This document shows positions 1 through 64,000 of a stretch of 64,000 bases of DNA, piece by piece. How positions within the stretch are numbered: position 1 is the first letter of the stretch; the number at the start of each line of letters is the position of its first letter. The position numbers and the translations under genes were made by a program. The notes beneath the pieces are model-generated. The model did no database searches. It was not told the DNA's origin and saw only the letters and a list, made by a program, of their open reading frames with translations. This stretch comes from Bacteroidia bacterium (GTDB lineage Bacteria > Bacteroidota > Bacteroidia > UKL13-3), in contig JALONP010000002.1 of NCBI GenBank assembly GCA_025454875.1, positions 62,001 through 126,000 on the forward strand, given 5' to 3'.

Positions 1-1107
1 AATTTTTCCGCCATTAAACAACTCGTGGTTGGCCTCGTAACCCAGTTGGTAGTTCCATTTACGTCCAGGCGTGTTGTGCGAGAGTGTGCCTCTGCTCATG
101 GATGCAATAACCTTATTTGTGTCTTGCTCATAACTGAGTGGCACCATGGTTTCTTGTAGGGTTACCAAATTTTTATAATAGGTATTGCGCACACGGCTGT
201 AAATGTTAACAGCACCAACCATGTTAAGGTGAAAATGATTATTAAGTTTGGTATCATAAAAGAGCGATTGGCTAACACGGTTTGTGAAAAAATAAACATC
301 GCGGGCGAATACGGAACCAGGGTTAATATTGGGTTTGCCCCTGCTGGTTACTTTTTCGGTAAAGCCACTAATGGTATAACGAAGCGTTCCCTTTTTAAGT
401 TGGTACTTAATACCCAAATCAGCAAAATACTGCATTCTTGGTTTCCATGTTTGTTCACGGGTGGTATCAACTGGAGAAAAGCCATCAAAATAGTTGCGCG
501 CTATTTGTATGTCGGTGCTCCACTTCCCTTTTGCCATACCAAACTGCGTACTCATATTGTATTGACCAATGGATTCGTAGTAACCAGATACACCTGCGCG
601 GTAGCCAGTACCTGTAGCTTTTTTGGTAATAAGGTTAATGACACCACCCAACGCATCTGTACCAAAATTGACACTCATCGGCCCTTCAACCAATTCAATG
701 CGTTCAATATTGTTTAGGTTTAGTTGGTTTAGGTCAATAAACCCACCTTCGCGCCCAACAACCGGAACACCATCAATCATTATTTTAATGTTTTGTCCCG
801 AAATACCTTGAATGCTCATGCTCCCGCCCAATGCAGGATCATTTTGGATACGCACATTGAGTTCATTGGTGAGCACATCTTTAAGGTTGTTTGCCCCTAA
901 TAATTGAATCCTTTTGGCATCTATTACACGTACTTTGTACACAGACTGCGAAACGCTGTTTTCGCCATATTGGCCTGTTACAATCACATCATTAATAAGG
1001 TGTGTTTTAGCTGTTGTATCAGGCGGAAGTTGGCAGAATGCAAGCACGGGCCAAAAAATTACCATTACTAAAAATGGAACTTTATACAACCATCTACTTG
1101 CGTCCAT
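1..1107 (-). CDS. TonB-dependent outer-membrane receptor, N-terminal part (gene runs off the left edge)
   Basis: Reading the minus strand from the ATG at 1107 gives 369 codons open to the window edge. The first ~26 residues are a signal peptide ending near AFCQ. A TonB-box-like stretch (NDVIVTGQ) follows, then a plug domain with the typical IDGVPVVG and IERIELVEGP...GTDALGGVINLI motifs, and then the first beta-barrel strands. The family imports siderophores, heme, cobalamin or sugars across the outer membrane using TonB energy. No carboxypeptidase-like N-terminal domain is present, so it is a simple BtuB/HmuR-like receptor rather than a SusC type. It starts 18 bp after the stop of the HmuY-like gene, so the two are probably co-transcribed. 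Heme as substrate is inferred from that neighbour only. Confidence 0.9.
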   Translation of the reverse strand, partial: MDASRWLYKVPFLVMVIFWPVLAFCQLPPDTTAKTHLINDVIVTGQYGENSVSQSVYKVRVIDAKRIQLLGANNLKDVLTNELNVRIQNDPALGGSMSIQGISGQNIKIMIDGVPVVGREGGFIDLNQLNLNNIERIELVEGPMSVNFGTDALGGVINLITKKATGTGYRAGVSGYYESIGQYNMSTQFGMAKGKWSTDIQIARNYFDGFSPVDTTREQTWKPRMQYFADLGIKYQLKKGTLRYTISGFTEKVTSRGKPNINPGSVFARDVYFFTNRVSQSLFYDTKLNNHFHLNMVGAVNIYSRVRNTYYKNLVTLQETMVPLSYEQDTNKVIASMSRGTLSHNTPGRKWNYQLGYEANHELFNGGKI

Positions 1108-1125
1108 GCACCCTGCCAATTATAC

Positions 1126-2418
1126 TTACTGAATAACGATACGAGAAACCGAGCGGCTATTGTTTTGCGTAACTACAAGCAAGTACATTCCAGCTGGTAA
1201 TGATGCTACCGATACCCCATTGTTTGCCGCATCAATTTGTTGGCTTATCATTTCTTTTCCGGTAATATCTAACAAGGTTATTTGGGCAGTACTTGCGAGT
1301 TCGGTTTGGATGTAAACCATATCTGTGGCTGGGTTTGGGTATACCGAAACATTCGTGATTTTGCTTGCCGAAGAAAGTGAAGTAGGCACCTTGGTATATG
1401 TTTTTTCAAAAGTAATAACGCCTGTAGCACTTGTTGTAAGTCCTTTAAAAACCAATTTATCTTCACGTCCATTAGCCGCACGCACAAAATAGGATAACGA
1501 ATCAATAATGGTAAAATTAGGTTGACCCGGCCCTGGATTGATTTTCCAATCTGTTCCAATGGTATTGATATTTGACTCAAACAAATCAGCTACAGCAGAG
1601 TCAACTGGAATACCACGCACTTCCGAAACTTCAACAGTTGGATGGGTTAATGCACCTGTAGTAGTGGTAAATATGGTTGTGTTAAATTGGGTAATAAATG
1701 TTCCGTAACGTGTGAACAATACCTCCCAACTAGCGGCAGGCTCGCGGTCAATAACCGTATTGCTAACCATATTGTAATAAGCGAACAATTTACCATCGAA
1801 GTTTTGTTTAGAGATGGTTACGCGGTTGCTGTCTGTTCCATCTATATTGGCAATGGTAAATACCCATTGTGTGTCTTTTATTAAACTGTTGATGGTTAAT
1901 TTTTTAAATGCTGAATCAACGGTACGTGGTTGGCCGTTTACAGTAACTGTTTTTGTTAAACGCAACAAATAAATGGCTCCTTTGCCATCAATATTGTGTG
2001 AGGTCATGCTGTACTCTCCCCAGCCGTAATCAAAAGGATTGGATTGGTTGTAATCGCGGTTAAGTGCACCCAAATCCCAAGTAGTATCACTGTTGTGTGG
2101 ATTTGGCCAAGCAGCATAACCAGTAGTGTCGAAACTAGACCAATTGGTTTGAGCTGATTTGTATACTCGAACATTGCGTCCCTCATTTACCATAATGGTC
2201 GCAGCGCGCATGGTATTGGTTGGTGGCTGCGCTGCCCTTGTAGCAAAAGCAATATGCCAGTTATTACCTGCCACGGTTGCCACAGCCCCATTTTTCATGC
2301 TGTAAAAAACATCATTTACGTATCCTTGGCTCAATATAGCTGAATCAAGGATGGGGGTTTGCGCTACCACAACTGCACTTGCAAACAGCATGGTTAAAGA
2401 GAGTATTTGTTTTTTCAT
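1126..2418 (-). CDS. HmuY-like secreted protein with T9SS C-terminal sorting domain
   Basis: 430 residues. A signal peptide (about 1-20, ending VVAQ) has no lipobox Cys. The body has two blocks resembling the HmuY family: NWHIAFATR near 53 with a following NEGRNVRVY, and SWEVLFTRYGT near 230 followed by a TGAL...EV segment. The last ~75 residues are a type A T9SS sorting domain (NVSVYPNPATDMVYI, LDITGKEM, LPAGMYLLVV). HmuY of Porphyromonas gingivalis is a heme-binding lipoprotein that passes heme to the TonB receptor HmuR. Here the gene also sits directly upstream of a TonB receptor, which supports the assignment. The secretion route (T9SS rather than lipoprotein) differs. Family assignment is from motif memory, not a search. 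Confidence 0.7.
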   Translation of the reverse strand: MKKQILSLTMLFASAVVVAQTPILDSAILSQGYVNDVFYSMKNGAVATVAGNNWHIAFATRAAQPPTNTMRAATIMVNEGRNVRVYKSAQTNWSSFDTTGYAAWPNPHNSDTTWDLGALNRDYNQSNPFDYGWGEYSMTSHNIDGKGAIYLLRLTKTVTVNGQPRTVDSAFKKLTINSLIKDTQWVFTIANIDGTDSNRVTISKQNFDGKLFAYYNMVSNTVIDREPAASWEVLFTRYGTFITQFNTTIFTTTTGALTHPTVEVSEVRGIPVDSAVADLFESNINTIGTDWKINPGPGQPNFTIIDSLSYFVRAANGREDKLVFKGLTTSATGVITFEKTYTKVPTSLSSASKITNVSVYPNPATDMVYIQTELASTAQITLLDITGKEMISQQIDAANNGVSVASLPAGMYLLVVTQNNSRSVSRIVIQ

Positions 2419-2643
2419 ATAATGAATCTATTCTATTTTAGACACGCAAATAAACAGCACCCAATTGGGTTCATCTGCATGCTGTTGGGCGTTTGACGGG
2501 ATTATGACATAGCTTATTATTACTGATGTTCGTCAGTTTACCATGCTACTAAATGGCCTAATTGCAACACGTTAAAATTAACTTAGCGTATTCAAATAAT
2601 TGAATTCAAACTGTATATTCGGCAACTTAATAAAGATTCGTAC
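2419..2643. other. Divergent intergenic region between the HmuY-like gene and the YfhO-like gene
   Basis: 225 bp that must hold promoters for both directions. A short inverted repeat, ACTGA-6 nt-TCAGT, lies at 2522-2537 and could be an operator, but nothing identifies the regulator. A weak -7-like TATATTCG occurs at 2614-2621 upstream of the plus-strand gene. No gene was seen. Confidence 0.35.
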
Positions 2644-5118
2644 ATGAAACATCCGTTGATTCAAAAAGCACTTCCTCATTTGGCCGCCCTAGGCATAGCG
2701 CTTGCTGTGGTACTATTGTATTTTAGTCCGATATTGTCAGGTAAAGTACTTAAACAGCACGATATAGACCAATGGCGTGCATCACATCACGAAACGGAAG
2801 TTTTTCAGAAAACAAGCGGTGAACGTACCTTCTGGACCAATAGTGTATTTTCAGGAATGCCAACCTACTTAATTGGGCCCGAATACCGCAATAACTTTAC
2901 CTCAACCATTCAAGACTTTATCATTACAACATTTAAAAGCCCGGTTGATACAATGCTGATTTTGTTTATCAGCTTTTACGTATTGCTGTTGGTGTTTAAT
3001 GTAAACCATTGGTTGGCTGTAGCAGGCGCGTTGGCGTTTATGCTTTCATCGTTTAATTTAATCAATATAGATGCGGGCCACTTAACCAAAGGAAATGCAA
3101 TTGCCTACATGCCCCTAGTGCTTGCCGGAATTGAGATAACCTTGCGCAAAAACAAATGGCTCGGTGCTATTGTGACAGGCTTGGCTATGAGTTTGCAATT
3201 AACTGCAGGCCACTTGCAAATTACCTATTACCTGATGCTTATGATAGGCATATGGATGGTGGCAGAAATTGTGAGGGCAGTGATGCAAAAACAATTGGTT
3301 CAATTGGTTGTATGTGGATTGTTACTTACGGTTGCTGCAGGCTTAGGAGTGGCTACCAATGCAACGAATTTAATGGCCACACGTGAATATGGCGAATACA
3401 GTATTCGTGGAAAATCGGAGTTAACCCATACACCTGATGGTAAAAGCAACGAAACCGTGGCTTCGAGCGGACTTGATAAAGACTATGCTTTGCAATGGAG
3501 CAATGGAACAGCGGAGCCATTTACCTTACTGATTCCTAATTTTTATGGTGGTGCCAGCAGTGCTCCACTCAGTACTTCTTCAGAAACATATGAAGTACTC
3601 AAAAAAAATGGTGTACCCAATGCCAAACAAATTATTCAAAACATGCCGGTGTATTGGGGTACACAACCATTTACCGCAGGTCCAATCTATTACGGTGCGC
3701 TCATTTGCTACCTGTTTGTATTGGGATTGTTATTGGTAAAAGGTCCAGAAAAATGGTGGATTCTTACCATTTCGGCCTTAGCCATCGCTTTATCAATGGG
3801 TAAAAACTGGATGTGGTTAACCGATTTGTTCTTTTACCATATGCCTTTGTATAATAAGTTTAGGTCTGTAACCTTTATCTTAGCCATCACCCAACTTACT
3901 TTTCCATTCTTAGGTATTCTTGCTTTGCGTGATATGATGAATGGAGCCTTAACTAAAGCAACTATTCAAAAAGCTTTGCTTCGCAGCTTGTATATTGTAG
4001 GAGGTATTTGTTTGGTTTTTGCTTTAATGCCAGAGGTATTTTTCAACTTATTTGGTATTGCCAAAGGCGAAAAAATAGATGACTACTTTATCAGCATGGC
4101 CGATGCCCAATTGCCGGAATGGGTACGCGAAGCTTTGGTGAATGACCGTAAAAGCTTGTTGCGATTGGATGCTATACGCTCGTTGGTATTTGTGGTATTA
4201 GGCGCTGGAGCGCTTTGGTTTTATGTTGCCGGAAAATTAAAACAGCCCTATTTAATTGGAGCCCTTATTGCATTGATTGTGGTTGATTTGTGGCAAGTAG
4301 ACAAGCGTTATTTAAACGACAAAGACTTTACAGCCAAAAAGAAAAACGACCAACCCGTATTTGCCAAAACACAAGCGGATGAACTGATTTTGCGCGATAC
4401 ATCATTGAGCTACAGGGTGTACAATACTACCCAACGTTTGGATCAAGATGCATTTACCTCATACTACCACAAATCTATTGGTGGATACCACGGTGCTAAA
4501 ATGCGCAGGTACCAAGAGTTAATTGAGTTTCAATTGAGTCGCAATAACTTTAGCGTTATCAATATGCTCAATGTAAAATACTTTATTGTTGCCGATAGCA
4601 ACAACAATACATTTCCACAACTAAACTCCGAAGCTTGCGGCAATGCATGGTTTGTGCCAAGGTATGTTGTGGTTCCGAATGCGGATGCTGAAATAGACTC
4701 ACTAACACAGTTTAACCCTCGCGAAGTTGCTTATATTGATGCTCGTTACCAATCGCAGCTTAATGGCTTTTCGCCTGTAGTTGATAGTGCCGCCAGTATT
4801 GTGCTTACCAAAAGCAAACCGAACGAACTGGTATACCAAAGTAACGCAAGCACCGATCAAGTTGCTGTGTTCTCCGAAATATTTTACGACAAGGGTTGGA
4901 ATGTGCGCATTGATGGGGTGCCTGCTGAACATTTTAGGTGCAACTATGTGCTACGCGGAATGAAAGTACCGGCTGGCTCGCATACCATTACGTTTGCATT
5001 TGAACCCCAAGTAATTAAAGATGGTGAACGCATTTCACTTGTGTCATCTGTGTTATTGTATGGCGGATTGTTGGTTGTTGGTTTGATGGGATTTATTCCT
5101 AAAAAAAATAACGCATAA
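2644..5118 (+). CDS. YfhO-family multi-spanning membrane protein
   Basis: 824 residues. An N-terminal membrane segment is followed by a dozen or so hydrophobic helices through about residue 560, then a soluble C-terminal part of ~230 residues and a last membrane helix (SSVLLYGGLLVVGLMGF) before a basic tail. The C-terminal part contains INMLNVKYFIV and the FYDKGWNVRIDGVPA...NYVLRGMKVPAG stretch, which are characteristic of the bacterial YfhO family (GT-C-like fold). In Firmicutes YfhO glycosylates cell-wall polymers. In Bacteroidota the substrate is unknown. The gene stands alone, with a divergent gene upstream and a repeat-filled spacer downstream. Confidence 0.85.
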   Translation: MKHPLIQKALPHLAALGIALAVVLLYFSPILSGKVLKQHDIDQWRASHHETEVFQKTSGERTFWTNSVFSGMPTYLIGPEYRNNFTSTIQDFIITTFKSPVDTMLILFISFYVLLLVFNVNHWLAVAGALAFMLSSFNLINIDAGHLTKGNAIAYMPLVLAGIEITLRKNKWLGAIVTGLAMSLQLTAGHLQITYYLMLMIGIWMVAEIVRAVMQKQLVQLVVCGLLLTVAAGLGVATNATNLMATREYGEYSIRGKSELTHTPDGKSNETVASSGLDKDYALQWSNGTAEPFTLLIPNFYGGASSAPLSTSSETYEVLKKNGVPNAKQIIQNMPVYWGTQPFTAGPIYYGALICYLFVLGLLLVKGPEKWWILTISALAIALSMGKNWMWLTDLFFYHMPLYNKFRSVTFILAITQLTFPFLGILALRDMMNGALTKATIQKALLRSLYIVGGICLVFALMPEVFFNLFGIAKGEKIDDYFISMADAQLPEWVREALVNDRKSLLRLDAIRSLVFVVLGAGALWFYVAGKLKQPYLIGALIALIVVDLWQVDKRYLNDKDFTAKKKNDQPVFAKTQADELILRDTSLSYRVYNTTQRLDQDAFTSYYHKSIGGYHGAKMRRYQELIEFQLSRNNFSVINMLNVKYFIVADSNNNTFPQLNSEACGNAWFVPRYVVVPNADAEIDSLTQFNPREVAYIDARYQSQLNGFSPVVDSAASIVLTKSKPNELVYQSNASTDQVAVFSEIFYDKGWNVRIDGVPAEHFRCNYVLRGMKVPAGSHTITFAFEPQVIKDGERISLVSSVLLYGGLLVVGLMGFIPKKNNA

Positions 5119-5451
5119 TGGAGGTGATGAATGTTGAGTGTTAGGCGTTGAGTGTTAAGTTTTGAGTTTTGAGTGTTGAGTTTTGAGTTTTGGGTGTTGG
5201 CTATTGAATTGTAGATTCAGCTATTCAACATTTAATTACGCATTCTTACTACCCAATTCGTAATTGTTAACTCGTGATTCTTCTTCTGGCTTAGCGGGTG
5301 CAGCAAGGTACCGTGTACCGCGAAACACGCGCAGCGAGTGAGTAAAACGAACCTCGCTGAAGCCCCAAATATGCGATGGTATTAAATAATAAAGGAAGGA
5401 TGTTGACTACGCAGGCTTTAACGCTTGAATGATGCTTGTGGCGAGTGGCCG
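5119..5451. repeat. Intergenic spacer with degenerate GTTGAGT/TTTTGAGT tandem words
   Basis: 333 bp without a gene. From about 5127 to 5200 it is built of imperfect copies of GTTGAGTGT and TTTTGAGTTT. Around 5250-5275 it has CCCAATTCGTAATT, a word that recurs at 14770 and 16719. At 5310-5322 there is a small hairpin GGTAC-CGT-GTACC. These look like the low-complexity intergenic repeats common in Bacteroidota. No promoter or terminator is convincing. Confidence 0.6.
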
Positions 5452-6021
5452 TTATTTGCCTTCAAAAGGAATATCGATCGCATCGCCCCAGAGTTCTTCG
5501 ACACCATAGAATTCACGTTTTTCGCGCTGAAATACATGGGCTACCACATCAAAATAATCAAGCAATACCCATTCTAAATTGGTAAAGCCTTCGCGGTGGC
5601 GAGGCCATTCGTTGCTGTGTTTCACCACTTCATCTTCCACTGAATTAGCAATGGCTTCTACTTGTTTGTCGCTTTCGGCATGGCTCAATACAAAAAAATC
5701 GGCTGATGCACCTTTCACTAAACGCATATCCAAAATGCGAATGTCTTCTGCCTTTTTTTCAAACATACCTTGAGCTATCTGAACTGCAAGCTCAAGTGAG
5801 TCGGCTGCGGCACGTTTAGGTGTTTTTTGCTTTTTAGTGGTTTTCCGCGCCTTAGTTGCTTTAGGCTCGCTGTTGAGCAACGCATTCACCATTGCCTGCT
5901 CTAACTCTTTATCAGTTTTAGGAGTTTTAGCCACACGTGAAACCGTTTTTTTAGCAGCACTTTTTGCTCCCTTAGCCGGGGTTGATTTGCTGCGTGAAGA
6001 AGTTGCAACTTGTTTTTTCAT
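5452..6021 (-). CDS. rsfS: Ribosomal silencing factor RsfS (Iojap family) with a lysine/alanine-rich N-terminal extension
   Basis: 189 residues. Residues ~75-189 are the RsfS domain: LELAVQIAQGMFEKKAEDI, the SADFFVLSHAESDKQVEAIA block, EGFTNLEWVLLDYFDVVAHVF and a final FYGVEELWGDA, all diagnostic. RsfS binds ribosomal protein uL14 and blocks subunit joining when nutrients are short. The family is usually about 110-130 residues. Here ~70 extra residues at the N terminus are rich in Lys, Ala, Thr and Ser (histone H1-like), possibly RNA- or ribosome-binding. An internal Met at 44 would give a shorter product, so the real start is not certain. The gene is divergent from birA with a 68-bp spacer. 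Confidence 0.9.
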   Translation of the reverse strand: MKKQVATSSRSKSTPAKGAKSAAKKTVSRVAKTPKTDKELEQAMVNALLNSEPKATKARKTTKKQKTPKRAAADSLELAVQIAQGMFEKKAEDIRILDMRLVKGASADFFVLSHAESDKQVEAIANSVEDEVVKHSNEWPRHREGFTNLEWVLLDYFDVVAHVFQREKREFYGVEELWGDAIDIPFEGK

Positions 6022-6089
6022 GTATCAATCGGATTGTGCCAAGCACTATATTTGTGCGCAAATGTATAGATTTAGCTTGTAAGTTTTTA

Positions 6090-6824
6090 ATGCACCCTGT
6101 TATTCTTCAATCCATACACCTTACGGAGGTGACTTCAACCAACGATTTAGCTAAGCAATTGGCTGAGTCTAATGCTGCGCAAAGCGGTACCTGGATACAA
6201 GCCGACTCACAAAGCCAAGGGCGCGGACAGGAAGGAAATACTTGGGAATCGGGCAAAGGCCAAAATGTATTGGGAAGTTTATTGTGGATGCCACATCAAT
6301 TGGAGGCAGATAAGCAGGTGTTGCTCAATATGGCTGTTTCGCTGGCAGTGTATCAAACAGTTTGTGCATTTACACAACTGGGTGTGCGTATTAAATGGCC
6401 AAACGATGTGTATGTGGGCGATTCAAAAATTGCAGGAATTTTAATTGAAAACAGCATTCAGGGAATGTTTGTGAAACAATGTGTAATTGGCATTGGAATG
6501 AATGTAAACCAAACTGCATTCGAAAATACAAAAGCCACTTCGCTGCGGTTGCTAACAGGAAGCATGCAGCTTATTGATGAGGTTGTGCAGCAATTACACT
6601 TCCAACTCAATGTATATTTGCCCAAAGTGGCAATGAATCAGGCTACTGAAATCACAACGCAATACCATCGTTGTTTGTATCGCTTACATACCAAAGGATG
6701 GTTTGCTAGCAATGGCTCAACCTTTGAGGCTATGGTAAGTCATGTGGATGCACACGGCCGCTTGGCACTCGAGGTAGAAGGCCAAATTCAATTATTTGGA
6801 CAAAAAGAAATTACATGGATATAA
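6090..6824 (+). CDS. birA: Biotin--[acetyl-CoA-carboxylase] ligase, BirA without HTH domain
   Basis: 244 residues from the ATG at 6090. An upstream in-frame Met at 5982 would add 36 unlike-family residues overlapping rsfS, so it was not chosen. The enzyme activates biotin with ATP and attaches it to the biotin-carrier protein. Visible motifs are VTSTNDLAKQ, the adenylate-binding QSQGRGQEGNTWES (a variant of GRGRxGRxW), IKWPNDVYVG and SKIAGILIEN, then GIGMNVN. There is no N-terminal DNA-binding domain, so this is a class I ligase that cannot act as a repressor. The stop overlaps the coaX start by 10 nt, indicating co-translation. Confidence 0.93.
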   Translation: MHPVILQSIHLTEVTSTNDLAKQLAESNAAQSGTWIQADSQSQGRGQEGNTWESGKGQNVLGSLLWMPHQLEADKQVLLNMAVSLAVYQTVCAFTQLGVRIKWPNDVYVGDSKIAGILIENSIQGMFVKQCVIGIGMNVNQTAFENTKATSLRLLTGSMQLIDEVVQQLHFQLNVYLPKVAMNQATEITTQYHRCLYRLHTKGWFASNGSTFEAMVSHVDAHGRLALEVEGQIQLFGQKEITWI

Positions 6825-7561
6825 CAACAACATACATTGCAGTAGATGGTGGCAATACACGTTTAAAGTGGGGAATTTTTGGAGGAACACAACTGCTGCA
6901 TGCAGGTGCTTGCCAACCTGACGATTTGGTATTGTTACAAAACGATTTGAAACAACATAAACCTAGCCATGCCATTATTGCAAACGTTGGAAAACCATTA
7001 CCTGAGGTCAATGCCTTGTTAGCGCAAAATGCCTCATTGCATGTTTTTGGCCATGGTTCGCCCTTACCCTTTTACAATAGCTACGCAACCCCACATACAC
7101 TGGGAGCTGACAGGGCTGCCGCTGTTGCGGGCGCTGTAACAATCTACAAACAACAAGCTTGCTTGGTTATTGATATTGGCTCATGCATTACGTTTGATTT
7201 TGTAGATGCAGTTGGGACTTACATGGGAGGCGCAATTTCGCCCGGCATCAGCATGCGTCTCAATGCTATGCATGCATTTACCCAAGCATTGCCACAGCTT
7301 ACTTCAGAGCCTATTGAGGAGTTTGTTGGTAATACGACCGCTGCTTGCATGCACTCAGGAGCAGTGTTTGGAGCTGCAAATGAAATTGACGCTACTATCC
7401 AACGTTACCAGCAACGATTTGGTGCAGTAACACCGATTATTTGTGGCGGTGATGCGGTGCTCTTGGAGAAACACATCAAAAGCAGCATATTTGCGCAGCC
7501 ACACTTGGTTTTGTGTGGTCTTAATCAAATACTGAATTTACATGTTCAAACACGCCATTAG
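6815..7561 (+). CDS. coaX: Type III pantothenate kinase
   Basis: 248 residues, an ASKHA-fold kinase performing the first step of CoA synthesis. The phosphate-binding loop AVDGGNTRLKWG is near residue 10. The second conserved block is VIDIGSCITFDFVD, followed by YMGGAISPGISMR, and TLGADRAAAVAGA carries the catalytic Asp of the family. The length is typical. It overlaps birA upstream and the outer-membrane protein gene downstream (20 nt), which fits a birA-coaX-OMP-lptC operon. Confidence 0.93.
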   Translation: MDITTTYIAVDGGNTRLKWGIFGGTQLLHAGACQPDDLVLLQNDLKQHKPSHAIIANVGKPLPEVNALLAQNASLHVFGHGSPLPFYNSYATPHTLGADRAAAVAGAVTIYKQQACLVIDIGSCITFDFVDAVGTYMGGAISPGISMRLNAMHAFTQALPQLTSEPIEEFVGNTTAACMHSGAVFGAANEIDATIQRYQQRFGAVTPIICGGDAVLLEKHIKSSIFAQPHLVLCGLNQILNLHVQTRH

Positions 7562-8819
7562 GCTGATATTGGTATTGGCTGTTAGCCAAAATGTGCTGGC
7601 CCAAAACTTAACCCGCTCACCGTACTCCATTATTGGAATTGGTGATATGCACTTTTTAGGCACTGCACACCAATCGGCAATGGGCCAGGTTGGATTATCT
7701 ATGCGCAAGCAGGCTGAAATCAATATGCTCAATCCAGCCTCCTATTCTGCGCTCAAGTTTACAGTTATTGAAGGTGGACTCTTGTACAGCCAAGGAACGT
7801 TAAACACCAATACTGCAAGCAGTGAATTTAACAACTCTTCCTTTTCTTATTTTTCGTTTGGTGTGCCTTTGCATGCTAAAATTGGTTGGGGATTGGTTTT
7901 TGGATTATCTCCGTACAGCAATATTGGGTACAATGTTTCATCAACACGCACATATCCTGATTTTGTTGGAACCACACAAGTAGAAGGAACTGGAGGTCTT
8001 TCACGTTTCCATGTTGGAAGTGGTATCAAAGTACTGCCAAATGTATCTGTAGGGGTAAACATGTCGTACATCTTTGGGCAGAATACCATTGAGCAAAAGT
8101 TAATTATTCCGGTTCAATACAACAAATTTAACATTGCTGAAACCCGATCACGCAGCGTAAACGATTTGCAATGGCAAGCTGGAGTGCAATACCATAAAGA
8201 CTTGGAACTTGGGTCAAAAAAGGATAAGTATGCAATTGCCGCAGGTGCAACCTACACTTTAGCCACCAATTTAAATGGAAGTGAAGAGTACTTTATCCGG
8301 TCGATGGGTTTAGGCCAAACTACTGGAATACGCGATAGCATCGCTTACGAGAACAATGTAAGTGGATCTATCAGGTTGCCACAATCAGTTGGACTTGGGA
8401 TTTCATTTGAAAAAAAGGAACAATGGTGGGTGGGTGTAGATGCCAACTACACTCAGTGGTCTAGTTTTAGAAGATTTGGCGCAATCGACTCGCTTAAAAA
8501 TACTATTGGAGTAAATATAGGTGCCAGTTTTGTTCCCAATTCAACTGATTACAAAAACTACTTTAAACGTATAGAATATCGCCTGGGTGCTCGAGCAGAT
8601 AATGGCAACTTGGCTATTTTCGGTAACAATATTGCTACGTATGCTGTATCTGCCGGATTTGGATTTCCGATTGGCAAAAGCAAAACACGCATCAACCTTT
8701 CTGGTGAGTACATAACACGAGGTACAACTCGAGATGGATTGATTCGTGAAGATTATTTCCGCATTGTGTTTGGAATTAACTTTAGCGATAAATGGTTTCA
8801 ACGCTACAAGTATGATTAA
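7542..8819 (+). CDS. Outer-membrane beta-barrel protein, function unknown
   Basis: 425 residues with a signal peptide (about 1-20, ending VLAQN). The remainder shows alternating hydrophobic/polar strands with many Gly, Tyr and Ser, and ends in an aromatic-rich strand typical of outer-membrane barrels. The N-terminal part (GIGDMHFLGTAHQSAMGQ, NMLNPASYSAL) resembles the N-terminal hatch of FadL/OmpP1-like channels, which have NPA or NPG motifs. The exact family cannot be named. Its place between coaX and lptC is one I recall from other Bacteroidota. A role in lipid or hydrophobic-compound transport is inference. Confidence 0.75.
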   Translation: MFKHAIRLILVLAVSQNVLAQNLTRSPYSIIGIGDMHFLGTAHQSAMGQVGLSMRKQAEINMLNPASYSALKFTVIEGGLLYSQGTLNTNTASSEFNNSSFSYFSFGVPLHAKIGWGLVFGLSPYSNIGYNVSSTRTYPDFVGTTQVEGTGGLSRFHVGSGIKVLPNVSVGVNMSYIFGQNTIEQKLIIPVQYNKFNIAETRSRSVNDLQWQAGVQYHKDLELGSKKDKYAIAAGATYTLATNLNGSEEYFIRSMGLGQTTGIRDSIAYENNVSGSIRLPQSVGLGISFEKKEQWWVGVDANYTQWSSFRRFGAIDSLKNTIGVNIGASFVPNSTDYKNYFKRIEYRLGARADNGNLAIFGNNIATYAVSAGFGFPIGKSKTRINLSGEYITRGTTRDGLIREDYFRIVFGINFSDKWFQRYKYD

Positions 8820-9351
8820 GCAACGGTTGTTTTTAACTGGATGGATGCTGGTATTGCTTACTGCATGCACAACAGATACCGAAAAGGTAACTTTGTTGGC
8901 TGAACCCTCGCAACTGCCCGCTGAAACAGGTAAAAACATTTTAATTACTTATTCCGATTCAGGTTATACCAGGGCCAAAGTATTTGCACCTTATCTAGAG
9001 CGATACACAACCGATACCCGAAATGAAACGTTAATGAAAAAAGGAATCACCATTTATTTTTACGATAAAGAAATGAAGGTGGATAGCTACCTCAAATCAA
9101 AATGGGCAACACGTTATGACCGCGAGAAAAAAATGATTGCGCGAAACGATGTGGTAATGGTGAATAAAAAAGGAGATACGTTAAACACCGAAGAGCTAAT
9201 TTGGGATGAAAATACCCAAAGAATTTACTCTGATAAATTTATTCGCATCACCACTCCAGAGGAAATTATTATGGGTGAAGGTTTTGAATCCAATACTGCT
9301 TTTACCAAATACAAAATTTTTAGTATCAGGGGAACCATTCGTTTAGATTAA
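8812..9351 (+). CDS. lptC: LPS export protein LptC (lipoprotein-type)
   Basis: 179 residues from the ATG at 8812, overlapping the preceding stop by 8 nt. The longer reading from 8746 would only add residues from another frame of the upstream gene. A lipobox (LLTAC) places a lipidated Cys near residue 20. The body matches the LptC beta-jellyroll pattern: YSDSGYTRAKVFAP, ETLMKKGITIYFYD, ARNDVVMVNKKGDTLNTEELIWD and ITTPEEIIMGEGFES, ending KYKIFSIRGTI. LptC relays lipopolysaccharide from LptB2FG to LptA across the periplasm. Most proteobacterial LptC proteins are membrane-anchored, and the lipoprotein form is usual in Bacteroidota. Confidence 0.85.
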   Translation: MIKQRLFLTGWMLVLLTACTTDTEKVTLLAEPSQLPAETGKNILITYSDSGYTRAKVFAPYLERYTTDTRNETLMKKGITIYFYDKEMKVDSYLKSKWATRYDREKKMIARNDVVMVNKKGDTLNTEELIWDENTQRIYSDKFIRITTPEEIIMGEGFESNTAFTKYKIFSIRGTIRLD

Positions 9352-9521
9352 TGCAAAAGTGGATTGTATATAATTGGCTTGCTCTTGCAATACTTGCAAT
9401 TTTGGTTGCGGGTTATATAGCTGTGTTCGAACACTTTTTTAAAGATAAAGGTTACTTATACATTTTGCTTGCCATTGTATTTGGCTTGCTATTTTACAGA
9501 AAAAGGCATTTGCTGCGTTAG
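9351..9521 (+). CDS. Small two-helix membrane protein (56 residues)
   Basis: The start ATG shares its A with the lptC stop (TAATG). The product is 56 residues with two hydrophobic stretches (about 8-25 and 37-49) separated by a charged linker EHFFKDKG, ending in a basic tail RKRHLLR. That is the shape of a small inner-membrane hairpin with both ends inside. It is followed 19 bp later by the GldE-like gene, so it sits inside the operon. Function is unknown. The tight coupling and clean membrane pattern argue that it is real. Confidence 0.6.
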   Translation: MQKWIVYNWLALAILAILVAGYIAVFEHFFKDKGYLYILLAIVFGLLFYRKRHLLR

Positions 9522-9540
9522 CATTTATATATTTGAAAAC

Positions 9541-10800
9541 ATGGATTACCTCATCATTATTATTGGCAGCATTTTAATGTCGGCATTTTTTTCAGGGATG
9601 GAAATTGCCTTTATCTCTGCTAATAAATTGCTAATTGAACTCAAAAATAAACAAGGAAGTTTATCGGCACGTATCTTATCACCTTTTGTAAGTAACCCTT
9701 CACGCTTTATAAGCACCACTTTGGTTGGCAACAACATTGGGTTGGTTATTTATGGAATATACATGGCAAAGGTGCTCGATCCGCAAATTGGTGCGTGGTT
9801 ACCTGCTGCTGCTGATAACCGCTTTTTGCTGTTGTTTTTGTCGAGTATTTTGTCGACCGCATTGGTATTGGTAACGGGAGAGTTTATTCCCAAAGTACTT
9901 TTTCGCATTAACCCCGATATTATTCTACGTGTTTTGGCGGTTCCATTTTTGCTCACCTATTACTTGTTTTGGCCGCTGGTACATTTTATTACGTGGCTAG
10001 CCAAAGTATTACTCAACCGCTTGTTTCGGTTTAGGGTAGCTGAAACAACCCCAGTATTTAGCCGTGTGGATTTGGACCAATACATTGCAGATAGTGTTGA
10101 AGACCTTGAAGAGGATGCTGATGTAGATACCGAAATGTTTCGAAATGCGCTCGATTTTGCTAATGTAAAAGTGCGCGATTGCATGACTCCAAGAACGGAG
10201 CTTGTGAGCATTCACTTAGCTGCAGATGTGGAAGAGTTGTATCAAAAATTTGTAGCAACTGGCTTGTCAAAAATCTTAGTGCATCAGGGTAGCAGCGATC
10301 ACATAATTGGTTATGTACACCAAAAAGATGTATTTACCAAACCCCAAACCATTCGTTCGGTTTTAATCCCAATTGAAATTGCAACCGAAACCATGCCGGC
10401 AAATGAACTGCTCAATGTATTTACCCGCACACATAAAAGCATTGCATTGGTGGTAGATGAATTGGGCGTTACTGCTGGAGTTGTGACAATTGAAGACATT
10501 ATGGAAGAAATTTTTGGGGAGATTGAAGATGAGCATGATGTGGACCAACTCACCGAAAAAAAATTAGACGATCATACGTATTTGTTATCTGCCAGACTTG
10601 AAATAGATTACCTGAATAACAAATACGATTTGCAGCTACCCGAAGGTGATTACCAAACGTTGGGTGGATTTATTTTTGCGCAGCATGAAAATATACCAAC
10701 ACGTGGCGAAACAATTGTAATAGAGCCGTTCCGATTCACCATTATTTCAATTACCAATACACGCATTAACGAGGTGAAACTCGAACGCATTAGCTTGTAG
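9541..10800 (+). CDS. CNNM/CBS/CorC_HlyC-domain membrane protein (hemolysin family, GldE-like)
   Basis: 419 residues from the ATG at 9541. The in-frame Met at 9469 would overlap the small membrane gene and was rejected. Order: a DUF21/CNNM membrane domain (SAFFSGMEIAFISANK, four hydrophobic segments to ~170), a pair of CBS domains (~205-330, with VRDCMTPRTELV and SIALVVDELGVTAGVVTIEDI), the EEIFGEIEDEHD hinge, and a CorC_HlyC domain (YQTLGGFIFAQ...GETIVIEPFRFTI). The family covers Mg/Co efflux proteins. In Flavobacteriia the gliding protein GldE belongs here. Without gldD beside it, the GldE label is tentative. Confidence 0.88.
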   Translation: MDYLIIIIGSILMSAFFSGMEIAFISANKLLIELKNKQGSLSARILSPFVSNPSRFISTTLVGNNIGLVIYGIYMAKVLDPQIGAWLPAAADNRFLLLFLSSILSTALVLVTGEFIPKVLFRINPDIILRVLAVPFLLTYYLFWPLVHFITWLAKVLLNRLFRFRVAETTPVFSRVDLDQYIADSVEDLEEDADVDTEMFRNALDFANVKVRDCMTPRTELVSIHLAADVEELYQKFVATGLSKILVHQGSSDHIIGYVHQKDVFTKPQTIRSVLIPIEIATETMPANELLNVFTRTHKSIALVVDELGVTAGVVTIEDIMEEIFGEIEDEHDVDQLTEKKLDDHTYLLSARLEIDYLNNKYDLQLPEGDYQTLGGFIFAQHENIPTRGETIVIEPFRFTIISITNTRINEVKLERISL

Positions 10801-10805
10801 TTGCG

Positions 10806-11813
10806 TTAACTAAGCATCGGTGCGGCCTCTATGGGTTGGCCAAATGCTTCAGCAATTTCGGCTAAGGTATCAATTATATCTTGAGCATTATTGGCCGTTA
10901 CCAAACGCGTTCGGTAAGGTTTAAAGTTGGGCAGACCTTGGAAATAATGTGTGTAATGCCTGCGCATTTCTACAATACCTACCCATTCGCCTTTCCACTC
11001 AATTGACTTTTGCAAATGGGCGCTGCATACTTGAATTCGATTGGCCAAGGTTGGTTCTGGTAAATGGGTACCTGTAGCCATAAAATGTTTTACCTCATTA
11101 AAAATCCAAGGATAGCCGATTGCAGCTCGACCTATCATGATGCCATCAACCCCAAAACGATTGCGGTAGTCAAGAGCCTTTTCAGGGGAGTCAATATCAC
11201 CATTGCCAAAAATTGGAATATGAATACGGGGGTTGTTTTTGATGCGCGCAATTAATGTCCAATCAGCATCACCTTTATACATTTGTGCCCTTGTTCGGCC
11301 GTGCACAGTGAGTGCTTTAATTCCTACGTCTTGCAATCGCTCAGCTACCTCTTCTACATTTTTGCTGTCTTCGTCCCAACCCAATCGGGTTTTAACCGTT
11401 ACGGGTAAATTGGTTGAGCGCACCACAGCTTCGGTAACCTTTACCATTTTGGGTAAATCTTTTAAAATAGCTGCACCCGCGCCTTTGCACACCACTTTTT
11501 TCACTGGGCAACCGAAATTGATATCAACCAAATCAGGTTGAGCAGCATCCACTATTTGTGCAGATAAGCCCATTGATTCTTCATCACCACCAAAAATTTG
11601 AATTCCAATTGGCCGTTCAGAATCATAAATATCCAACTTCTGGCGGCTTTTAATGGCATTGCGGATTAATCCTTCAGACGATATAAACTCGGTGTACATT
11701 AAATCAGCACCGTTCTGTTTGCACACCGCCCTAAAAGGAGGATCGCTTACATCTTCCATCGGGGCGAGCAGCAGTGGAAAGTCGCCTAATATTATGTTCC
11801 CAATTTTTACCAT
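10806..11813 (-). CDS. dusB: tRNA-dihydrouridine synthase, DusB type
   Basis: 335 residues from the ATG at 11813. The longer reading from 11855 adds 14 residues that would overlap the divergent gene's start. It reduces uridine to dihydrouridine in tRNA with FMN/NADPH. Motifs: FPLLLAPMEDVSDPPFRAVC (FMN site), DINFGCPVKKVVCKGAG with the catalytic Cys, PVTVKTRLGWDEDS, LTVHGRTRAQMYKG, IFGNGDIDSPE and GIMIGRAAIGYPWIF. The C-terminal helical domain has RRHYTHYFQGLPNFK. It converges tail to tail with the GldE-like gene with only 5 bp between stops. Confidence 0.93.
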   Translation of the reverse strand: MVKIGNIILGDFPLLLAPMEDVSDPPFRAVCKQNGADLMYTEFISSEGLIRNAIKSRQKLDIYDSERPIGIQIFGGDEESMGLSAQIVDAAQPDLVDINFGCPVKKVVCKGAGAAILKDLPKMVKVTEAVVRSTNLPVTVKTRLGWDEDSKNVEEVAERLQDVGIKALTVHGRTRAQMYKGDADWTLIARIKNNPRIHIPIFGNGDIDSPEKALDYRNRFGVDGIMIGRAAIGYPWIFNEVKHFMATGTHLPEPTLANRIQVCSAHLQKSIEWKGEWVGIVEMRRHYTHYFQGLPNFKPYRTRLVTANNAQDIIDTLAEIAEAFGQPIEAAPMLS

Positions 11814-11841
11814 TGTATATTGCGGGCACAAAAATAGGCAA

Positions 11842-12771
11842 ATGTTGGAAACCAAACCGCTAAACCCATTCCTTTTCTTTATTACCCGCTTGCTTATGCT
11901 TATTGGGATGATGATTGTATTTGGATCATTAGCCTACATGGTTGGGGTTTACGGGAGTAAATGGCTATTCGGAATTGATTTGATGCAATCTCCTTACTTG
12001 TTAACTGATTTGGTCAACAATCCGCAGGTATTGCCTGCTGCTAAGTGGATGCAGGTAACGTTAAGTACCGGTTTATTATTGATACCAGCTTTGGTGTTTC
12101 CCAATGCATTGCAAGAGTCTACGTTTACTTTTAACCGATTAGCTGGTATGCCTCAAACCAAATGGTTTGTATTTGCAATTGTGTTGTGGTTGGTAAGCAT
12201 ACCTATGGTTGGCGCATTGATAACATGGAATCAACAAGTAGAACTTCCATTACAGTGGCAAGCTTTGGAACAGCAATTAAAAGCATCGGAAACGGCCGCC
12301 AATCAAATGACCAAGGCCTTTTTACAAGGCGATTCTATGGGCACCTTTTGGGTAAATTTGTTTGTAATGGCTTTACTGCCCTCTGTTGCCGAAGAACTTT
12401 TTTTTAGAGGAGCCCTACAACAATTGGTGATGCGCGTAATGCCAAATATGCATCTGGCAATTGTGTTGGTAGCAATTGTATTCAGCAGTTTTCACATGCA
12501 GTTTTATGGATGGGTACCTAGGTTTGTATTGGGTGTTTTTTTAGGATATGTATTTGCTTGCAGCCAATCAATGTGGCCTGCCATTTTTTTCCATTTCATT
12601 AACAATGCATTGTCGGTTACGGTATTGTATTTTCACCTCGATGAACGGATATACTGGATGTCGGAAACTTATGTTTTTCCAATGGTTATAACCATTTTAT
12701 CAGCAGCAGGGGTGATGGTATTATTGGGTTGGTTATACCGCAACCGAACGCTTACCACAAATGCAAGCTAA
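11842..12771 (+). CDS. CPBP-family intramembrane glutamic protease
   Basis: 309 residues from the ATG at 11842. An upstream Met at 11653 lies inside divergent dusB and was rejected. Several hydrophobic segments surround the conserved protease motifs: AEELFFRGALQQL (EExxxR, catalytic Glu pair), SSFHMQFYGWVPRFVLGVFLG (FxxxH) and IFFHFINNAL (HxxxN). This is the Abi/CAAX-processing (Rce1-like) family. In bacteria the substrates are mostly unknown. The start is 28 bp from the divergent dusB start. The stop overlaps the next gene by 11 nt. Confidence 0.88.
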   Translation: MLETKPLNPFLFFITRLLMLIGMMIVFGSLAYMVGVYGSKWLFGIDLMQSPYLLTDLVNNPQVLPAAKWMQVTLSTGLLLIPALVFPNALQESTFTFNRLAGMPQTKWFVFAIVLWLVSIPMVGALITWNQQVELPLQWQALEQQLKASETAANQMTKAFLQGDSMGTFWVNLFVMALLPSVAEELFFRGALQQLVMRVMPNMHLAIVLVAIVFSSFHMQFYGWVPRFVLGVFLGYVFACSQSMWPAIFFHFINNALSVTVLYFHLDERIYWMSETYVFPMVITILSAAGVMVLLGWLYRNRTLTTNAS

Positions 12772-12979
12772 TTGGACCCATATTTTTACGGCAACCAGCG
12801 AACTTGAGGCGGCCATTATTACCGATATGCTTGAGGCAAAAGGCATTAAAGCAGTTACACTTAACAAACGTGATAGTAGCTATTTAGCTTTTGGAAACAT
12901 CGAGGTATATTGCAGCCCTGATGAAGCCATAGCAGCATTGCATTGGATACAACACAACCAACACACGAATGAAAAATAA
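12761..12979 (+). CDS. DUF2007-type small protein
   Basis: 72 residues. The pattern TATSELEAAIITDMLEAKGIKAVTLNKRDSS followed by a hydrophobic IEVYCSPDEAIAALHWI matches the DUF2007 'putative signal transducing protein' domain, a small GlnB-like alpha/beta fold. The start overlaps the protease gene by 11 nt and the end overlaps cdsA by 11 nt, so it is firmly part of the operon. The molecular role is not known. Confidence 0.8.
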   Translation: MQANWTHIFTATSELEAAIITDMLEAKGIKAVTLNKRDSSYLAFGNIEVYCSPDEAIAALHWIQHNQHTNEK

Positions 12980-13790
12980 TTTTACACAACGGGCCATTAC
13001 CGGAGGATTGTTTGTAACAGCAGTTGCAGGTGCAACACTTTGGAATCAGTGGTCGTTTTTTGTGCTTTTGTTTGCCATCCAATTTTTATGCTTACTCGAG
13101 TTTTATGAGTTGGTATTACCTCATCAAAGTTGGATTGAAAAATACTTAGGCATCATAACTGGATCTATTGTGTTGGTGATGTTTGCCTTGATTTTTTCCA
13201 CTCATTTATCACTCGCGTGGTATTACCATTTGATACCTATCTTTTTGCTGTTGTTTATTATTAAACTCTACGAAAATACACACAGTGAATTTTCAACGCT
13301 GGCATTTCAAATTTTGGGGATGGTGTACATTACCATGCCAATCGTGATGTTGGCTAAAATGGGTTACCTCAATAGCCTCGATTACAGTGCTGGACTACCA
13401 ATGGGCTTTTTCATTTTGTTGTGGACCAGCGATACAGGAGCATACCTTGCTGGGCGCACATTGGGTAAACACAAATTGTTTGAACGTGTGTCGCCAAAAA
13501 AAACTTGGGAAGGTTCAGCAGGCGGATTGGCACTAACCGTTGTTGTTTCAATTGTGTTGGCGCAATTTGAGTTGTTTGATGCCATTGATTTATTAGATTG
13601 GATTGTGAGCGCCATTTTAATTGTGGTGTTTGGTACTTATGGCGATTTGTTTGAGTCGTTGCTTAAACGCAATTTGCATATCAAAGATTCAGGTACCATT
13701 TTGCCAGGACACGGAGGTGCACTCGATCGGTTTGATGGACTTTTTTTAGCAGTTCCTGCTGTGTTTTTTTATTTATTGTTTACAACCTAA
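12969..13790 (+). CDS. cdsA: Phosphatidate cytidylyltransferase
   Basis: 273 residues with about seven membrane segments. It makes CDP-diacylglycerol from phosphatidic acid and CTP, the branch point of phospholipid synthesis. The diagnostic part is SPKKTWEGSAGG near 180 and the signature YGDLFESLLKRNLHIKDSG...LPGHGGALDRFDG with its metal-binding Asp residues. Normal length. It lies between DUF2007 and SRPBCC genes in one plus-strand run. Confidence 0.95.
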   Translation: MKNNFTQRAITGGLFVTAVAGATLWNQWSFFVLLFAIQFLCLLEFYELVLPHQSWIEKYLGIITGSIVLVMFALIFSTHLSLAWYYHLIPIFLLLFIIKLYENTHSEFSTLAFQILGMVYITMPIVMLAKMGYLNSLDYSAGLPMGFFILLWTSDTGAYLAGRTLGKHKLFERVSPKKTWEGSAGGLALTVVVSIVLAQFELFDAIDLLDWIVSAILIVVFGTYGDLFESLLKRNLHIKDSGTILPGHGGALDRFDGLFLAVPAVFFYLLFTT

Positions 13791-13808
13791 ACTGAAGCAG
13801 TTGGTAGC

Positions 13809-14339
13809 ATGAAATTGTTCAAAATCTATTTATTGTTGTTTGCCATTGTGCTGGCATTTGTAGGTATTAGCCGATTTTTTAACCCAAAGTACGAAGTGCG
13901 CGAAAACATTGTAGTTGAAAAACCATTGCATGAAGTATTTGTGTATTTAACTGATTTACCTAAATGGGAACAATGGAGTTTATGGAACACCGATGCAGAC
14001 TCAACATTGGTATTTTTCTACAACAAACAACAAGGCACCAAAGGAGCTCGACAATATTTTTCTGGCGAATTGGTGGGTAAAGGTTTTATTGAGATTACCA
14101 CTTGTATACCTGATACTGCATTTGCTTACCGCATGTACATGCGCGAAGGAGAGCTTACAGCAAGCGGAGTGTTTTCGTTGCGTGCAATTGACTCAATGCA
14201 AACTGAAATTAGTTGGTCAGATACAGGCAATGTTGGGAATAATCCACTTAAACGTTATTTGATTCCAATGGTTACCAAAAATACGGCAGCCTCGTTTGCG
14301 CAAGGATTGACGCGTATTAAACAACAACTGGAGCGTTAA
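13809..14339 (+). CDS. SRPBCC (START-like) family protein with N-terminal membrane anchor
   Basis: 176 residues. A single hydrophobic helix (about 5-20) is followed by a polyketide cyclase/dehydrase-like domain: VVEKPLHEVFVYLTDLPKWEQWS near 38-60, then alternating strands and a closing helix NTAASFAQGLTRIKQQLE. These domains bind hydrophobic ligands in a deep cavity. The ligand and role are unknown. It starts 18 bp after cdsA and is probably co-transcribed, which could suggest a lipid-related role (inference). Confidence 0.8.
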   Translation: MKLFKIYLLLFAIVLAFVGISRFFNPKYEVRENIVVEKPLHEVFVYLTDLPKWEQWSLWNTDADSTLVFFYNKQQGTKGARQYFSGELVGKGFIEITTCIPDTAFAYRMYMREGELTASGVFSLRAIDSMQTEISWSDTGNVGNNPLKRYLIPMVTKNTAASFAQGLTRIKQQLER

Positions 14340-14438
14340 GTAAATGTTGAGGATTGAGGGTTGAGTGATAAATGTTGAGTGTTGAATATTGCATGCTAAA
14401 TGACCACTGCCCATAGTCTAATGACCAATGCCCTGCAC

Positions 14439-14468
14439 CACTTCTCGATACGAGCCTGCGGCTCTACT
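14439..14468. repeat. REP-like element, partial copy
   Basis: Thirty bases identical to the first part of the element at 14639, starting CACTTCTCGATACGAGCC and ending GGCTCTACT. After that this copy diverges, so its closing arm (CGAAGTG) is lost. Confidence 0.65.
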
Positions 14469-14534
14469 TGCATTAACGGTTGGATTCTTATTATCAAATC
14501 ATCTCATCATCTAATTAACAAAAAAATCTGTGTA

Positions 14535-14552
14535 TCCCGGTAGCTATAGGGA
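14535..14552. repeat. 18-bp palindrome TCCCGGTAGCTATAGGGA
   Basis: Differs at two positions from the perfect palindrome TCCCGATAGCTATCGGGA found at 62672-62689. This suggests a dispersed palindromic repeat family in this genome. Confidence 0.6.
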
Positions 14553-14638
14553 GTAGCGATTTTTTTTACCGCAGCGACCACAGCGTTAAGACAAAGTGCA
14601 CAGCGATAAGCCCAATTACCAGTGTTTGCGGCCAACAT

Positions 14639-14675
14639 CACTTCTCGATACGAGCCTGCGGCTCTACTCGAAGTG
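14639..14675. repeat. REP-like imperfect hairpin element, full copy
   Basis: 37 bases. The left arm CACTTCTCGATACGAGCC can fold on the right arm GGCTCTACTCGAAGTG with two unpaired bases, leaving a TGC loop. The shape and intergenic position fit REP/BIME-like elements. A partial copy lies 200 bp upstream. Confidence 0.65.
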
Positions 14676-14755
14676 ACGGTTGCACTAACCAATCACCAAC
14701 TAATTACCATTGACAAGTGACCATTGCCAACTGCCTAATTCAAAATTAAAAAATG

Positions 14756-14778
14756 AGCATTCAAACTTCCCAATTCGT
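14756..14778. repeat. 23-bp direct repeat, copy A
   Basis: The sequence begins AGCATTCAAACTTCCC and ends AATTCGT. It is identical to 16705-16727 in the same orientation. The two copies bracket the T9SS cargo gene and the T9SS gene stump. Confidence 0.75.
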
Positions 14779-14800
14779 GATTCCGAATACATAACTCCTC

Positions 14801-16273
14801 TTAATGTTGCACCACGAGTTTATGTGTGCTTTGGTTCCCATTAAGCAATTGCACGTTAATTAGATACAAGCCATTGGGTAAATGTCCTATTTCAATGGAG
14901 TTGTTATTTAACAAACCTTTCCAAACTTGTTGGCCAGTTATGCTGGTGATGCTCACTTGTGCCACTTGCCCTCCAGCAATACTCACCGTATGGTTAGCTG
15001 GGTTTGGGTAAATAGACACCGTTGAACTTTTTAGTTTTGTTTGTTGCTCAAGGCCTACGTTCCAACCACGTTGGTCAGTTTGCCAAACATGAGGCCGCTT
15101 GGCCATTACCTCACCTTGTGGCGAGTAGTAATATTTAAAGCCCGACATAACATAACTGCCGCTGCGCAGTTGGACGGCCGATGAAACAATATAATCATTG
15201 GATTCGGGCATTTGTTTGTCTTTTATTGGTTCATAATTACTATTATACAAAGTTATTCCTCTGTAGTTATACTTCATCCAATTATTATTCGCAACTGGAA
15301 TAATTTCTCTAGAGCCAATAATATCTGTGTAAAGTCGTTTGTCAAGAGAAAGTGTCCCTTTTGGTTTTACCTCAAATATTGATGTAGCGAATCCCATAAT
15401 CGTATCTGTTATCTCCACTGCTAGCATTAAGGGATATCCAATTTGCCGTTGGAAAAAATTTATACTGAATCCAATATTATATCCTAAATCCCATAAAAAA
15501 GAGTCTTTATCAAGAAGTTCTAAATTATTAGAGAAACAGTATACAACAGGTATTGTTAACGTAGTACCTCCACTATAATAGCCAGCAACTCCAATAGTAC
15601 TATCAGGTAAAATGTGTAACGAACTAAAGTGTTGCGTTGATGGAGTATCCTCACCCGCAATAAAAGTAGCCGTATTTAAAACAGTACCTTTATCGTCAAG
15701 TTCTATTAAACCATACAAAAAAGCGTTTAGGTTACGGTTATCAATACTTGCAAGCGCATAATAATGTCCATTGTATGGATTGTATAGGGCTTCATAAAAA
15801 CCATAATTTTCATAAAAACTGCCTATACTTTTTTGCCACATAATATTACCAAATTTGTCTAAACGCATAAGCAAGCCACACGAGAAACCACACTGACCAG
15901 AGCCACGTGTATTACCAATAACCAACAATCCAGAGTCAGGGGTTATGCACCCTACACTTCCCATATCTATTGTTGGCGAATCAGCATTTAACATCAACCT
16001 CTTCAACTCATTACCACAAGAGTCTAAATAAAGCAATCCAATTCGGGTATTCTCGCTACCTTCAATATACAAAACAGTATCACGGTGAACAGCAGTTGAC
16101 ACTACATACCCACCATTAGGTAATTGCTTAACGCCTGAATAAAAATTGGTGTAAAACGGAAGCGAAAAATTAGCAGCGCATTGGCCAAATGCGGCTTGGC
16201 AGCAGAGCCATAAAAGCCCTGCTGCTAGCCACTGTTTGGTGTGTTCACCCCTAGTGTACCACAAGTTTGCCAT
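14801..16273 (-). CDS. T9SS-sorted secreted protein, propeller-like
   Basis: About 490 residues if started at the ATG at 16273. That start gives a credible signal peptide (hydrophobic WLAAGLLWLCCQAAFG, cleavage near GQC) and overlaps the upstream gene stump by about 20 nt. A reading from 16339 adds a non-signal-like leader. The body has repeated LDKFGN/LDDKGT and TPDSGLLVIGNTRGSGQ-type units, as in secreted beta-propeller proteins. The C-terminal ~75 residues are a T9SS sorting domain (STVSIYPNPANHTVSI, ITGQQVWKG, LPNGLYLINVQL). Expected to be exported and released or surface-attached. Specific function unknown. Confidence 0.75.
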   Translation of the reverse strand: MANLWYTRGEHTKQWLAAGLLWLCCQAAFGQCAANFSLPFYTNFYSGVKQLPNGGYVVSTAVHRDTVLYIEGSENTRIGLLYLDSCGNELKRLMLNADSPTIDMGSVGCITPDSGLLVIGNTRGSGQCGFSCGLLMRLDKFGNIMWQKSIGSFYENYGFYEALYNPYNGHYYALASIDNRNLNAFLYGLIELDDKGTVLNTATFIAGEDTPSTQHFSSLHILPDSTIGVAGYYSGGTTLTIPVVYCFSNNLELLDKDSFLWDLGYNIGFSINFFQRQIGYPLMLAVEITDTIMGFATSIFEVKPKGTLSLDKRLYTDIIGSREIIPVANNNWMKYNYRGITLYNSNYEPIKDKQMPESNDYIVSSAVQLRSGSYVMSGFKYYYSPQGEVMAKRPHVWQTDQRGWNVGLEQQTKLKSSTVSIYPNPANHTVSIAGGQVAQVSITSITGQQVWKGLLNNNSIEIGHLPNGLYLINVQLLNGNQSTHKLVVQH

Positions 16274-16643
16274 AATGTAGCAATTGTTGCTGTTCATTGT
16301 ATATTTGGTATAAGAACAAGCCTTTAGCTTGGGTATCAATAGTTATTGGTTGCCCTGCAACTACATTTTGTTTTAATACCACAGTCCCGGTAATATCAGT
16401 AAGGGTAATGCTGCTATTGGCCGGCAAGTTGCCTCTTACATAAAATTGCTGTTGTGTAGGGTTTGGATAAATAGACACCGTTGAACCTTGTTCGGTTGCA
16501 TATTGTTGTTGTAATGATGTTGGCATTGTTTTTTGCATGGCACATAAATCAATTACATCAGTTGTACCCAACCTCCACTCAGCCAAGGTACGCGAAACAG
16601 TTGTATATTCTGTATTATTATACACAACCTGAAAATAAAACCT
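16251..16643 (-). pseudogene. C-terminal stump of a T9SS-sorted protein
   Basis: The open frame begins right after an in-frame TGA and has no ATG or signal peptide, only a GTG at 16625. Homology-like sequence extends upstream of that GTG (SITGRFYFQVVYNNTEYTT), which is typical of the last body segment before a sorting domain. The rest is a T9SS type A domain (STVSIYPNPTQQQFYV, LTDITGTVVLKQ, AKGLFLYQIYN). With no export signal the piece cannot function alone, so it is read as the remnant of a gene whose 5' part was lost. The upstream boundary is approximate. Confidence 0.7.
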
Positions 16644-16704
16644 GCCTGTAATACTTATCCCCGTGCATCATCCTTCGGTGAACTCAGTCTGACACTTTTT
16701 ATTA

Positions 16705-16727
16705 AGCATTCAAACTTCCCAATTCGT
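16705..16727. repeat. 23-bp direct repeat, copy B
   Basis: Identical to 14756-14778. It lies upstream of the gene stump in a 187-bp spacer that also contains CTTCGGTGAACTCAGTCTGA (around 16673-16692), a word that resembles another common Bacteroidota intergenic repeat. Confidence 0.75.
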
Positions 16728-16812
16728 ACTTCGTAATTTCAAATGCGTCACCTTGGGTGTACACAAGATAACAAAATCAATTCCTCCAACATTCATAATT
16801 GTTCTTCACCAA

Positions 16813-17823
16813 TTATGGGTTTTCGGTAAGTGTTTGTGCTGTTTGCAATACCTTGTTAAACGAATACTGTTGAATATACAAAACAGTTGAATCACCATTG
16901 ACAAAGCCATAATACGTTCCACCATCATAAGGCAATTCGTTTCCTTTATCGTCATAACGGGCTTTGGTTTTTTCGGTAATACCTTTGTAATAAAGTTCAA
17001 GCTTATGCTGGTTACCCCCTGCTGCCGTTAGGGTAATAATACTGAATGGCTTTTGCTTCCGAATCGAGTCAACTTGGGCTTGTGTAATATCAGGATCAAA
17101 ACCTTCGCCATACAATTGGGTAAAACAACCCAAATAATAATTTAACTTTTGGTTACCCGTTACCAGTTGTTGGTTGTTTTGCAATGCTGTTAGGCTGGGC
17201 TCAATTCCATTGGTAACCAAAAACGATTGGTTTGGCGTATTCGGGTACTCAACTTGTACCTTCTCTATTTGTTCGGCAGGTGTATTAAACACCAACTTGC
17301 TCCTCCACTGAATGGCAAATGGATAAAAACGAGGGGTTAGGTATCCAACAAAGCCTGGTATATGCAGAATAAATGGTGCTTCCGACCCTTCAATTAAGGC
17401 CATTGTGCCTGTTTGGTCAACTGTGGCTGGACCAATATACAATACCTTTTCCAATCCCTTCTGGTTGTACACTTCCACTTTAATTCCAGCAGTTGCTAAG
17501 GTTCCTACAACCGTATTCATTTGTTTTTCGGTAACTGGGTTACGCACTTGCATATCGTGCAAGGTGGTTAACAACAACTGCACTTTGGTAATATCGGCAC
17601 TGTACGCATTGTTTAATGTCCAACTGCCATTTTGTTGTTTGGTTAGCAGTACTTGGTTACCTTCTTTATCCGCCATAAATATGCGTGTAATTGATCCCGT
17701 GTCAGCAATGGCAAAATCGGTTCTGCCTTCACCTATGGTTCGCCAGGGCTTGCGCACCCATACAATATAAATGGTAGCTACAACTACCAATAACAACAAT
17801 AGCAATATGGTTTTTTTCGACAT
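16813..17823 (-). CDS. DUF4340-domain membrane-anchored protein of the GldFG-type ABC operon
   Basis: 336 residues. One N-terminal membrane helix (TILLLLLLVVVATIYIVWV) is followed by a periplasmic part with the repeated-fold pattern of DUF4340 (TDFAIADTGSITRIFMADKEG, NGSWTLNNAYSADITKVQLLL). It starts 5 bp after gldG stops and is the last gene of the minus-strand operon. DUF4340 proteins accompany GldG-type substrate-binding-like subunits in many genomes. The function is unknown. Confidence 0.8.
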   Translation of the reverse strand: MSKKTILLLLLLVVVATIYIVWVRKPWRTIGEGRTDFAIADTGSITRIFMADKEGNQVLLTKQQNGSWTLNNAYSADITKVQLLLTTLHDMQVRNPVTEKQMNTVVGTLATAGIKVEVYNQKGLEKVLYIGPATVDQTGTMALIEGSEAPFILHIPGFVGYLTPRFYPFAIQWRSKLVFNTPAEQIEKVQVEYPNTPNQSFLVTNGIEPSLTALQNNQQLVTGNQKLNYYLGCFTQLYGEGFDPDITQAQVDSIRKQKPFSIITLTAAGGNQHKLELYYKGITEKTKARYDDKGNELPYDGGTYYGFVNGDSTVLYIQQYSFNKVLQTAQTLTENP

Positions 17824-17828
17824 GGCTT

Positions 17829-19535
17829 TTATCGGGTATATTTTCGTTTACGTATAAAATGATTCAACAAACCAAAACACAATACCAAGGTTATTGGCAA
17901 TCCTAAGTTAACCAACTGCCAATTTACACGTTGCTGTTTTACCTTGGCTTTATTAAGCAGGCGCAACGTAATCTCCTTGCTTCTTACATCAATTAATCCA
18001 GAACTATCACATAAATAATCGATACAATTAACAACAAAACGCTTGTTGCCAAACTGCTGATTGGTATAGCGGTTATAGCCCAATGGAAAAATTTCACCCG
18101 TGGTTTTTTTGCGTTGGTTGCGAATGATGTCCCCATCCGATACAACAATCATTTTGTTGTTATCAATTTTGGTTTTAAAAGGCAACTCATCATTAACATT
18201 GGCCCCCATTCGGTATTGAAAAACCGATTGAAATGTACCTTCGAGCAATACTGCCATTGGAAAACTGCCTTTACTAAACAATGTTGGATCCGGATTAATG
18301 CGTGCAATGTTTAAATCAACACGTACAGGTGCACTTAATACGCGCGCATATGGCGATGATCTTAACAACACCGTTTTGCGAATACTTTTTGTTGCGGTTG
18401 TATCAATGCTATTAGCAAACTGAAACCAAACATGATCCATGTTCTTCACAATGGGATGGTTATCCATTGGAGCAGCTACTGGATAAAACAACCATGGTAA
18501 TAATTTTTGTTGGGGTGTTCCATTTTTAAGGGTGCTTAAAATCGGAATGGCTTCACATTGGATGTCTTGAACAAGATTCGGATTAATTCGAATGCCATAC
18601 CTAAACAACAAATCATCCAAATTCAAGTCGTAACTGCCTGTCATAAAATAAGGCTCTTTGTTGAGGCTATCCATATCTGCAATTTGGGTTTCAACAAACC
18701 ACAATACCTTGCCTCCATTCATTACATACTGATCAATTTTAAACTTATCGAATTCAGAAAATGTTTCAGTTGGTTTTGGAATTATAATTCCAGCATATTG
18801 GTTGAGTGCCTCCGGTGGAACCATGCTGAGCGGAACATCCTCAACTGTGTAAAACTGCTCTAACTCTTGTTTGGCATCAGCAATATCCCAGCGTGTCAGC
18901 GTTCCATGGTCATTGATAAATGCAATTTTGGTTGTTGCCTTTTGAGTGGCTTTACGCAATACATTGGCTATTTCATACTCCAACAATTCAATTGAACTGT
19001 TAATTACCTCTTCTGGATTTGCACCAAATTGTCCCTTTAACAAATTGAGCGGATACTCGCGCCCCTTGTAAAACAAAATTGCTCCAGGAACAATTATTTT
19101 TTGCGACAATTCATCTTCGCGCTTAATTTGAACACTGGTAGGTTGCAATCCTTTTGACGATAACTCTTCGACAATGGCATTCGTTTTTGCTGTTCCACCT
19201 GCATCAAACGGATCAATGAATTCATACTGCAAATATCCATTGCTATACACCGCAAACTCATCAAGCATTTCTTTGGTTGAGCGACTTAAGCGTTTAAATC
19301 CTGCGGGGAACTCGCCTTCCAAATAAACTTTAACAAACAATACATCATCCAATTTACCAGCCAACTCTTTGCTTGCTTTCGAGAGCGAGTACCTTTTTTC
19401 AGAGGTTAAATCCATCCGTAAAAAGTAAGCTGATCCAATTAGGTTGATAAATACCAAAATACCAATTACAATGACCAACTCCGACCATGTTTGTGCTTTT
19501 ACACTTTTTGTTTTCATTGCTTTTTCCTTTACCAT
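17829..19535 (-). CDS. gldG: GldG-like ABC transporter auxiliary subunit
   Basis: 568 residues. N-terminal membrane helix (ELVIVIGILVFINLIGSAYFL), then MDLTSEKRYSLSKASKELAGKLDDVLFVKVYLEGEFPAGFKRL, which is characteristic of GldG. A long periplasmic domain of the ABC-type 'uncharacterized transport' family follows, and a C-terminal membrane helix (LPITLVLCFGLLNHFI) ends with a basic tail. In Flavobacterium GldG works with GldF and GldA in an ABC transporter linked to gliding. The start overlaps gldF by 7 nt. Assignment to gliding in this organism is inference. Confidence 0.88.
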   Translation of the reverse strand: MVKEKAMKTKSVKAQTWSELVIVIGILVFINLIGSAYFLRMDLTSEKRYSLSKASKELAGKLDDVLFVKVYLEGEFPAGFKRLSRSTKEMLDEFAVYSNGYLQYEFIDPFDAGGTAKTNAIVEELSSKGLQPTSVQIKREDELSQKIIVPGAILFYKGREYPLNLLKGQFGANPEEVINSSIELLEYEIANVLRKATQKATTKIAFINDHGTLTRWDIADAKQELEQFYTVEDVPLSMVPPEALNQYAGIIIPKPTETFSEFDKFKIDQYVMNGGKVLWFVETQIADMDSLNKEPYFMTGSYDLNLDDLLFRYGIRINPNLVQDIQCEAIPILSTLKNGTPQQKLLPWLFYPVAAPMDNHPIVKNMDHVWFQFANSIDTTATKSIRKTVLLRSSPYARVLSAPVRVDLNIARINPDPTLFSKGSFPMAVLLEGTFQSVFQYRMGANVNDELPFKTKIDNNKMIVVSDGDIIRNQRKKTTGEIFPLGYNRYTNQQFGNKRFVVNCIDYLCDSSGLIDVRSKEITLRLLNKAKVKQQRVNWQLVNLGLPITLVLCFGLLNHFIRKRKYTR

Positions 19536-20257
19536 TTGCGTGAAGTAAATGCTGTTTTAGTAGCCCAAATAAAAGCCAAAATGATGCTTAAAAAATAAAG
19601 CACATCACGTGAGTCAATAACACCACGACTAATTGAAACATAATGTGCACGAATACCCAACGATGCAACCACACTATCCCAACTGCCCAGCAAACTAAAA
19701 TTGGCTAACAAATCAAACACATTGTAAAAGGCATAACATAAAAACATAGATACTACAAACGATACAATTTGGTTATCGGTGATGGATGAAGCAAACATGC
19801 CAATAGCTACAAAACACGATGCCAACAACAACAATCCGATATACGAACCTGTAGTAGCGCCAATATCCAAATTACCTTTGGTAGCACCTAGCTGGTATAC
19901 TGTGTACACATAAATGAGCGTAGGCAATAAAGCAAAAATTACCAATACCACCCCTGCAAGGTATTTACCCAAAATGATATGCATATCACTAATGGGTTTG
20001 GTTGTGAGCACCTCAATAGTTCCCGATTTTTTTTCTTCGCTAAAAGAGCGCATCGTAATTGCAGAGATCAAAAAGATAAATACTGTTGGGGCCATATTAA
20101 ACAGTGTATCGAGGTTGGCATAACCCATATCAAATACATTGTACTCGGGCAGAATCCACATAAATAACCCAATGGCTAATAAAAAAACAGTAATCACCAC
20201 ATAGGCTATGAGTGAACTTAAAAAACTTCGTATCTCTTTTTTGAGGATGCTGTACAT
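19529..20257 (-). CDS. gldF: GldF-like ABC-2 type permease
   Basis: 242 residues with six hydrophobic segments. MYSILKKEIRSFLSSLIAYVV at the start, ITMRSFSEEKKSGTIEVLTTKPIS near 68-90 and the ILGKYLAG motif are the usual ABC-2 permease landmarks, and the length equals GldF. It sits directly before gldG with overlapping ends. It would pair with the GldA ATPase encoded 1 kb upstream in the same operon. Confidence 0.9.
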   Translation of the reverse strand: MYSILKKEIRSFLSSLIAYVVITVFLLAIGLFMWILPEYNVFDMGYANLDTLFNMAPTVFIFLISAITMRSFSEEKKSGTIEVLTTKPISDMHIILGKYLAGVVLVIFALLPTLIYVYTVYQLGATKGNLDIGATTGSYIGLLLLASCFVAIGMFASSITDNQIVSFVVSMFLCYAFYNVFDLLANFSLLGSWDSVVASLGIRAHYVSISRGVIDSRDVLYFLSIILAFIWATKTAFTSRKW

Positions 20258-20260
20258 AAT

Positions 20261-20674
20261 TTAATTCGCTTTCATTTTAATTTGAACTATTGGTGTCACG
20301 TTTGTTAACTCAAGAATCAATTCATTTTCATTGTAAACTGAAACATTCCATACAATCCATTCGCTTCTATTGTTGCCTGTGCGACCTATACTTTTAAACC
20401 AAACTTCTCTTTTGTTGGTTTGATATTGTTCCAAAAGTTGATTTCCACCAGCATTTACAAAGTAGCAGGTGCTATCTGCAAAAAAATACACGTCAGTCTG
20501 ATTGATATTAAATCCATTTACATTCCCAGTATTTGTGGTTACTACCTTCCAAGTTTGTTTACCTAAATCAAGAGAGTTAATAGGTAGTTGCTCAGGTTTT
20601 ACATCTGAGAGCGTTTCTTGAGTGCATGAACCCAGTACTAAAATAAAAGCTGCCATCAGGAAACCATTTTTCAT
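20261..20674 (-). CDS. Small putative lipoprotein inside the gld-type operon
   Basis: 137 residues with a signal peptide and lipobox (LVLGSC, Cys at about 17). The rest is beta-rich (QTWKVVTTNTGNVNGFNINQTDVYFF...WIVWNVSVYNENELILEL), possibly a lipocalin-like fold. The ATG overlaps the stop of the preceding gene (ATGA) and gldF follows after 3 bp. No family recognised. Confidence 0.7.
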   Translation of the reverse strand: MKNGFLMAAFILVLGSCTQETLSDVKPEQLPINSLDLGKQTWKVVTTNTGNVNGFNINQTDVYFFADSTCYFVNAGGNQLLEQYQTNKREVWFKSIGRTGNNRSEWIVWNVSVYNENELILELTNVTPIVQIKMKAN

Positions 20675-21279
20675 AATTTACCTCCTAAACTAATTCCTAT
20701 TGTTGTAAAACGTTTATCAATTGGAAAAACAGTTCCCGAGTACTGGTTTCGAACAAAAAGGGTAAATACAAAACCATACTCTGTATCTAAGCCTAAACCT
20801 GCGTTAAACATTGGGGCTGGAATAAACTCATCCCTTCTATATTTTACAGGTTGATCGGTTAACAAAGTATTAGAGGCATCATACCTTCCAGCTATTGGAT
20901 AAACCATTCCAGGTTCAAATTGAAAAAACAAAACCCTTGTGAAATAGAGATTGAATACAGCATATACGGGAACTTGAAATTGCTGTACCAATCCGAGTCC
21001 ACGATTATAATATTCAAATCCCGTTCCAACTCCCATATCAAACTTGCGGTATTTACTCAATAAAAACGAAGTGTTCATGCCTACAACTCCATACCTATTG
21101 TTTAAAGATAAGAATCCTCGTGTATAATTGTTAACTGTTAACCTATTCAACTTTTTGATAGAGTCGGTTTGCAATTGCCATTGGGTTAGTGGTGGTTTTT
21201 CAAAACGCATTGTATCTTGTGCTTGGGCAAACACCTTCAAAAACAAAATACTTAAAAGGCAAAAAATGAGGGTTTTCAT
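20671..21279 (-). CDS. Putative outer-membrane beta-barrel protein inside the gld-type operon
   Basis: 202 residues with a signal peptide (about 1-20, ending FAQAQ). The body shows alternating strands rich in Tyr, Phe and Gly (SLNNRYGVVGMNTSFLL, FYTRV-like and FQFEPGMVYP segments) and ends with a strand GISLGGKL. It looks like a small barrel. It is 7 bp downstream of gldA. No close family recognised. Its position between the ATPase and permease genes is unusual. Confidence 0.65.
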   Translation of the reverse strand: MKTLIFCLLSILFLKVFAQAQDTMRFEKPPLTQWQLQTDSIKKLNRLTVNNYTRGFLSLNNRYGVVGMNTSFLLSKYRKFDMGVGTGFEYYNRGLGLVQQFQVPVYAVFNLYFTRVLFFQFEPGMVYPIAGRYDASNTLLTDQPVKYRRDEFIPAPMFNAGLGLDTEYGFVFTLFVRNQYSGTVFPIDKRFTTIGISLGGKL

Positions 21280-21286
21280 TAGGTTG

Positions 21287-22183
21287 TTACTGGGTTAGGG
21301 TTTTAAAGATGTGTTCGAGTGAATCTTCTTCTAATTTCATTGACAATAAAATCCACCCTTCTTTAGCTGCAAGCCTCGATACTTCTTCACGTATATCCAA
21401 TTGGCATGAAATTTCATAGGTAGACCCTTTTTGTTTAATGCGAACCACTCCAGGTATTTGTTTTAAAACACCTTCTTTTACTGCGTTTTTAAACTCAACC
21501 ACAACAAGCATTTCATTGCGTTGGCGTTGTTGCAATTGGCCAAGTGGGTTATCAGCAACAATTTTCCCTTTGTTAATAATCACCACCCTATTGCACATTG
21601 CCTCTACTTCTTGCATAATATGGGTAGACAACAATACTGTTTTGTGTTGAGCGATTTCACTAATTAGATTTCGAATTTCACTTACCTGATTGGGATCAAG
21701 GCCCGAAGTAGGTTCATCCAAAATGAGCACTTTGGGATCGTGTAACAATGCTTGTGCGAGTCCAACACGCTGTTTGTATCCTTTTGAGAGTTGACCAATT
21801 TTCTTATGTTTTTCAGGCATCAAGCCAACGCGTTCCATGATATTTCCAACCAATTTCTGTGATTGCTTCAATTGGTATGCTCCTGCACTAAACTGCAAAT
21901 ACTCGCGTACATACATGTCTGCGTACAATGGGTTAAGTTCAGGTAAATAACCAATTTGCTTTCGAACCTCCAAAGGATGTGTAGTTACATCAAAGCCACA
22001 AACACTTGCTTTACCTGACGTTTGAGGTAAGTAACACGTTAAGATTTTCATTGTTGTGGATTTACCGGCACCATTAGGGCCTAAGAAACCCAGGACATCT
22101 CCAGGTTTGGCCTCAAATGAAATGGCATCCAGCGCCTTTTGTTTTCCATATAGTTTGGTGAGCTTCTCTACTTGTATCGACAT
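21287..22183 (-). CDS. gldA: GldA-like ABC transporter ATP-binding protein
   Basis: 298 residues. Walker A GPNGAGKST (about 37-45), signature LSKGYKQRVGLAQ, Walker B VLILDEPTSGLDP and H-loop LLSTHIMQEVEAMC are all present. It starts MSIQVEKLTKLYGKQKALD, as in GldA. The C-terminal ~80 residues (VVVEFKNAVKEGV...SLEHIFKTLTQ) are the usual extension. It should energise the GldF permease. First gene of the operon. Confidence 0.9.
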   Translation of the reverse strand: MSIQVEKLTKLYGKQKALDAISFEAKPGDVLGFLGPNGAGKSTTMKILTCYLPQTSGKASVCGFDVTTHPLEVRKQIGYLPELNPLYADMYVREYLQFSAGAYQLKQSQKLVGNIMERVGLMPEKHKKIGQLSKGYKQRVGLAQALLHDPKVLILDEPTSGLDPNQVSEIRNLISEIAQHKTVLLSTHIMQEVEAMCNRVVIINKGKIVADNPLGQLQQRQRNEMLVVVEFKNAVKEGVLKQIPGVVRIKQKGSTYEISCQLDIREEVSRLAAKEGWILLSMKLEEDSLEHIFKTLTQ

Positions 22184-22233
22184 GCGTATGAATGGTAGTC
22201 AGCAAAAGTACACAAAAGGTTGAAGTCATGGAG

Positions 22234-22281
22234 ATAAAAAAATTACCGCCCCAACCTAAAAGTGAATTCTAAATTGGGGCG
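22234..22281 (-). terminator. Rho-independent terminator
   Basis: On the minus strand a stem CGCCCCAA/TTGGGGCG with a ~19-nt loop is followed by GTAATTTTTTTA. It lies between the end of the TIG/T9SS gene (22303) and the start of gldA (22183), so it should separate the two transcription units. Confidence 0.8.
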
Positions 22282-22302
22282 ATTGTTAAACGTTGCAACT
22301 CA

Positions 22303-23802
22303 TTATTGTACTAAGAACTTTTGGTATCGAACACCTTGAATTGTTTCAACTCTCAAAAAATGAATGCCTTTGCTTACCGCATATTTATCCAAAACAATTG
22401 AATATGTATTTGCAGTAGTTTCTTTAACTTCTTCAAGTGGAATTACAATCTGTTTTCCACTCAAATCTTTGATGATGACAGATTTTAGAGTTTCTTCCGA
22501 ACTAAAGTGCAACTCGTTTTCAACTGGGTTCGGATATACAAATAATTGCGATAGCTCATTAATCCATTCTTTTACACTCGTGACCACAACATAAAAAGCT
22601 TCTTTCAATTCCAAGTAACCATCTAAATCAGATACATATCCAAAATCATATGTTCCCAATGGTATATCTGAAGGAATATCTAAAGTCAATATCATGGTAG
22701 AGTCATTTATAGCATTAAACGAACTTGCCTCAACAAAGGTAGACTGATTAAAAATACCCAGAATAATGTCTGAGCCTTGGGTAAAGCGGGTGTTCACACC
22801 TGTTAGGGTGATGTCTAATTTTTTTCCAGGGTTTCCATAATTTGGGCCTAACTCTACCAATCTAGGTTCGGAGTTTGGATCACCGGTAACTGAAAAAAGA
22901 TTAGCTGCGCTTAAATTAACCTGATTGCTACCTACCCATACATCATAACTTCCAATCCGAACAGTATTATCAAGCACTACTGTAACTTTAAGTGTTGTAT
23001 CATTTATGACTCGGATGTTAAATCCTTCAAAGTATCCACCATTATCACTTGAAAAATCAACATAAATGAAGAAACTCTCGGTCCATTTAGTTCTCGAAAA
23101 GCTAATTGTTAAATCCAGTGTTTGGCCTTTTTCACCTTCACTTGGCGATACATCTGCTATTTCCCCAAAATCAACCGCTTTCACTTCAAACGCGTTACTC
23201 TTGTTTAAAATACTGGTCCCAGTGTTAACAACTAAGTTATACATTCCTGGTTCAGCAGTTTGAGGAATAAAAACGCCCCCTTCTAAAGTAGTATCGTTGG
23301 CAGGAAATACAGATATAGGCCAATTATTGCCAATGCCTCTTACTAAAGTTGCTGTAATGTCTGAAGCTTGGGTAAATTGTGTATTTACTCCCGTAATGGT
23401 TACGGGTAAAAACTTACCCTGATCTCCTTCTGTTGGATTAATTGATTGAATAGATGCTGCAGCTCCTCCGCCAGTTACTGTAAAAGCATCTTGCAAACGC
23501 AAAGGTAAAGCCAATCCAACTATTGCAGTTAAAGCATAAGTTCCAGAAACTGCATTGCTCGGAATAACAACAGATGCCGTTACTCTTGTAGCAGAAATTG
23601 CCACAATATTGGTAAGTGGAATAATGTTAATACCCTGATTTAAAGAAAACTGAGTATTGTTGGTAAAGTTTGTGCCATTGCCAATAATCGTGACGTTGAC
23701 CGTTGTGCCTGCAACTCCAGAAGCAGGACTGATAGAAGTTAGAGATTGTGCATTTGAAACCAGGGTTACAAACAGGGTTAGAATTAATGATAGGTGTTTC
23801 AT
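22303..23802 (-). CDS. Secreted T9SS-sorted protein with four TIG-like repeats
   Basis: 499 residues. Signal peptide MKHLSLILTLFVTLVSNAQ. Four repeats of about 100 residues begin at LTSISPASGVAGTTVNV (~21), QSINPTEGDQGKFLPV (~118), ADVSPSEGEKGQTLDL (~216) and VELGPNYGNPGKKLDI (~318), each an IPT/TIG Ig-like domain. The end is a T9SS sorting domain (LFVYPNPVENELHFS, IKDLSGKQIV, KGIHFLRVE). Probably a surface adhesin or structural protein. It is preceded by a broken paralog and followed by a terminator. Confidence 0.85.
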   Translation of the reverse strand: MKHLSLILTLFVTLVSNAQSLTSISPASGVAGTTVNVTIIGNGTNFTNNTQFSLNQGINIIPLTNIVAISATRVTASVVIPSNAVSGTYALTAIVGLALPLRLQDAFTVTGGGAAASIQSINPTEGDQGKFLPVTITGVNTQFTQASDITATLVRGIGNNWPISVFPANDTTLEGGVFIPQTAEPGMYNLVVNTGTSILNKSNAFEVKAVDFGEIADVSPSEGEKGQTLDLTISFSRTKWTESFFIYVDFSSDNGGYFEGFNIRVINDTTLKVTVVLDNTVRIGSYDVWVGSNQVNLSAANLFSVTGDPNSEPRLVELGPNYGNPGKKLDITLTGVNTRFTQGSDIILGIFNQSTFVEASSFNAINDSTMILTLDIPSDIPLGTYDFGYVSDLDGYLELKEAFYVVVTSVKEWINELSQLFVYPNPVENELHFSSEETLKSVIIKDLSGKQIVIPLEEVKETTANTYSIVLDKYAVSKGIHFLRVETIQGVRYQKFLVQ

Positions 23803-23849
23803 TTAATTGATTGTTAATTTGATAACATACAAACTTATTCAAATACTTT

Positions 23850-25760
23850 TTATTTCAATATAGAAATTTTCGATAGGTAAATACCCTCTGTTGTTTCTAA
23901 CTCGATGAAATAGAAGCCATTTTGAACATCAAGCTCGTAATTTAAGTTCAAGATTGTTTCTGTTCCGAGCTTCTCTTTAATTATTTGCTTACCAGTTATG
24001 TCAAACACGATAATTGACAAAGGCTTAAAGGCACGACCATTTAAGTTAATGGTGAATATTCCCGAAGAAGGATTAGGATAAACGAATAAAGAGTGCTTTG
24101 GGGTAGGTTCGTCTAATATTCCTGTTGATACCATTTGAAACGCATCAGTTGACCGGATACTCAATCCGACTCTTGGAGAAATATACCTAAAATCAACGGT
24201 ACAAAATCGATCATTAAAAGCCTCTTGAAATAGAATTTGGCAAGCAATTGTTGTATCATTTACCCTCTCGCAATAGCTCATTTCAGGTTTAACGCTAAAA
24301 TAGGCTCCATTAAAATCGAGTGACCAGCGGTCCGCTGCGCTTCTCAATCTGATGCTGTCATTAAGTAAATAAAAATAATAAGTTGAGATTGAGTTTTTAT
24401 AAAACCGAGGTGGCTCCATTCTCCACCATTTATTTTGAGGGCTTTCTGAAACTAAAATGATTGGCCACCCCACCCTAGTTTCTATTGGAGACTCGTCATC
24501 ACTAAACAGTAGGTACTGTGGGGAGGATTGGATTATTTTAAACGACTCTCTAACTCGAACAACAGCTTTAATTGTCACTGTGTCTATTACATCAAGGTTA
24601 ATGACAGAACCAGCAAGTGTATCTTCAAATTGTAACACTACTTTACCGTTTTTAAAATGAGTATTTTCACCTTTGAGGATCAAGGTATCTGTTTGGCCAA
24701 GCGACAAGATATAGTTTTTATCAAGCTTCACATATCCTAATGGTTTATTAGTTGAAAAAGGAACAACATAATACAAAAGGTCTTGGCCTTCATAAAGTTT
24801 AATCTTTAAAACCAAAGAATTACGTTGACCAACAGTATTGGCCAAAATTGTGCAAGAGAGTATTGAATCATTTTCGACTTTTATATCACTAATATTAGCT
24901 AAATCCGCAGAAACAAATGGAATCGATCTCAGTTGACTTAGTTTCAATGATTCAAACCGGATTTAAACATTGGTTTTTAGACCTCTTGAAATTTGTTTGG
25001 GATTTACCTCTTTTACACTTGGTATTGAATCGTTTCCAATAATATCGACCCATTGGCTTTTGCATTCAAGCCAATAAGGGTCATAATTTTCAGAATATAA
25101 ATTAAAAACATATTGACCGTTGGGAATATCAAATGGAACAATGAAACGAAATGATGCAGTTGAATCATTTTGAACAGTGCTTGATAAGATAGGTGTATTA
25201 TAAATTAACCAATTATTAAACGGATTTACGAATTGAATTTTATCAAACATTGAATCATATAAAAACACCTCTTTAAAACTAACAGTTAATGTAACTGTAT
25301 CTAACTTTTCGAAACTATTTGGTGAAACTTGCGTAATAGTTGGATTGTAATCACCACCTTGTACAACAATAAATTCAGGAATAAAGAATGAATCACAACC
25401 AAGTTGCGTTTGAGACTTAGGTTCGAAAAAGCTTAAGACATATTTTAAAGTAAGATTTAATTGAGTTCCATCCACATACTCTTTCGGAACAACAAGATTA
25501 AAGTTGGTAACTGTATCATTAATATAATTGATATCCGGTAAGTTAATTTGACTTGGCACTCCATTCTTTGGGCCGAATTCGAAATACCTAGCTTCTGTTT
25601 TTCACTTTACCGAATCATTAGCAAACCTATAATAAAGAGCACAATTAACAGTGTCACCACGCTTTGCGATTGGCTTATCTACTGATAAGATTTGTGCTTG
25701 AACTAACTGAGAAGACACCAACAGGAGTATTAAAATAAGGAAGGACTTAAAATGTTCCAT
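23850..25760 (-). pseudogene. TIG/T9SS-sorted protein gene interrupted by two in-frame stop codons
   Basis: From the ATG at 25760 the reading frame is continuous for 637 codons to the stop at 23850, except for TGA at codon 53 (25602-25604) and TAA at codon 266 (24963-24965). It encodes a signal peptide (HFKSFLILILLLVSSQLVQAQ), TIG-like repeats (ITQVSPNSFEKLDTVTLTV, VKEVNPKQISRGLKTNV) and a T9SS domain (LFVYPNPSSGIFTINL, VFDITGKQIIKE). Sense sequence continues across both stops in the same frame, so there is no frameshift. The start overlaps the O-antigen-ligase-like gene by 14 nt. The most likely reading is a recently inactivated gene; assembly error or readthrough is less likely. Confidence 0.8.
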
Positions 25761-27738
25761 ATTTTGATTTATTTTGATTTAGTACATAAGTCAAAAAATC
25801 AGTTTTGTTTAGTTGTGCCTCTTTATACAAATCTAGTAACTGCTGGTCATTTGCCACAATTTGCTTTAGGTAGGTTTGCTGTTTATTTTTCGTAATTTCC
25901 AATTCCAGTATTTTGCGTAACACCGCTACTGCTATCACTTTAAAATGCTCATTTTGCTCATCATACTTAAATCTTAATAATACAGTGTAGGCATCCTTAT
26001 AACGAGAAGTGTTATAGTAGGCTCCTGACAAATTCAGAATACCTGCTGAAAATTTTGGATTAATACCCGCTGATGCTTCTAATAATGGAATGGCTTTATC
26101 ATAATTATTTTCGGCCACAAAACAGGTAGCATAATTATTTATTACGTGCACTTGGTATGGATTTAATACATATGCACTTGCAAAAAAATGTTTTGCCGTT
26201 GTAACATCATTATTTAAAAAATAACCCACACCAACATACCATAAAAGCGGCATCGTAAAGTGGTCCATGTTCGCATATTTATTGATAGATGCATTGCCTG
26301 CTTTAATAAGCATTGCTGAGTTATTTTTTGCATGTGCTAAATGCAATACTTTTTGTACACGTTCACTTTGCCATCTGTAAACACAAACGTAAATACTATA
26401 GCCAACTAAGAGCACTATCAACCAAGTAAAAAATCTTGGAATGGTTAAACTGAATTTACCAGAATAATTAGCTGCAATCCATGCAATAGCTGATAGCATA
26501 ATCCATAAATGCTCAATACGTTCGAGTGGAAAATCAACCAATGATATAAACACAAAACCTACCAATTGAAATATGATAAGTGCGTGTAGAATAAGTAGTT
26601 TGGTTTCAACTTGTTTGTAAAACAAAATGATGATGAAATATAAACTCAAGGCAAAAAAAAGCAGATAACATAATCCCCCAACAATTCCAGTTTCAGCAAA
26701 TACCCATAAAAAATCGTTGTGAGGGCGTTGAAATGTAGTGAGGCCTTCTGTAATGGTATAATTTACCTCGTAAAACTTTCCCATACCATACTTTGGAAAA
26801 TGTATTTGCCAATTTCCTGCACCCACTCCAGTAATAGGAAACTCTTGAATCATTTGCCAAGTATTGTCCCACACATTTTTACGCTCAATAAATGATTCTG
26901 TTCGCGTAAGCAGTGTCAGTTTATCGCTGTATCCAAATACTAAAATACCGCCAAGTAAACTGAAGCTTAATAAGAATAAAACTATTGTCCAACGTAGTTT
27001 TTTATTTGCTCGCGGATGCAAAGCAAATAAAACAACACACACACCTAATGCAATACCAATAGCAAGAATAACAGCACGTGTTTGTAGCGTAAGGATCAAA
27101 ACGGTTTGCACTGCTGAAAAAAAGACAAAAAGAAACTTTAATGCCTTGCTTCTTAACCCCCAACACTGCATCAATAGTGGTGGCAGTGTAACGAATAAAT
27201 AACCACTTAATAAATTCTTATGCCCAAATGTGGCATTTACCCTATACATATTATCGCTTTTAAAAATAGGTATGCCATGTGTTTGCAAATAAATTATATC
27301 TCGCAGAGCCAGTGCAGAAGCCAATACACCGCTCAATGCAATCGCCAATGTAACTTTTTGCCACGTTAACACCTCATATGTAAAACACCAATACATGGCT
27401 ATCAAAAAAAGAGCAAAGCCGATAATTTTAACAGATATATACCAAGCTTCCGTTTCATTAATTGCCTGCTGAATGGAAACTAGATAACAAATTGCGATTG
27501 CCAAAAATAGGAGTGGCAATATTGACTGAATGGAAAACGAACTCTTTACTCTTTTCCATAACACAATGGCGGTGCAACCAATAAAAATATTGAGCAATAC
27601 TTGTCGAGGTAACAAAACTGGGTCAACTCCATGAGCTGAATAAACCAAAGGCAGTAATACAATACAAATATCATACAGCACTTGAACCCAATTATTAAAA
27701 GCCTTATTCAATTGTTGATTTTTCATACGGGTATTCAA
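25747..27738 (-). CDS. O-antigen ligase/polymerase-like membrane protein with C-terminal TPR region
   Basis: 663 residues. About a dozen hydrophobic segments run to ~440, with the Wzy_C-type loop VGAGNWQIHFPKYGMG...TTFQRPHNDFLWVFAETGIVGG near 300-350, the hallmark of the WaaL/Wzy/PglL superfamily. Residues ~470-640 form TPR-like helical pairs (YVLNPYQVHVINNYATCFVAENNYDKAIPLLEAS). Fusion of this membrane domain to TPRs is common in Bacteroidota. It may ligate polysaccharide to lipid A or to proteins, including T9SS cargo; the acceptor cannot be told. It is first in a run with two T9SS cargo genes. Confidence 0.85.
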   Translation of the reverse strand: MNTRMKNQQLNKAFNNWVQVLYDICIVLLPLVYSAHGVDPVLLPRQVLLNIFIGCTAIVLWKRVKSSFSIQSILPLLFLAIAICYLVSIQQAINETEAWYISVKIIGFALFLIAMYWCFTYEVLTWQKVTLAIALSGVLASALALRDIIYLQTHGIPIFKSDNMYRVNATFGHKNLLSGYLFVTLPPLLMQCWGLRSKALKFLFVFFSAVQTVLILTLQTRAVILAIGIALGVCVVLFALHPRANKKLRWTIVLFLLSFSLLGGILVFGYSDKLTLLTRTESFIERKNVWDNTWQMIQEFPITGVGAGNWQIHFPKYGMGKFYEVNYTITEGLTTFQRPHNDFLWVFAETGIVGGLCYLLFFALSLYFIIILFYKQVETKLLILHALIIFQLVGFVFISLVDFPLERIEHLWIMLSAIAWIAANYSGKFSLTIPRFFTWLIVLLVGYSIYVCVYRWQSERVQKVLHLAHAKNNSAMLIKAGNASINKYANMDHFTMPLLWYVGVGYFLNNDVTTAKHFFASAYVLNPYQVHVINNYATCFVAENNYDKAIPLLEASAGINPKFSAGILNLSGAYYNTSRYKDAYTVLLRFKYDEQNEHFKVIAVAVLRKILELEITKNKQQTYLKQIVANDQQLLDLYKEAQLNKTDFLTYVLNQNKSKYGTF

Positions 27739-27884
27739 ATCTATTCAAAAAACCACTTGACCGAATACAACTTGCTCCCACATTGGCAATAATGTATTCC
27801 AATCCCTGCGATTGCTTGTAAATACAAGCCTTATTGGGTTTTCAATTTCAACGAAAGCGAAATAAAAAATCACATTTTTTCCAC

Positions 27885-27911
27885 AAAGTGGGGGAAAGTG
27901 GAGAAAAGTGG
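27885..27911 (+). promoter_or_regulatory. Probable MraZ operator: three AAAGTGG repeats at 10-bp period
   Basis: AAAGTGG occurs at 27885, 27895 and 27905, exactly one helical turn apart and 41 bp before the mraZ start. MraZ is known to bind direct GTGGG/TGGGN-type repeats upstream of its own operon, so this is very likely its autoregulatory site. A weak -7-like TACTTTTA follows at 27923-27930. Confidence 0.75.
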
Positions 27912-27951
27912 TTTTTTGTTTTTACTTTTACGCCATCAATAGTAAAAACAA

Positions 27952-28410
27952 GTGTCGCAACTACACGGAGAATATGAATGTAAACTGGATGCCAAGGGAA
28001 GGTTAATCATACCTGCTGCTCTTAAAAAGCAGTTACCCAAAGCTGCTAAAGACAGTTTTTTCATTAACCGTGGTTTTGAAAAATGCTGCGTGTTATACCC
28101 AAGCAATGAGTGGCAGTTGATAGCGGCTGAGATTAACAAGTTAAGCGACTATGTTAAAAAAGAGCGTGAATTCAAGCGGTACTTTTTGCGCGGAGCAAGT
28201 CAGTTAGATATGGATGCAAGTTCACGCGTAAACCTACCAAAATCGTTGCTCGAGTATGCAGGAATTGGCTCGGAAGTGATGCTGTTGGCATATGGAAACA
28301 AAATAGAAATATGGAGCAAGGTGGCTTACGAAAAGATGCTGAGTGAAGAACCTGCTGACTTTAGTGCATTGGCCGAGGAAGTAATGAGTAAACGAACAGA
28401 ACAAAAGTAA
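27952..28410 (+). CDS. mraZ: Transcriptional regulator MraZ
   Basis: 152 residues from a GTG start. No ATG lies at a sensible place, and the N-terminal LHGEYECKLDAKGRLIIPAAL is the standard MraZ start. Two AbrB-like half domains each carry a DAKGR/DASSRVNLP motif (about 13-20 and 85-92). MraZ forms a ring that binds repeats upstream of the dcw cluster and represses it. First gene of the mraZ-ftsZ run. Repeats upstream match its expected target. Confidence 0.93.
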   Translation: MSQLHGEYECKLDAKGRLIIPAALKKQLPKAAKDSFFINRGFEKCCVLYPSNEWQLIAAEINKLSDYVKKEREFKRYFLRGASQLDMDASSRVNLPKSLLEYAGIGSEVMLLAYGNKIEIWSKVAYEKMLSEEPADFSALAEEVMSKRTEQK

Positions 28411-28463
28411 CACACAGTGAAAGCCAATACCAATCAATACCGAATTAAAAGAAACCAAATTGA

Positions 28464-29387
28464 ATGACAACATACCATGTTCCCGTGATGCTGAAAGAAT
28501 GCATGGAAGGATTAAACATCCAGCCTGACGGGAAATATGTCGATGTTACTTTTGGAGGTGGCGGGCACTCAAAGGCAATCTTGTCAGCACTTTCATCAAA
28601 GGGCAGATTGGTTGCATTTGATCAAGATCAAGATGCACAACGAAACCTTTTGTTAGATGATAAACGCTTTGTATTTATTGACCAAAATTTCGAGTTCATA
28701 TCAAACCACCTCGCATACCAAGAGCTGTTACCCATTGATGGTTTATTAGCGGACTTAGGTGTTTCGTCACATCAATTTGATACTGATGAACGTGGCTTTT
28801 CCTTTCGTTTTGATGATGCGGCATTGGATATGCGAATGAATACGAGCATAGGTAAAGGAGCTGCAGAAGTGATTGCATCGTATACCGAAGCACAATTAGC
28901 CGATTTATTTTACCAGTATGGTGAACTCAACCAGTCGCGAAAACTGGCACATACCCTCGTGTCAAAACGAACAATTGAACCGATACAAACAGTAGGCGAT
29001 TTAAAGAAAGCATTGCAAGCATTTGCGCCTCAGTTTAAAGACTATAAGTTTTGGGCACAGGTATTTCAAGCCTTGCGCATCGAGGTAAACCGTGAACTGG
29101 AAGTACTCAAGCAATTATTGCTACAAGCGAGTGAAGTGCTCGCACCAGGCGGACGACTTGTGATTATGAGTTACCATTCGCTTGAAGACAGGCTTGTTAA
29201 AAATTTCATCAATACGGGAAATTTCAATGGTGAAGTTTCAAAAGATTTTTTTGGAAACATCATTCGTCCGTTAGAACCAATTAGCAAAAAAGCCATCACA
29301 GCAAGCGAATTAGAACTAGAGACGAACCCCCGATCACGTAGCGCCAAGTTGCGCATTGCACAAAAACTAACACCGTATTTGAACTAA
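28464..29387 (+). CDS. rsmH: 16S rRNA (cytosine(1402)-N(4))-methyltransferase
   Basis: 307 residues. SAM-binding motif VDVTFGGGGHSKAIL near 27-41, LLADLGVSSHQFD, RGFSFRFDDAALDMRMN and the late block VIMSYHSLEDRLVKNFI are all diagnostic of RsmH (MraW). It methylates C1402 in the decoding centre. 53 bp after mraZ. Ends one base before the ftsL start codon. Confidence 0.95.
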   Translation: MTTYHVPVMLKECMEGLNIQPDGKYVDVTFGGGGHSKAILSALSSKGRLVAFDQDQDAQRNLLLDDKRFVFIDQNFEFISNHLAYQELLPIDGLLADLGVSSHQFDTDERGFSFRFDDAALDMRMNTSIGKGAAEVIASYTEAQLADLFYQYGELNQSRKLAHTLVSKRTIEPIQTVGDLKKALQAFAPQFKDYKFWAQVFQALRIEVNRELEVLKQLLLQASEVLAPGGRLVIMSYHSLEDRLVKNFINTGNFNGEVSKDFFGNIIRPLEPISKKAITASELELETNPRSRSAKLRIAQKLTPYLN

Positions 29388-29388
29388 A

Positions 29389-29781
29389 GTGGCAAACAAA
29401 ATCACCATATCATCTGAAGAGCCAGAAGTTGTGCAGCAACCTAAAGAACCCTCGCGTTTAACTGACACGATGCAAAAGGTAGCTGATTTCAATTTCAGCA
29501 TCTCGAGCAGTTGGATTGTGAAACAGATTCCGTACGCGTTGTTTTTAGTTGGACTCACACTTGTGCATATATGGAACGCACACAACGTTGAAAAATTGAT
29601 ACGTAAAACAGATCGGCTTGCGCGTGAAAATAAAGAATTACGGTCGGCTTACATCAGCATCCAAAGTGAGTTGATGAGTGAAAGTAAACAATCAGCTGTA
29701 GCTGCAAAACTTGATTCAATCGGTATAAAAGAATTAACAGCTCCACCTTTTAAAATAACCAAACGTGGCAACGAATATTAA
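29389..29781 (+). CDS. ftsL: FtsL-like cell-division protein
   Basis: 130 residues from a GTG start. A cytoplasmic N-terminal part of ~55 residues is followed by one membrane helix (PYALFLVGLTLVHIWNA) and a leucine-zipper-like coiled coil (VEKLIRKTDRLARENKELRSAY). Sequence is poorly conserved in this family; the call rests on topology and on the place between rsmH and ftsI. It overlaps ftsI by 17 nt. It should link FtsQ/FtsB-like proteins to FtsW/FtsI. Confidence 0.82.
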   Translation: MANKITISSEEPEVVQQPKEPSRLTDTMQKVADFNFSISSSWIVKQIPYALFLVGLTLVHIWNAHNVEKLIRKTDRLARENKELRSAYISIQSELMSESKQSAVAAKLDSIGIKELTAPPFKITKRGNEY

Positions 29782-31900
29782 AAAAGTCATTCTCATCAGA
29801 AGCTATATCGCATACGCAAGTATGTGTGTATTTGCATTGGCGATTGTGGCCTATTTATTCAAAATCCAGTTTGTTGAGCGAAACCATTGGCTTGCAATGG
29901 CCGAAGATATCGGAACCACCATCCAAACAGTAGAACCTGCACGCGGAAACATTTTTGCAAACGATTACAGTTTGTTGGCAACATCACTGCCCATTTATGA
30001 TTTGCGGATTGATGCCAAAGCTCCCGCCTTTCAAAATGATGAACTTTTTGAAAACAATATCGACTCGTTGGCTTTGCTTTTATCCCAATTATTTGAAGAC
30101 CGAAGCAAAGCCGAATACAAGCGCATTTTGGTAAATGTGCGTAAACGTGGAGATCGGTATTATTTACTCAAGCGTAAAATATCTTATCCAGAAATGAAAC
30201 AAGTGGTGCAGTTTCCCATCTTCAGGGCAGGTAAATACAAAGGTGGCTTGCATGTAGAAGAAAAAAACAGAAGGGAGAAGCCATTTGATTTATTAGCTGA
30301 AAGGACTATTGGATATAGCGTTCAAGGAATTGCTCCTGTTGGTATAGAAGGTGCATTTGACAAAGACCTTGCGGGCAAACCTGGCAAACGTGTAATGCAA
30401 CGTATTGCAGGGGGAACATGGATTCCGGTAAATGATGAGCAACAAATTGAAGCACAAAACGGAAAAGATATTGTAACAACACTGGATGTAAATATTCAAG
30501 ATGTGGCAGAGCAAGCATTGTTAAATACCCTTATTAAAAATGATGCGCAGTGGGGTACCGCTATATTAATGGAAGTGAAAACGGGAGAAGTAAAAGCCAT
30601 TGCGAATCTTACGAAAATTGCCGAAGGTGCTTATACCGAAAAATACAATTATGCTGTAGGTGAAAGTTTGGAACCTGGCTCTACTTTCAAGTTGATTAGC
30701 ATGTTGGCTTTGTTAGAAGACAATAAAGCAGAAATGACCGACAGGTACGATACTGAAAACGGACAAAAAAGGTATTTCGCCAATGCCGTTATGTACGATT
30801 CGGAGCCGGGTGGTCATGGTATTGTAAACCTCCAACAATCGTTTGAAATATCATCAAATGTTGCTATTTCAAAGGCTGTATATGAAGCTTATAAAAGCAA
30901 TCCTACACAGTTTTACAATCACCTACAACGATTAAAATTAACCCAGCCAATTGGGCTGCAAATAAAAGGTGAAGGTACACCTCGTATTAAACATCCAAAA
31001 GATAAAGACTGGTATGGTACCACATTGCCATGGAGTAGTATTGGATACGAAGTAAAAGTAACACCGTTACAGATTGCTACACTCTACAATGCAGTTGCAA
31101 ACAATGGTGTAATGGTTAAACCCATTTTCGTAAAACGGATTGAAAAAACAGGTAAAGTGATTCGCTCATTTCAAACAGAGGTGATGGTTCAATCGATTTG
31201 CAGCAAAGGAACTCTTGCCAATTTACGTACCATGATGGAAGGTGTTGTACAACATGGAACTGCAACCAACTTACGTAATCCTAATTATACAGTAGCAGGC
31301 AAAACCGGAACTGCGTTAGTAGCGGATGGAAGTCGAGGATATGCTCAAAAATTATACAGATCATCTTTCTGCGGATACTTTCCAGCTACCAATCCGCAAT
31401 ACACCTGTATGGTAATGGTAAATGGGCCATCAAAAGGAGTGTATTATGGATCGGCAGTAGCAGGACCCGTGTTTAAAGAAATTGCAGATAAAGTATACTC
31501 GAGCAGTACACACTTACATCCTGAACTGCGTTATGCCATTAATGCAGATACGGTATTATCTGTTCCACAAACAAAATTAGCGTTTAAAGAAGAACTGCAA
31601 CTGGTATACCATTCACTAGGATACCTTAAGCAACAAGCATCGGCAGATATTGAAGAACAAGGTAGCGAATGGGCAATACCTGCTATTGCCAAAAAACAAG
31701 TTACACTTCAATCTAAACAGTTGGTGATGCAAACCATACCTGAAGTAAAAGGGATGGGTGTAAAAGATGCTGTATACCTACTCGAAAATGCTGGACTTAA
31801 AGTAGAGGTTGTAGGGATAGGCAAAGTAAAACAACAAAGCGTGCTACCAGGCACACGAATTCAAAAAGGTTCAACCATCAAATTACAACTCGGAACGTGA
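29765..31900 (+). CDS. ftsI: Penicillin-binding protein, division transpeptidase (FtsI/SpoVD type) with PASTA domain
   Basis: 711 residues from a GTG start. N-terminal membrane helix (~15-32), dimerisation domain with RGNIFANDYSLLATSLP, then the transpeptidase with the active-site Ser in STFK (Ser306), SSN and KTGTA motifs. The last ~65 residues form a PASTA domain (EVKGMGVKDAVYLLENAGLKV). It crosslinks septal peptidoglycan. The stop overlaps the murE start (GTGA). Confidence 0.94.
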   Translation: MATNIKKVILIRSYIAYASMCVFALAIVAYLFKIQFVERNHWLAMAEDIGTTIQTVEPARGNIFANDYSLLATSLPIYDLRIDAKAPAFQNDELFENNIDSLALLLSQLFEDRSKAEYKRILVNVRKRGDRYYLLKRKISYPEMKQVVQFPIFRAGKYKGGLHVEEKNRREKPFDLLAERTIGYSVQGIAPVGIEGAFDKDLAGKPGKRVMQRIAGGTWIPVNDEQQIEAQNGKDIVTTLDVNIQDVAEQALLNTLIKNDAQWGTAILMEVKTGEVKAIANLTKIAEGAYTEKYNYAVGESLEPGSTFKLISMLALLEDNKAEMTDRYDTENGQKRYFANAVMYDSEPGGHGIVNLQQSFEISSNVAISKAVYEAYKSNPTQFYNHLQRLKLTQPIGLQIKGEGTPRIKHPKDKDWYGTTLPWSSIGYEVKVTPLQIATLYNAVANNGVMVKPIFVKRIEKTGKVIRSFQTEVMVQSICSKGTLANLRTMMEGVVQHGTATNLRNPNYTVAGKTGTALVADGSRGYAQKLYRSSFCGYFPATNPQYTCMVMVNGPSKGVYYGSAVAGPVFKEIADKVYSSSTHLHPELRYAINADTVLSVPQTKLAFKEELQLVYHSLGYLKQQASADIEEQGSEWAIPAIAKKQVTLQSKQLVMQTIPEVKGMGVKDAVYLLENAGLKVEVVGIGKVKQQSVLPGTRIQKGSTIKLQLGT

Positions 31901-33360
31901 AAACCATTAAACAACTATTTGAATCCATAGCAGGAGCAACCGTTTATGGGAATGATTCACTTTCCATTAACAACCTTGTATACGACTCGCGCAAAGCAAC
32001 AACAGGCTCACTGTTTTTTGCAATTAAAGGTACACAAGCCGATGGACATGCATTTATTGATAAAGTGATTGAGCAAGGTGCATCTGCAATTGTTTGTGAA
32101 GTACTACCAACAATACTTCAACCATCTACTTGTTATATACAGGTTGGAAATAGCCAAAAAACTATGGCATTGGTTGCAGCAATCTTTTTCAATCATCCAT
32201 CAAAACAACTTAAACTTACTGCAGTAACTGGAACAAACGGCAAAACAACAGTTGCTACTTTGTTATTCAAATTGTTCCGATCATTTGGTCATGGGGTAGG
32301 ATTGTTATCAACGGTAAATAACCAAATTAATGATGCCATCATTCCTTCAACACATACAACTCCAGATAGCATCAGAATTAACGAGTTGTTGAGGGAAATG
32401 GTTGATGCAGGTTGCAGTTATTGTTTCATGGAAGCAAGCTCACATGCAATAGACCAACACCGCATTGCAGGATTGCATTTTGCCGGAACCATTTTTAACA
32501 ATATCACCCACGACCATCTAGATTATCACCTCACGTTTGAAAATTACATCAAAGCTAAAAAACAACTTTTTGATGAAGTGAATGAAGATGCATTTGCACT
32601 CACCAATAAAGACGACAAAAATGGAATGGTGATGTTGCAAAATACCAAGGCAACTAAATACACATATGGTTTAACCACCCTTGCTGATTTCAAAGCCAAA
32701 ATTATTGAAAGTGACTTTAACGGAATGCTACTTAATATAGACGGAGAAGAAGCATGGTTTAGGTTAGTGGGCAACTTTAATGCATATAATTTACTTGCAG
32801 TATATGGTGCAGCGTTTTTGCTAGGTAAAGATAAAACAAGCATTATTCAACATTTAAGCAGTCTAGAATCTGTTAAGGGAAGGTTTGAAGCGTTACGTTC
32901 AACATCTGGTGTAATTGGCATTGTTGACTATGCGCATACACCTGATGCTCTTCAAAATGTATTGGAAACGATTAACTCGCTTCGTACCCAAAACGAGCAA
33001 CTAATTACAGTTGTGGGTTGTGGCGGAAACCGTGATGCAGCTAAACGCCCGCTAATGGCAGAAGTTGCTGCAGAACTGAGTACCAAAGTAATTTTTACAG
33101 CTGATAATCCAAGAAACGAAGACCCAGAAAATATTATTGACGAAATGCAGAAAGGTGTAAAACCACTGCATTACAAAAAAACACTTCGCATTACAGATCG
33201 AAAAGAAGCCATTAAAGCAGCAGTTGGAATGGCACAAAAAGGAGACATCATTTTAATAGCTGGTAAAGGCCATGAAACATACCAAGAAATTAAAGGTGAA
33301 AAACATCCTTTTGATGATACACAAGTACTGCGTGATTGTTATTCTTTATTTAATACATAA
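31897..33360 (+). CDS. murE: UDP-MurNAc-L-Ala-D-Glu:meso-DAP ligase
   Basis: 487 residues from GTG. ATP-binding TGTNGKTT at 111-118, SSHAIDQHR, NITHDHLDYH, DYAHTPDAL and the DNPRNEDP motif. The DNPR sequence is the mark of ligases that add meso-diaminopimelate rather than lysine, so the peptidoglycan should be DAP type. Confidence 0.95.
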   Translation: MKTIKQLFESIAGATVYGNDSLSINNLVYDSRKATTGSLFFAIKGTQADGHAFIDKVIEQGASAIVCEVLPTILQPSTCYIQVGNSQKTMALVAAIFFNHPSKQLKLTAVTGTNGKTTVATLLFKLFRSFGHGVGLLSTVNNQINDAIIPSTHTTPDSIRINELLREMVDAGCSYCFMEASSHAIDQHRIAGLHFAGTIFNNITHDHLDYHLTFENYIKAKKQLFDEVNEDAFALTNKDDKNGMVMLQNTKATKYTYGLTTLADFKAKIIESDFNGMLLNIDGEEAWFRLVGNFNAYNLLAVYGAAFLLGKDKTSIIQHLSSLESVKGRFEALRSTSGVIGIVDYAHTPDALQNVLETINSLRTQNEQLITVVGCGGNRDAAKRPLMAEVAAELSTKVIFTADNPRNEDPENIIDEMQKGVKPLHYKKTLRITDRKEAIKAAVGMAQKGDIILIAGKGHETYQEIKGEKHPFDDTQVLRDCYSLFNT

Positions 33361-33372
33361 CCAAGCCTAATT

Positions 33373-34641
33373 ATGTTATACTATTTATTTGAGTATTTAG
33401 ACAAAACCTTAGATATACCAGGCGCAGGAGCGTTTCAGTATATTTCGACAAGAGCTGCACTAGCCATTATTTTGTCGTTAACCATTTCAATGGTTTTTGG
33501 TAGAAAACTGATTGAATGGCTTCGCAAACTTCAAGTTGCTGAAACAGTTCGGAACTTAGGACTTGAAGGTGAGAAACAGAAACAAGGAACACCCACAATG
33601 GGTGGGCTCATTATTTTGGGAGCCATTTTATTACCTACACTATTATTTGCTAGGGTAACCAATGTATACATCATCTTAATTGTGCTATCAACCATATGGC
33701 TTGGTGTAGTTGGGTTTATTGATGATTACATCAAGGTATTTAAAAAGAATAAAGAAGGTTTAGCAGGTCGTTTTAAAATTCTTGGTCAAGTAGGATTAGG
33801 TGTAATTGTGGCTACCACTTTGTATTATAATGAACATGTAAAAACGCGTGAATTTTTTAAACCTGAAGAGGTAACAACTGAATTTATTCAACAAAACAAT
33901 CTACAACCGCAAGTAATTGATGGGCAGTTGTACATGATGCGTGAAAAACACTCTACAACAACCAATATTCCTTTCTTTAAATCGAGTGAATTTGACTACG
34001 CCAACGTGCTTGTATTTATGGGCGAAAATTACCGCGACTACAACTACTGGATTTATCTATTGGTTGTGATTTTCATCATTACCGCGGTTTCAAATGGAGC
34101 AAATATTACCGATGGAATTGATGGCTTGGCAGCAGGAACATCAGCTATCATTGGAGTAACACTCGGATTGTTTGCCTACGTATCAGGCAATATCATATTC
34201 TCGAAATACTTGGGTATAATGTATATCCCACACTTGGGTGAACTTGTAATTTTTGCTGGAGCATTTGTTGGAGCTTGTGTCGGATTTTTATGGTACAACT
34301 CCTACCCTGCTCAAGTATTTATGGGTGATACCGGAAGTCTTGCATTGGGTGGAATTATCGCCACATTTTCACTCATGGTTCGCAAAGAACTATTGATTCC
34401 AATTTTATGCGGAATCTTTTTAGTAGAAAATCTATCCGTGATTTTACAAGTGTATTACTTCAAATACCAAAAAAGAAAACATGGGATTGAATATGCACGG
34501 GAGCATCGGCTTTTTAGGATGTCGCCTTTACACCACCATTACCAAAAAGGTGGGTACCACGAAGCGAAGATTGTAACCCGCTTTTGGATTATCGGAATCA
34601 TGTTGGCCATCGTAACCATATTAACTCTAAAAGTAAGATAA
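33373..34641 (+). CDS. mraY: Phospho-MurNAc-pentapeptide transferase
   Basis: 422 residues, about ten membrane segments. It makes lipid I on undecaprenyl phosphate. Conserved parts: [53 protein letters not shown] and [14 protein letters not shown] hydrophilic insert around 155-200 ([15 protein letters not shown]...) makes it longer than the E. coli form, as is usual in Bacteroidota. Confidence 0.96.
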
Positions 34642-34644
34642 TAC

Positions 34645-35994
34645 ATGCAACAAAAAAGATTGGTGATACTCGGTAGTGGCGAAAGCGGAACAGGTGCAGC
34701 CATCTTAGCTCAACAAAAAGGCTATGATGTGTTTGTGAGTGATGCTGGCGCAATTGCAGATGTACATAAGTTAGAGTTGCAAACAATTGGCGTCCCCTTT
34801 GAAGAAGGCACACATACCGAAACAAAAATCATCAATGCAACAGAGGTCATTAAAAGTCCAGGTATTTCAAACAAAACCCCATTAGTGCAAAAGTTAACTG
34901 AATTAGGAATTCCAGTGATTTCAGAAATCGAATTTGCTGCTCGTTACTCCAAGGCAAAAACCATTTGCATAACTGGTACAAATGGGAAAACAACTACAAC
35001 CTCACTTATCTACCATTTACTTCACAAGGCCGGGTTATCGGTTGTTGTTGGTGGAAACATCGGAGTGAGTTACGCACGTTTGGTTGCCAATCAAACTTTT
35101 GATTATGCAGTATTGGAGATAAGCAGCTTTCAGCTTGATAATATGTATTCATTTAAGGCTGACATCGCGGTGCTTTGCAATATTACCCCCGATCATTTAG
35201 ACCGATACGAATACGATTTGCAACAATACGTAAATGCGAAGTACCGGATAACCCAAAACCAAAACGCAAATGATTTATTCATTTACTGTGCCGATGATCC
35301 AATAACCCTAGCCAACCAATCACGATTTAACATAGCCGCAAAACAAATTCCTTTTACCCTAAATGGAACACCAGTTCCAGGTGCATATATCCAAAACGGA
35401 ATGATGCATGTAAACCTAACCAACGAAAAAAATAATCTCTTCAATATGTATACACATGAACTAAGCCTTAAAGGCAAACACAACGCTTACAATTCAATGG
35501 CAGCAGCTATTATTGGCCAAGCACTCAACATTCGCAAAGAAACCATTCGCGAGAGTTTAATGGATTTCCAAAACGTGGAGCATCGCTTAGAAAAAGTTGC
35601 TTCGGTAGGTGGTGTTGAATTTATTAACGACTCTAAAGCAACCAATGTAAACGCTGCATGGTATGCATTGGAAAGTATGGAAAAACCAACCATTTGGATT
35701 GCTGGTGGTGTTGACAAAGGCAACGACTACAGTTTACTTAAAGAGATGGTAAAGGAAAAGGTACGCATCATCGTGTGTATGGGATTGGATAACCGCAAAA
35801 TACATGAAGCATTTGGAAGCGATGTAGACATGATTGTAAATACAGCATCGGCTAAAGAAGCAGTACATGTAGCTCACAAGCTAGCCAAACCTGGCGAAAT
35901 CGTATTATTATCGCCTGCATGTGCCTCATTTGATTTGTTTAAAAATTACGAAGATAGAGGCCGTCAATTTAAGAATGCAGTTCGTGAATTGTAG
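34645..35994 (+). CDS. murD: UDP-MurNAc-L-Ala:D-Glu ligase
   Basis: 449 residues. N-terminal Rossmann-like motif LGSGESGTGAAI, ATP-binding TGTNGKTTTT at 110-119, NITPDHLDRY, the VEHRLE block, NDSKATNVNA and LSPACASFDLFKNYEDRG. Adds D-glutamate to UDP-MurNAc-L-Ala. Starts 3 bp after mraY. Confidence 0.96.
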   Translation: MQQKRLVILGSGESGTGAAILAQQKGYDVFVSDAGAIADVHKLELQTIGVPFEEGTHTETKIINATEVIKSPGISNKTPLVQKLTELGIPVISEIEFAARYSKAKTICITGTNGKTTTTSLIYHLLHKAGLSVVVGGNIGVSYARLVANQTFDYAVLEISSFQLDNMYSFKADIAVLCNITPDHLDRYEYDLQQYVNAKYRITQNQNANDLFIYCADDPITLANQSRFNIAAKQIPFTLNGTPVPGAYIQNGMMHVNLTNEKNNLFNMYTHELSLKGKHNAYNSMAAAIIGQALNIRKETIRESLMDFQNVEHRLEKVASVGGVEFINDSKATNVNAAWYALESMEKPTIWIAGGVDKGNDYSLLKEMVKEKVRIIVCMGLDNRKIHEAFGSDVDMIVNTASAKEAVHVAHKLAKPGEIVLLSPACASFDLFKNYEDRGRQFKNAVREL

Positions 35995-36073
35995 TGAATA
36001 GTGATAAGTGATTGGCAAAAGCAATAAATAGCAATAAGACCAATGATTAATTACTAATTATTAATTAAACCGC
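35995..36073. other. AT-rich gap in the dcw cluster
   Basis: 79 bp, the only sizeable gap between murD and ftsZ. It contains TAATTACTAATTATTAATTAA, an AT-rich near-palindrome, and the word AAGTGATTGGCAAAAGC. It could hold a weak internal promoter, but nothing matches the Bacteroidota consensus well. Confidence 0.35.
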
Positions 36074-37279
36074 GTGAGTAATATACAAGAAATACAAGCT
36101 GCACAAACACTGTGGAACCGCATTAAACCGCGGGGCGATATGTTTATGTGGGGCATCATATTCACCTTATCAATTTGGGGGTTGTTGGCAATATACAGCT
36201 CAACCGGGGCGCTTGCCTACAAAAAAAATGGGGGAATTGTTGAGATCTATTTGCTTCAACAAGCTGCATTGCTTGCCGTTGGATTTTTTGTTATGTTCTT
36301 TGTTCACTCAATTCACTACAGGTACTTTATTGGATTATCTAAGTTGCTTTTATGGATTACCTATCCATTATTAATCTATACACTCATATTTGGGGTTGAG
36401 ATTAATGGCGCGAAACGTTGGGTCAATATTATCGGCATTACTTTTCAATCATCAGATATAGCAAAATTGGCGTTGATTATGTTTGTAACAAGAGAACTGG
36501 CACGAAAACAAGAAGAGATTAAAGATTTGAAAAAATCATTCATGCCCATTCTCACACATATCACCTTGATTTGTCTCTTAATTGCTCCTGAAAACTTGTC
36601 GACCGCATTGGTACTTTTTGCTACTTGTATGGTGATTATGTTTATTGGTAGGGTTAGCATTAAACACCTACTCGGAGTTGGAGGGGCAGGATTGCTTGCA
36701 GGCATTATTCTATTCGGGATTTTATTTGCCGTTCCCGAAAAAGCATTGAAAGGAACAGGACGTTTGCTTACTTGGAAAAACAGGGTTGAACATTTTGGAA
36801 AAAAAGAACTTGACCCTGATAAAACATTTCAAAACGACCACGCCAAAATTGCAATTGCAAGTGGAGGCATTATTGGTAAACTACCCGGAAACAGTACCGA
36901 ACGTAATTTTTTACCTGAAGCGTATTCCGATTTTATCTACGCAATCATCGCAGAGGAATATGGCCTTATTGGAGCAATTACCATGTTGTTGTTGTATATG
37001 TTTTTTTTATACCGAGCCATGCGCATGGTAATTAAAAGCCCGAAAGCATTTGGTGCGCTCATTGCCGTAGGACTCAGCTTTTCACTTGTGCTGCAGGCCC
37101 TCATCAATATGGCCGTAGCTGTCAATATTTTTCCAGTCACAGGACTCACGTTGCCTTTGGTAAGCAAAGGAGGTACATCCATTTTACTTACATCAGTAGC
37201 ATTTGGTGTAATCATGAGTGTAAGCAGGTATATTGAGCAAGATGAACCCCAAACTGAAGAAACAAAAACAGGAATATGA
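36074..37279 (+). CDS. ftsW: SEDS-family septal peptidoglycan polymerase FtsW
   Basis: 401 residues from a GTG, with about ten membrane segments. ILFVRE-like MFVTRELARKQEE, the NDHAKIAIASGG loop, the FIYAIIAEEYGLIG block and NIFPVTGLTLPLVSKGGTS are SEDS signatures. It polymerises lipid II together with FtsI. The stop overlaps the murG start by 4 nt. Confidence 0.94.
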   Translation: MSNIQEIQAAQTLWNRIKPRGDMFMWGIIFTLSIWGLLAIYSSTGALAYKKNGGIVEIYLLQQAALLAVGFFVMFFVHSIHYRYFIGLSKLLLWITYPLLIYTLIFGVEINGAKRWVNIIGITFQSSDIAKLALIMFVTRELARKQEEIKDLKKSFMPILTHITLICLLIAPENLSTALVLFATCMVIMFIGRVSIKHLLGVGGAGLLAGIILFGILFAVPEKALKGTGRLLTWKNRVEHFGKKELDPDKTFQNDHAKIAIASGGIIGKLPGNSTERNFLPEAYSDFIYAIIAEEYGLIGAITMLLLYMFFLYRAMRMVIKSPKAFGALIAVGLSFSLVLQALINMAVAVNIFPVTGLTLPLVSKGGTSILLTSVAFGVIMSVSRYIEQDEPQTEETKTGI

Positions 37280-38364
37280 GGAAATTGAGAAAAATAATTA
37301 TAAGCGGTGGAGGCACAGGAGGACACATCTATCCAGCTGTTGCTGTAGCACAAGAATTGCAAAAACGCATTCCTGATATTGATATCTTATTTGTAGGAGC
37401 AAGCGACAGAATGGAAATGGAAAAAGTACCAAAGGCTGGCTACAAAATAGAAGGCTTATGGATAAGCGGCTTGCAAAGAAGTTTAAGCTTCAAAAACTTA
37501 CTTTTCCCAATTAAGGTATTGAGTGCTGTTTGGCATGCACGTCAAATTATCAAAAAGTTTAACCCCGATATTGCAATTGGATTTGGTGGATATGCAAGTG
37601 GTGCTTTAATGTGGGCGGCAACTTCACAAAAAATTCCTACTCTGATTCACGAACAAAACTCATACGCGGGTATCACCAATAAAATTTTAAAAAACAGGGT
37701 TGATACCATTTGTGTTGCTTATGACCAAATGCATCGATTTTTTCCTGAGCAAAAAATTGTAAAAGTGGGTAACCCAATTCGAAAAGATTTGATTCAGGTT
37801 GCAAGCAAGCGTGAGCAAGCCATTGCTCATTTTGGGTTAAATCATGCGCAAAAAACAGTACTTGTTATTGGTGGAAGTTTGGGTGCACGCACTATTAACA
37901 AAGCTGTTTTTAATGGACTAAAACAACTTGAAGATGCAGGCTTGCAACTAATATGGCAAACAGGTAAATCATTTAACGCAGATGCGAATCATTTACCATC
38001 ATCAGCCAAAGTACTTCCTTTTATATATGAAATGGACCTTGCTTATGCAGCGGCTGATATCGTTGTTTCGAGAGCAGGCGCGTTGTCAATAGCTGAACTA
38101 GCACAAGTACAAAAGCCCGTCATTTTAGTTCCTTCTCCAAATGTTGCAGAAGACCATCAAACAAAAAATGCAATGGCTTTGGTTAACAGAGAGGCTGCGA
38201 TTTTGGTTACAGATACAGATGCTCCAGAAAATTTGATTAATGAGGTGATTAAGCTTGCAGCCAACGATATGAAACAGGCACAACTCAAAAACAATATTGC
38301 AAGTTTTGCCATGCCTGATGCTGCAAAACGAATTGTAGATGAATTAATACGACTGATTGCTTAA
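37276..38364 (+). CDS. murG: Lipid II synthase (GlcNAc transferase MurG)
   Basis: 362 residues. SGGGTGGHIYPAVAVAQEL near the N terminus, GGYASGALMWAA, LIHEQNSYAGITNKIL and GGSLGARTIN; the C-terminal domain has the VVSRAGALSIAEL and AEDHQTKNA motifs. Peripheral membrane enzyme converting lipid I to lipid II. Confidence 0.96.
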   Translation: MRKLRKIIISGGGTGGHIYPAVAVAQELQKRIPDIDILFVGASDRMEMEKVPKAGYKIEGLWISGLQRSLSFKNLLFPIKVLSAVWHARQIIKKFNPDIAIGFGGYASGALMWAATSQKIPTLIHEQNSYAGITNKILKNRVDTICVAYDQMHRFFPEQKIVKVGNPIRKDLIQVASKREQAIAHFGLNHAQKTVLVIGGSLGARTINKAVFNGLKQLEDAGLQLIWQTGKSFNADANHLPSSAKVLPFIYEMDLAYAAADIVVSRAGALSIAELAQVQKPVILVPSPNVAEDHQTKNAMALVNREAAILVTDTDAPENLINEVIKLAANDMKQAQLKNNIASFAMPDAAKRIVDELIRLIA

Positions 38365-38375
38365 CATAAAATTGC

Positions 38376-39770
38376 ATGATGAATTTAGCAGATATCAAAT
38401 ACGCATATTTTTTAGGAATTGGTGGTATAGGCATGAGTGCAATAGCAAGGTACTTTAATGCCAATGGTGTAACGGTAATGGGATACGATAAAACCGAAAC
38501 TCCTTTAACACAAGAACTTGTTTCAGAAGGAATAGCAGTGCATTATGAAGACCTTGGTTCAGACATTGAAAGTTACCATTTACAACCAGAAAATTGTTTG
38601 GTTGTGCTCACTCCAGCAGTTCCTAAAAACCATGGTGAGTGGAAATGGTTAGCGGCTAATGGATTCAATATTTTAAAACGCTCACAGGTATTAGGTATTA
38701 TTACAGACGCCTATCAAACCATTGGTGTAGCAGGAACGCATGGTAAAACAACCACATCAACATTAATTGCACATTTACTCAAACAGTCAACAGTTGATTG
38801 TTCTGCATTTTTAGGTGGGATTTCTGGCAATTACCAAACAAATCTTTTGCTGTCAACCAAAACAACGCCTCCTTCAACACAATGGATGGTAGTTGAAGCA
38901 GACGAATTTGACCGATCATTTTTAACATTGCATCCGCAAATTGCCATTATTACTTCATCAGATGCAGATCACTTAGACATTTATGGTGAACACGATGAAC
39001 TCAAAAAATCGTTTGTAGCATATGCAGCTCAGCGAAAAGAAAACGGGACACTCATTGTAAAAAAAGGCCTTGAAATTATTTCTGATTTATCAGGTCCATA
39101 CACAACCTATTCAGCTGCCGAACAAGCTGATGTTTATGCCTCAAATATCCGTGTTAATGGATCTGAATACCTTTTTGATTTACACGTAAACGGAACTCGA
39201 ATTGCAGATTTAGAGTTGGGTATACCAGGAATGCACAATGTTGAAAATGCAGTTGCCGCATCCGCAGCCTGTTTAATTGCCGGCATTACTTTAGGAGAAC
39301 TAGCTGCAGGACTCGCTAGTTTTAAAGGTGTAAAACGTAGGTTTGAGTATGTGGTAAAACATCCGAAGCTCACCTATATTGATGATTATGCACATCATCC
39401 AGAAGAGTTAAGAGCAATCATCTCATCGGTGATTGCAATGTACCCCAATAAAAAAATTGTTGGTTTATTCCAACCACATTTATATTCACGTACACGCGAT
39501 TTTGCTGAAGGCTTTGCTCAAAGCTTATCACTGATTGATGATATGTTGCTTTTGGATATTTACCCTGCACGCGAATTGCCCATTGAGGGTGTAACATCGC
39601 AATTGATATTGAATCAAATGCACGCTAAACACAAAGCCCTTACCACTAAAGAAAAAGCAATTGCCGATTTGTTAAACCGCAATCCTGATATTGTATTAAC
39701 ACTTGGTGCTGGAGATATTGATACACTCGTTCAGCCATTACAACAAGCTATTTTAAATGCCATTGGATAA
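38376..39770 (+). CDS. murC: UDP-MurNAc:L-alanine ligase
   Basis: 464 residues. FLGIGGIGMSAIAR near residue 12, ATP site GTHGKTTT at 120-127, EADEFDRSFL, SSDADHLDIYG, DDYAHHPEEL and FQPHLYSRTRDF. Two Met codons lie at the start; either is possible. First step of the Mur ligase pathway. The end overlaps ftsQ by 14 nt. Confidence 0.96.
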   Translation: MMNLADIKYAYFLGIGGIGMSAIARYFNANGVTVMGYDKTETPLTQELVSEGIAVHYEDLGSDIESYHLQPENCLVVLTPAVPKNHGEWKWLAANGFNILKRSQVLGIITDAYQTIGVAGTHGKTTTSTLIAHLLKQSTVDCSAFLGGISGNYQTNLLLSTKTTPPSTQWMVVEADEFDRSFLTLHPQIAIITSSDADHLDIYGEHDELKKSFVAYAAQRKENGTLIVKKGLEIISDLSGPYTTYSAAEQADVYASNIRVNGSEYLFDLHVNGTRIADLELGIPGMHNVENAVAASAACLIAGITLGELAAGLASFKGVKRRFEYVVKHPKLTYIDDYAHHPEELRAIISSVIAMYPNKKIVGLFQPHLYSRTRDFAEGFAQSLSLIDDMLLLDIYPARELPIEGVTSQLILNQMHAKHKALTTKEKAIADLLNRNPDIVLTLGAGDIDTLVQPLQQAILNAIG

Positions 39771-40554
39771 GGAAAAAATATTGAAAACCGCGAAACGCAT
39801 TGGCCTTGTTTGCCTTTGGGTATTGTTAGGTATTGGCATTATTGTATCAATTGCATTTGTGAATAAAGAAGATGCGCAACTTAAATGTACAGCGATTCAC
39901 ATTCAAATTGAACCCAAGCATGAAATTTTGTTTATTGATCGCGAGTCGGTGCTCAAAAATTTGAACCCCGAAGGAGACGAGAAAAAGATTTTAGGTAAAA
40001 CCATCTTACAACTTAATACGCCTTTGATTGAACATAAACTTAACCACAATGACTTTGTGAAAAAAGCACAAGTGTATACAGATATGAACGGTGCGTTAAC
40101 GATTAACTTGACCCAACGCAGACCAATATTGCGCATAATGAAGCAAGATGGAACAAGTTTTTATTTGGATGAAGATGGCCGACAGATGCCTATTAGCGGG
40201 ATGTTTACCTCGCATGTACCCATTGCAACAGGCAATATTTTTGAGCCTTATAAAAGCAGGGATACCATGCACTCATTTGTAGGAAATGAACTCACCAAGA
40301 TAGCCACATATGTTGATAAACATACTTTCTGGAAGGCACAGATTGAACAGATATTTGTTACACCTGAAAGTGAACTGTGGCTGATTCCGAAATTAGGTGA
40401 CCATACAATTGTATTTGGAACGACTGAAAACATGGAAACCAAATTTGAAAACCTGCTGCTGTTTTACAAAGAAGGATTGAGTAGAATGGGTTGGGATAGG
40501 TATCAAACCATTAACCTCAAGTATGAAAATCAAATAGTTTGCACAAAAAAATAA
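39757..40554 (+). CDS. ftsQ: FtsQ/DivIB-like cell-division protein
   Basis: 265 residues. A short cytoplasmic tail, one membrane helix (GLVCLWVLLGIGIIVSIAFV), then a periplasmic POTRA-like part (HIQIEPKHEILFIDRESVL) and a beta domain (KKAQVYTDMNGALTINLTQRRPI...FYLDEDGRQMPIS). The pattern is that of FtsQ. The call is supported by its place between murC and ftsA. Confidence 0.88.
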   Translation: MPLDKEKILKTAKRIGLVCLWVLLGIGIIVSIAFVNKEDAQLKCTAIHIQIEPKHEILFIDRESVLKNLNPEGDEKKILGKTILQLNTPLIEHKLNHNDFVKKAQVYTDMNGALTINLTQRRPILRIMKQDGTSFYLDEDGRQMPISGMFTSHVPIATGNIFEPYKSRDTMHSFVGNELTKIATYVDKHTFWKAQIEQIFVTPESELWLIPKLGDHTIVFGTTENMETKFENLLLFYKEGLSRMGWDRYQTINLKYENQIVCTKK

Positions 40555-40561
40555 TATTGAG

Positions 40562-41863
40562 ATGAGTGATATCAAAAAAGTAATTGTTGGACTTGATATT
40601 GGAACTACCAAGGTATGTGCCATAGTAGGTACCAAAAACGATCACGGCAAAATTGAAATATTGGGAATGGGTAAAGCCGATTCGTTAGGTGTAATACGTG
40701 GTGAGGTACGCAATATTGAAAAGACAGTAAAAGCCATTCGAGAAGCTGTTGAAAAAGCAAAGCAAAGCATGTCGAATGGAAAATTGCGCATAGAAATAAA
40801 CTCGGTACATGTGGGTATTGCAGGCCAGCATATCAAAAGTTTGCAACACCGCAATTCTATTTCACGCCCCAATACAGATGATGAAATTTCGAAACAAGAC
40901 GTTGAGAAACTGATCAAAGACACGCACAATTTAGCATTGCCTCCTGGTGATAAAATCATTCATGTAATTCCACAAGAATACTCTGTAGATGACTTTACAG
41001 ATGTAAGTGACCCGGTGGGAATTGCAGGAGTTCGCTTGTCGGGCAATTTCCACATTATTACTGGCCATGTTGATGCAATAAAAAATATTTACAAAAGTGT
41101 TAACCGCGCTGGCCTTGATGTAGCTGATTTGATACTTGAACCACTCTCTTCTTCTGATGCTGTACTTACACAAGAAGAGCTTGAAGCAGGTGTTTGTTTA
41201 GTTGATATAGGTGGTGGGACAACAGATGTTGCCATTTTCAAAAAGGGCATGATTAAGCATACTGCCGTTATTCCTTTTGGTGGAAACATTATTACAGACG
41301 ATATTGTAGATGGGTGCCAAGTATTGCGGAACCAAGCTGAATTACTAAAGCTTAAATTTGGCTCAGCATTGGCTGATGAAAACAAAGAAAATGAAATTGT
41401 TTGCATTCCAGGATTTCATGGTCGTCCTCCAAAAGAAGTTTCTGTCAAAAACCTTGCAATGGTTATCCAAGCCCGTGTTGAAGAAATATTCGAGTCGGTA
41501 TTGTATGAAATTAAAAGTTCAGGATTGGAGCGCAAACTCAATGCAGGTATTGTTATTACCGGAGGAGGCTCCCAACTCAAACATTTGGATAAATTGGTTG
41601 AGTTTGTAACAGGAATTGATACCCGTATTGGATATCCGAATGAGCATATCTCAAAAACAATTGTTGAAGAGATTAAAAGCCCAATGTATGCAACTGGTGT
41701 AGGATTGGTGATTAAAGGACTCAACAGTGAAGAAGAAGTTTTGGAACAACCAGAAACAATTAGTGCTGACATTAAACAAGAAACCCGTAATGGATTTTTA
41801 TCACGTTGGGTAGAAAAAGGCAAAGCCTGGCTCAATGATGATGATATGAAAGATTACTCGTAG
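40562..41863 (+). CDS. ftsA: Cell-division actin-like protein FtsA
   Basis: 433 residues. ASKHA motifs VGLDIGTTKVCAIVG (start), VDIGGGTTDVAIFKKG (phosphate 2) and IVITGGGSQLKHLD (adenosine), with the 1C domain between. The C terminus ends in a likely amphipathic helix (GFLSRWVEKGKAWLNDD) that would anchor FtsZ to the membrane. 31 bp before ftsZ. Confidence 0.96.
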   Translation: MSDIKKVIVGLDIGTTKVCAIVGTKNDHGKIEILGMGKADSLGVIRGEVRNIEKTVKAIREAVEKAKQSMSNGKLRIEINSVHVGIAGQHIKSLQHRNSISRPNTDDEISKQDVEKLIKDTHNLALPPGDKIIHVIPQEYSVDDFTDVSDPVGIAGVRLSGNFHIITGHVDAIKNIYKSVNRAGLDVADLILEPLSSSDAVLTQEELEAGVCLVDIGGGTTDVAIFKKGMIKHTAVIPFGGNIITDDIVDGCQVLRNQAELLKLKFGSALADENKENEIVCIPGFHGRPPKEVSVKNLAMVIQARVEEIFESVLYEIKSSGLERKLNAGIVITGGGSQLKHLDKLVEFVTGIDTRIGYPNEHISKTIVEEIKSPMYATGVGLVIKGLNSEEEVLEQPETISADIKQETRNGFLSRWVEKGKAWLNDDDMKDYS

Positions 41864-41894
41864 GCGGCAACGCTTGCATTAAATACAATTACGT

Positions 41895-43517
41895 ATGGAA
41901 ACAAGATTAAAATTTGATTTACCCAAAGATAAATCAAGCATTATTAAAGTACTTGGTGTTGGCGGAGGTGGTGGCAATGCGGTGAACCACATGTTTGAGC
42001 AGGGCATCAAAGGTGTTGACTTTGTGATTTGCAATACTGATTTGCAAGTTTTGGAGGCAAGTCCTATTCCAAATAAAATCCAATTGGGAAGTGGATTAAC
42101 CGCAGGCCTTGGTGCTGGTTCAAACCCTGAAGTAGGCAAAAAAGCCGCCATGGAAGCCATTGAAGATGTAATAGAAGTATTAGGTGTAAATACCAAAATG
42201 CTATTTATTACTGCAGGAATGGGTGGTGGCACTGGAACTGGCGCGGCACCAATCATTGCGAAAACTGCAAAAGAACTTGATATTCTTACCGTGGGAATAG
42301 TAACCACACCTTTTGCTTTTGAGGGTAAAAAGAGAAGATCACATGCTGATGAAGGTATTGAGAACTTGAAAAAAAGTGTCGACTGTTTATTGATTATCAG
42401 CAATGATAAAATTAAAGAAATGTATGGCAATTTGCCCTTACGCCAAGCATTTAGCCATGCTAATGATATATTAACAACCGCTGCAAAAGGAATTGCTGAG
42501 TTGATTACCGATACAGGTTATATCAATGTTGACTTTGAAGATGTTAAAACCGTAATGAGCAATAGTGGTGTTGCCTTGATGGGTTCTGCTTCAGCAGAAG
42601 GAGATGACAGAGCAATTGCCGCAGTGAAAGCAGCATTGGCATCACCATTGTTAAATGATAACCAAATTAAAGGTGCGAAGAACATCTTATTAAATATCTC
42701 ATCTGGAACTGAAGAAGTTTTAATGGATGAAGTGGAACAAATTTCAGCTTATATACAAGATGAAGCAGGACTCACTGCAGATGTTATTTTCGGAACTTCA
42801 TTCGATGAATCGCTCGGAAACAAAATTGCAGTAACGTTAATTGCCACTGGATTTGAGTCGCGTCAAAATTCGATTTCAACCATTTCTGAAACGCGGACCA
42901 AACATGTGTTGTATGAAGCACCACGTAAACCCGATATGGTGATTTCAACATTAGCTGTTGAACCAACTCCGCCACCAGTAGTAAATGAAATTCCTGAAGT
43001 ACCACCTGCGCCAATTGCAGTACCAGAACCTGAACCGATACCTGATGCACTCAACTTCGAACTCAAAATTGAACCAGAAGAAGTGTTTCCAATAGATCCT
43101 CAGTTGTTATTTGAATCAGAAGAAGCACCTATTGAAAATACACCTATTGCGCACCAAGAAGATATTACTCCTATTTCGGAAGTAGATTCAGATGAGTTTG
43201 TGCGCTTTGAGTTAACGGTCAATGAAACAGAAGAAAGTGAGGAAGATGGGATTGAAGAGTCGTCTCCACAATTACTTGAAGAAGAAGAATTGCGAATTGA
43301 ACAGCGTATTCAACGCATCAAGGAACTCAAAAACTTGAATGTAACGATTAACTCTCCAGGTGGTATTCGTGATTTGGAAAAAGAACCTGCCTACAAACGC
43401 AGAAACAAAAAACTTCAAGATGTTCCACATTCATCAGAAACGCAAGTTTCGAGGTTAACCTTGTTCGACTCGGGACTTAAAACCAACAATTCGTTTTTAC
43501 ACGACAATGTTGATTGA
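41895..43517 (+). CDS. ftsZ: Cell-division tubulin homolog FtsZ
   Basis: 540 residues. GTP-binding VGGGGGNAVNHM (22-33), tubulin signature GGGTGTGAAP at 110-119 and T7-loop-like NVDFEDVKTVMSNSG. The globular core ends near 320. A long Glu/Pro-rich linker (~330-500) follows, then a C-terminal peptide region (SRLTLFDSGLKTNNSF). The linker makes it much longer than the E. coli protein (383 residues), as in other Bacteroidota. Last gene of the cluster. Confidence 0.97.
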   Translation: METRLKFDLPKDKSSIIKVLGVGGGGGNAVNHMFEQGIKGVDFVICNTDLQVLEASPIPNKIQLGSGLTAGLGAGSNPEVGKKAAMEAIEDVIEVLGVNTKMLFITAGMGGGTGTGAAPIIAKTAKELDILTVGIVTTPFAFEGKKRRSHADEGIENLKKSVDCLLIISNDKIKEMYGNLPLRQAFSHANDILTTAAKGIAELITDTGYINVDFEDVKTVMSNSGVALMGSASAEGDDRAIAAVKAALASPLLNDNQIKGAKNILLNISSGTEEVLMDEVEQISAYIQDEAGLTADVIFGTSFDESLGNKIAVTLIATGFESRQNSISTISETRTKHVLYEAPRKPDMVISTLAVEPTPPPVVNEIPEVPPAPIAVPEPEPIPDALNFELKIEPEEVFPIDPQLLFESEEAPIENTPIAHQEDITPISEVDSDEFVRFELTVNETEESEEDGIEESSPQLLEEEELRIEQRIQRIKELKNLNVTINSPGGIRDLEKEPAYKRRNKKLQDVPHSSETQVSRLTLFDSGLKTNNSFLHDNVD

Positions 43518-43544
43518 GATGAAAAATATGATTCAATAAATACC

Positions 43545-43582
43545 AAAGCCACTTTAGGAATATTTCCTTGAGTGGCTTTTTT
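43545..43582 (+). terminator. Rho-independent terminator after ftsZ
   Basis: Stem AAAGCCACT...AGTGGCTTT with an inner TAGGAA/TTCCT extension, followed by TTTTTT. It ends the dcw transcription unit. The 9-bp outer stem is identical to that of the tRNA-Asn terminator near 62530. Confidence 0.85.
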
Positions 43583-43627
43583 GTGAATAGTACATATATG
43601 CCCTTTTAATAATAACCCGAAACCAAA

Positions 43628-44197
43628 ATGAAATTTTCAAAAACATACAACAAAGAAGTTTTTTGCTTAGAAGGAGATTGGAACAAGGATTTGAAAAAGC
43701 AAAACTCCGTACAAGAAGTGCTTTCGTTTTTGAAGAAAAACAGGGATATCGACTATATACATAGGCATTGTGGCACTCGTGAAAACTTGAGTTATTATAT
43801 TAACCAATGGAAACTAAAAAAGTATAAAGACTACAGCATATTATACATTGCTTTTCATGGCAAACCCCATCAAATATTAATTGGAAAAGATATTGTTACG
43901 TTAGATGAATTAGCTGAAATGTTGGGGCCCAATTGCCATAATAAAATCATTCATTTTGGTACTTGCCACACGTTGAATATCGATTTAAGGCATATTAAAA
44001 GATTTTTACGAAAAACGAATGCATTATGCGTTTGCGGTTTTGGAAAAGAAATCAAATTTGTTGAAGGCTGCGTCTTCGATATCTTGCTGATAGACATGCT
44101 ACAAGAGTTCAGAAATATTGGTACAGTGCAAAGTTACTTGGGTCAATATTACAAATCATTAGCCCAAAAATTGGCCTTTAAACTTGTGCACTTGTAA
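43628..44197 (+). CDS. Small protein with a caspase/CHAT-like His-Cys arrangement
   Basis: 189 residues, no signal peptide or membrane helix. Two hydrophobic strands each end in a possible catalytic residue: YSILYIAFHG (His77-Gly78) and NKIIHFGTCHT (Cys113). A spacing of 36 residues with 'hhhhHG' and 'hhhxxxC' contexts is the layout of clan CD proteases (caspase, CHAT, gingipain). The stretch DIVTLDELAEMLG between them is helical, as expected. The resemblance is by eye; I do not recognise a named family with certainty. It stands alone between the ftsZ terminator and a large T9SS gene. Confidence 0.6.
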   Translation: MKFSKTYNKEVFCLEGDWNKDLKKQNSVQEVLSFLKKNRDIDYIHRHCGTRENLSYYINQWKLKKYKDYSILYIAFHGKPHQILIGKDIVTLDELAEMLGPNCHNKIIHFGTCHTLNIDLRHIKRFLRKTNALCVCGFGKEIKFVEGCVFDILLIDMLQEFRNIGTVQSYLGQYYKSLAQKLAFKLVHL

Positions 44198-44292
44198 ATC
44201 TGATTATTACTAAATTGTTAAGCACAAAACTTCTAACATTGAGTTAAAGTTTAGGTTTTAGGTTGCGTGGCTTTTTGACACCACCTATTACA

Positions 44293-47200
44293 ATGAAACG
44301 TTCAATTCAAAGTAAAATATTTCTTCTTATTTGCACGGTATGCATATTTACCGCTACTACAGCACAAGTAAGCATTACAGGCAGCAGTGCTGTAACCGAA
44401 AATTTTGACGGTATTGGCACATCTGCCACTGCAACATTGCCAAGCAATTGGAAAATGTCGGCAGCAGGGCAAGGTTCATCAAGTCTTGCATTTACAGCTG
44501 TGGGCAATGTTACAGCCACTACTGCAGCGGCAAGTACTGGATCACCAACAGCGGGTGCAAGATACAATTGGGGTAACGGAAGCACTACATCTGACAGAGC
44601 AATAGGGTTTATGACTTCTGGAGGATATGCATCGCCAAATGCCATTCTAGTGCAGTATAGGAACAATGGTTCAACTAACATCACCAATATCTCAATTAGC
44701 TTTGATATTGAACGATACAGGATAAATACCGCAAATGCAAGCCTCACTTTTTTTACCTCAACTGATGGTACGACATGGACAGCTCAAACTACGGGAGATA
44801 TTGCCACAAGCGCATTTCCAACAGGCACGAGCGCGTATACATTTACAGGTGGAACAGTTATTTCACGTTCGGTTAACATAAGTTCACTTTCCATAGCAGT
44901 TTCATCTGACTTTTACGTAATGTGGGTGATGAATACCACAGGCGCAAATTCACAAGGAATAGGATTAGACAACGTAAGTTTAACCGCCACATTTGCTCCT
45001 GCAGCCGGAACATCACTCCTCACAGCTGGATCTGTAGCCGAGCCAACAAGCTTCTCTTCATTAATTAATACGCAGGTTGCAGCGGTACAAAATTATGATA
45101 TAGCTATTCAAGATGATGGAACCACTCCAGCAACAGATGCTACTCCAACGCAAATTTCACAAATACGGTTTAGCCAAGGTACCGGAAATGATATTGCAAA
45201 CTGGACCCAAGCAATATTGGGTGCAGAATTAAGTGATGGAACAAATACCCTTACTGGAACCATTAACGCATCCAATATTACCTTTTCAGCTATTCCAAAT
45301 GGTATTGGGCAATTGGGACATATTGCTGACAATGCCACTAAAACCTATACCCTCAAAATTTGGCTCAACACCGATGTAGGTTCCTTAAAAACATCACTTG
45401 ATGGAAGCAATATTGTGTTCAGAAATACCAATGCTGATTTCACAATTACGGGGAGTCAACTCGCAGCTTCGCAAGACGTAAACTCTGGCAGCAGTAACAA
45501 TGCTGTTTCAGTTATTGCAACAGCAATCGGATTTGCACAAAATACAAGCAATGCAGACGTGAATAGCAATATGTTGCCTGCACCTGCCGTACAAGCTATT
45601 GATGCAAACGGAAACCGTGATTTGGATTTTACTTCTTCTATCAGCATCACATCAAGCGGCACTTTAAACACAACCCCACAAACTGTTTCTGCAACATCGG
45701 GCTTGGCTACATTTACCATTAATCACACCGCCACTGGAACTTCGCTCACACTTACAGCAGCCTCATCTGGTTTCAGCAATATCACTTCGGCAAGTTTTAA
45801 TGTTAATATACCAAGTGCTGCTGCAATATTGTGGAGCAATGCAAGTGGTAGTGCTTGGTTAACAGCATCAAACTGGACAGGAACAACAATTCCTTCCGCA
45901 TCTCAAGTTGGACAATTTGGAGTAAATCCTACAGCAGCTACTATTGGTATAAATATGAATGGAACAACAAACAATGGTGCAAACAATCAAATAGTAGGTG
46001 GAATAGAAATAACCAATTCAAGGTCAGCTGCATTGAATATAGGTAACAGTGCAGGAAGTACTGCTGGAAACTTGACATTGGCTGGAGTTACTATTAATTC
46101 CATTGAGAACACAGTAATTCGAAATAACAGTTCACAACTCCTAACTATACAAGCCAATCAAACTTCTACAATGGGGTTGATTTTAAACAATACAACAAAC
46201 AATATTATTCAAATCAGTGGGACAGGCGGTGTAACCATTAGTTCTGTAATCAGTGGAAGCAATCCCATTACCAAAAGAGGAAGCGGAAGCGGAATATTGC
46301 AACTAACAGGTGCTAACACGTATACGGGTTTAACAACTGTAACAGAAGGTACTTTGCAATTAAACAGAACTGGTGGAACAACCGTACCCACAACCAACAA
46401 TTTTACAGTTGATGGAGGTACCCTCAGAATTAGTTCAAACCAAACGCTCAATAACCTTACACTCTCTTCTGGTAACCTTACCATTGATGTTGGCGTTACC
46501 CTTACCATTAATGGAACCTTTACTTTTACCGGAGGTACTATCACCAATAATGGTACTCTTAGTTATGGCAGTTCTTCAACATTAACATACAACACTGGTG
46601 ATAGCAGAACAGCTGGAGTCGAATGGCCATCAAGCGGCCAGCCTGCAAACATTAGTTTGTTAAACAACTCAAGTGTTGCATTAAGTGGAAACAGAACCAT
46701 CGGCAATTTAACCACAACAGCTGGAACACAGCTTAGTATAGGATCCAATACACTCGTTCTAACTGGCACATTCAGTGGAGGAGGAACCTTAGGTGGAGGT
46801 ACATCGTCAAACTTAACAATTGGTGGAAATGTCGGAACAATTGCATTTACGAGTGGATCGCGTTCACTTCGTAATTTAATAATTGGAACAGGCTCCAATG
46901 CAAGTCTTACACTTGGAAGTTCACTTTCAATTACCACAGATGGCAGCATAACATTTAATTCCGCAGGTACCAAATCATTTCAAACAGGTGGCAATCAATT
47001 ATTGCTGCTCGGAACAGAAGGTAGCTGCGCGTATATTGGCAATTTAAATGGCGCAACTGTTACGGGTGCAATCACCATTCAACGTTTTGTTAAAGAAGTA
47101 GCAAGGAGGTGGCGCTTTTGGGGATCGCCATTTAGCAATGCAACTTTTGAAGATGTAAGAGATGATATTTTTGTAACTGGTGCGGGTACCGGAACCACAT

Positions 47201-48744
47201 TGGGGACGCTAAATAGCAATGGATTTGATGCAACAACGACAAATGTACCTTCTGTGTATTCATATAACGAAACAGCAACCGGTAACGCACAACAAGGTTG
47301 GCAAGCACTTTCCAACAATACTTCTTCTTTAACCAATCAAACCATTGTGGCGGGTAGAGGTTACCGCATTTTTGTGAGAGGTGATCGAAGTGATTTAAAC
47401 CGATTAAGTGGAACCAATACAACCCAAAATCAAGTGATTATTCAAGTAAGTGGAACGATTAATTCAGGGTCCATTTCGTTGCCGGTAACCTATACATCAA
47501 CAGGTGATGCCGCTGCCGATGGTTGGAACTTTGTTGCCAATCCATATCCTGCAGCATATGATTGGAACGCTTTTTATGACGATGCATCAACAACCAAAAC
47601 CAATATAGATCCCACCATTTGGATTTTAGACGCGACAACTTCATCATACAAATCGTATAACGCAAACTCGAGTGGTGATCTCACTGGCGGGCTTATTCCG
47701 ATGGGCAGTGGCTTTTGGGTAAAAGCAAATGGCATGTCACCTTCACTCATTTTAGAAGAACGTTTTAAAAGTACAATCCAACCAATAGTACTTCATAAAA
47801 GCGCTGCAAATGAACTTACACTTACCTTACAACTCGACTCTATTACAAAAGACACTTGGATATTGCTACCTGAACCGGTAAGCTCCGACTCGCTTGATGG
47901 GTATGATATTGTGAAACTACAAGGCAGCATTGCATTGCATAGCGCTACACAAAATGGAAGTTTGCTTGCACTTGATGCACGCCCAATACAACCTGCTGAT
48001 ACCATCGATTTGTATTGCAGCGGAGGCAATCGCAATTATTCCTTAGTAGTAAATAGTATTCCTACTGATGGATATGAATATACTTTGCTCGACCGCAAAA
48101 CTGGACAATTACAATTGCTTCAATTGGGCACCTTATATTCATTTACCACTAACCAATTAGACAGCACCAGCTTTGGAAAACGATTTGCCATTGTTTACAA
48201 TACACCACAACCATTACCTGTTACACTTATTGCATTTGAAGCTAAGATATTGCCTGAACTCGTAAATTTGAGCTGGTCTACTACAATGGAATCAATGCTC
48301 GCTTATTTTGAAATTGAACGCGCAGGAATCAACAAACAATTTGAAGCAATTGGCAGGCTGAACGCAATTGGCAATTCAAATACAGTGCGCTCGTATCATT
48401 ACAATGATGCAAAAGCACACCAATTAGGCAATGAATTATACTACCGTTTAAAAATGGTGGATGAAGATGGCGCTTACCGTTATTCACCAACTCAACATGT
48501 ACAATTTCATAAAATGCAGTCTGCAAATGAGGTGTTTTGTTGGCCAAATCCAGCTTCTGACGAAGTGAAAATCTCCGCGAACGATGCCATCGCATCTGTT
48601 AGTATTTACAATCCTAATGGTGCACTTGTGACACACACGCAACACACAACTATTCAAACCAAAGAATGGGATAATGGCCTTTACCATGTTCAAGTTGTGT
48701 TTGCTTCGGGCGAAGTTAGTAGCTGCAAATTGGTGAAAGAATAA
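44293..48744 (+). CDS. Giant T9SS-sorted surface protein with autotransporter-type beta repeats
   Basis: 1483 residues from the ATG at 44293, which gives a clean signal peptide (KIFLLICTVCIFTATTAQ). An N-terminal jellyroll-like region (SVTENFDGIG-type, ~20-240) is followed by Ig-like strands and a central part with the autotransporter-associated beta-strand motif (GSGILQLTGANTYTGLTTVTEGTLQL, ~680-710) and many NLTI/GTFSGGG turns. A late domain has WNFVANPYPAAYDWNAFY, and the C terminus is a T9SS sorting domain (VFCWPNPASDEVKISA, NGLYHVQVVF). Very rich in Ser, Thr, Asn and Gly. Expected on the cell surface as an adhesin or matrix protein. Confidence 0.85.
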   Translation: MKRSIQSKIFLLICTVCIFTATTAQVSITGSSAVTENFDGIGTSATATLPSNWKMSAAGQGSSSLAFTAVGNVTATTAAASTGSPTAGARYNWGNGSTTSDRAIGFMTSGGYASPNAILVQYRNNGSTNITNISISFDIERYRINTANASLTFFTSTDGTTWTAQTTGDIATSAFPTGTSAYTFTGGTVISRSVNISSLSIAVSSDFYVMWVMNTTGANSQGIGLDNVSLTATFAPAAGTSLLTAGSVAEPTSFSSLINTQVAAVQNYDIAIQDDGTTPATDATPTQISQIRFSQGTGNDIANWTQAILGAELSDGTNTLTGTINASNITFSAIPNGIGQLGHIADNATKTYTLKIWLNTDVGSLKTSLDGSNIVFRNTNADFTITGSQLAASQDVNSGSSNNAVSVIATAIGFAQNTSNADVNSNMLPAPAVQAIDANGNRDLDFTSSISITSSGTLNTTPQTVSATSGLATFTINHTATGTSLTLTAASSGFSNITSASFNVNIPSAAAILWSNASGSAWLTASNWTGTTIPSASQVGQFGVNPTAATIGINMNGTTNNGANNQIVGGIEITNSRSAALNIGNSAGSTAGNLTLAGVTINSIENTVIRNNSSQLLTIQANQTSTMGLILNNTTNNIIQISGTGGVTISSVISGSNPITKRGSGSGILQLTGANTYTGLTTVTEGTLQLNRTGGTTVPTTNNFTVDGGTLRISSNQTLNNLTLSSGNLTIDVGVTLTINGTFTFTGGTITNNGTLSYGSSSTLTYNTGDSRTAGVEWPSSGQPANISLLNNSSVALSGNRTIGNLTTTAGTQLSIGSNTLVLTGTFSGGGTLGGGTSSNLTIGGNVGTIAFTSGSRSLRNLIIGTGSNASLTLGSSLSITTDGSITFNSAGTKSFQTGGNQLLLLGTEGSCAYIGNLNGATVTGAITIQRFVKEVARRWRFWGSPFSNATFEDVRDDIFVTGAGTGTTLGTLNSNGFDATTTNVPSVYSYNETATGNAQQGWQALSNNTSSLTNQTIVAGRGYRIFVRGDRSDLNRLSGTNTTQNQVIIQVSGTINSGSISLPVTYTSTGDAAADGWNFVANPYPAAYDWNAFYDDASTTKTNIDPTIWILDATTSSYKSYNANSSGDLTGGLIPMGSGFWVKANGMSPSLILEERFKSTIQPIVLHKSAANELTLTLQLDSITKDTWILLPEPVSSDSLDGYDIVKLQGSIALHSATQNGSLLALDARPIQPADTIDLYCSGGNRNYSLVVNSIPTDGYEYTLLDRKTGQLQLLQLGTLYSFTTNQLDSTSFGKRFAIVYNTPQPLPVTLIAFEAKILPELVNLSWSTTMESMLAYFEIERAGINKQFEAIGRLNAIGNSNTVRSYHYNDAKAHQLGNELYYRLKMVDEDGAYRYSPTQHVQFHKMQSANEVFCWPNPASDEVKISANDAIASVSIYNPNGALVTHTQHTTIQTKEWDNGLYHVQVVFASGEVSSCKLVKE

Positions 48745-49020
48745 GCATAGTTAAACATCGCAACTTGTCATTTCATTTGTTAACATTCACAAGGCTCTCC
48801 TGTACCTATGACCTAATTTAATGCAAATCGTTTATAATGGCATTCACCTTTTACTACCCAAACTTGAACTACTTTGAGGCTGATTTAATTATATTGTTTT
48901 TTAGATTTCGAATGAGGTTTGATTAGTCAACTGGCCTCAAAATTAGTTATGTGGAAGAAGGCAGTTCCGTAATTATTTTTATATTTGACCTTTAAAGGAC
49001 AAGACCAAAAATAGTAAACA
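48745..49020. other. Spacer before the defence operon
   Basis: 276 bp. The first 200 bases show nothing clear. The last 45 hold a -7-like box and a palindrome, described separately. No terminator hairpin is obvious after the T9SS gene. Confidence 0.5.
48980..49002 (+). promoter_or_regulatory. Promoter -7 box overlapped by a palindromic operator
   Basis: TATATTTG at 48980-48987 fits the Bacteroidota -7 consensus TAnnTTTG, but no TTG stands 19 bases upstream. From 48985 to 49002 runs TTGACCTTTAAAGGACAA, a palindrome with one mismatched pair (core CCTTTAAAGG perfect). It ends 18 bp before the XRE start codon. This is the expected place for an autorepressor site of the XRE protein. Confidence 0.6.
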
Positions 49021-49302
49021 ATGTTAGGTGAAAAACTAAGAGAATTGCGAGAAGCCATAGGGTTACTACAAAGAGAAGTTGCTGCTGACTTACAGGTTGA
49101 CACTGCATACATTAGTAAAATGGAGCACAATGAAAAACCTGTTAGCCGTACTCACCTTAAAAAATTGTCCAAGTTATATGGTATATCTGAAAGCGATTTG
49201 ATACCTATTTGGCTTGCAGACAAAGTGCTGCAACTGGTAGAAAACGAAAAATTTTCAGTTGAGGCTTTGGAAATGGCTTTAAATAAAGTGAAACAAAAGT
49301 GA
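49021..49302 (+). CDS. XRE-family helix-turn-helix regulator (controller-like)
   Basis: 93 residues. A helix-turn-helix spans about 5-60 (LRELREAIGLLQREVAADLQVDTAYISKME, with LQREVAADLQ and TAYISKME as the two helices). A short C-terminal helical tail (VEALEMALNKVKQK) may dimerise. Size and position at the head of a restriction-type operon match C (controller) proteins that delay nuclease expression. The stop overlaps the next start (GTGA). Confidence 0.88.
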   Translation: MLGEKLRELREAIGLLQREVAADLQVDTAYISKMEHNEKPVSRTHLKKLSKLYGISESDLIPIWLADKVLQLVENEKFSVEALEMALNKVKQK

Positions 49303-52151
49303 ATGAATTAACCCCATATCAAGCAAAATACATTGCATACGAACTTACTAGACGCTTCCCATCGGGTAGCAGCGAGAAGTTTAATGTTGCTTTGATGGAT
49401 GCTCAGGTTGACTTAAACCCACATCAGGTGGAATCAGCTTTGTTTGCTTTTAAGTCTCCCCTTTCCAAAGGTGCAATTTTGGCTGACGAAGTTGGATTAG
49501 GTAAAACAATTGAAGCCGGAATTTTACTTTCTCAACTTTGGGCTGAACGAAGAAAAAAACTTTTAATTATTTGTCCTGCCAACCTTAGAAAACAATGGAG
49601 CCAAGAATTATATGATAAGTTCTTCTTAGACTCAATCATACTTGAAAACAAGAACTTCAGTGAGTTTGTAAAATCGGGCAAGCGAAACCCGTTTGACCAA
49701 AATAAAATCATCATTTGCTCTTATCAGTTTGCAAGAGCTAAGGCAGACTTAATGCAATTAATTTCCTGGGACTTGGCAGTTGTGGATGAGGCCCACCGTT
49801 TACGGAATGTTTACAAGCCGACCAATAAAATAGGAAACGCAATTAAAGAAGCCTTATCACATTCAAGAAAAGCGTTATTAACTGCTACCCCTTTGCAAAA
49901 CTCGCTACTTGAATTATACGGGCTTGTAAGCATTATTGATGAACACACTTTTGGTGACATCAAAAGTTTCAGAAGTCAATTTTTAAGAACAGTTGAAGGA
50001 GAAAATTATCAGGACTTAAGAGACCGTTTGAAATCGGTTTGCATCCGCAATCTTCGCAGACAAGTTCAGGAATACATTCGTTACACCAACCGAATTCCGC
50101 TTACTATAAAGTTTGAGCCATCGGATGATGAACAGAAACTCTATGAAGCAGTAAGTGATTATCTGCAAAAGGAGTTGTTGTATGCCTTGCCTGCCAGTCA
50201 AAGGCATTTAATGACTCTGATTCTCAGAAAACTTTTGGCTTCATCTTCCTTTGCGATTGCAGGAACATTGAATAGCCTGATTAAGAAATTACATCAGGTT
50301 ATTAAAGACCACCAAAAAGTGAGTGTGATTGATGAAGTTTCAGAAGACTATGAACTTTTTGAAGAACAAGCCGAAGAATGGGAAGAGGATGAACAGACAG
50401 ATGATAATTCTTTAACCGAAACAGATATTGAATCTATAAAACTTGAAATAACAGAACTAGAGAAATTCAGAGATTTAGCGGAATCCATTAAACATAACGC
50501 CAAGGGAGAAAAACTATTGACCGCTTTGAAGGAAGGCTTTACTAAAATGGATAAACATGCCAATAAGAAAGCCATCATCTTCACAGAATCTACCCGAACG
50601 CAGAATTACCTTTTCAATTTGCTGAGTGAGCAATATCCCAACAAGATAGTTTTGTTCAATGGTTCAAACAATGATGAAACATCCAACAAGGTTTACAAAA
50701 GCTGGTTGGAGAAAAACAGAGGAACTGATAAAGTAACTGGTTCTCCAACGGCTGATAAACGGGCTGCATTGGTTGAGTATTTCAGAAATGAAGCCACCAT
50801 TATGATTGCTACCGAGGCAGCAGCAGAAGGTATCAACTTGCAATTCTGCTCATTGCTTATCAATTATGATTTGCCTTGGAATCCGCAACGGATCGAACAG
50901 CGTATTGGCCGTTGCCATCGCTACGGACAAAAATATGATGTGGTGGTAGTGAATTTCCTGAATGTGAAAAATGCTGCCGACATTCGGGTATTTCAATTGC
51001 TCGATGAAAAGTTCAAACTATTCAGTGGTGTATTTGGTGCCAGTGATGATGTGTTGGGTAGTATTGAATCGGGAGTTGATTTTGAAAAACGAATTGGCGA
51101 AATCTATCAGAAGTACAGAACTGAGCAGGAAATCATTGAACAGTTTGATTTGCTTCAAAAAGAATTAGACGAGCAAATCAACAGCAAAATGCTCTCAACC
51201 CGTGAAACGCTTTTAGCAAACTTTGATGATGAAGTATTGGACAAATTAAAAATCCGTTTGTCTGAAAGCAGAGAATACATCAATAAATACGAACAATGGC
51301 TTTGGGCAGTTACCAAATTCGAATTGAACGGTGCTGCCACTTTCAATGATAAAAACCTAAGTTTCAAACTCAAAAAACAGCCTTATTCAGAAGCAACTTT
51401 TCCAACAGAATCTTTCAAATTGGGAAAACCAAATACTGAAGCTCACGTGTATCGCATGGGGCATCCCTTGGCGCAAACCGTTTTAGAAAAAGCTAAAGAG
51501 AAAGAATTGCCTGAAGCATCACTCACTTTTGACTTAACAGGTTATGAGGGAAATGTTTCAATACTCGATGAACTCAAAGGAAAACAAGGCTGGCTGAGTG
51601 CTTTGGCTGTAAGTGTGGACTCTTTTGAATCATCTGACTATGTGATTGCATTTGGTCAAACAGACGATGGCAAACCTTTAAATGAGGAGCAAGCCAAAAG
51701 GTTACTCACTTTGCCTGTGAAACAAGCAAATGGAAACGCACCATGCATTGATGAAAAACTAGTTGCCCTTCAAACAGAAAGTCATATGGATGCTTTACTG
51801 AAATCTATCTCAGAAAGGGACAACAACTATTTGAAATTTGAGACAGAGAAACTCACCAAATGGGCTGAGGACAGAATGAATGCTGCGGAATTAGCCATCA
51901 AAGAAACCAAGGCTAAAATAAAAGAGTTAAACCGGGAAGTACAGAAAACCACTGACCCGATGGCTCAATTGAAACTGCAACAACAATTGCAGGAAGAATC
52001 AAGGAAACAGAAAAAACAAAGGCAGGAAATTTTTATCGTGGAAGATGAAATTGCAGAAATGAGAGATAAAATGATAGCTGATATACAAAAGCGAATGAAA
52101 CAAGAGATTAACAAAACACATTTGTTTACCATTAACTGGAAATTAGTATAG
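49299..52151 (+). CDS. SNF2/RapA-type helicase of the defence operon
   Basis: 950 residues from GTG. RecA1: ADEVGLGKT (Walker A, Lys69), DEAH at 163-166 and TATPLQN (~195). RecA2: FTESTRTQNYL, IATEAAAEGINLQ and QRIGRCHRYGQ at 534-544. These are Swi2/Snf2 superfamily 2 motifs; such proteins move along double-stranded DNA rather than unwinding it. The two lobes are split by an acidic insert (~345-400, many Glu/Asp). A long C-terminal region ends in a coiled coil (~850-940). No nuclease motif seen. DISARM DrmD is also of this helicase class. Followed after 2 bp by the methyltransferase gene. Confidence 0.9.
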   Translation: MNELTPYQAKYIAYELTRRFPSGSSEKFNVALMDAQVDLNPHQVESALFAFKSPLSKGAILADEVGLGKTIEAGILLSQLWAERRKKLLIICPANLRKQWSQELYDKFFLDSIILENKNFSEFVKSGKRNPFDQNKIIICSYQFARAKADLMQLISWDLAVVDEAHRLRNVYKPTNKIGNAIKEALSHSRKALLTATPLQNSLLELYGLVSIIDEHTFGDIKSFRSQFLRTVEGENYQDLRDRLKSVCIRNLRRQVQEYIRYTNRIPLTIKFEPSDDEQKLYEAVSDYLQKELLYALPASQRHLMTLILRKLLASSSFAIAGTLNSLIKKLHQVIKDHQKVSVIDEVSEDYELFEEQAEEWEEDEQTDDNSLTETDIESIKLEITELEKFRDLAESIKHNAKGEKLLTALKEGFTKMDKHANKKAIIFTESTRTQNYLFNLLSEQYPNKIVLFNGSNNDETSNKVYKSWLEKNRGTDKVTGSPTADKRAALVEYFRNEATIMIATEAAAEGINLQFCSLLINYDLPWNPQRIEQRIGRCHRYGQKYDVVVVNFLNVKNAADIRVFQLLDEKFKLFSGVFGASDDVLGSIESGVDFEKRIGEIYQKYRTEQEIIEQFDLLQKELDEQINSKMLSTRETLLANFDDEVLDKLKIRLSESREYINKYEQWLWAVTKFELNGAATFNDKNLSFKLKKQPYSEATFPTESFKLGKPNTEAHVYRMGHPLAQTVLEKAKEKELPEASLTFDLTGYEGNVSILDELKGKQGWLSALAVSVDSFESSDYVIAFGQTDDGKPLNEEQAKRLLTLPVKQANGNAPCIDEKLVALQTESHMDALLKSISERDNNYLKFETEKLTKWAEDRMNAAELAIKETKAKIKELNREVQKTTDPMAQLKLQQQLQEESRKQKKQRQEIFIVEDEIAEMRDKMIADIQKRMKQEINKTHLFTINWKLV

Positions 52152-52153
52152 GC

Positions 52154-55100
52154 ATGACAAACTACGATAAACTCATCAATACACTCAAGGAAGTGTTCAT
52201 GCTTGATAAAGCGGAACTTGATTTTGGTATTTACAGAATCATGAACCAAAAGCGGAAAGATATTGAACAGTTTTTAGAGGTGGACTTAGTTCCGCAAGTA
52301 CATAAAGTATTGTCTGAAAGCCTTTCGGTGGACAAAAAGGCTTTGCAAAAGGAATTAGATGATGCCATAAAAGCCGCACAGACTTTAGGAGCAGACCCAA
52401 ACACTTTGCCTAAAGTGCAGGAATTAAAAAAACGTTTGGGTGAAGCTGCCGATATGGTTGCTATTGAAAACGAAGTTTTCTCACTGCTTGCCAATTTCTT
52501 TAAACGCTATTTTGATAATGGCGATTTCATTAGTATGCGTAGGTACAAAAAAGATGTGTATGCCATACCCTATGAAGGCGAAGAAGTAAAGCTGCATTGG
52601 GCCAATGCCGACCAATACTACATTAAAACCAGCGAATACTTTAAAGTTTATCGTTTTAAGTTGAGCAATGGCAAAACGGTTTGTTTTGAATTGGTAGAAG
52701 CCAGCACCGAACAAAATAACAACAAAACACAGGGCGATAAAGAAAGACGATTTGCCATTTACACAGAAAAGGTTTATGAAACCATAGGTGATGAATTTAA
52801 AATTTACTTTACCTACGAGCCAACCGACAAAAAAGTAAAACAAAGTGATTTACTGGAACAGGCTTTTGATGCCGTAAAAACCCAAATACCACAAGATTTT
52901 TTGGAGTTGCTTAGTTTGAAACCAACAGAAAAAGACAAGCAAAGAACCTTGCTGCAAAAGCACTTGAACGATTATACAGCCCGTAACACCTTTGACTACT
53001 TTATACATAAAGATTTGGGTGGTTTCCTTAGCCGTGAATTAGACTTCTATATTAAAAACGAAGTGCTGTTTATTGACGACCTGAACACCCGTGACGAACA
53101 GGAATTTTTAAAACAACTGAGCAAGATAAAAGCTATTAAAAAGATTGGTGAAAAGATTATCACTTTCCTAGCACAGCTAGAAAACTTCCAAAAAAAATTG
53201 TGGCTGAAAAAGAAAATGGTGGTGGAATGCAACTACTGCATTACGCTTGACCGTGTGCCAAAGGATTTGTACCCCGAAATACTGAATAGCCAAGCCCAAC
53301 TACAGGAATGGATTAAACTCTTTGCTATTGACGAAATAAAAGCCGAAAAAGCAGGTGGCTTGTTTATGGAAGATAAAGTGGGCTTTAGCATCCCGCTTAC
53401 GCTGGAGTTTTTAAACCAAAATCAATTCTTGGTTTTAGATACTGCCTTTTTCTCTGAAGCCTTTAAATGGCAGTTGATTAGCAGCATTGAGAATTTTGAT
53501 GAGCAGTGTGATAGTTGGTTGATTAACTCAGACAATTTTCAAGCTTTAAATTTACTAAAGGCCAGGTTTAATCAACAAGCAAATACGATTTATATAGATC
53601 CGCCATATAATACTAGTGCATCGGAAATTGTCTATAAAAATAATTACAAACACTCCTCCTGGCTATCTCTTATGCATGATAGGTTAGTAATTGGCCGAGA
53701 ATTTTTGAAAGAAGATGGAATAAAAACCGTTACAATTGATGATGTTGAAGTAAAAGAACTTCATTTTTTATTGGAGTCGATTTATTCAAGAGAAAATGTT
53801 GCAGGCTTAATAGCAATTAGAATTAATCCTTCTGGCAGACCAACGACAGATGGATTGGCCTTATCACATGAATATGCCATAATGGTTAAAAACTCGTACA
53901 AGTCAAAAGTTATTAAAATCGACCGTTCTGAAGAACAGAAAAAAAGGTTCAACTTAACCGATAAAGATGGAATTTATGAGCAACGTAACTTTCGTAGGGA
54001 GGGCTCAAACTCAAATAGGGAAGACGGTAAAAGGCAATGGTATCCAATCTACGTTAATGTGAAAGATTTAAAGTTACGTGTACCCGAAATGAAATGGAAT
54101 GATGACACAGAGCTATGGGCAATACTAGAAAAGCAAAATGAAGATGAACAAATCATTTACCCTATAAATGATGAAGGAGTTGAGAAAAACTGGAGATGGA
54201 GTTGGGAGAATGTCAAGAGGGACTATTCACAGTTCTATGCCAAATATCAGGAGGATAAAATACAGGTGTATTATAAGTATAGACCAAATGAAGAAGGTAC
54301 CACACCTTTAACGTTTTGGGCTGATTCAAAATACTCTGCTACTGAACATGGCACAAAACCACTGAAAGATTTATTCCCCATAAACAATTTTTCTTATCCC
54401 AAATCAATTTATGCGGTAGAAGATACTTTGCTCATAAGCGGATTAAAGAAAAGAGACGGCTTTGTCCTTGACTATTTTTCAGGTTCTGGAACTACTGGTC
54501 ATGCTGTTATAAACCTTAATAGGATTGATAACGGTAAACGGAAATGCATTCTTGTAGAAATGGGGGAATATTTTGATTCAGTCACCAAACCCCGCATCCA
54601 AAAAGTAATTTACAGCAAAGACTGGAAAGATGGCAAACCTGTAAGCCGTGAAGGCATCAGCCATTGCTTTAAATATATGCGTTTGGAGAGCTATGAAGAT
54701 ACACTCAACAACTTAGCTTTAAAACAAACTGAAACCCAACAACAAGCTTTGGCAATGAACCCAGCGTTTAAAGAGGGCTACATACTCAACTATATGTTGG
54801 ATGTAGAAGCCAAAGACAGTTTGCTCAATCTGGAGTGGTTTGTCAACCCGTTTAACTGCTACCTGAACATCACCAAAAACAACGAACTACTACCCACCAA
54901 AATAGATTTGGTAGAAACCTTCAATTACCTGATAGGGCTGGTGGTAGAAAGTTATGCTAAACCCAAAGAAGGCTATGTGGTGCTAACCGGTAAAAACTTA
55001 GCCGGAGAAAAAATACTGGTCGTATGGCGAGATTGCACCCAACACAACAGCACCGCATTGAACCAATTTTTAGAAAAAAGCAAATACAACCCACTCGATG

Positions 55101-55225
55101 CTGAATTTGACCGCATCTACGTAAATGGCGACAATAACGTAGAAAACCTAAAAACTGGAGACGAACGCTGGAAAGTGGTTTTGATTGAGGAAGAATTTGG
55201 GAAGAGAATGTTTGAAAATATTTAA
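52154..55225 (+). CDS. Mod-like beta-class DNA adenine methyltransferase
   Basis: 1023 residues. The catalytic DPPYNT (motif IV) is at 482-487 and the SAM-binding FSGSGTTG (motif I) at 775-782. Motif IV before motif I marks the beta class, to which type III Mod subunits belong. The ~290 residues between them should hold the target-recognition domain. The first ~450 residues are a large extra region of unknown function (ELDFGIYRIMNQKRKDIEQFL at the start), and ~170 residues follow motif I. DPPY points to N6-adenine methylation. Length exceeds a typical type III Mod (~600-700). Confidence 0.9.
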   Translation: MTNYDKLINTLKEVFMLDKAELDFGIYRIMNQKRKDIEQFLEVDLVPQVHKVLSESLSVDKKALQKELDDAIKAAQTLGADPNTLPKVQELKKRLGEAADMVAIENEVFSLLANFFKRYFDNGDFISMRRYKKDVYAIPYEGEEVKLHWANADQYYIKTSEYFKVYRFKLSNGKTVCFELVEASTEQNNNKTQGDKERRFAIYTEKVYETIGDEFKIYFTYEPTDKKVKQSDLLEQAFDAVKTQIPQDFLELLSLKPTEKDKQRTLLQKHLNDYTARNTFDYFIHKDLGGFLSRELDFYIKNEVLFIDDLNTRDEQEFLKQLSKIKAIKKIGEKIITFLAQLENFQKKLWLKKKMVVECNYCITLDRVPKDLYPEILNSQAQLQEWIKLFAIDEIKAEKAGGLFMEDKVGFSIPLTLEFLNQNQFLVLDTAFFSEAFKWQLISSIENFDEQCDSWLINSDNFQALNLLKARFNQQANTIYIDPPYNTSASEIVYKNNYKHSSWLSLMHDRLVIGREFLKEDGIKTVTIDDVEVKELHFLLESIYSRENVAGLIAIRINPSGRPTTDGLALSHEYAIMVKNSYKSKVIKIDRSEEQKKRFNLTDKDGIYEQRNFRREGSNSNREDGKRQWYPIYVNVKDLKLRVPEMKWNDDTELWAILEKQNEDEQIIYPINDEGVEKNWRWSWENVKRDYSQFYAKYQEDKIQVYYKYRPNEEGTTPLTFWADSKYSATEHGTKPLKDLFPINNFSYPKSIYAVEDTLLISGLKKRDGFVLDYFSGSGTTGHAVINLNRIDNGKRKCILVEMGEYFDSVTKPRIQKVIYSKDWKDGKPVSREGISHCFKYMRLESYEDTLNNLALKQTETQQQALAMNPAFKEGYILNYMLDVEAKDSLLNLEWFVNPFNCYLNITKNNELLPTKIDLVETFNYLIGLVVESYAKPKEGYVVLTGKNLAGEKILVVWRDCTQHNSTALNQFLEKSKYNPLDAEFDRIYVNGDNNVENLKTGDERWKVVLIEEEFGKRMFENI

Positions 55226-55228
55226 GAT

Positions 55229-58039
55229 ATGGTAGGTACAAAATGGTATAAATGTGATTTGCATTTGCATACACCCGCAAGTAAATGTTTTCACGACAGA
55301 GATACTGTTACTCCTGAACAATGGGTACAAGAAGCTATTGATAAAGGTTTAAACTGTGTTGCTGTTACCGACCATAATTCTGCGGAATGGGTAGAATTAA
55401 TTCAGGAGGAAGCTTCAAAAAAGGGTCTAAATGTTTTTCCAGGTGTAGAACTCACTTGTAGTGAAGCTAAGGTTCACATACTTGTTTTGTTTGAAATTGG
55501 AACAAATAGAAGAACCATTGAGGATTTCATAACTCTTTGTAGAATTGATAATACAAAATTTGGGGAACAGGATGCTCATTCTCCATTGTCGGTAGAGGAA
55601 GTAATCAAAGAAGCATCTAACAAGAACGCCTTGTGCATTCCTGCACATATTGACGAATATGCAGGTTTAGGGCAAGTCGCTCATGGCTTGAGGGAAAAAC
55701 TTTTTCAATCAGATATTTTTTTAGGAGTTCAAGTTGTCCACAAAGAATTTTTGGTTGAAGAAGGAAAATTTAAAAAACAAGAAGCTCTAATTTCAATCAA
55801 TAAATTTAGAGGTGCAACTGACGAAGAAATTACTTCGGGTAAACTAAAGATTTCTGAAGAAAAATTAAAGGAATGGCGTTCACCAGTTCAACAATCAATA
55901 AAACACAGCAAAGCAATTTTAACTTTTTCTGATAATCCTCATTCTGAATTTAATTCAAAACATGGTTTATGGGGAATGGGTAGAAGATTTACTTGGATTA
56001 AAATGGATCAGAAACCAAGTTTAGAAAGTTTAAGACAGGCAATGCTGTTACATCAGTTCAGAATTAAAAATGATTTTGATTGTCCTGACCAACCCTATTC
56101 AATACCTGACACTTGGATTCAAAGCATAACAATTAAAGAAACAGAACTTTCAAAAAGTGGCAATGATGTTTTGATAAACTTTAATCCACAAATGAATACT
56201 ATTATTGGAGGAAGAGGAAGTGGCAAATCATCCATACTACAATTCCTCAGAGGAGTGTTTGAAAAAGGTCATGAAATTGATACTTTAACCACAATTAAAA
56301 CAGAGTTCTCTAATTTCTTCAAAGTTAAAGACAAGAAGAAGCAAGGGGTGCTTAAAGCTGCTTGTAGCATTGAAATACTAATTAACAGAAGAGACGAATT
56401 ATATAAAGTTTTGTTTAAACAGGAGACACCTATCAAGCATAAAACACAAATACTAAAATTCAATGAGATAAGCGGTTACTTTGATGTGGAGCAAAATTTG
56501 TCATTTATGAAAATTCTTGACTTCGATATCTTTTCTCAAAAGCAGATTTATGAAATTGCAAATAATTTAAACTCTTTAAGAGACCGAATTGATGTTTCTT
56601 CTTTTGATATTTCAAAACAACAAGATGTTTTAGAGAATAAAAAAGCGGAATACATTAAACAGTCTTCCGAAATAAGAGCACTTAAATTAAAAGTTTCAAA
56701 AAAAGACGTTCTTAAATCCGAGATTCAGGATATTGAAAATAAAATCAATAAAGTAAAGGAAATTGGAATTGAAAATGAACTTAAAAAAATTCAAAATTTT
56801 AATTCAGAGAACATTCAATTTATAAATTTTAGAGTTGGGATTGAATCTGAACAAGGAAAATTTGATTCTCTAACGGAATCTGTTCGTGGATTAAAATTAA
56901 AACCTGAAGCTTACACTGAAAGCTCAAGGATTATTTTGGAAGGTTTAATTAATAATGTGAATAGTGAAATTGCAAAAATTGCTGTTACATTAGAAAAGAC
57001 TAAGTCTGATTTTGTAAAACTGAATACATTTTTAGAAGCAGAGTTGAGTGCTAATAAATGGAGTAAGGATAAAAAGGAAACAGAAGAATCATTTGAAAAA
57101 AAGAAAGAAACACTAATAGGCCAGGGAATAGTTAAAATTGAAGAAATTGAAGCAGATATTAAACTACTTGCAATTAAAAAAAGTGAATTAGAATCAATTG
57201 AAAAAATTGAAACTGAAATTACAGAAAAGGAAGCCGCATTAGCCAGTATTAAAGAACTCTATATTACTGAAAGATTAAAACTAAGTACTGTTAGGAAAGA
57301 GTTTTTAGAAGGGTTGCTTTATGATGGGAAGGTACGAGCTAAAGTTAACGGGTGTAAAGACTTTGAAAACTTAGAAGAACAAATCAGGTTAGTTTTAAGT
57401 AGTCCAGAATCATTCGATAAAGATGTTGCGACAATGATAGAGTATTGGTCGGGGCCTGATGTTAAAAGGGCTAACAAGGGTGTTTTTGATATTATCGTTG
57501 GAATACATAACGGTACAAATACAGGTGCTGATTTTGATAAAAGATTTATTACAAAAGTGAAAGGTCTAAATGGAGAGCAATTGGATTCTTTTGATTTAAT
57601 GTTTCCTGAAGATGTCATTCAATTAGAGTACAAAACAAATGCAGGTGTTTGGAAAGCTTTATCAAATGCATCCGCTGGACAAAAAACAGCGGCTATACTA
57701 ACATTGATTTTATCCGAAGGAAACAAACCATTAATTCTTGACCAACCAGAAGACGATTTAGACAATTATTTAATTTATGACTTGGTAGTTGACCAATTAA
57801 GAAAATCAAAAGAATCAAGACAAATAATTACTGTTACGCACAATGCGAATATTCCAGTAAACGGAGATAGTGAAGTAATAATTGTTATGGATTCGGAAAC
57901 AAAACATTTAAGCCCCAAACTAATAGGTACTATTGAAGATGATGAAATAAAAAAAGCTGTTTGCTCAATTATGGAAGGTGGTACAGATGCTTTTAACATG
58001 CGTTCTAAACGTTATCAAAATGTAAAAACTAATGGCTAA
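55229..58039 (+). CDS. PHP phosphoesterase fused to an SMC/ABC-type ATPase
   Basis: 936 residues. PHP domain first: HLH (His12, His14), VTDHN (46-50), PGVELTC with Glu74, His83, AHIDEY (His140) and SDNPH (Asp235, His238). The usual metal ligands are all present, so it should be active. Then an ATPase head: Walker A GGRGSGKS (327-334), a long coiled coil (~430-720), signature ASAGQK (814-819), Walker B LILDQPEDD (Asp838, Glu841) and H-loop THN (His871). This resembles Rad50/RecN-like defence ATPases; from memory, databases call similar proteins TrlF family. More AT-rich than neighbours (e.g. 11 G/C in 56761-56820). Overlaps the next gene by 8 nt. Confidence 0.88.
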   Translation: MVGTKWYKCDLHLHTPASKCFHDRDTVTPEQWVQEAIDKGLNCVAVTDHNSAEWVELIQEEASKKGLNVFPGVELTCSEAKVHILVLFEIGTNRRTIEDFITLCRIDNTKFGEQDAHSPLSVEEVIKEASNKNALCIPAHIDEYAGLGQVAHGLREKLFQSDIFLGVQVVHKEFLVEEGKFKKQEALISINKFRGATDEEITSGKLKISEEKLKEWRSPVQQSIKHSKAILTFSDNPHSEFNSKHGLWGMGRRFTWIKMDQKPSLESLRQAMLLHQFRIKNDFDCPDQPYSIPDTWIQSITIKETELSKSGNDVLINFNPQMNTIIGGRGSGKSSILQFLRGVFEKGHEIDTLTTIKTEFSNFFKVKDKKKQGVLKAACSIEILINRRDELYKVLFKQETPIKHKTQILKFNEISGYFDVEQNLSFMKILDFDIFSQKQIYEIANNLNSLRDRIDVSSFDISKQQDVLENKKAEYIKQSSEIRALKLKVSKKDVLKSEIQDIENKINKVKEIGIENELKKIQNFNSENIQFINFRVGIESEQGKFDSLTESVRGLKLKPEAYTESSRIILEGLINNVNSEIAKIAVTLEKTKSDFVKLNTFLEAELSANKWSKDKKETEESFEKKKETLIGQGIVKIEEIEADIKLLAIKKSELESIEKIETEITEKEAALASIKELYITERLKLSTVRKEFLEGLLYDGKVRAKVNGCKDFENLEEQIRLVLSSPESFDKDVATMIEYWSGPDVKRANKGVFDIIVGIHNGTNTGADFDKRFITKVKGLNGEQLDSFDLMFPEDVIQLEYKTNAGVWKALSNASAGQKTAAILTLILSEGNKPLILDQPEDDLDNYLIYDLVVDQLRKSKESRQIITVTHNANIPVNGDSEVIIVMDSETKHLSPKLIGTIEDDEIKKAVCSIMEGGTDAFNMRSKRYQNVKTNG

Positions 58040-61000
58040 ATTAAGTTCATCACTCGTACTCAATAAATACATCCTAAATCTGTTTGGTGTAACAGACTTA
58101 GAGGCATTGTCATCGGATTTAAAAGATTCGGCTCTGGAAGGTTATGATGAAAACAATGTCTCTCATTTCCATCATGCTTTGGTAGCAAGGTTTTACAGCA
58201 ATGCAAATTTGCCAAAAGAATTATTGCTTCAATACGATCAAAATATTTTCACACACACCCAAACTATTTCAGAGAAAAGAACAGAACCCATCAAATGGAA
58301 ATACTTTCAGTATTTGGCATTGCTTTTTACTGAAATTTATTTAGATAAATACTTCACTGATAAAACAGTCCTACAAAGTGAATTAAACACCTTTTTAGAC
58401 TTCAATCACGGTAAGCATGGTAATGATTTTAAAGTTATCACTGAATTCAAATTAGAAACTATTGTTAACGATTTAAACAAGCTTGCTTATTGGAATGCAA
58501 CAGGTTCAGGTAAAACCTTATTGATGCATGTAAACATTTTGCAGTATAGGTATTATTTAAGCCAACATAACCTTGAAAAATCGCTGAACAGAATTATTGT
58601 GCTAACTCCCAATGAAGGACTTTCTAAACAGCATTTAAAGGAGTTTGTCCAGTCAGGTATGGAGGCCGAATTGTTTGATAAAACAGGAGGTTCTTTGTTT
58701 TCAGGTCAAAAAATTGAAATCATCGACATTCACAAACTCGAAGAAACAAGCGGCAATAAAACGGTTGCAGTTGAAGCATTTGAAGGTAACAACTTGGTTT
58801 TAGTAGATGAAGGACACAGAGGGGCTGGTGGTACAGAATGGAAAGACAAACGAAATCGTTTGTGTGAAACAGGTTTTTCATTTGAGTATTCAGCAACTTT
58901 TGGTCAGGCGGTACATGCTTTGTCAGGTGCAAAACAAAAAGCATTGATTGATGAATATGGTAAGGCAACATTGTTTGACTATTCCTATCGCTATTTCTAT
59001 AATGATGGTTATGGAAAAGATTATCAGATTTTAAACCTTAATGAACAATGGCATGAACCTGGAAAAGAAGAACGTGTGGTTCTTTATCTAACTGCCAGTT
59101 TACTTTCGTTTTATGAACAGTTATTAGTTTTCAAAGAGCATGGTAAAGCTATAGAACCATTTTTGATTGACAAGCCATTGGCAATTTTTGTAGGTGGTAA
59201 AGTTACTAAAAACATCAGCAAAGAAACGGCTTCCGATGTAGTTGAAGTATTAAAATTCATTGAGGCATTTGCAAAGAATGACACACAATCCATTGAACGA
59301 ATTAAATTATTGTTAGAAGCCAAAGATGGTTTGAACAATGAATTAGGGCATTCCATTTTTAAAAATGCTTTTAAAGAAATCCGTAAATCGGGTAAATCTG
59401 CACAGTCGGTTTTTCAAGATGTTCTGAGGGAAGTTTTCAATTCAGATGTTGCTGGTGCTTCACTGCATATTGACAACCTTAAAGGACAAGACGGTGAAAT
59501 TGGTTTACGCATTGGTAACGGTGAGTATTTTGGTGTTATCAATGTTGGTGACGACAAAGGTTTATTGAAAATATGCGAAGCACACAAAATGAACATTGGT
59601 GAAAGAGATTTTTCCAGTTCATTATTTCACGACATCAACAGCAAAAGCAGTAAAGTAAATATCCTGATTGGTTCAAAAAAATTCAGTGAAGGTTGGAGCA
59701 GTTGGCGAGTAAGCACAATGGGCTTGTTGAATATTGGTCGAGGCGAAGGTTCTGAAATTATTCAGCTTTTTGGTAGAGGTGTACGATTGAAAGGCTATAA
59801 ATTTTCATTGAAACGGAGCACTGCTTTAGATGCCAGTTTAAAACCCGATTATATTCCTGAAGTATTGCCGATTCTTGAAACGCTAAATATTTTCGGTTTA
59901 AGAGCTGATTATATGCAGCAATTCAAAGATTACCTTGAAGAAGAAGGCTTGCCAACGGATTCTGATTTTGAAAAAATCACTGTTGACATTCTGCCAACAA
60001 TTTCTGATTTATCGGAGAAAAAACTTAAATATATCAAGGTTAAAGATGGCTCCAACTTTAAGCGTGATGTTTTGGTGGATGCTGTAATTACAGAAAAAGT
60101 TCCGCCTGTATTAGTGGATTGGTATCCGAAAGTTCAGGTATTAAAAAGCTCTAGAACAACAAATGTATCAACGATAGTAACAGTTGAACAAGGTAAACTT
60201 GAAAATATTCATATTGCATTCTTAGATTGGAATAAGATCTATTTTGAAATACAGAAGTTCAAAAATGAACGCAGTTGGTATAATGTAAACCTTTCAATTG
60301 AAGCATTAAAAGATATTCTTCAAAGTTCGGAATGGTACACCTTACTAATTCCTTCAAGCGAACTTGAATTAACTGATTACAGTAAAGTAAAGCTATGGCA
60401 TGAATTGGCTCTTACACTTTTGAAATCATTTGTAGAAAGACTTTACAACTATCAGAAAAACAAGTTTTACAGCGACAAAATAGAAGTTGCTTTTATTGAT
60501 AGCACACATCCAAATTTTGAAGCCGAATACAACTTTCTCGTTAAAAAGACAGAGGACAGGCTAATCGGAAAGATTAAAGAATTAAAGGAAGTAGTTCGCA
60601 AAAAAGAATTTCAGGAAAACTTTAAAATCGACAACGACTTTGAGGCTTTGTATGCCAATCTTCATCTTTATCAGCCTTTAATTTATATTGACAAAGGCAG
60701 ATATGAAGAAGTAATAAAAATACAACCAGTTCCTTTGAATAAAGGCGAAAGAGATTTAGTTGAAGACCTAAAACAATATTTTGACACCAATACAGAGTTT
60801 TTTAAAGACAAACAACTTTACTTGCTGAGAAATATGAGTAAAAAAGGTATTGGCTTTTTTGAGGCAAACAACTTTTTCCCTGACTTTATCCTTTGGCTTG
60901 TCATAGGCAACAAGCAATACGTTTCATTTATTGATCCAAAAGGGCTTAGACAAATTCAAGGTTTGACAGACCCTAAAATTCAATTACATAAAACTATCAA

Positions 61001-61196
61001 GACAAGTATTCAACAAAAATTGAATGACCCGGACATTGAACTAAATTCATTCATTATTTCTAATACACCATACAACCAATTGACACATTGGAAAGGACAA
61101 GAAAGCATTGAGGACTTTAATTCAAATCATGTATTGTTTCAAAGGGAACAAAGACAAAGTTACATTCAGAAAATTATAAATAAACAAGTGAAATAA
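58032..61196 (+). CDS. Res-like DEAD/DEAH helicase with C-terminal PD-(D/E)XK nuclease
   Basis: 1054 residues. Helicase motifs: Walker A ATGSGKT (156-162), DEGH (259-262), SATF (~288), SKKFSEGWSSWRV and QLFGRGVRL (578-586). This set matches type III Res subunits. Near the C terminus PDF (Asp951) followed by FIDPKG (Asp968, Lys970) fits a PD-(D/E)XK nuclease core, where type III Res proteins also carry theirs. With the Mod-like protein it forms the restriction half of the operon. Last gene of the overlapping series; an 85-bp gap follows. Confidence 0.88.
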   Translation: MAKLSSSLVLNKYILNLFGVTDLEALSSDLKDSALEGYDENNVSHFHHALVARFYSNANLPKELLLQYDQNIFTHTQTISEKRTEPIKWKYFQYLALLFTEIYLDKYFTDKTVLQSELNTFLDFNHGKHGNDFKVITEFKLETIVNDLNKLAYWNATGSGKTLLMHVNILQYRYYLSQHNLEKSLNRIIVLTPNEGLSKQHLKEFVQSGMEAELFDKTGGSLFSGQKIEIIDIHKLEETSGNKTVAVEAFEGNNLVLVDEGHRGAGGTEWKDKRNRLCETGFSFEYSATFGQAVHALSGAKQKALIDEYGKATLFDYSYRYFYNDGYGKDYQILNLNEQWHEPGKEERVVLYLTASLLSFYEQLLVFKEHGKAIEPFLIDKPLAIFVGGKVTKNISKETASDVVEVLKFIEAFAKNDTQSIERIKLLLEAKDGLNNELGHSIFKNAFKEIRKSGKSAQSVFQDVLREVFNSDVAGASLHIDNLKGQDGEIGLRIGNGEYFGVINVGDDKGLLKICEAHKMNIGERDFSSSLFHDINSKSSKVNILIGSKKFSEGWSSWRVSTMGLLNIGRGEGSEIIQLFGRGVRLKGYKFSLKRSTALDASLKPDYIPEVLPILETLNIFGLRADYMQQFKDYLEEEGLPTDSDFEKITVDILPTISDLSEKKLKYIKVKDGSNFKRDVLVDAVITEKVPPVLVDWYPKVQVLKSSRTTNVSTIVTVEQGKLENIHIAFLDWNKIYFEIQKFKNERSWYNVNLSIEALKDILQSSEWYTLLIPSSELELTDYSKVKLWHELALTLLKSFVERLYNYQKNKFYSDKIEVAFIDSTHPNFEAEYNFLVKKTEDRLIGKIKELKEVVRKKEFQENFKIDNDFEALYANLHLYQPLIYIDKGRYEEVIKIQPVPLNKGERDLVEDLKQYFDTNTEFFKDKQLYLLRNMSKKGIGFFEANNFFPDFILWLVIGNKQYVSFIDPKGLRQIQGLTDPKIQLHKTIKTSIQQKLNDPDIELNSFIISNTPYNQLTHWKGQESIEDFNSNHVLFQREQRQSYIQKIINKQVK

Positions 61197-61281
61197 TCCC
61201 CGCACACTTTTTACACTCCTTGTAATATTATGCTAATACTATGTAGTAACTAATCTCCATGAATCTAATGCCAGTTTAATA

Positions 61282-62232
61282 ATGAAATACTGTACTCCAG
61301 ACGAAAGGTGGGAAATTTTTGGTGCTAGCTGTTTCGAAATGTACCTTGAGAAGTATGTTATCATTTCTAAATTCCATTTAATGGTTCCAAAAGATATCCT
61401 TGAAGGATATAAAACAGCCGAATATATGATGTGCTTTGCCTACTACCATTATCCTATTTATGATGAAGCCTTATCTAAAGTTTTAAAGTTGATTGAATTA
61501 GCAGTCAAACTAAGATGCAAGGATTTTGGAATAAGTACCAAAGGCGATGTTAAACTTAACAAGTTAATAAATGAACTTAGTAAACGAATTCCTTCTGTTA
61601 AAGTTAATATGAGGCTTCATGCAGCAAGACGAATCAGGAATTACTTGATGCACCCCTCACAAAATAATTATGCCGGGGGTATTTTACGAGCAAGTATGGT
61701 GGCTCTTGCAAACCTAATTAACGAAATTTTTCTACCCCCAAATTTCTTCATTGATACAAAAAAGGAAGTTGAACGGATTAAAGATCTATTAATCCCTTTT
61801 GATAATGGAACTTATGTCTTAGAACGGGACAACAAAAGATTTTTGATATATAAGGTAAAGTGTTTTGAAGCAATCCCACATAATAATGTTTGGAACTACT
61901 TTTTAGTTTGCTATCCAGTGTTGAAAGATGTCTATCAAGAAATCGTAGAACATAAAATAAGTGGAGTTATTAAATTAGTAGTCAAAGACATTAATATAGA
62001 AAATAATATAATAACTGCAATTAATAAAGACGATGAACAATTTATACGAATTAGCATTAATAACAATCCAACCAATGTAACCTCTCTAGAGAATTATTCT
62101 CATCAACTATCAAAGTATAGTGCCGATACATTGATGTTATACGAAACAATAATTCAAGACTTAATTGACAGAGAAATTTCAGAGTTTAATTACAACAACT
62201 ATAAATCAATTGATTACACAAACTTACTTTAA
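61282..62232 (+). CDS. Protein with a HEPN-like R-x4-H motif
   Basis: 316 residues, no signal or membrane segment. Residues ~60-155 are helical and include RRIRNYLMHP, giving Arg119-x4-His124, the catalytic motif of HEPN RNases, preceded by a helix with LKLIELAVKLRC. The C-terminal ~150 residues form an alpha/beta region (VIKLVVKDINIENNIITAI) of unknown type. HEPN proteins are frequent in defence islands as RNA-cutting toxins or as structural helpers. It lies 85 bp after the Res-like gene and converges with the GIY-YIG gene (4-bp overlap). It may have its own promoter. Confidence 0.6.
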   Translation: MKYCTPDERWEIFGASCFEMYLEKYVIISKFHLMVPKDILEGYKTAEYMMCFAYYHYPIYDEALSKVLKLIELAVKLRCKDFGISTKGDVKLNKLINELSKRIPSVKVNMRLHAARRIRNYLMHPSQNNYAGGILRASMVALANLINEIFLPPNFFIDTKKEVERIKDLLIPFDNGTYVLERDNKRFLIYKVKCFEAIPHNNVWNYFLVCYPVLKDVYQEIVEHKISGVIKLVVKDINIENNIITAINKDDEQFIRISINNNPTNVTSLENYSHQLSKYSADTLMLYETIIQDLIDREISEFNYNNYKSIDYTNLL

Positions 62233-62510
62233 CTCCGATCTAGACCTTCTGTAGGAAGTTCAGGGTATTTTTTTAAGTTTTCAATAAACACCTTCGATTT
62301 CATCTGTTTGATATGCTTCTCAATAGTATACGCTTGGGTTGAATGAAGGTTAGAAATAACAAGATACAATTCCCATGGACTCCCTCTTGCAGTAAATGAG
62401 TCTTTGTTAACAATAGAATTGTGTTCAAGCAATCTCTGTTCAACATCATCCGTTGAACCAATACAAAATTTATTGATTTTAGCGGAATATAAAATGTAAA
62501 CACAAAACAT
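62229..62510 (-). CDS. Small GIY-YIG-domain protein with altered YIG motif
   Basis: 93 residues from the ATG at 62510. A further in-frame ATG at 62528 lies inside the tRNA terminator stem and is less likely. CVYILYSAKINKFCIGSTDD and VEQRLLEHN match the UvrC-N/YhbQ-like family of single-domain GIY-YIG proteins, with the catalytic Arg (EQR) and a late Glu (IEKHIKQ). The second Tyr (YIG) is Cys here, so activity is doubtful. Such genes often sit beside tRNA genes in Bacteroidota (from memory). Confidence 0.85.
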   Translation of the reverse strand: MFCVYILYSAKINKFCIGSTDDVEQRLLEHNSIVNKDSFTARGSPWELYLVISNLHSTQAYTIEKHIKQMKSKVFIENLKKYPELPTEGLDRS

Positions 62511-62545
62511 ATAAAATAAAAAAGCCACTCGGACTGAGTGGCTTT
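62508..62545 (-). terminator. Terminator of tRNA-Asn
   Basis: Stem AAAGCCACT/AGTGGCTTT with a 7-nt loop (62521-62545), followed on the minus strand by TTTATTTT. It directly abuts the CCA end of the tRNA. Confidence 0.85.
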
Positions 62546-62621
62546 GGCTCCCTGACCTGGGCTCGAACCAGGGACCTAGTGATTAACAGTCACTCGCTCT
62601 AACCAGCTGAGCTATCAAGGA
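62545..62621 (-). tRNA. tRNA-Asn (anticodon GTT), CCA encoded
   Basis: The minus strand folds as a standard tRNA: acceptor TCCTTGA/TCAGGGA (one G-U pair), D-arm GCTC-AGCTGGTTA-GAGC, anticodon arm AGTGA-CTGTTAA-TCACT with anticodon GTT, T-arm CCTGG-TTCGAGC-CCAGG, discriminator G and an encoded CCA at 62545-62547. Confidence 0.96.
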
Positions 62622-62655
62622 ATTTGTTCCGAATTTACTTTAGTCGAAGTTTGTT

Positions 62656-62702
62656 GTCACTCGCTCTAACCTCCCGATAGCTATCGGGAGAGCTATCAAG
62701 GA
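62656..62702 (-). pseudogene. 5' half-copy of tRNA-Asn with a palindrome in the D-loop
   Basis: Repeats the tRNA-Asn sequence from the acceptor (TCCTTGATAGCTC) to the first part of the anticodon stem (GGTTAGAGCGAGTGAC). In place of the D-loop AGCT it has the 18-bp palindrome TCCCGATAGCTATCGGGA. The 3' half is absent, so it cannot be a working tRNA. Confidence 0.85.
62672..62689. repeat. Perfect 18-bp palindrome TCCCGATAGCTATCGGGA
   Basis: Lies within the tRNA-Asn half-copy. A near copy is at 14535-14552 (two differences). Confidence 0.8.
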
Positions 62703-62795
62703 TTTTGCTATCGTTTTTGTAAAACGGGATGCAATGATAGGATATGAAAATTAAATACGCAATATTTGCCCCGAAAAAATTAAAAAAAAATCAGC

Positions 62796-63719
62796 ATGAG
62801 TTTATTAGTTGTTGGTAGTGTGGCGTTTGATGCCATTGAAACACCCTTTGGAAAAACAGACAAAATTGTAGGTGGAGCAGCCTCTTATATTGCCTTAGCT
62901 ACTTCGTATTTTACCCCTAAAACAAAATTGGTTGCCGTAGTAGGTGACGACTTTCCAACAGACTTTATCAATACCCTAAACCAACGCGGTGTAAACACCG
63001 AAGGTCTTCAAATTAAAAAAGGACAAAAGTCGTTTTTCTGGAGCGGTAAATACCATACCGATATGAACTCACGCGATACGCTGGTAACCGAACTGAATGT
63101 ATTGGGCGATTTTGACCCTGTTGTTCCAGAGTCGTATCAAGATTGTGAATACCTAATGCTTGGTAACCTCACACCAGCCGTGCAACAAACCGTTATTAAC
63201 CGTTTGCGCAAGCGTCCTAAACTAATTGTTATGGATACAATGAATTTTTGGATGGAAGTAGCCATGGACGATTTACGCAAAACCATTTCGATGGTGGATG
63301 TGCTAACAATCAATGACGAAGAAGCGCGTCAATTATCTGGCGAATATTCACTTGTGAAAGCAGCTGCTAAAATCCAAGCAATGGGGCCTTCCTTTTTAAT
63401 TATCAAAAAAGGAGAAAACGGAGCATTATTATTCCATGGCAAAGAGGTGTTTTTTGCCCCTGCCCTTCCGCTCGAAGAAGTATTTGACCCAACTGGTGCA
63501 GGCGATACTTTTGCGGGTGGATTTATTGGCTATTTGGCTAAAACGGATGATACCTCGTTCGAAAACATGAAAAATGCAATTATATATGGATCGGCAATGG
63601 CCTCATTTTGTGTAGAGAAATTTGGCACAGAGCGTATCATGAACCTTCAAGAAGATGAATTGCTAGCACGAATCAACCAATTCAGAAACTTGGTAAGGTT
63701 TAATATGGCCTCACTTTAA
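62796..63719 (+). CDS. PfkB/ribokinase-family carbohydrate or nucleoside kinase
   Basis: 307 residues. N-terminal VVGSVAFDAIETPFG, the GGAASYIALATSYF substrate-side motif (normally GG-x-x-N-x-A in ribokinase; here GGAASYIA), and the C-terminal signature DPTGAGDTFAGGFIGYL with the catalytic Asp. In Bacteroidota such proteins are often labelled sugar kinase or adenosine kinase-like; the substrate cannot be fixed from sequence. Normal length. Outside the island, 93 bp after the tRNA fragment. Confidence 0.9.
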   Translation: MSLLVVGSVAFDAIETPFGKTDKIVGGAASYIALATSYFTPKTKLVAVVGDDFPTDFINTLNQRGVNTEGLQIKKGQKSFFWSGKYHTDMNSRDTLVTELNVLGDFDPVVPESYQDCEYLMLGNLTPAVQQTVINRLRKRPKLIVMDTMNFWMEVAMDDLRKTISMVDVLTINDEEARQLSGEYSLVKAAAKIQAMGPSFLIIKKGENGALLFHGKEVFFAPALPLEEVFDPTGAGDTFAGGFIGYLAKTDDTSFENMKNAIIYGSAMASFCVEKFGTERIMNLQEDELLARINQFRNLVRFNMASL

Positions 63720-63722
63720 CGA

Positions 63723-63753
63723 TTTGTTTAAAAAGCCCCATTTGTTACATTTG
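63723..63753 (+). promoter_or_regulatory. Bacteroidota sigma-A-type promoter
   Basis: TTTG at 63723-63726, a 19-base spacer and TACATTTG at 63746-63753 match the consensus TTTG-N19-TAnnTTTG exactly. The start codon of the dehydrogenase follows 25 bp later. Confidence 0.8.
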
Positions 63754-63778
63754 TCCCACATTCAATTAAGAAATTATC

Positions 63779-64000
63779 ATGTCACAACAAACTGCAACAC
63801 ACAGCAACGACAATCCATTTGAATCCATGATGTCTCGTTTTGATGAGGCCGCACGTATTATTGGTTTAGATGAAGGCTCATACAATGTATTAAAATCACC
63901 ACAAAAAGCGGTTATTGTATCAATACCCGTTACCATGGATAATGGTACCGTTCAGGTATTTGAAGGTTTCCGTGTGGTACACAATGCGAACTTAGGCCCG
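63779..64000 (+). CDS. Glu/Leu/Phe/Val dehydrogenase, N-terminal part (runs off the right edge)
   Basis: 74 codons are visible from the ATG at 63779. NPFESMMSRFDEAARIIGLD, then SPQKAVIVSIPVTMDNG and VFEGFRVVHNANLGP are the N-terminal ELFV dehydrogenase dimerisation motifs. In Bacteroidota this is usually glutamate dehydrogenase, linking 2-oxoglutarate and glutamate. Substrate cannot be confirmed because the Lys-containing active site lies outside the window. A consensus promoter is directly upstream. Confidence 0.88.
   Translation, partial: MSQQTATHSNDNPFESMMSRFDEAARIIGLDEGSYNVLKSPQKAVIVSIPVTMDNGTVQVFEGFRVVHNANLGP

Follow-up and report, generated by a model that had tools for sequence, protein, structure and literature searches.

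The DUF6642 gene and its surroundings

The gene considered here occupies positions 43628-44197 on the forward strand of the window, that is, of the whole 64,000-nucleotide stretch of DNA that was analysed. This open reading frame begins with ATG and encodes a protein of 189 residues, which the Pfam scan places in PF20347 (DUF6642; E = 2e-31, 109.5 bits against a gathering threshold of 27, covering positions 2-180 of the 182 in the profile), an assignment accompanied by an AlphaFold2 model and its fold matches. The family is described in Pfam as one of unknown function, and our literature search found no mention of DUF6642 or PF20347. Likewise, NCBIfam, PHROGs and a PDB sequence search gave no significant match to the window protein. 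A preliminary description of this DNA had drawn attention to His77 in the motif YIAFHG (codon at 43856-43858) and Cys113 in IIHFGTC (codon at 43964-43966) of a 189-residue protein, and the open reading frame and its translation are as described; the two residues are predicted to be a catalytic histidine following strand β3 and a nucleophile following strand β4, respectively. One domain fills the whole protein, in keeping with the earlier remark that it has no partner domain, and because hydropathy detects no transmembrane segment, we infer that the protein is cytosolic. The source genome holds a single copy. A search of the genome collection recovered 16 homologous loci with 52-87% identity, the closest named relative being Bacteroidetes bacterium UKL13-3 (87%), and these loci together with low dN/dS values (see below) indicate a real, conserved gene.

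The ftsQ-ftsA-ftsZ cluster lies directly upstream, with ftsZ at 41895-43517 on the same strand (its L002 orthologue carries the Pfam Tubulin and FtsZ_C domains). Between ftsZ and the DUF6642 gene there is a terminator-like hairpin followed by a T-run on the forward strand (43545-43583), built from an inverted repeat at 43545-43560 and 43564-43579; its folding energy is -19.3 kcal/mol (z = -5.33), which none of 200 shuffled sequences equalled, and a scan for consensus terminators did not list it. Since this hairpin splits ftsZ from the DUF6642 gene, separate transcription is suggested. The downstream neighbour (44263-48744) encodes a repetitive protein of 1493 residues, probably secreted, and a homologue of it also follows the DUF6642 gene in UKL13-3. 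For the window, then, the statement that no partner gene stands beside the protease candidate was borne out, with ftsZ behind a hairpin on one side and the 1493-residue protein on the other. In the window's family, a convergent Fic/DOC gene adjoins the DUF6642 gene at two other loci (L003:6772-7743 and L007:6577-7530), and a partial match is found at L001. Further downstream, a cassette at 49021-61196 encodes a helix-turn-helix regulator, a DrmD-like SNF2 helicase (E = 1.7e-206), a type III methyltransferase, a Ppl-like protein and a type III restriction enzyme. This defence island, which had correctly been placed 5 kb away, looks like a mixture of DISARM-like and type III components that is complete in itself.

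Predicted fold and relation to clan CD peptidases

The core of clan CD, the CHF, is described as strands 1-4, helices α1-α3 and small strands between β3 and α3, with the dyad of the caspase monomer at the C-terminal ends of β3 and β4 (PMC4357240). The AlphaFold2 model of the window protein, built from 17 sequences (pLDDT 76.5, pTM 0.76), has the order β-α-β-α-β(His77)-small strands-α-β(Cys113)-α-β-α-α-β, with elements at E10-15, H26-39, E45-48, H51-61, E70-75, E83-85, E88-90, H92-99 and E107-112 (E, strand; H, helix). Judged from this order of elements along the chain, the predicted structure contains the CHF core. Dyad placement was assessed as a His-Gly following β3 and a Cys following a small residue at the end of β4, and the model agrees on both counts, as the His-Gly at 77-78 comes after E70-75 and Cys113 after E107-112.

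In structural comparisons of the window model, the best match was the SAVED-CHAT chain 8tl0 (Z = 9.4, rmsd 4.3, 170 residues aligned), with DdvA and TPR-CHAT both at Z = 9.1, and the top ten of 1000 re-aligned chains were all CHAT chains or DdvA. The margin over unrelated folds is small for this model, the first plainly unrelated fold being a glutamate receptor at Z = 8.0. Foldseek ranked caspase-4 first (E = 8.5e-4). A second AlphaFold model, made for the homologue L016, which is 52% identical to the window protein (pLDDT 72.7), gave a clearer form of the same result, with the TPR-CHAT chain 7xsr as its best match (Z = 11.2, rmsd 3.5, 161 residues aligned), followed by SAVED-CHAT at 10.9 and a C11 protease at 8.4; CHAT, DdvA, C11 and Tce1 chains fill its first 13 rows, and no unrelated fold comes before Z = 7.7. 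DdvA and Tce1 are presumably aligned over a caspase-type domain of their own. With the L016 model, Foldseek returned SAVED-CHAT 8tl0 (E = 1.9e-5) and then caspases, with an FMN reductase (E = 3.5e-4) among them. The secondary-structure order of the two models agrees, except that strand 2 of L016 is shorter than three residues. TM-scores are modest (about 0.4-0.56), as expected from models of moderate confidence, and for the same reason active-site geometry lies outside the evidence that these models can give. The comparison with CHAT and caspase folds that had been proposed as a check therefore ended with clan CD-type chains as the best matches of both models. In a viral fold library, the best match was BFVD A0A8S5MXG5 from Myoviridae sp. 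ctWaE18 (320 residues, E = 3.8e-5), an uncharacterised phage protein with a similar predicted fold; other matches there were weak.

Profile alignments offer a second line of evidence. A profile of the 56 homologues that keep both residues (the HC branch) matched a profile of 23 Bacteroidota Peptidase_C14 domains with 89.5% probability (E = 2e-6), and one of 30 CHAT domains with a low 13.9% (E = 2e-3); in both alignments, His77 and Cys113 fall on the catalytic pair. Five neighbour-family control profiles reached at most 1%, 30 column shuffles of each profile at most 0.95%, and reversed profiles 0.2%. When the residues around both catalytic positions were masked, the C14 match kept a probability of 33.8% (its score of 31.8 compares with 18.1 for the highest shuffle), and the CHAT match dropped to 1.4%. 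As such, the relation to C14 does not rest on the motif alone. The window protein is nearer to C14 by sequence and nearer to CHAT by structure. Neither PF00656 (C14) nor PF12770 (CHAT) matched the window protein in the Pfam scan, which for C14 was followed to E = 10, or any protein of its genome, and because the model of neither Pfam family is passed, DUF6642 is best treated as a separate clan CD family, a relative of C14 rather than a member.

The rarity of the motif itself was estimated with a pattern (hydrophobic-HG-spacer-hydrophobic-small-small-Cys) that was tuned after seeing the query. It was absent from the 357 other proteins scanned and arose in 264 of 100,000 shuffled versions of the query, and it catches 19 of 30 CHAT domains and none of 23 C14 domains; given this miss and the tuning, it serves as a rarity estimate only. 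An earlier, stricter pattern was dropped as it matched no CHAT or C14 domain. The stronger case against chance is made by conservation, fold and profile alignment. Taken together, the two structure models, the profile alignment and a dyad kept in 56 of 85 homologues uphold the proposed caspase/CHAT-like identity, and placing DUF6642 in the caspase fold is new, as judged on the literature and leaving the Pfam clan listing aside.

Several known systems can be compared with DUF6642. DUF4347-type proteins are secreted effectors or very large, and DUF4347 (PF14252) weakly matches the stretch around His77, residues 58-97 (E = 0.075, below the curated cut-off). Hcp3-Tce1 is a fold match (Z = 7.7 with the window model, 8.0 with the L016 model). 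To our knowledge, Bacteroidota form no endospores. YabG, a sporulation protease proposed for clan CD and tied to endospores, resembles DUF6642, by description, as a bacterial His-Cys protease with a role in cell physiology whose sequence, in the account given of it, shows no clear tie to the rest of clan CD (PMC12445089). PA0256 is reported to carry DUF4347 (PMC8262886). The best structural matches, the CHAT proteases (Csx29/TPR-CHAT of Craspase, SAVED-CHAT, PF12770), agree with DUF6642 in the order and the alignment register of His and Cys. DUF6642, with 189 residues in total, differs from them in having no TPR, SAVED or other sensor domain, and its His-Cys spacing is 36, as against 42 (H585/C627; PMC9729208) and 43 (H615/C658; PMC10028731) given for CHAT. 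TPR-CHAT is described as having no inhibitory peptide (PMC9729208), and DUF6642 likewise has none. The C14 orthocaspases and metacaspases (PF00656) show the strongest profile similarity and the same order of secondary structure; unlike them, DUF6642 has no regulatory domains, and other residues precede its Cys.

Retention and loss of the His/Cys pair

Conservation of the two residues was followed through 85 distinct homologues, gathered from searches of the genome, its relatives, the order, the phylum and the class together with one Brevibacterium plasmid; the set takes the matches that were listed with a locus and not the full match set. Both residues are kept in 56 of the 85 and both are missing from 28, and the remaining sequence is a fragment without the His region. 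No full-length copy with only one of the two was found among the 85, so that the pair appears to be lost only together, which supports a joint catalytic role. Both are invariant in 17 of 17 sequences in a first comparison and in all 54 HC sequences counted in the conservation table (54 HC and 28 dyad-less sequences; L077, L012 and L156 left out). The spacing between them is 36 in 48 of the 56 HC sequences and 37, 38 or 43 in the remainder.

All 28 dyad-less sequences come from one family, f5, which is probably Flavobacteriaceae. In the tree (83 of the 85 rows, without the fragment L077 and the truncated L012) they group as a single clade, which has a long stem and 100/100 support. Their own profile matches neither C14 (1.3%) nor CHAT (1.0%). 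Both branches are under purifying selection, with dN/dS of 0.012-0.042 in the HC branch (nine pairs with a finite estimate; pairs involving the window sequence are dS-saturated) and 0.018-0.135 in the dyad-less branch (eight such pairs). On sequence grounds, the f5 clade is thus a predicted lineage-wide pseudoenzyme. Since the intact pair is present in C14, CHAT and all other DUF6642 lineages, it is most likely ancestral. Inactive bacterial caspase homologues with both residues replaced have been described as pseudo-orthocaspases (PMC6426788), a C14 precedent for the inactive branch in f5; the window protein, which keeps both residues, is not of this kind. All-or-none loss of the dyad within one DUF6642 clade is a new observation. 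The preliminary description had proposed conservation of the pair as a check, and the outcome is divided, with 56 of 85 homologues supporting it and one monophyletic clade of 28 departing from it; as the residues are lost all or none, this complicates the protease assignment and does not refute it.

Conservation of Trp18 reaches 96% in the HC branch, and the dyad-less branch has lost this residue, a pattern from which a place lining the active site may be proposed. That the dyad-less clade retains its scaffold points to binding as a further role of the fold, and as the scaffold is useful there without catalysis, HC-branch proteins could also be mainly binders. Two further copies stand apart. 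The protein at L156:1519-2196 (genome G520) is related only very distantly (E = 1.3e-9, branch length above 4) but has His and Cys intact, and it may represent a small clan CD family of its own. At L077, around 5009-5601 (genome G441, completeness 81%), DUF6642 is broken by in-frame stops, which is a recent loss or an assembly fault.

Distribution, neighbourhoods and possible functions

The DUF6642 model matches in 30 of 395 genomes of the phylum, and homologues were found in 28 of 64 genomes of the order and 53 of 395 of the class; phyla beyond Bacteroidota were sampled through plasmid and phage collections. Each positive genome has one copy, bar one broken copy that is listed twice, and the tree groups by family. 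Absence is patchy even within genera, consistent with repeated loss. We infer from this a largely vertical, patchily lost accessory regulator of Bacteroidia, and the patchy presence also fits an accessory stress or defence gene.

Neighbourhoods were compared through 91 flanking genes from 57 loci, with the window and the near-duplicates L004, L005, L010, L011 and L012 left out; flanking genes of fewer than 100 or at least 1300 residues were also left out, which leaves no gene from L001. TPR, enoyl-CoA hydratase, HAD, PMT_2 and FtsZ are the most frequent Pfam families in this set. In family f106, the neighbours are an enoyl-CoA hydratase gene and a B12-binding gene, and in other families they include MgtE, a class I tRNA synthetase, an M23 peptidase and AraC regulators, among others. 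No partner gene conserved across the family as a whole was found in the loci examined.

A caspase-type fold with a conserved dyad is well supported by computation; the activity, substrate and role given here are proposals. On balance, the product of the gene is probably a minimal clan CD cysteine peptidase, cytosolic and with a single domain, that acts in trans as a gated regulator and does not belong to the nearby island. By established clan CD chemistry, Cys113 would be the nucleophile, activated by His77 as a base, and the enzyme would be an endopeptidase with P1 specificity. It would cut one or a few proteins of the cell in trans at a specific site. The protein lacks a pro-domain, a linker and a fused sensor, so control of its activity would be allosteric and would come from a partner protein or from dimerisation; allosteric gating without a zymogen or inhibitory peptide has a precedent in TPR-CHAT as described in PMC9729208 and PMC10028731. 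In f5, the enzyme would have turned catalytically dead while keeping its scaffold, and binding of the partner or substrate would itself be part of the job.

The earlier suggestion of a defence effector would make the protein an abortive-infection protease, activated by infection, that cuts an essential host protein and works with the island 5 kb away. This is unlikely, even though bacteria do use clan CD proteases for defence, the top structural matches are TPR-CHAT and SAVED-CHAT, the distribution is patchy and the DrmD-like/type III cassette is near. PADLOC-DB 2.0.0 has no family that matches the window protein up to E = 10, and nothing was found that ties the gene to the island at 49021-61196; membership of that island was rejected, there being no linkage in relatives. 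At 1e-10, PADLOC matches no more than 7 of the 91 flanking genes, a raw count that carries no background rate for random genes, and all are Fic (2) or candidate systems (PDC-S04, 2; PDC-S24, 2; PDC-M11B, 1), with no restriction gene. The homologues stand mostly beside housekeeping genes such as ftsZ, radA and those for enoyl-CoA hydratase, MgtE and tRNA synthetase, they occur once per genome, and their tree follows families. No relative was found in phages or viral contigs. Among 72,556 plasmid records there was one match, an actinobacterial DUF6642 with an intact dyad on a Brevibacterium spongiae plasmid (L048:7764-8492), 1.3 kb past an 'abortive infection family protein', a position that speaks for defence. 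Of the two roles first put forward, the regulatory protease is thus the likelier and the defence effector went unsupported; that the dyad-less clade is still maintained also favours regulation, and a regulatory protease is a more probable role for the protein than one among the antiviral genes close by.

It is more doubtful still that the family is non-proteolytic throughout, working by binding, with His and Cys kept for structure, metal or redox reasons. A whole clade, 28 of the 85 sequences, manages without the pair and yet is under strong purifying selection, as this reading would have it. Against it, both residues are absolutely conserved in the HC branch (54/54 as counted; 56/56 by definition of the branch), they align to the catalytic residues of C14 and CHAT, and they are lost only together.

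A protease of cell division, acting with the dcw cluster, for example by trimming FtsZ or FtsA as a separase-like timer, is decidedly improbable. Its appeal lies in the position of the gene directly behind ftsQ-ftsA-ftsZ and in ftsZ being in the upstream flank in 11 of the 28 positive genomes of the window's family (nine directly adjacent, two with two genes between); the ftsZ-adjacent copies span all three main subclades of that family, so that the place downstream of ftsZ is taken as ancestral there. However, strong hairpins part the two genes in five of the six directly adjacent loci examined, ftsZ is outside the flank in 17 of the 28 genomes (with radA instead in five of them), and in the other families DUF6642 does not adjoin ftsZ in the loci examined. 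An operon with ftsZ was rejected owing to the intervening hairpins, and the ancestral position was retained.

An accidental likeness between a Rossmann-like protein and caspases, prompted by the many α/β chains at Z = 7-8 and the FMN reductase among the Foldseek matches, can be set aside as highly improbable, because clan CD-type chains head the matches of both models, the L016 model has a margin over unrelated folds (11.2 against 7.7) and the C14 profile similarity survives masking of the motif.

The gated regulatory peptidase preferred here can be extended, more speculatively, to the gene neighbourhoods of other families. In f94, f62, f72 and f93, a gene for a TPR membrane protein lies directly downstream in 10 of the 11 genomes examined (G604, also a match, is left out of the count), on the same strand and with a gap of -1 to 9 bases at the seven loci with gene calls, where one gene is cut by a contig end. 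This neighbour has weak O-mannosyltransferase-like similarity. Downstream of DUF6642 at L013-L016, there are three tandem paralogous genes of about 640 residues, a row that begins at or just past the DUF6642 stop codon; the first has about eight transmembrane segments (L013, L014) and C-terminal TPRs, with weak TMTC/PMT similarity. Two other genes of this neighbourhood, one encoding some 1240 residues and one with a B12-binding domain, are also conserved at this distance, so the TPR linkage may partly be plain synteny. No homologue of the TPR membrane gene was found in the window's genome, a weak negative as the search had no positive control. It is conceivable, if rather doubtful, that DUF6642 proteins form an unrecognised group of very small, stand-alone clan CD proteases of Bacteroidota, which would be switchable regulators in most lineages, operon-coupled in some to membrane TPR/glycosyltransferase-like proteins as a split counterpart of TPR-CHAT, and converted in one family, by a single event, to a pseudoprotease competing for or guarding the same partner.

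To summarize, a Pfam family of unknown function can now be tested as a protease family, for which the 56 intact and 28 dyad-less sequences provide a set of natural mutants. A minimal caspase fold without a zymogen, sensor or fused regulator would be a simple system for studying the gating of bacterial clan CD proteases, and DUF6642 also allows one to ask why a catalytically dead version is worth keeping.

Follow-up and report, generated by a model that had tools for sequence, protein, structure and literature searches.

Several described systems come close to parts of the locus analyzed here. PrrC and PARIS are known as guardians of restriction-modification (RM) systems (PMC12707154). Embedded defense candidates (HEC/PDC) have been put forward on a guilt-by-embedding basis (Payne et al. 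2024 preprint, as cited in PMC12988326). Further, Ppl is an anti-phage PHP-SMC protein, a 3'-5' exonuclease on ssDNA that NTPs inhibit, and forms a single-gene system, for which the reported signal is DNA 3' ends with nucleotide depletion (PMC12904381). The locus studied here lies in a 64,000-nucleotide stretch of a Bacteroidia bacterium contig (JALONP010000002.1; the whole stretch is referred to as the window), and the original prediction had read it as a distinct five-gene system.

Operon layout and the five proteins

Five open reading frames occupy positions 49021-61196 of the window; when the coordinates were checked against the sequence, all five were found to be intact, co-directional (forward strand), and tightly packed. 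They encode an XRE/HTH_3 regulator that resembles RM control proteins (49021-49302, 93 aa), a SNF2/RapA-type, DrmD-like translocase with a GTG start codon (49299-52151, 950 aa), an extended type III-like Mod, which is a beta-class N6/N4 methyltransferase (MTase; 52154-55225, 1023 aa), an embedded cassette consisting of a TrlF/Ppl-like PHP-SMC protein, a predicted nuclease-ATPase (55229-58039, 936 aa), and a Res-like SF2 helicase with a C-terminal PD-DxK nuclease motif (58032-61196, 1054 aa). The XRE and SNF2 genes overlap by 4 bp and the PHP-SMC and Res genes by 8 bp, with spacings of 2 bp between SNF2 and Mod and 3 bp between Mod and PHP-SMC, which upholds the earlier view that the five genes are one transcription unit.

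The XRE protein matched Pfam HTH_3 (7.7e-12) and the PADLOC Control_protein model (8.6e-10), and an HTH gene is likewise found upstream of SNF2 on Klebsiella, Aeromonas, and Rhizobium plasmids. Bacteroidota promoters have a -7 element with the consensus TAnnTTTG. The putative promoter/operator of the operon, TATATTTG (48980-49004, forward strand), fits this element and overlaps an inverted repeat, TTGACC-N6-GGACAA (48985-49002). When the upstream regions of the window operon and of five relatives are aligned, the conservation lies in this block, and the repeat is perfect (TTGTCCT-N4-AGGACAA) in loci L009, L014, and L015, with the window one mismatch away. Because promoter and terminator consensus scans gave scores no better than shuffles, the operator call is based on the comparative alignment instead; the palindrome is the probable binding site of the XRE protein.

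The SNF2 protein matched Pfam SNF2-rel_dom (7.6e-38) and Helicase_C (1.2e-20) as well as RapA structures (2.8e-43), and all of its helicase motifs are present (DEVGLGKT, DEAH, TATP, and QRIGRCHR). Its best PADLOC/NCBIfam model was DrmD (DrmD_b), although the scores lie below the curated cut-offs of the DrmD models (693 against 950 and 290 against 610 bits), and it also matched the BrxH and HmaA models. Mod matched Pfam N6_N4_Mtase (1.4e-19) and the PADLOC model MTase_III (PDLC03646; 775 bits, 3.8e-233), and DPPY (residue 482) stands ahead of FSGSG (residue 775), the beta-class order. Res matched Pfam ResIII (1.8e-10) and the PADLOC model REase_III (PDLC03654; 714 bits, 8.7e-215) and contains the motifs NATGSGKT, DEGH, SAT, and QLFGRGVR and the nuclease residues PD (950) and DPK (968-970). 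The locus thus has the adjacent beta-class Mod with a central target-recognition domain and the SF2-nuclease Res of a type III RM system, but not the EcoP15I-like standard build. We use the label "type III-like" because EcoP15I Mod (644 aa) aligns solely with residues 450-802 of the window Mod and because a Res profile had no match among PDB sequences at an E value of 0.001.

The PHP-SMC protein belongs to the TrlF family over its full length (TrlF_fam_ATP, NF045780; 562 bits against a cut-off of 350, residues 3-930). It scored 350 bits with the NCBIfam model Ppl_antiphage, below the cut-off of 1000, and by these model scores it is a relative of Ppl, not Ppl itself, so that the biochemistry of Ppl may not transfer. 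Its PHP ligand residues (HxH at 12 and 14, DH at 48-49, E74, H83, H140, and SDNPH at 235-238) and ATPase motifs (Walker A GGRGSGKS at 327, SAGQ at 815, and LDQPED) are kept in loci L015 and L018, and the PHP part is kept in L081. A structure prediction with a three-sequence alignment as input reached a pLDDT of 46. Overall, the motifs named in the original prediction (two helicases, DPPY/FSGSG, PHP ligands with Walker A/B, and PD-DxK) were all confirmed by our motif check.

Conserved core and exchangeable slots

We compared 79 loci, of which 73 could be evaluated for the order of Mod and Res and 71 for SNF2. Res lies downstream of Mod in every evaluable locus (73/73). SNF2 is present in 55 loci and missing from 16, which suggests that the core is able to work without it; the SNF2 protein, originally taken for an added module, is recurrent, but as a core partner, and would act as a helper of Mod and Res. 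This conservation of gene order does not extend to the PHP gene, which adjoins Mod in just three other loci among the 79 (L015, L018, and L081). Mod, SNF2, Res, and PHP occur together in L015 and L018, and in L081 as far as the contig end, whereas no other locus among those compared was found to carry exactly the five genes of the window operon. In both L015 and L018, the tandem AAA_21-DUF4276-PHP is present, and the 8-bp overlap of the PHP and Res genes is identical to that of the window. PHP is absent from the homologous operon of a same-genus genome and was found with none of 19 further Bacteroidota Mod loci drawn regardless of context. The PHP-ATPase can therefore not be upheld as a fixed part of a five-gene system: most homologous operons by far lack it, and many unrelated effectors use the same slot.

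The window and loci L012, L013, and L016 have Res proteins that are 96-98% identical and group together with an SH-aLRT support of 100, yet each carries a different cassette. The Mod-Res slot of these close relatives holds AAA_21 with DUF4276 (PADLOC HEC-01), GmrSD with an AAA protein, or a 648-aa AAA protein; a further relative, L014, has no insert. DNA homology ends at the mod stop codon (55225) and restarts at the res start (58030-58032). Among the 52 loci with SNF2, Mod, and Res, 25 have no insert, and gaps of more than 150 bp are found between Mod and Res in 23, between SNF2 and Mod in 14, and at both borders in 10. The Mod-Res junction is a swap site and the SNF2-Mod border a second slot. 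The inserts are defense-type genes, namely GmrSD, AAA_21 with DUF4276 (HEC-01), AAA_15, YhcG, Abi_C, AbiJ, Fic, Schlafen AlbA, and a kinase; a PARIS/OLD-like pair of an ATPase and a TOPRIM-like protein occupies the same Mod-Res slot in relatives, and an Aeromonas plasmid has the same layout. The unnamed slot genes, such as the 200-245-aa partners of AAA proteins and an 844-aa protein of L080, are by their embedding candidates for defense genes. The target-recognition region of Mod is also exchanged between relatives: at 53669-54526 (forward strand; limits shift by ∼50 bp between comparisons), DNA homology is lost against L009, L013, L015, L016, and L018, with both flanks aligning at 73-88%, and is retained with L012 and L014.

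The SNF2-bearing type III-like core is found in Bacteroidota, Bacillota, Planctomycetota, and Pseudomonadota and on conjugative IncF plasmids of Klebsiella and E. coli, and haloarchaea have Mod-Res relatives. There is no sign of phage cargo: the viral contigs encode no relative of Res or PHP, and phage records contain only the MTase core of Mod. In the same-genus genome, in which the operon is located elsewhere, the two sequences that flank the window operon are 257 kb apart, and a simple chromosomal empty site was not found.

Proposed role of the embedded PHP-SMC cassette

We consider it probable that the locus is a type III-like RM operon with a fixed core of XRE, SNF2, Mod, and Res and an exchangeable second-line nuclease cassette between Mod and Res. 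The conservation of the core, the swapping of cassettes at gene borders, and the intact catalytic motifs are evident at the sequence level; what follows on biochemical activities, the role of SNF2, the trigger, and any physical contact between the cassette and the RM proteins is a proposal. Mod would methylate host sites, and Res with Mod, aided by the SNF2 translocase, would cut unmodified incoming DNA, whereas the XRE protein would time expression by repressing its own promoter through the operator. PHP-SMC would be a second-line nuclease that evolves independently of the core. In its presumed guard mechanism, the ATPase/coiled-coil part would hold the nuclease silent until infection provides a signal, upon which the nuclease would degrade DNA. 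This signal may be the one reported for Ppl (nucleotide depletion together with DNA 3' ends) or, as with PrrC, an inactivated RM complex.

TrlF proteins are also found away from the core, and the cassette may therefore act alone without sensing RM. PHP-SMC could be a passenger: an anti-phage gene of the Ppl kind that works by itself and sits in the operon for co-expression, having no connection with the RM proteins. Two TrlF homologues at 38-39% have no Mod or Res of the window family nearby, TrlF adjoins other RM-like genes on E. coli plasmids, and the inserts are mechanistically diverse; nevertheless, we regard this as somewhat unlikely because the inserts keep appearing at the same pair of gene borders and ATPase-nuclease cassettes occupy the Mod-Res border in distant phyla, suggesting selection for position. 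Conversely, the two borders might be a general effector port, at which a common RM-core signal, for example loss of a SNF2-Mod-Res complex, controls plugged-in nucleases, kinases, Fic, Schlafen, and PHP-SMC proteins. If this idea, which we hold to be unlikely, were true, the core would serve as the shared sensor for a set of exchangeable abortive-infection effectors.

An integrated five-component defense, with SNF2 as the sensor, Mod as the marker of self, and the PHP-ATPase and Res as obligate joint effectors, would account for the tight operon with its overlaps, the company of PHP, Mod, and SNF2 in L015, L018, and L081, and the identical PHP-Res overlap. It is very unlikely given that PHP is missing from nearly all homologous operons, including the 19 other Bacteroidota loci, and that relatives with near-identical Res have unrelated genes in its place. 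Descent from DISARM, HMA, or BREX, to which the DrmD, BrxH, and HmaA matches of the SNF2 protein might point, is highly improbable: the DrmD score is below its cut-off, the genome has no match to MZB/DUF1998 (DrmA/DrmB; positive controls were detected) or to the HmaC DUF499 ATPase (PF04465), and its one PglZ match lies on a different contig, in a frame of 518 aa. Neither MZB/DUF1998 proteins nor BrxC are among the operon proteins, and membership in the three systems was rejected, in agreement with the original exclusion of DISARM and BREX.

The reading as a fixed five-gene system is thus replaced by a testable one, that of a widespread helicase-bearing type III-like RM core with defense effectors gathering at its gene borders. 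The near-identical operons with different cassettes, together with the insert-free L014, form a natural swap series for examining whether effectors embedded in such operons respond when the RM machinery fails.

Comparison with described systems

A named SNF2-Mod-Res(-PHP) system was not found in the open-access literature searched, although a name may exist elsewhere. This agrees with the original prediction; however, the individual parts are found in existing catalogues, and defense embedding in RM operons has already been described. Type III RM systems are characterized by m6A on a single strand and by ATP-dependent cleavage at two sites in head-to-head orientation. The locus shares with EcoP15I-type RM systems the Mod-Res pair and a Res with SF2 helicase motifs and PD-DxK, and the beta-class MTase domains of EcoP15I and Mbo45V Mod are homologous to that of the window Mod. 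It differs in adding the SNF2 protein, XRE, and variable cassettes, and is, as predicted, more than a plain Mod-Res pair; further, the window Mod is ∼1000 aa long, with an N-terminal region of ∼440 aa outside the coverage of EcoP15I Mod. Like DISARM, it has a DrmD_b-group SNF2 helicase adjoining a methylase, but DrmA, DrmB, and DrmC are absent from the locus and the SNF2 score (693) is under the DrmD cut-off (950).

As in Ppl and TrlF, a PHP nuclease is fused to an SMC-like ATPase, but within an RM operon, whereas Ppl is a single-gene system (PMC12904381). The position of PHP-SMC between Mod and Res recalls PrrC, whose gene lies inside the EcoprrI RM locus, and a second-line effector tied to restriction is common to PrrC and PARIS; PrrC and AriB, however, cut tRNA, whereas the window effector is a predicted DNA/RNA phosphoesterase. 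Finally, the locus resembles the HEC/PDC candidates in having defense genes within the operon of another defense system, with HEC-01A/B itself in the Mod-Res slot of relatives, and differs from them in that the host operon is of a SNF2-type III kind and the cassette is of the TrlF type.

Operon genes and upstream region

All five genes of the original prediction are present and intact on the + strand at the coordinates it gave, with the overlaps or 2-3 bp gaps it described, and a motif check recovered every motif it had listed, catalytic motifs included. HMM searches identified XRE (49021-49302) as an HTH_3, control-protein-like gene; SNF2 (49299-52151) as a SNF2/RapA-type helicase, nearest to the DrmD model and under its cut-off; Mod (52154-55225) as MTase_III; PHP-SMC (55229-58039) as a TrlF-family PHP-ATPase and Ppl relative; and Res (58032-61196) as REase_III. 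The G+C content is ~38% across the SNF2 gene, falls to ~31% across the PHP gene and is ~34% across Res. Upstream of XRE, the sole stretch well conserved between the window and five relatives is TATATTTG followed by the inverted repeat TTGTCC-N6-GGACAA (window 48980-49002, +, with one mismatch in the window repeat). TATATTTG matches the Bacteroidota -7 consensus, TAnnTTTG, and XRE may naturally be expected to autoregulate, as in controller-type RM systems.

Lying 85 bp downstream of res, a 316-aa ORF (61282-62232) had no match in Pfam, PADLOC or NCBIfam and a single plasmid relative (Hymenobacter, 31%); it is possibly a further accessory gene. The operon, here near a tRNA-Asn in a 2.98 Mb assembly, occupies another place in the same-genus neighbour, Bacteroidetes bacterium UKL13-3. 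Beside the tRNA-Asn of the same-genus genome (L106:7116-10905), the tRNA-Asn flank found at window 62509-62702 is tandemly repeated, with about 7 copies spaced ~410 bp apart and about 9 spaced 80 bp apart.

A conserved core with exchanged cassettes

A scan with the Mod alignment, covering one genome per species, confirmed 385 relatives. The best 79 distinct loci among these were analyzed, and the annotated set comprised them, the window and two loci from related genomes. Among the best 79, Res follows Mod in 73/73 evaluable loci and SNF2 is present in 55/71, so that the Mod-Res pair is constant and SNF2 usually joins it. Mod relatives (E<=1e-60) occur in 27/395 Bacteroidota genomes and PHP relatives (E<=1e-50) in 6/395. 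Among the 52 loci having SNF2, Mod and Res, 25 had no insert, scored as a gap >150 bp; 23 had one at the Mod|Res border and 14 at SNF2|Mod, including 10 with inserts at both.

By Pfam/PADLOC, the inserts include GmrSD, YhcG PD-(D/E)XK, PDDEXK_3, HNH, AAA_21+DUF4276 (HEC-01A/B), AAA_15 with an unknown partner, a DUF4143 ATPase, Abi_C, AbiJ_NTD4, Fic, a polyvalent-protein kinase, Schlafen AlbA_2, an HTH-M78 peptidase and 23S-IVP. Of the annotated loci, only four have PHP beside Mod (the window, L015, L018 and L081, the last at a contig end), and it adjoins Mod in none of the further Bacteroidota Mod loci drawn regardless of context, where inserts are common. In L015 and L018 it sits behind an AAA_21+DUF4276 pair, so that two cassettes are stacked. 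The DUF4276 model (pLDDT 83) resembles OLD proteins in their C-terminal, TOPRIM-bearing region (Foldseek E 2e-4, probability 0.99-1.0, TM only 0.35-0.42), and on this predicted structure the pair looks PARIS/OLD-like. The L015 PHP-SMC gene (14841-17651), 92-99% identical to that of the window, has an in-frame stop at codon 784, before the C-terminal half of the ATPase, reflecting either decay or an assembly error. At L080:13534-16068, an 844-aa protein with no match in Pfam or NCBIfam occupies the Mod-Res slot and is an unnamed defence candidate by embedding.

Whereas the original prediction took the SNF2 protein and the PHP-ATPase as added modules of one distinct five-gene system, sequence comparison indicates that cassette exchange is recent and precise. 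The window shares a single Res clade (SH-aLRT 100) with L012, L013 and L016, their Res genes being 96-98% identical, and despite this the slot holds PHP in the window, AAA_21+DUF4276 in L012, GmrSD+AAA_21+245 aa in L013 and a 648-aa AAA protein in L016; L014 has the same core, insert-free. DNA homology blocks with limits taken from L013 (48956-52150, 52154-53668, 54527-55225 and 58032-61201) place the breaks exactly at the SNF2 stop/Mod start, the Mod stop and the Res start, as well as around the Mod recognition region, which is also swapped between relatives. Mapped onto the Res tree, the "no insert" state has to change 15 times, and well-supported branches force 13 of these changes. UKL13-3 carries AAA_21+DUF4276 where the window has PHP; between its SNF2 and Mod lies a PDDEXK_3 gene.

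The modules in other settings

In Klebsiella and E. coli IncF plasmids, psiAB and traM flank a region that contains an insert-free HTH-SNF2-Mod-Res operon; the order is HTH-SNF2-Mod-AAA-DUF4276-Res in Aeromonas pE31A and Mod-Res-SNF2 in Conchiformibius, and haloarchaeal plasmids have Mod-Res without a recognized SNF2. SNF2 is not tied to this Mod. On Rhizobium plasmid p7, an SNF2 51% identical to that of the window again has an HTH gene in front; this locus (L111:11808-21136) combines HTH-SNF2 with a short Mod (674 aa), a DUF262 (GmrSD-type) gene and a DEAD/DEAH helicase, and the SNF2 module thus combines with other type III-like pairs. At L010/L055:4870-10868, a tandem pair of Mod paralogues with differing recognition regions precedes one Res, a putative dual-specificity version of the operon.

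TrlF proteins were also seen outside this operon. Another contig of the window's own genome (L011) encodes a second TrlF-family protein (9738-12638, -; 579 bits) that has lost most of its PHP ligands (H49Y, H83N, H140S) and adjoins a 465-aa partner (8136-9533, -). Four divergent homologues from other Bacteroidota (L114-L117) each have a 415-434-aa neighbour, and these similar neighbours suggest a separate two-gene TrlF system. On E. coli plasmid p779-2 (L099:5284-12832), TrlF is linked to a different RM-like pair, following an HsdR-like helicase (EcoAI-type) and an N-6 methylase (MAD2/HsdM-like), beside plasmid replication genes.

Proposed role of PHP-SMC and comparison with known systems

Type III Mod and Res methylate and cut DNA. 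In the Mod, DPPY precedes the recognition region and FSGSG follows it, as in the beta class. The EcoP15I and Mbo45V Mods align to it over aa ~450-860 only, its first ~440 aa being extra. The Res profile had no match among PDB sequences at E 0.001, and RapA is the closest solved structure to the SNF2 protein. The PHP-SMC gene lies between modification and restriction genes, as does prrC. PrrC, encoded within the type IC locus ecoprrI, fires upon enzyme inhibition (PMC12707154), and PrrC and PARIS have been termed RM guardians (PMC12707154; PARIS, PMC9122126). Ppl, a 3'-5' exonuclease acting on ssDNA, is kept inactive by NTPs until nucleotides are depleted and 3'-OH ends appear (review PMC12904381). 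PHP-SMC could be a second-line nuclease co-expressed with the RM core, which would perhaps hold it in check; it may respond to a failing RM system or may just use the operon's promoter.

No name for the SNF2-Mod-Res core was found in the literature searched. Each operon protein matches some existing model, and genes embedded in defence operons have been described (Payne et al. 2024 preprint 10.1101/2024.01.29.577857, as cited in PMC12988326), among them the Hma-embedded candidates, HEC (PMC10855318).
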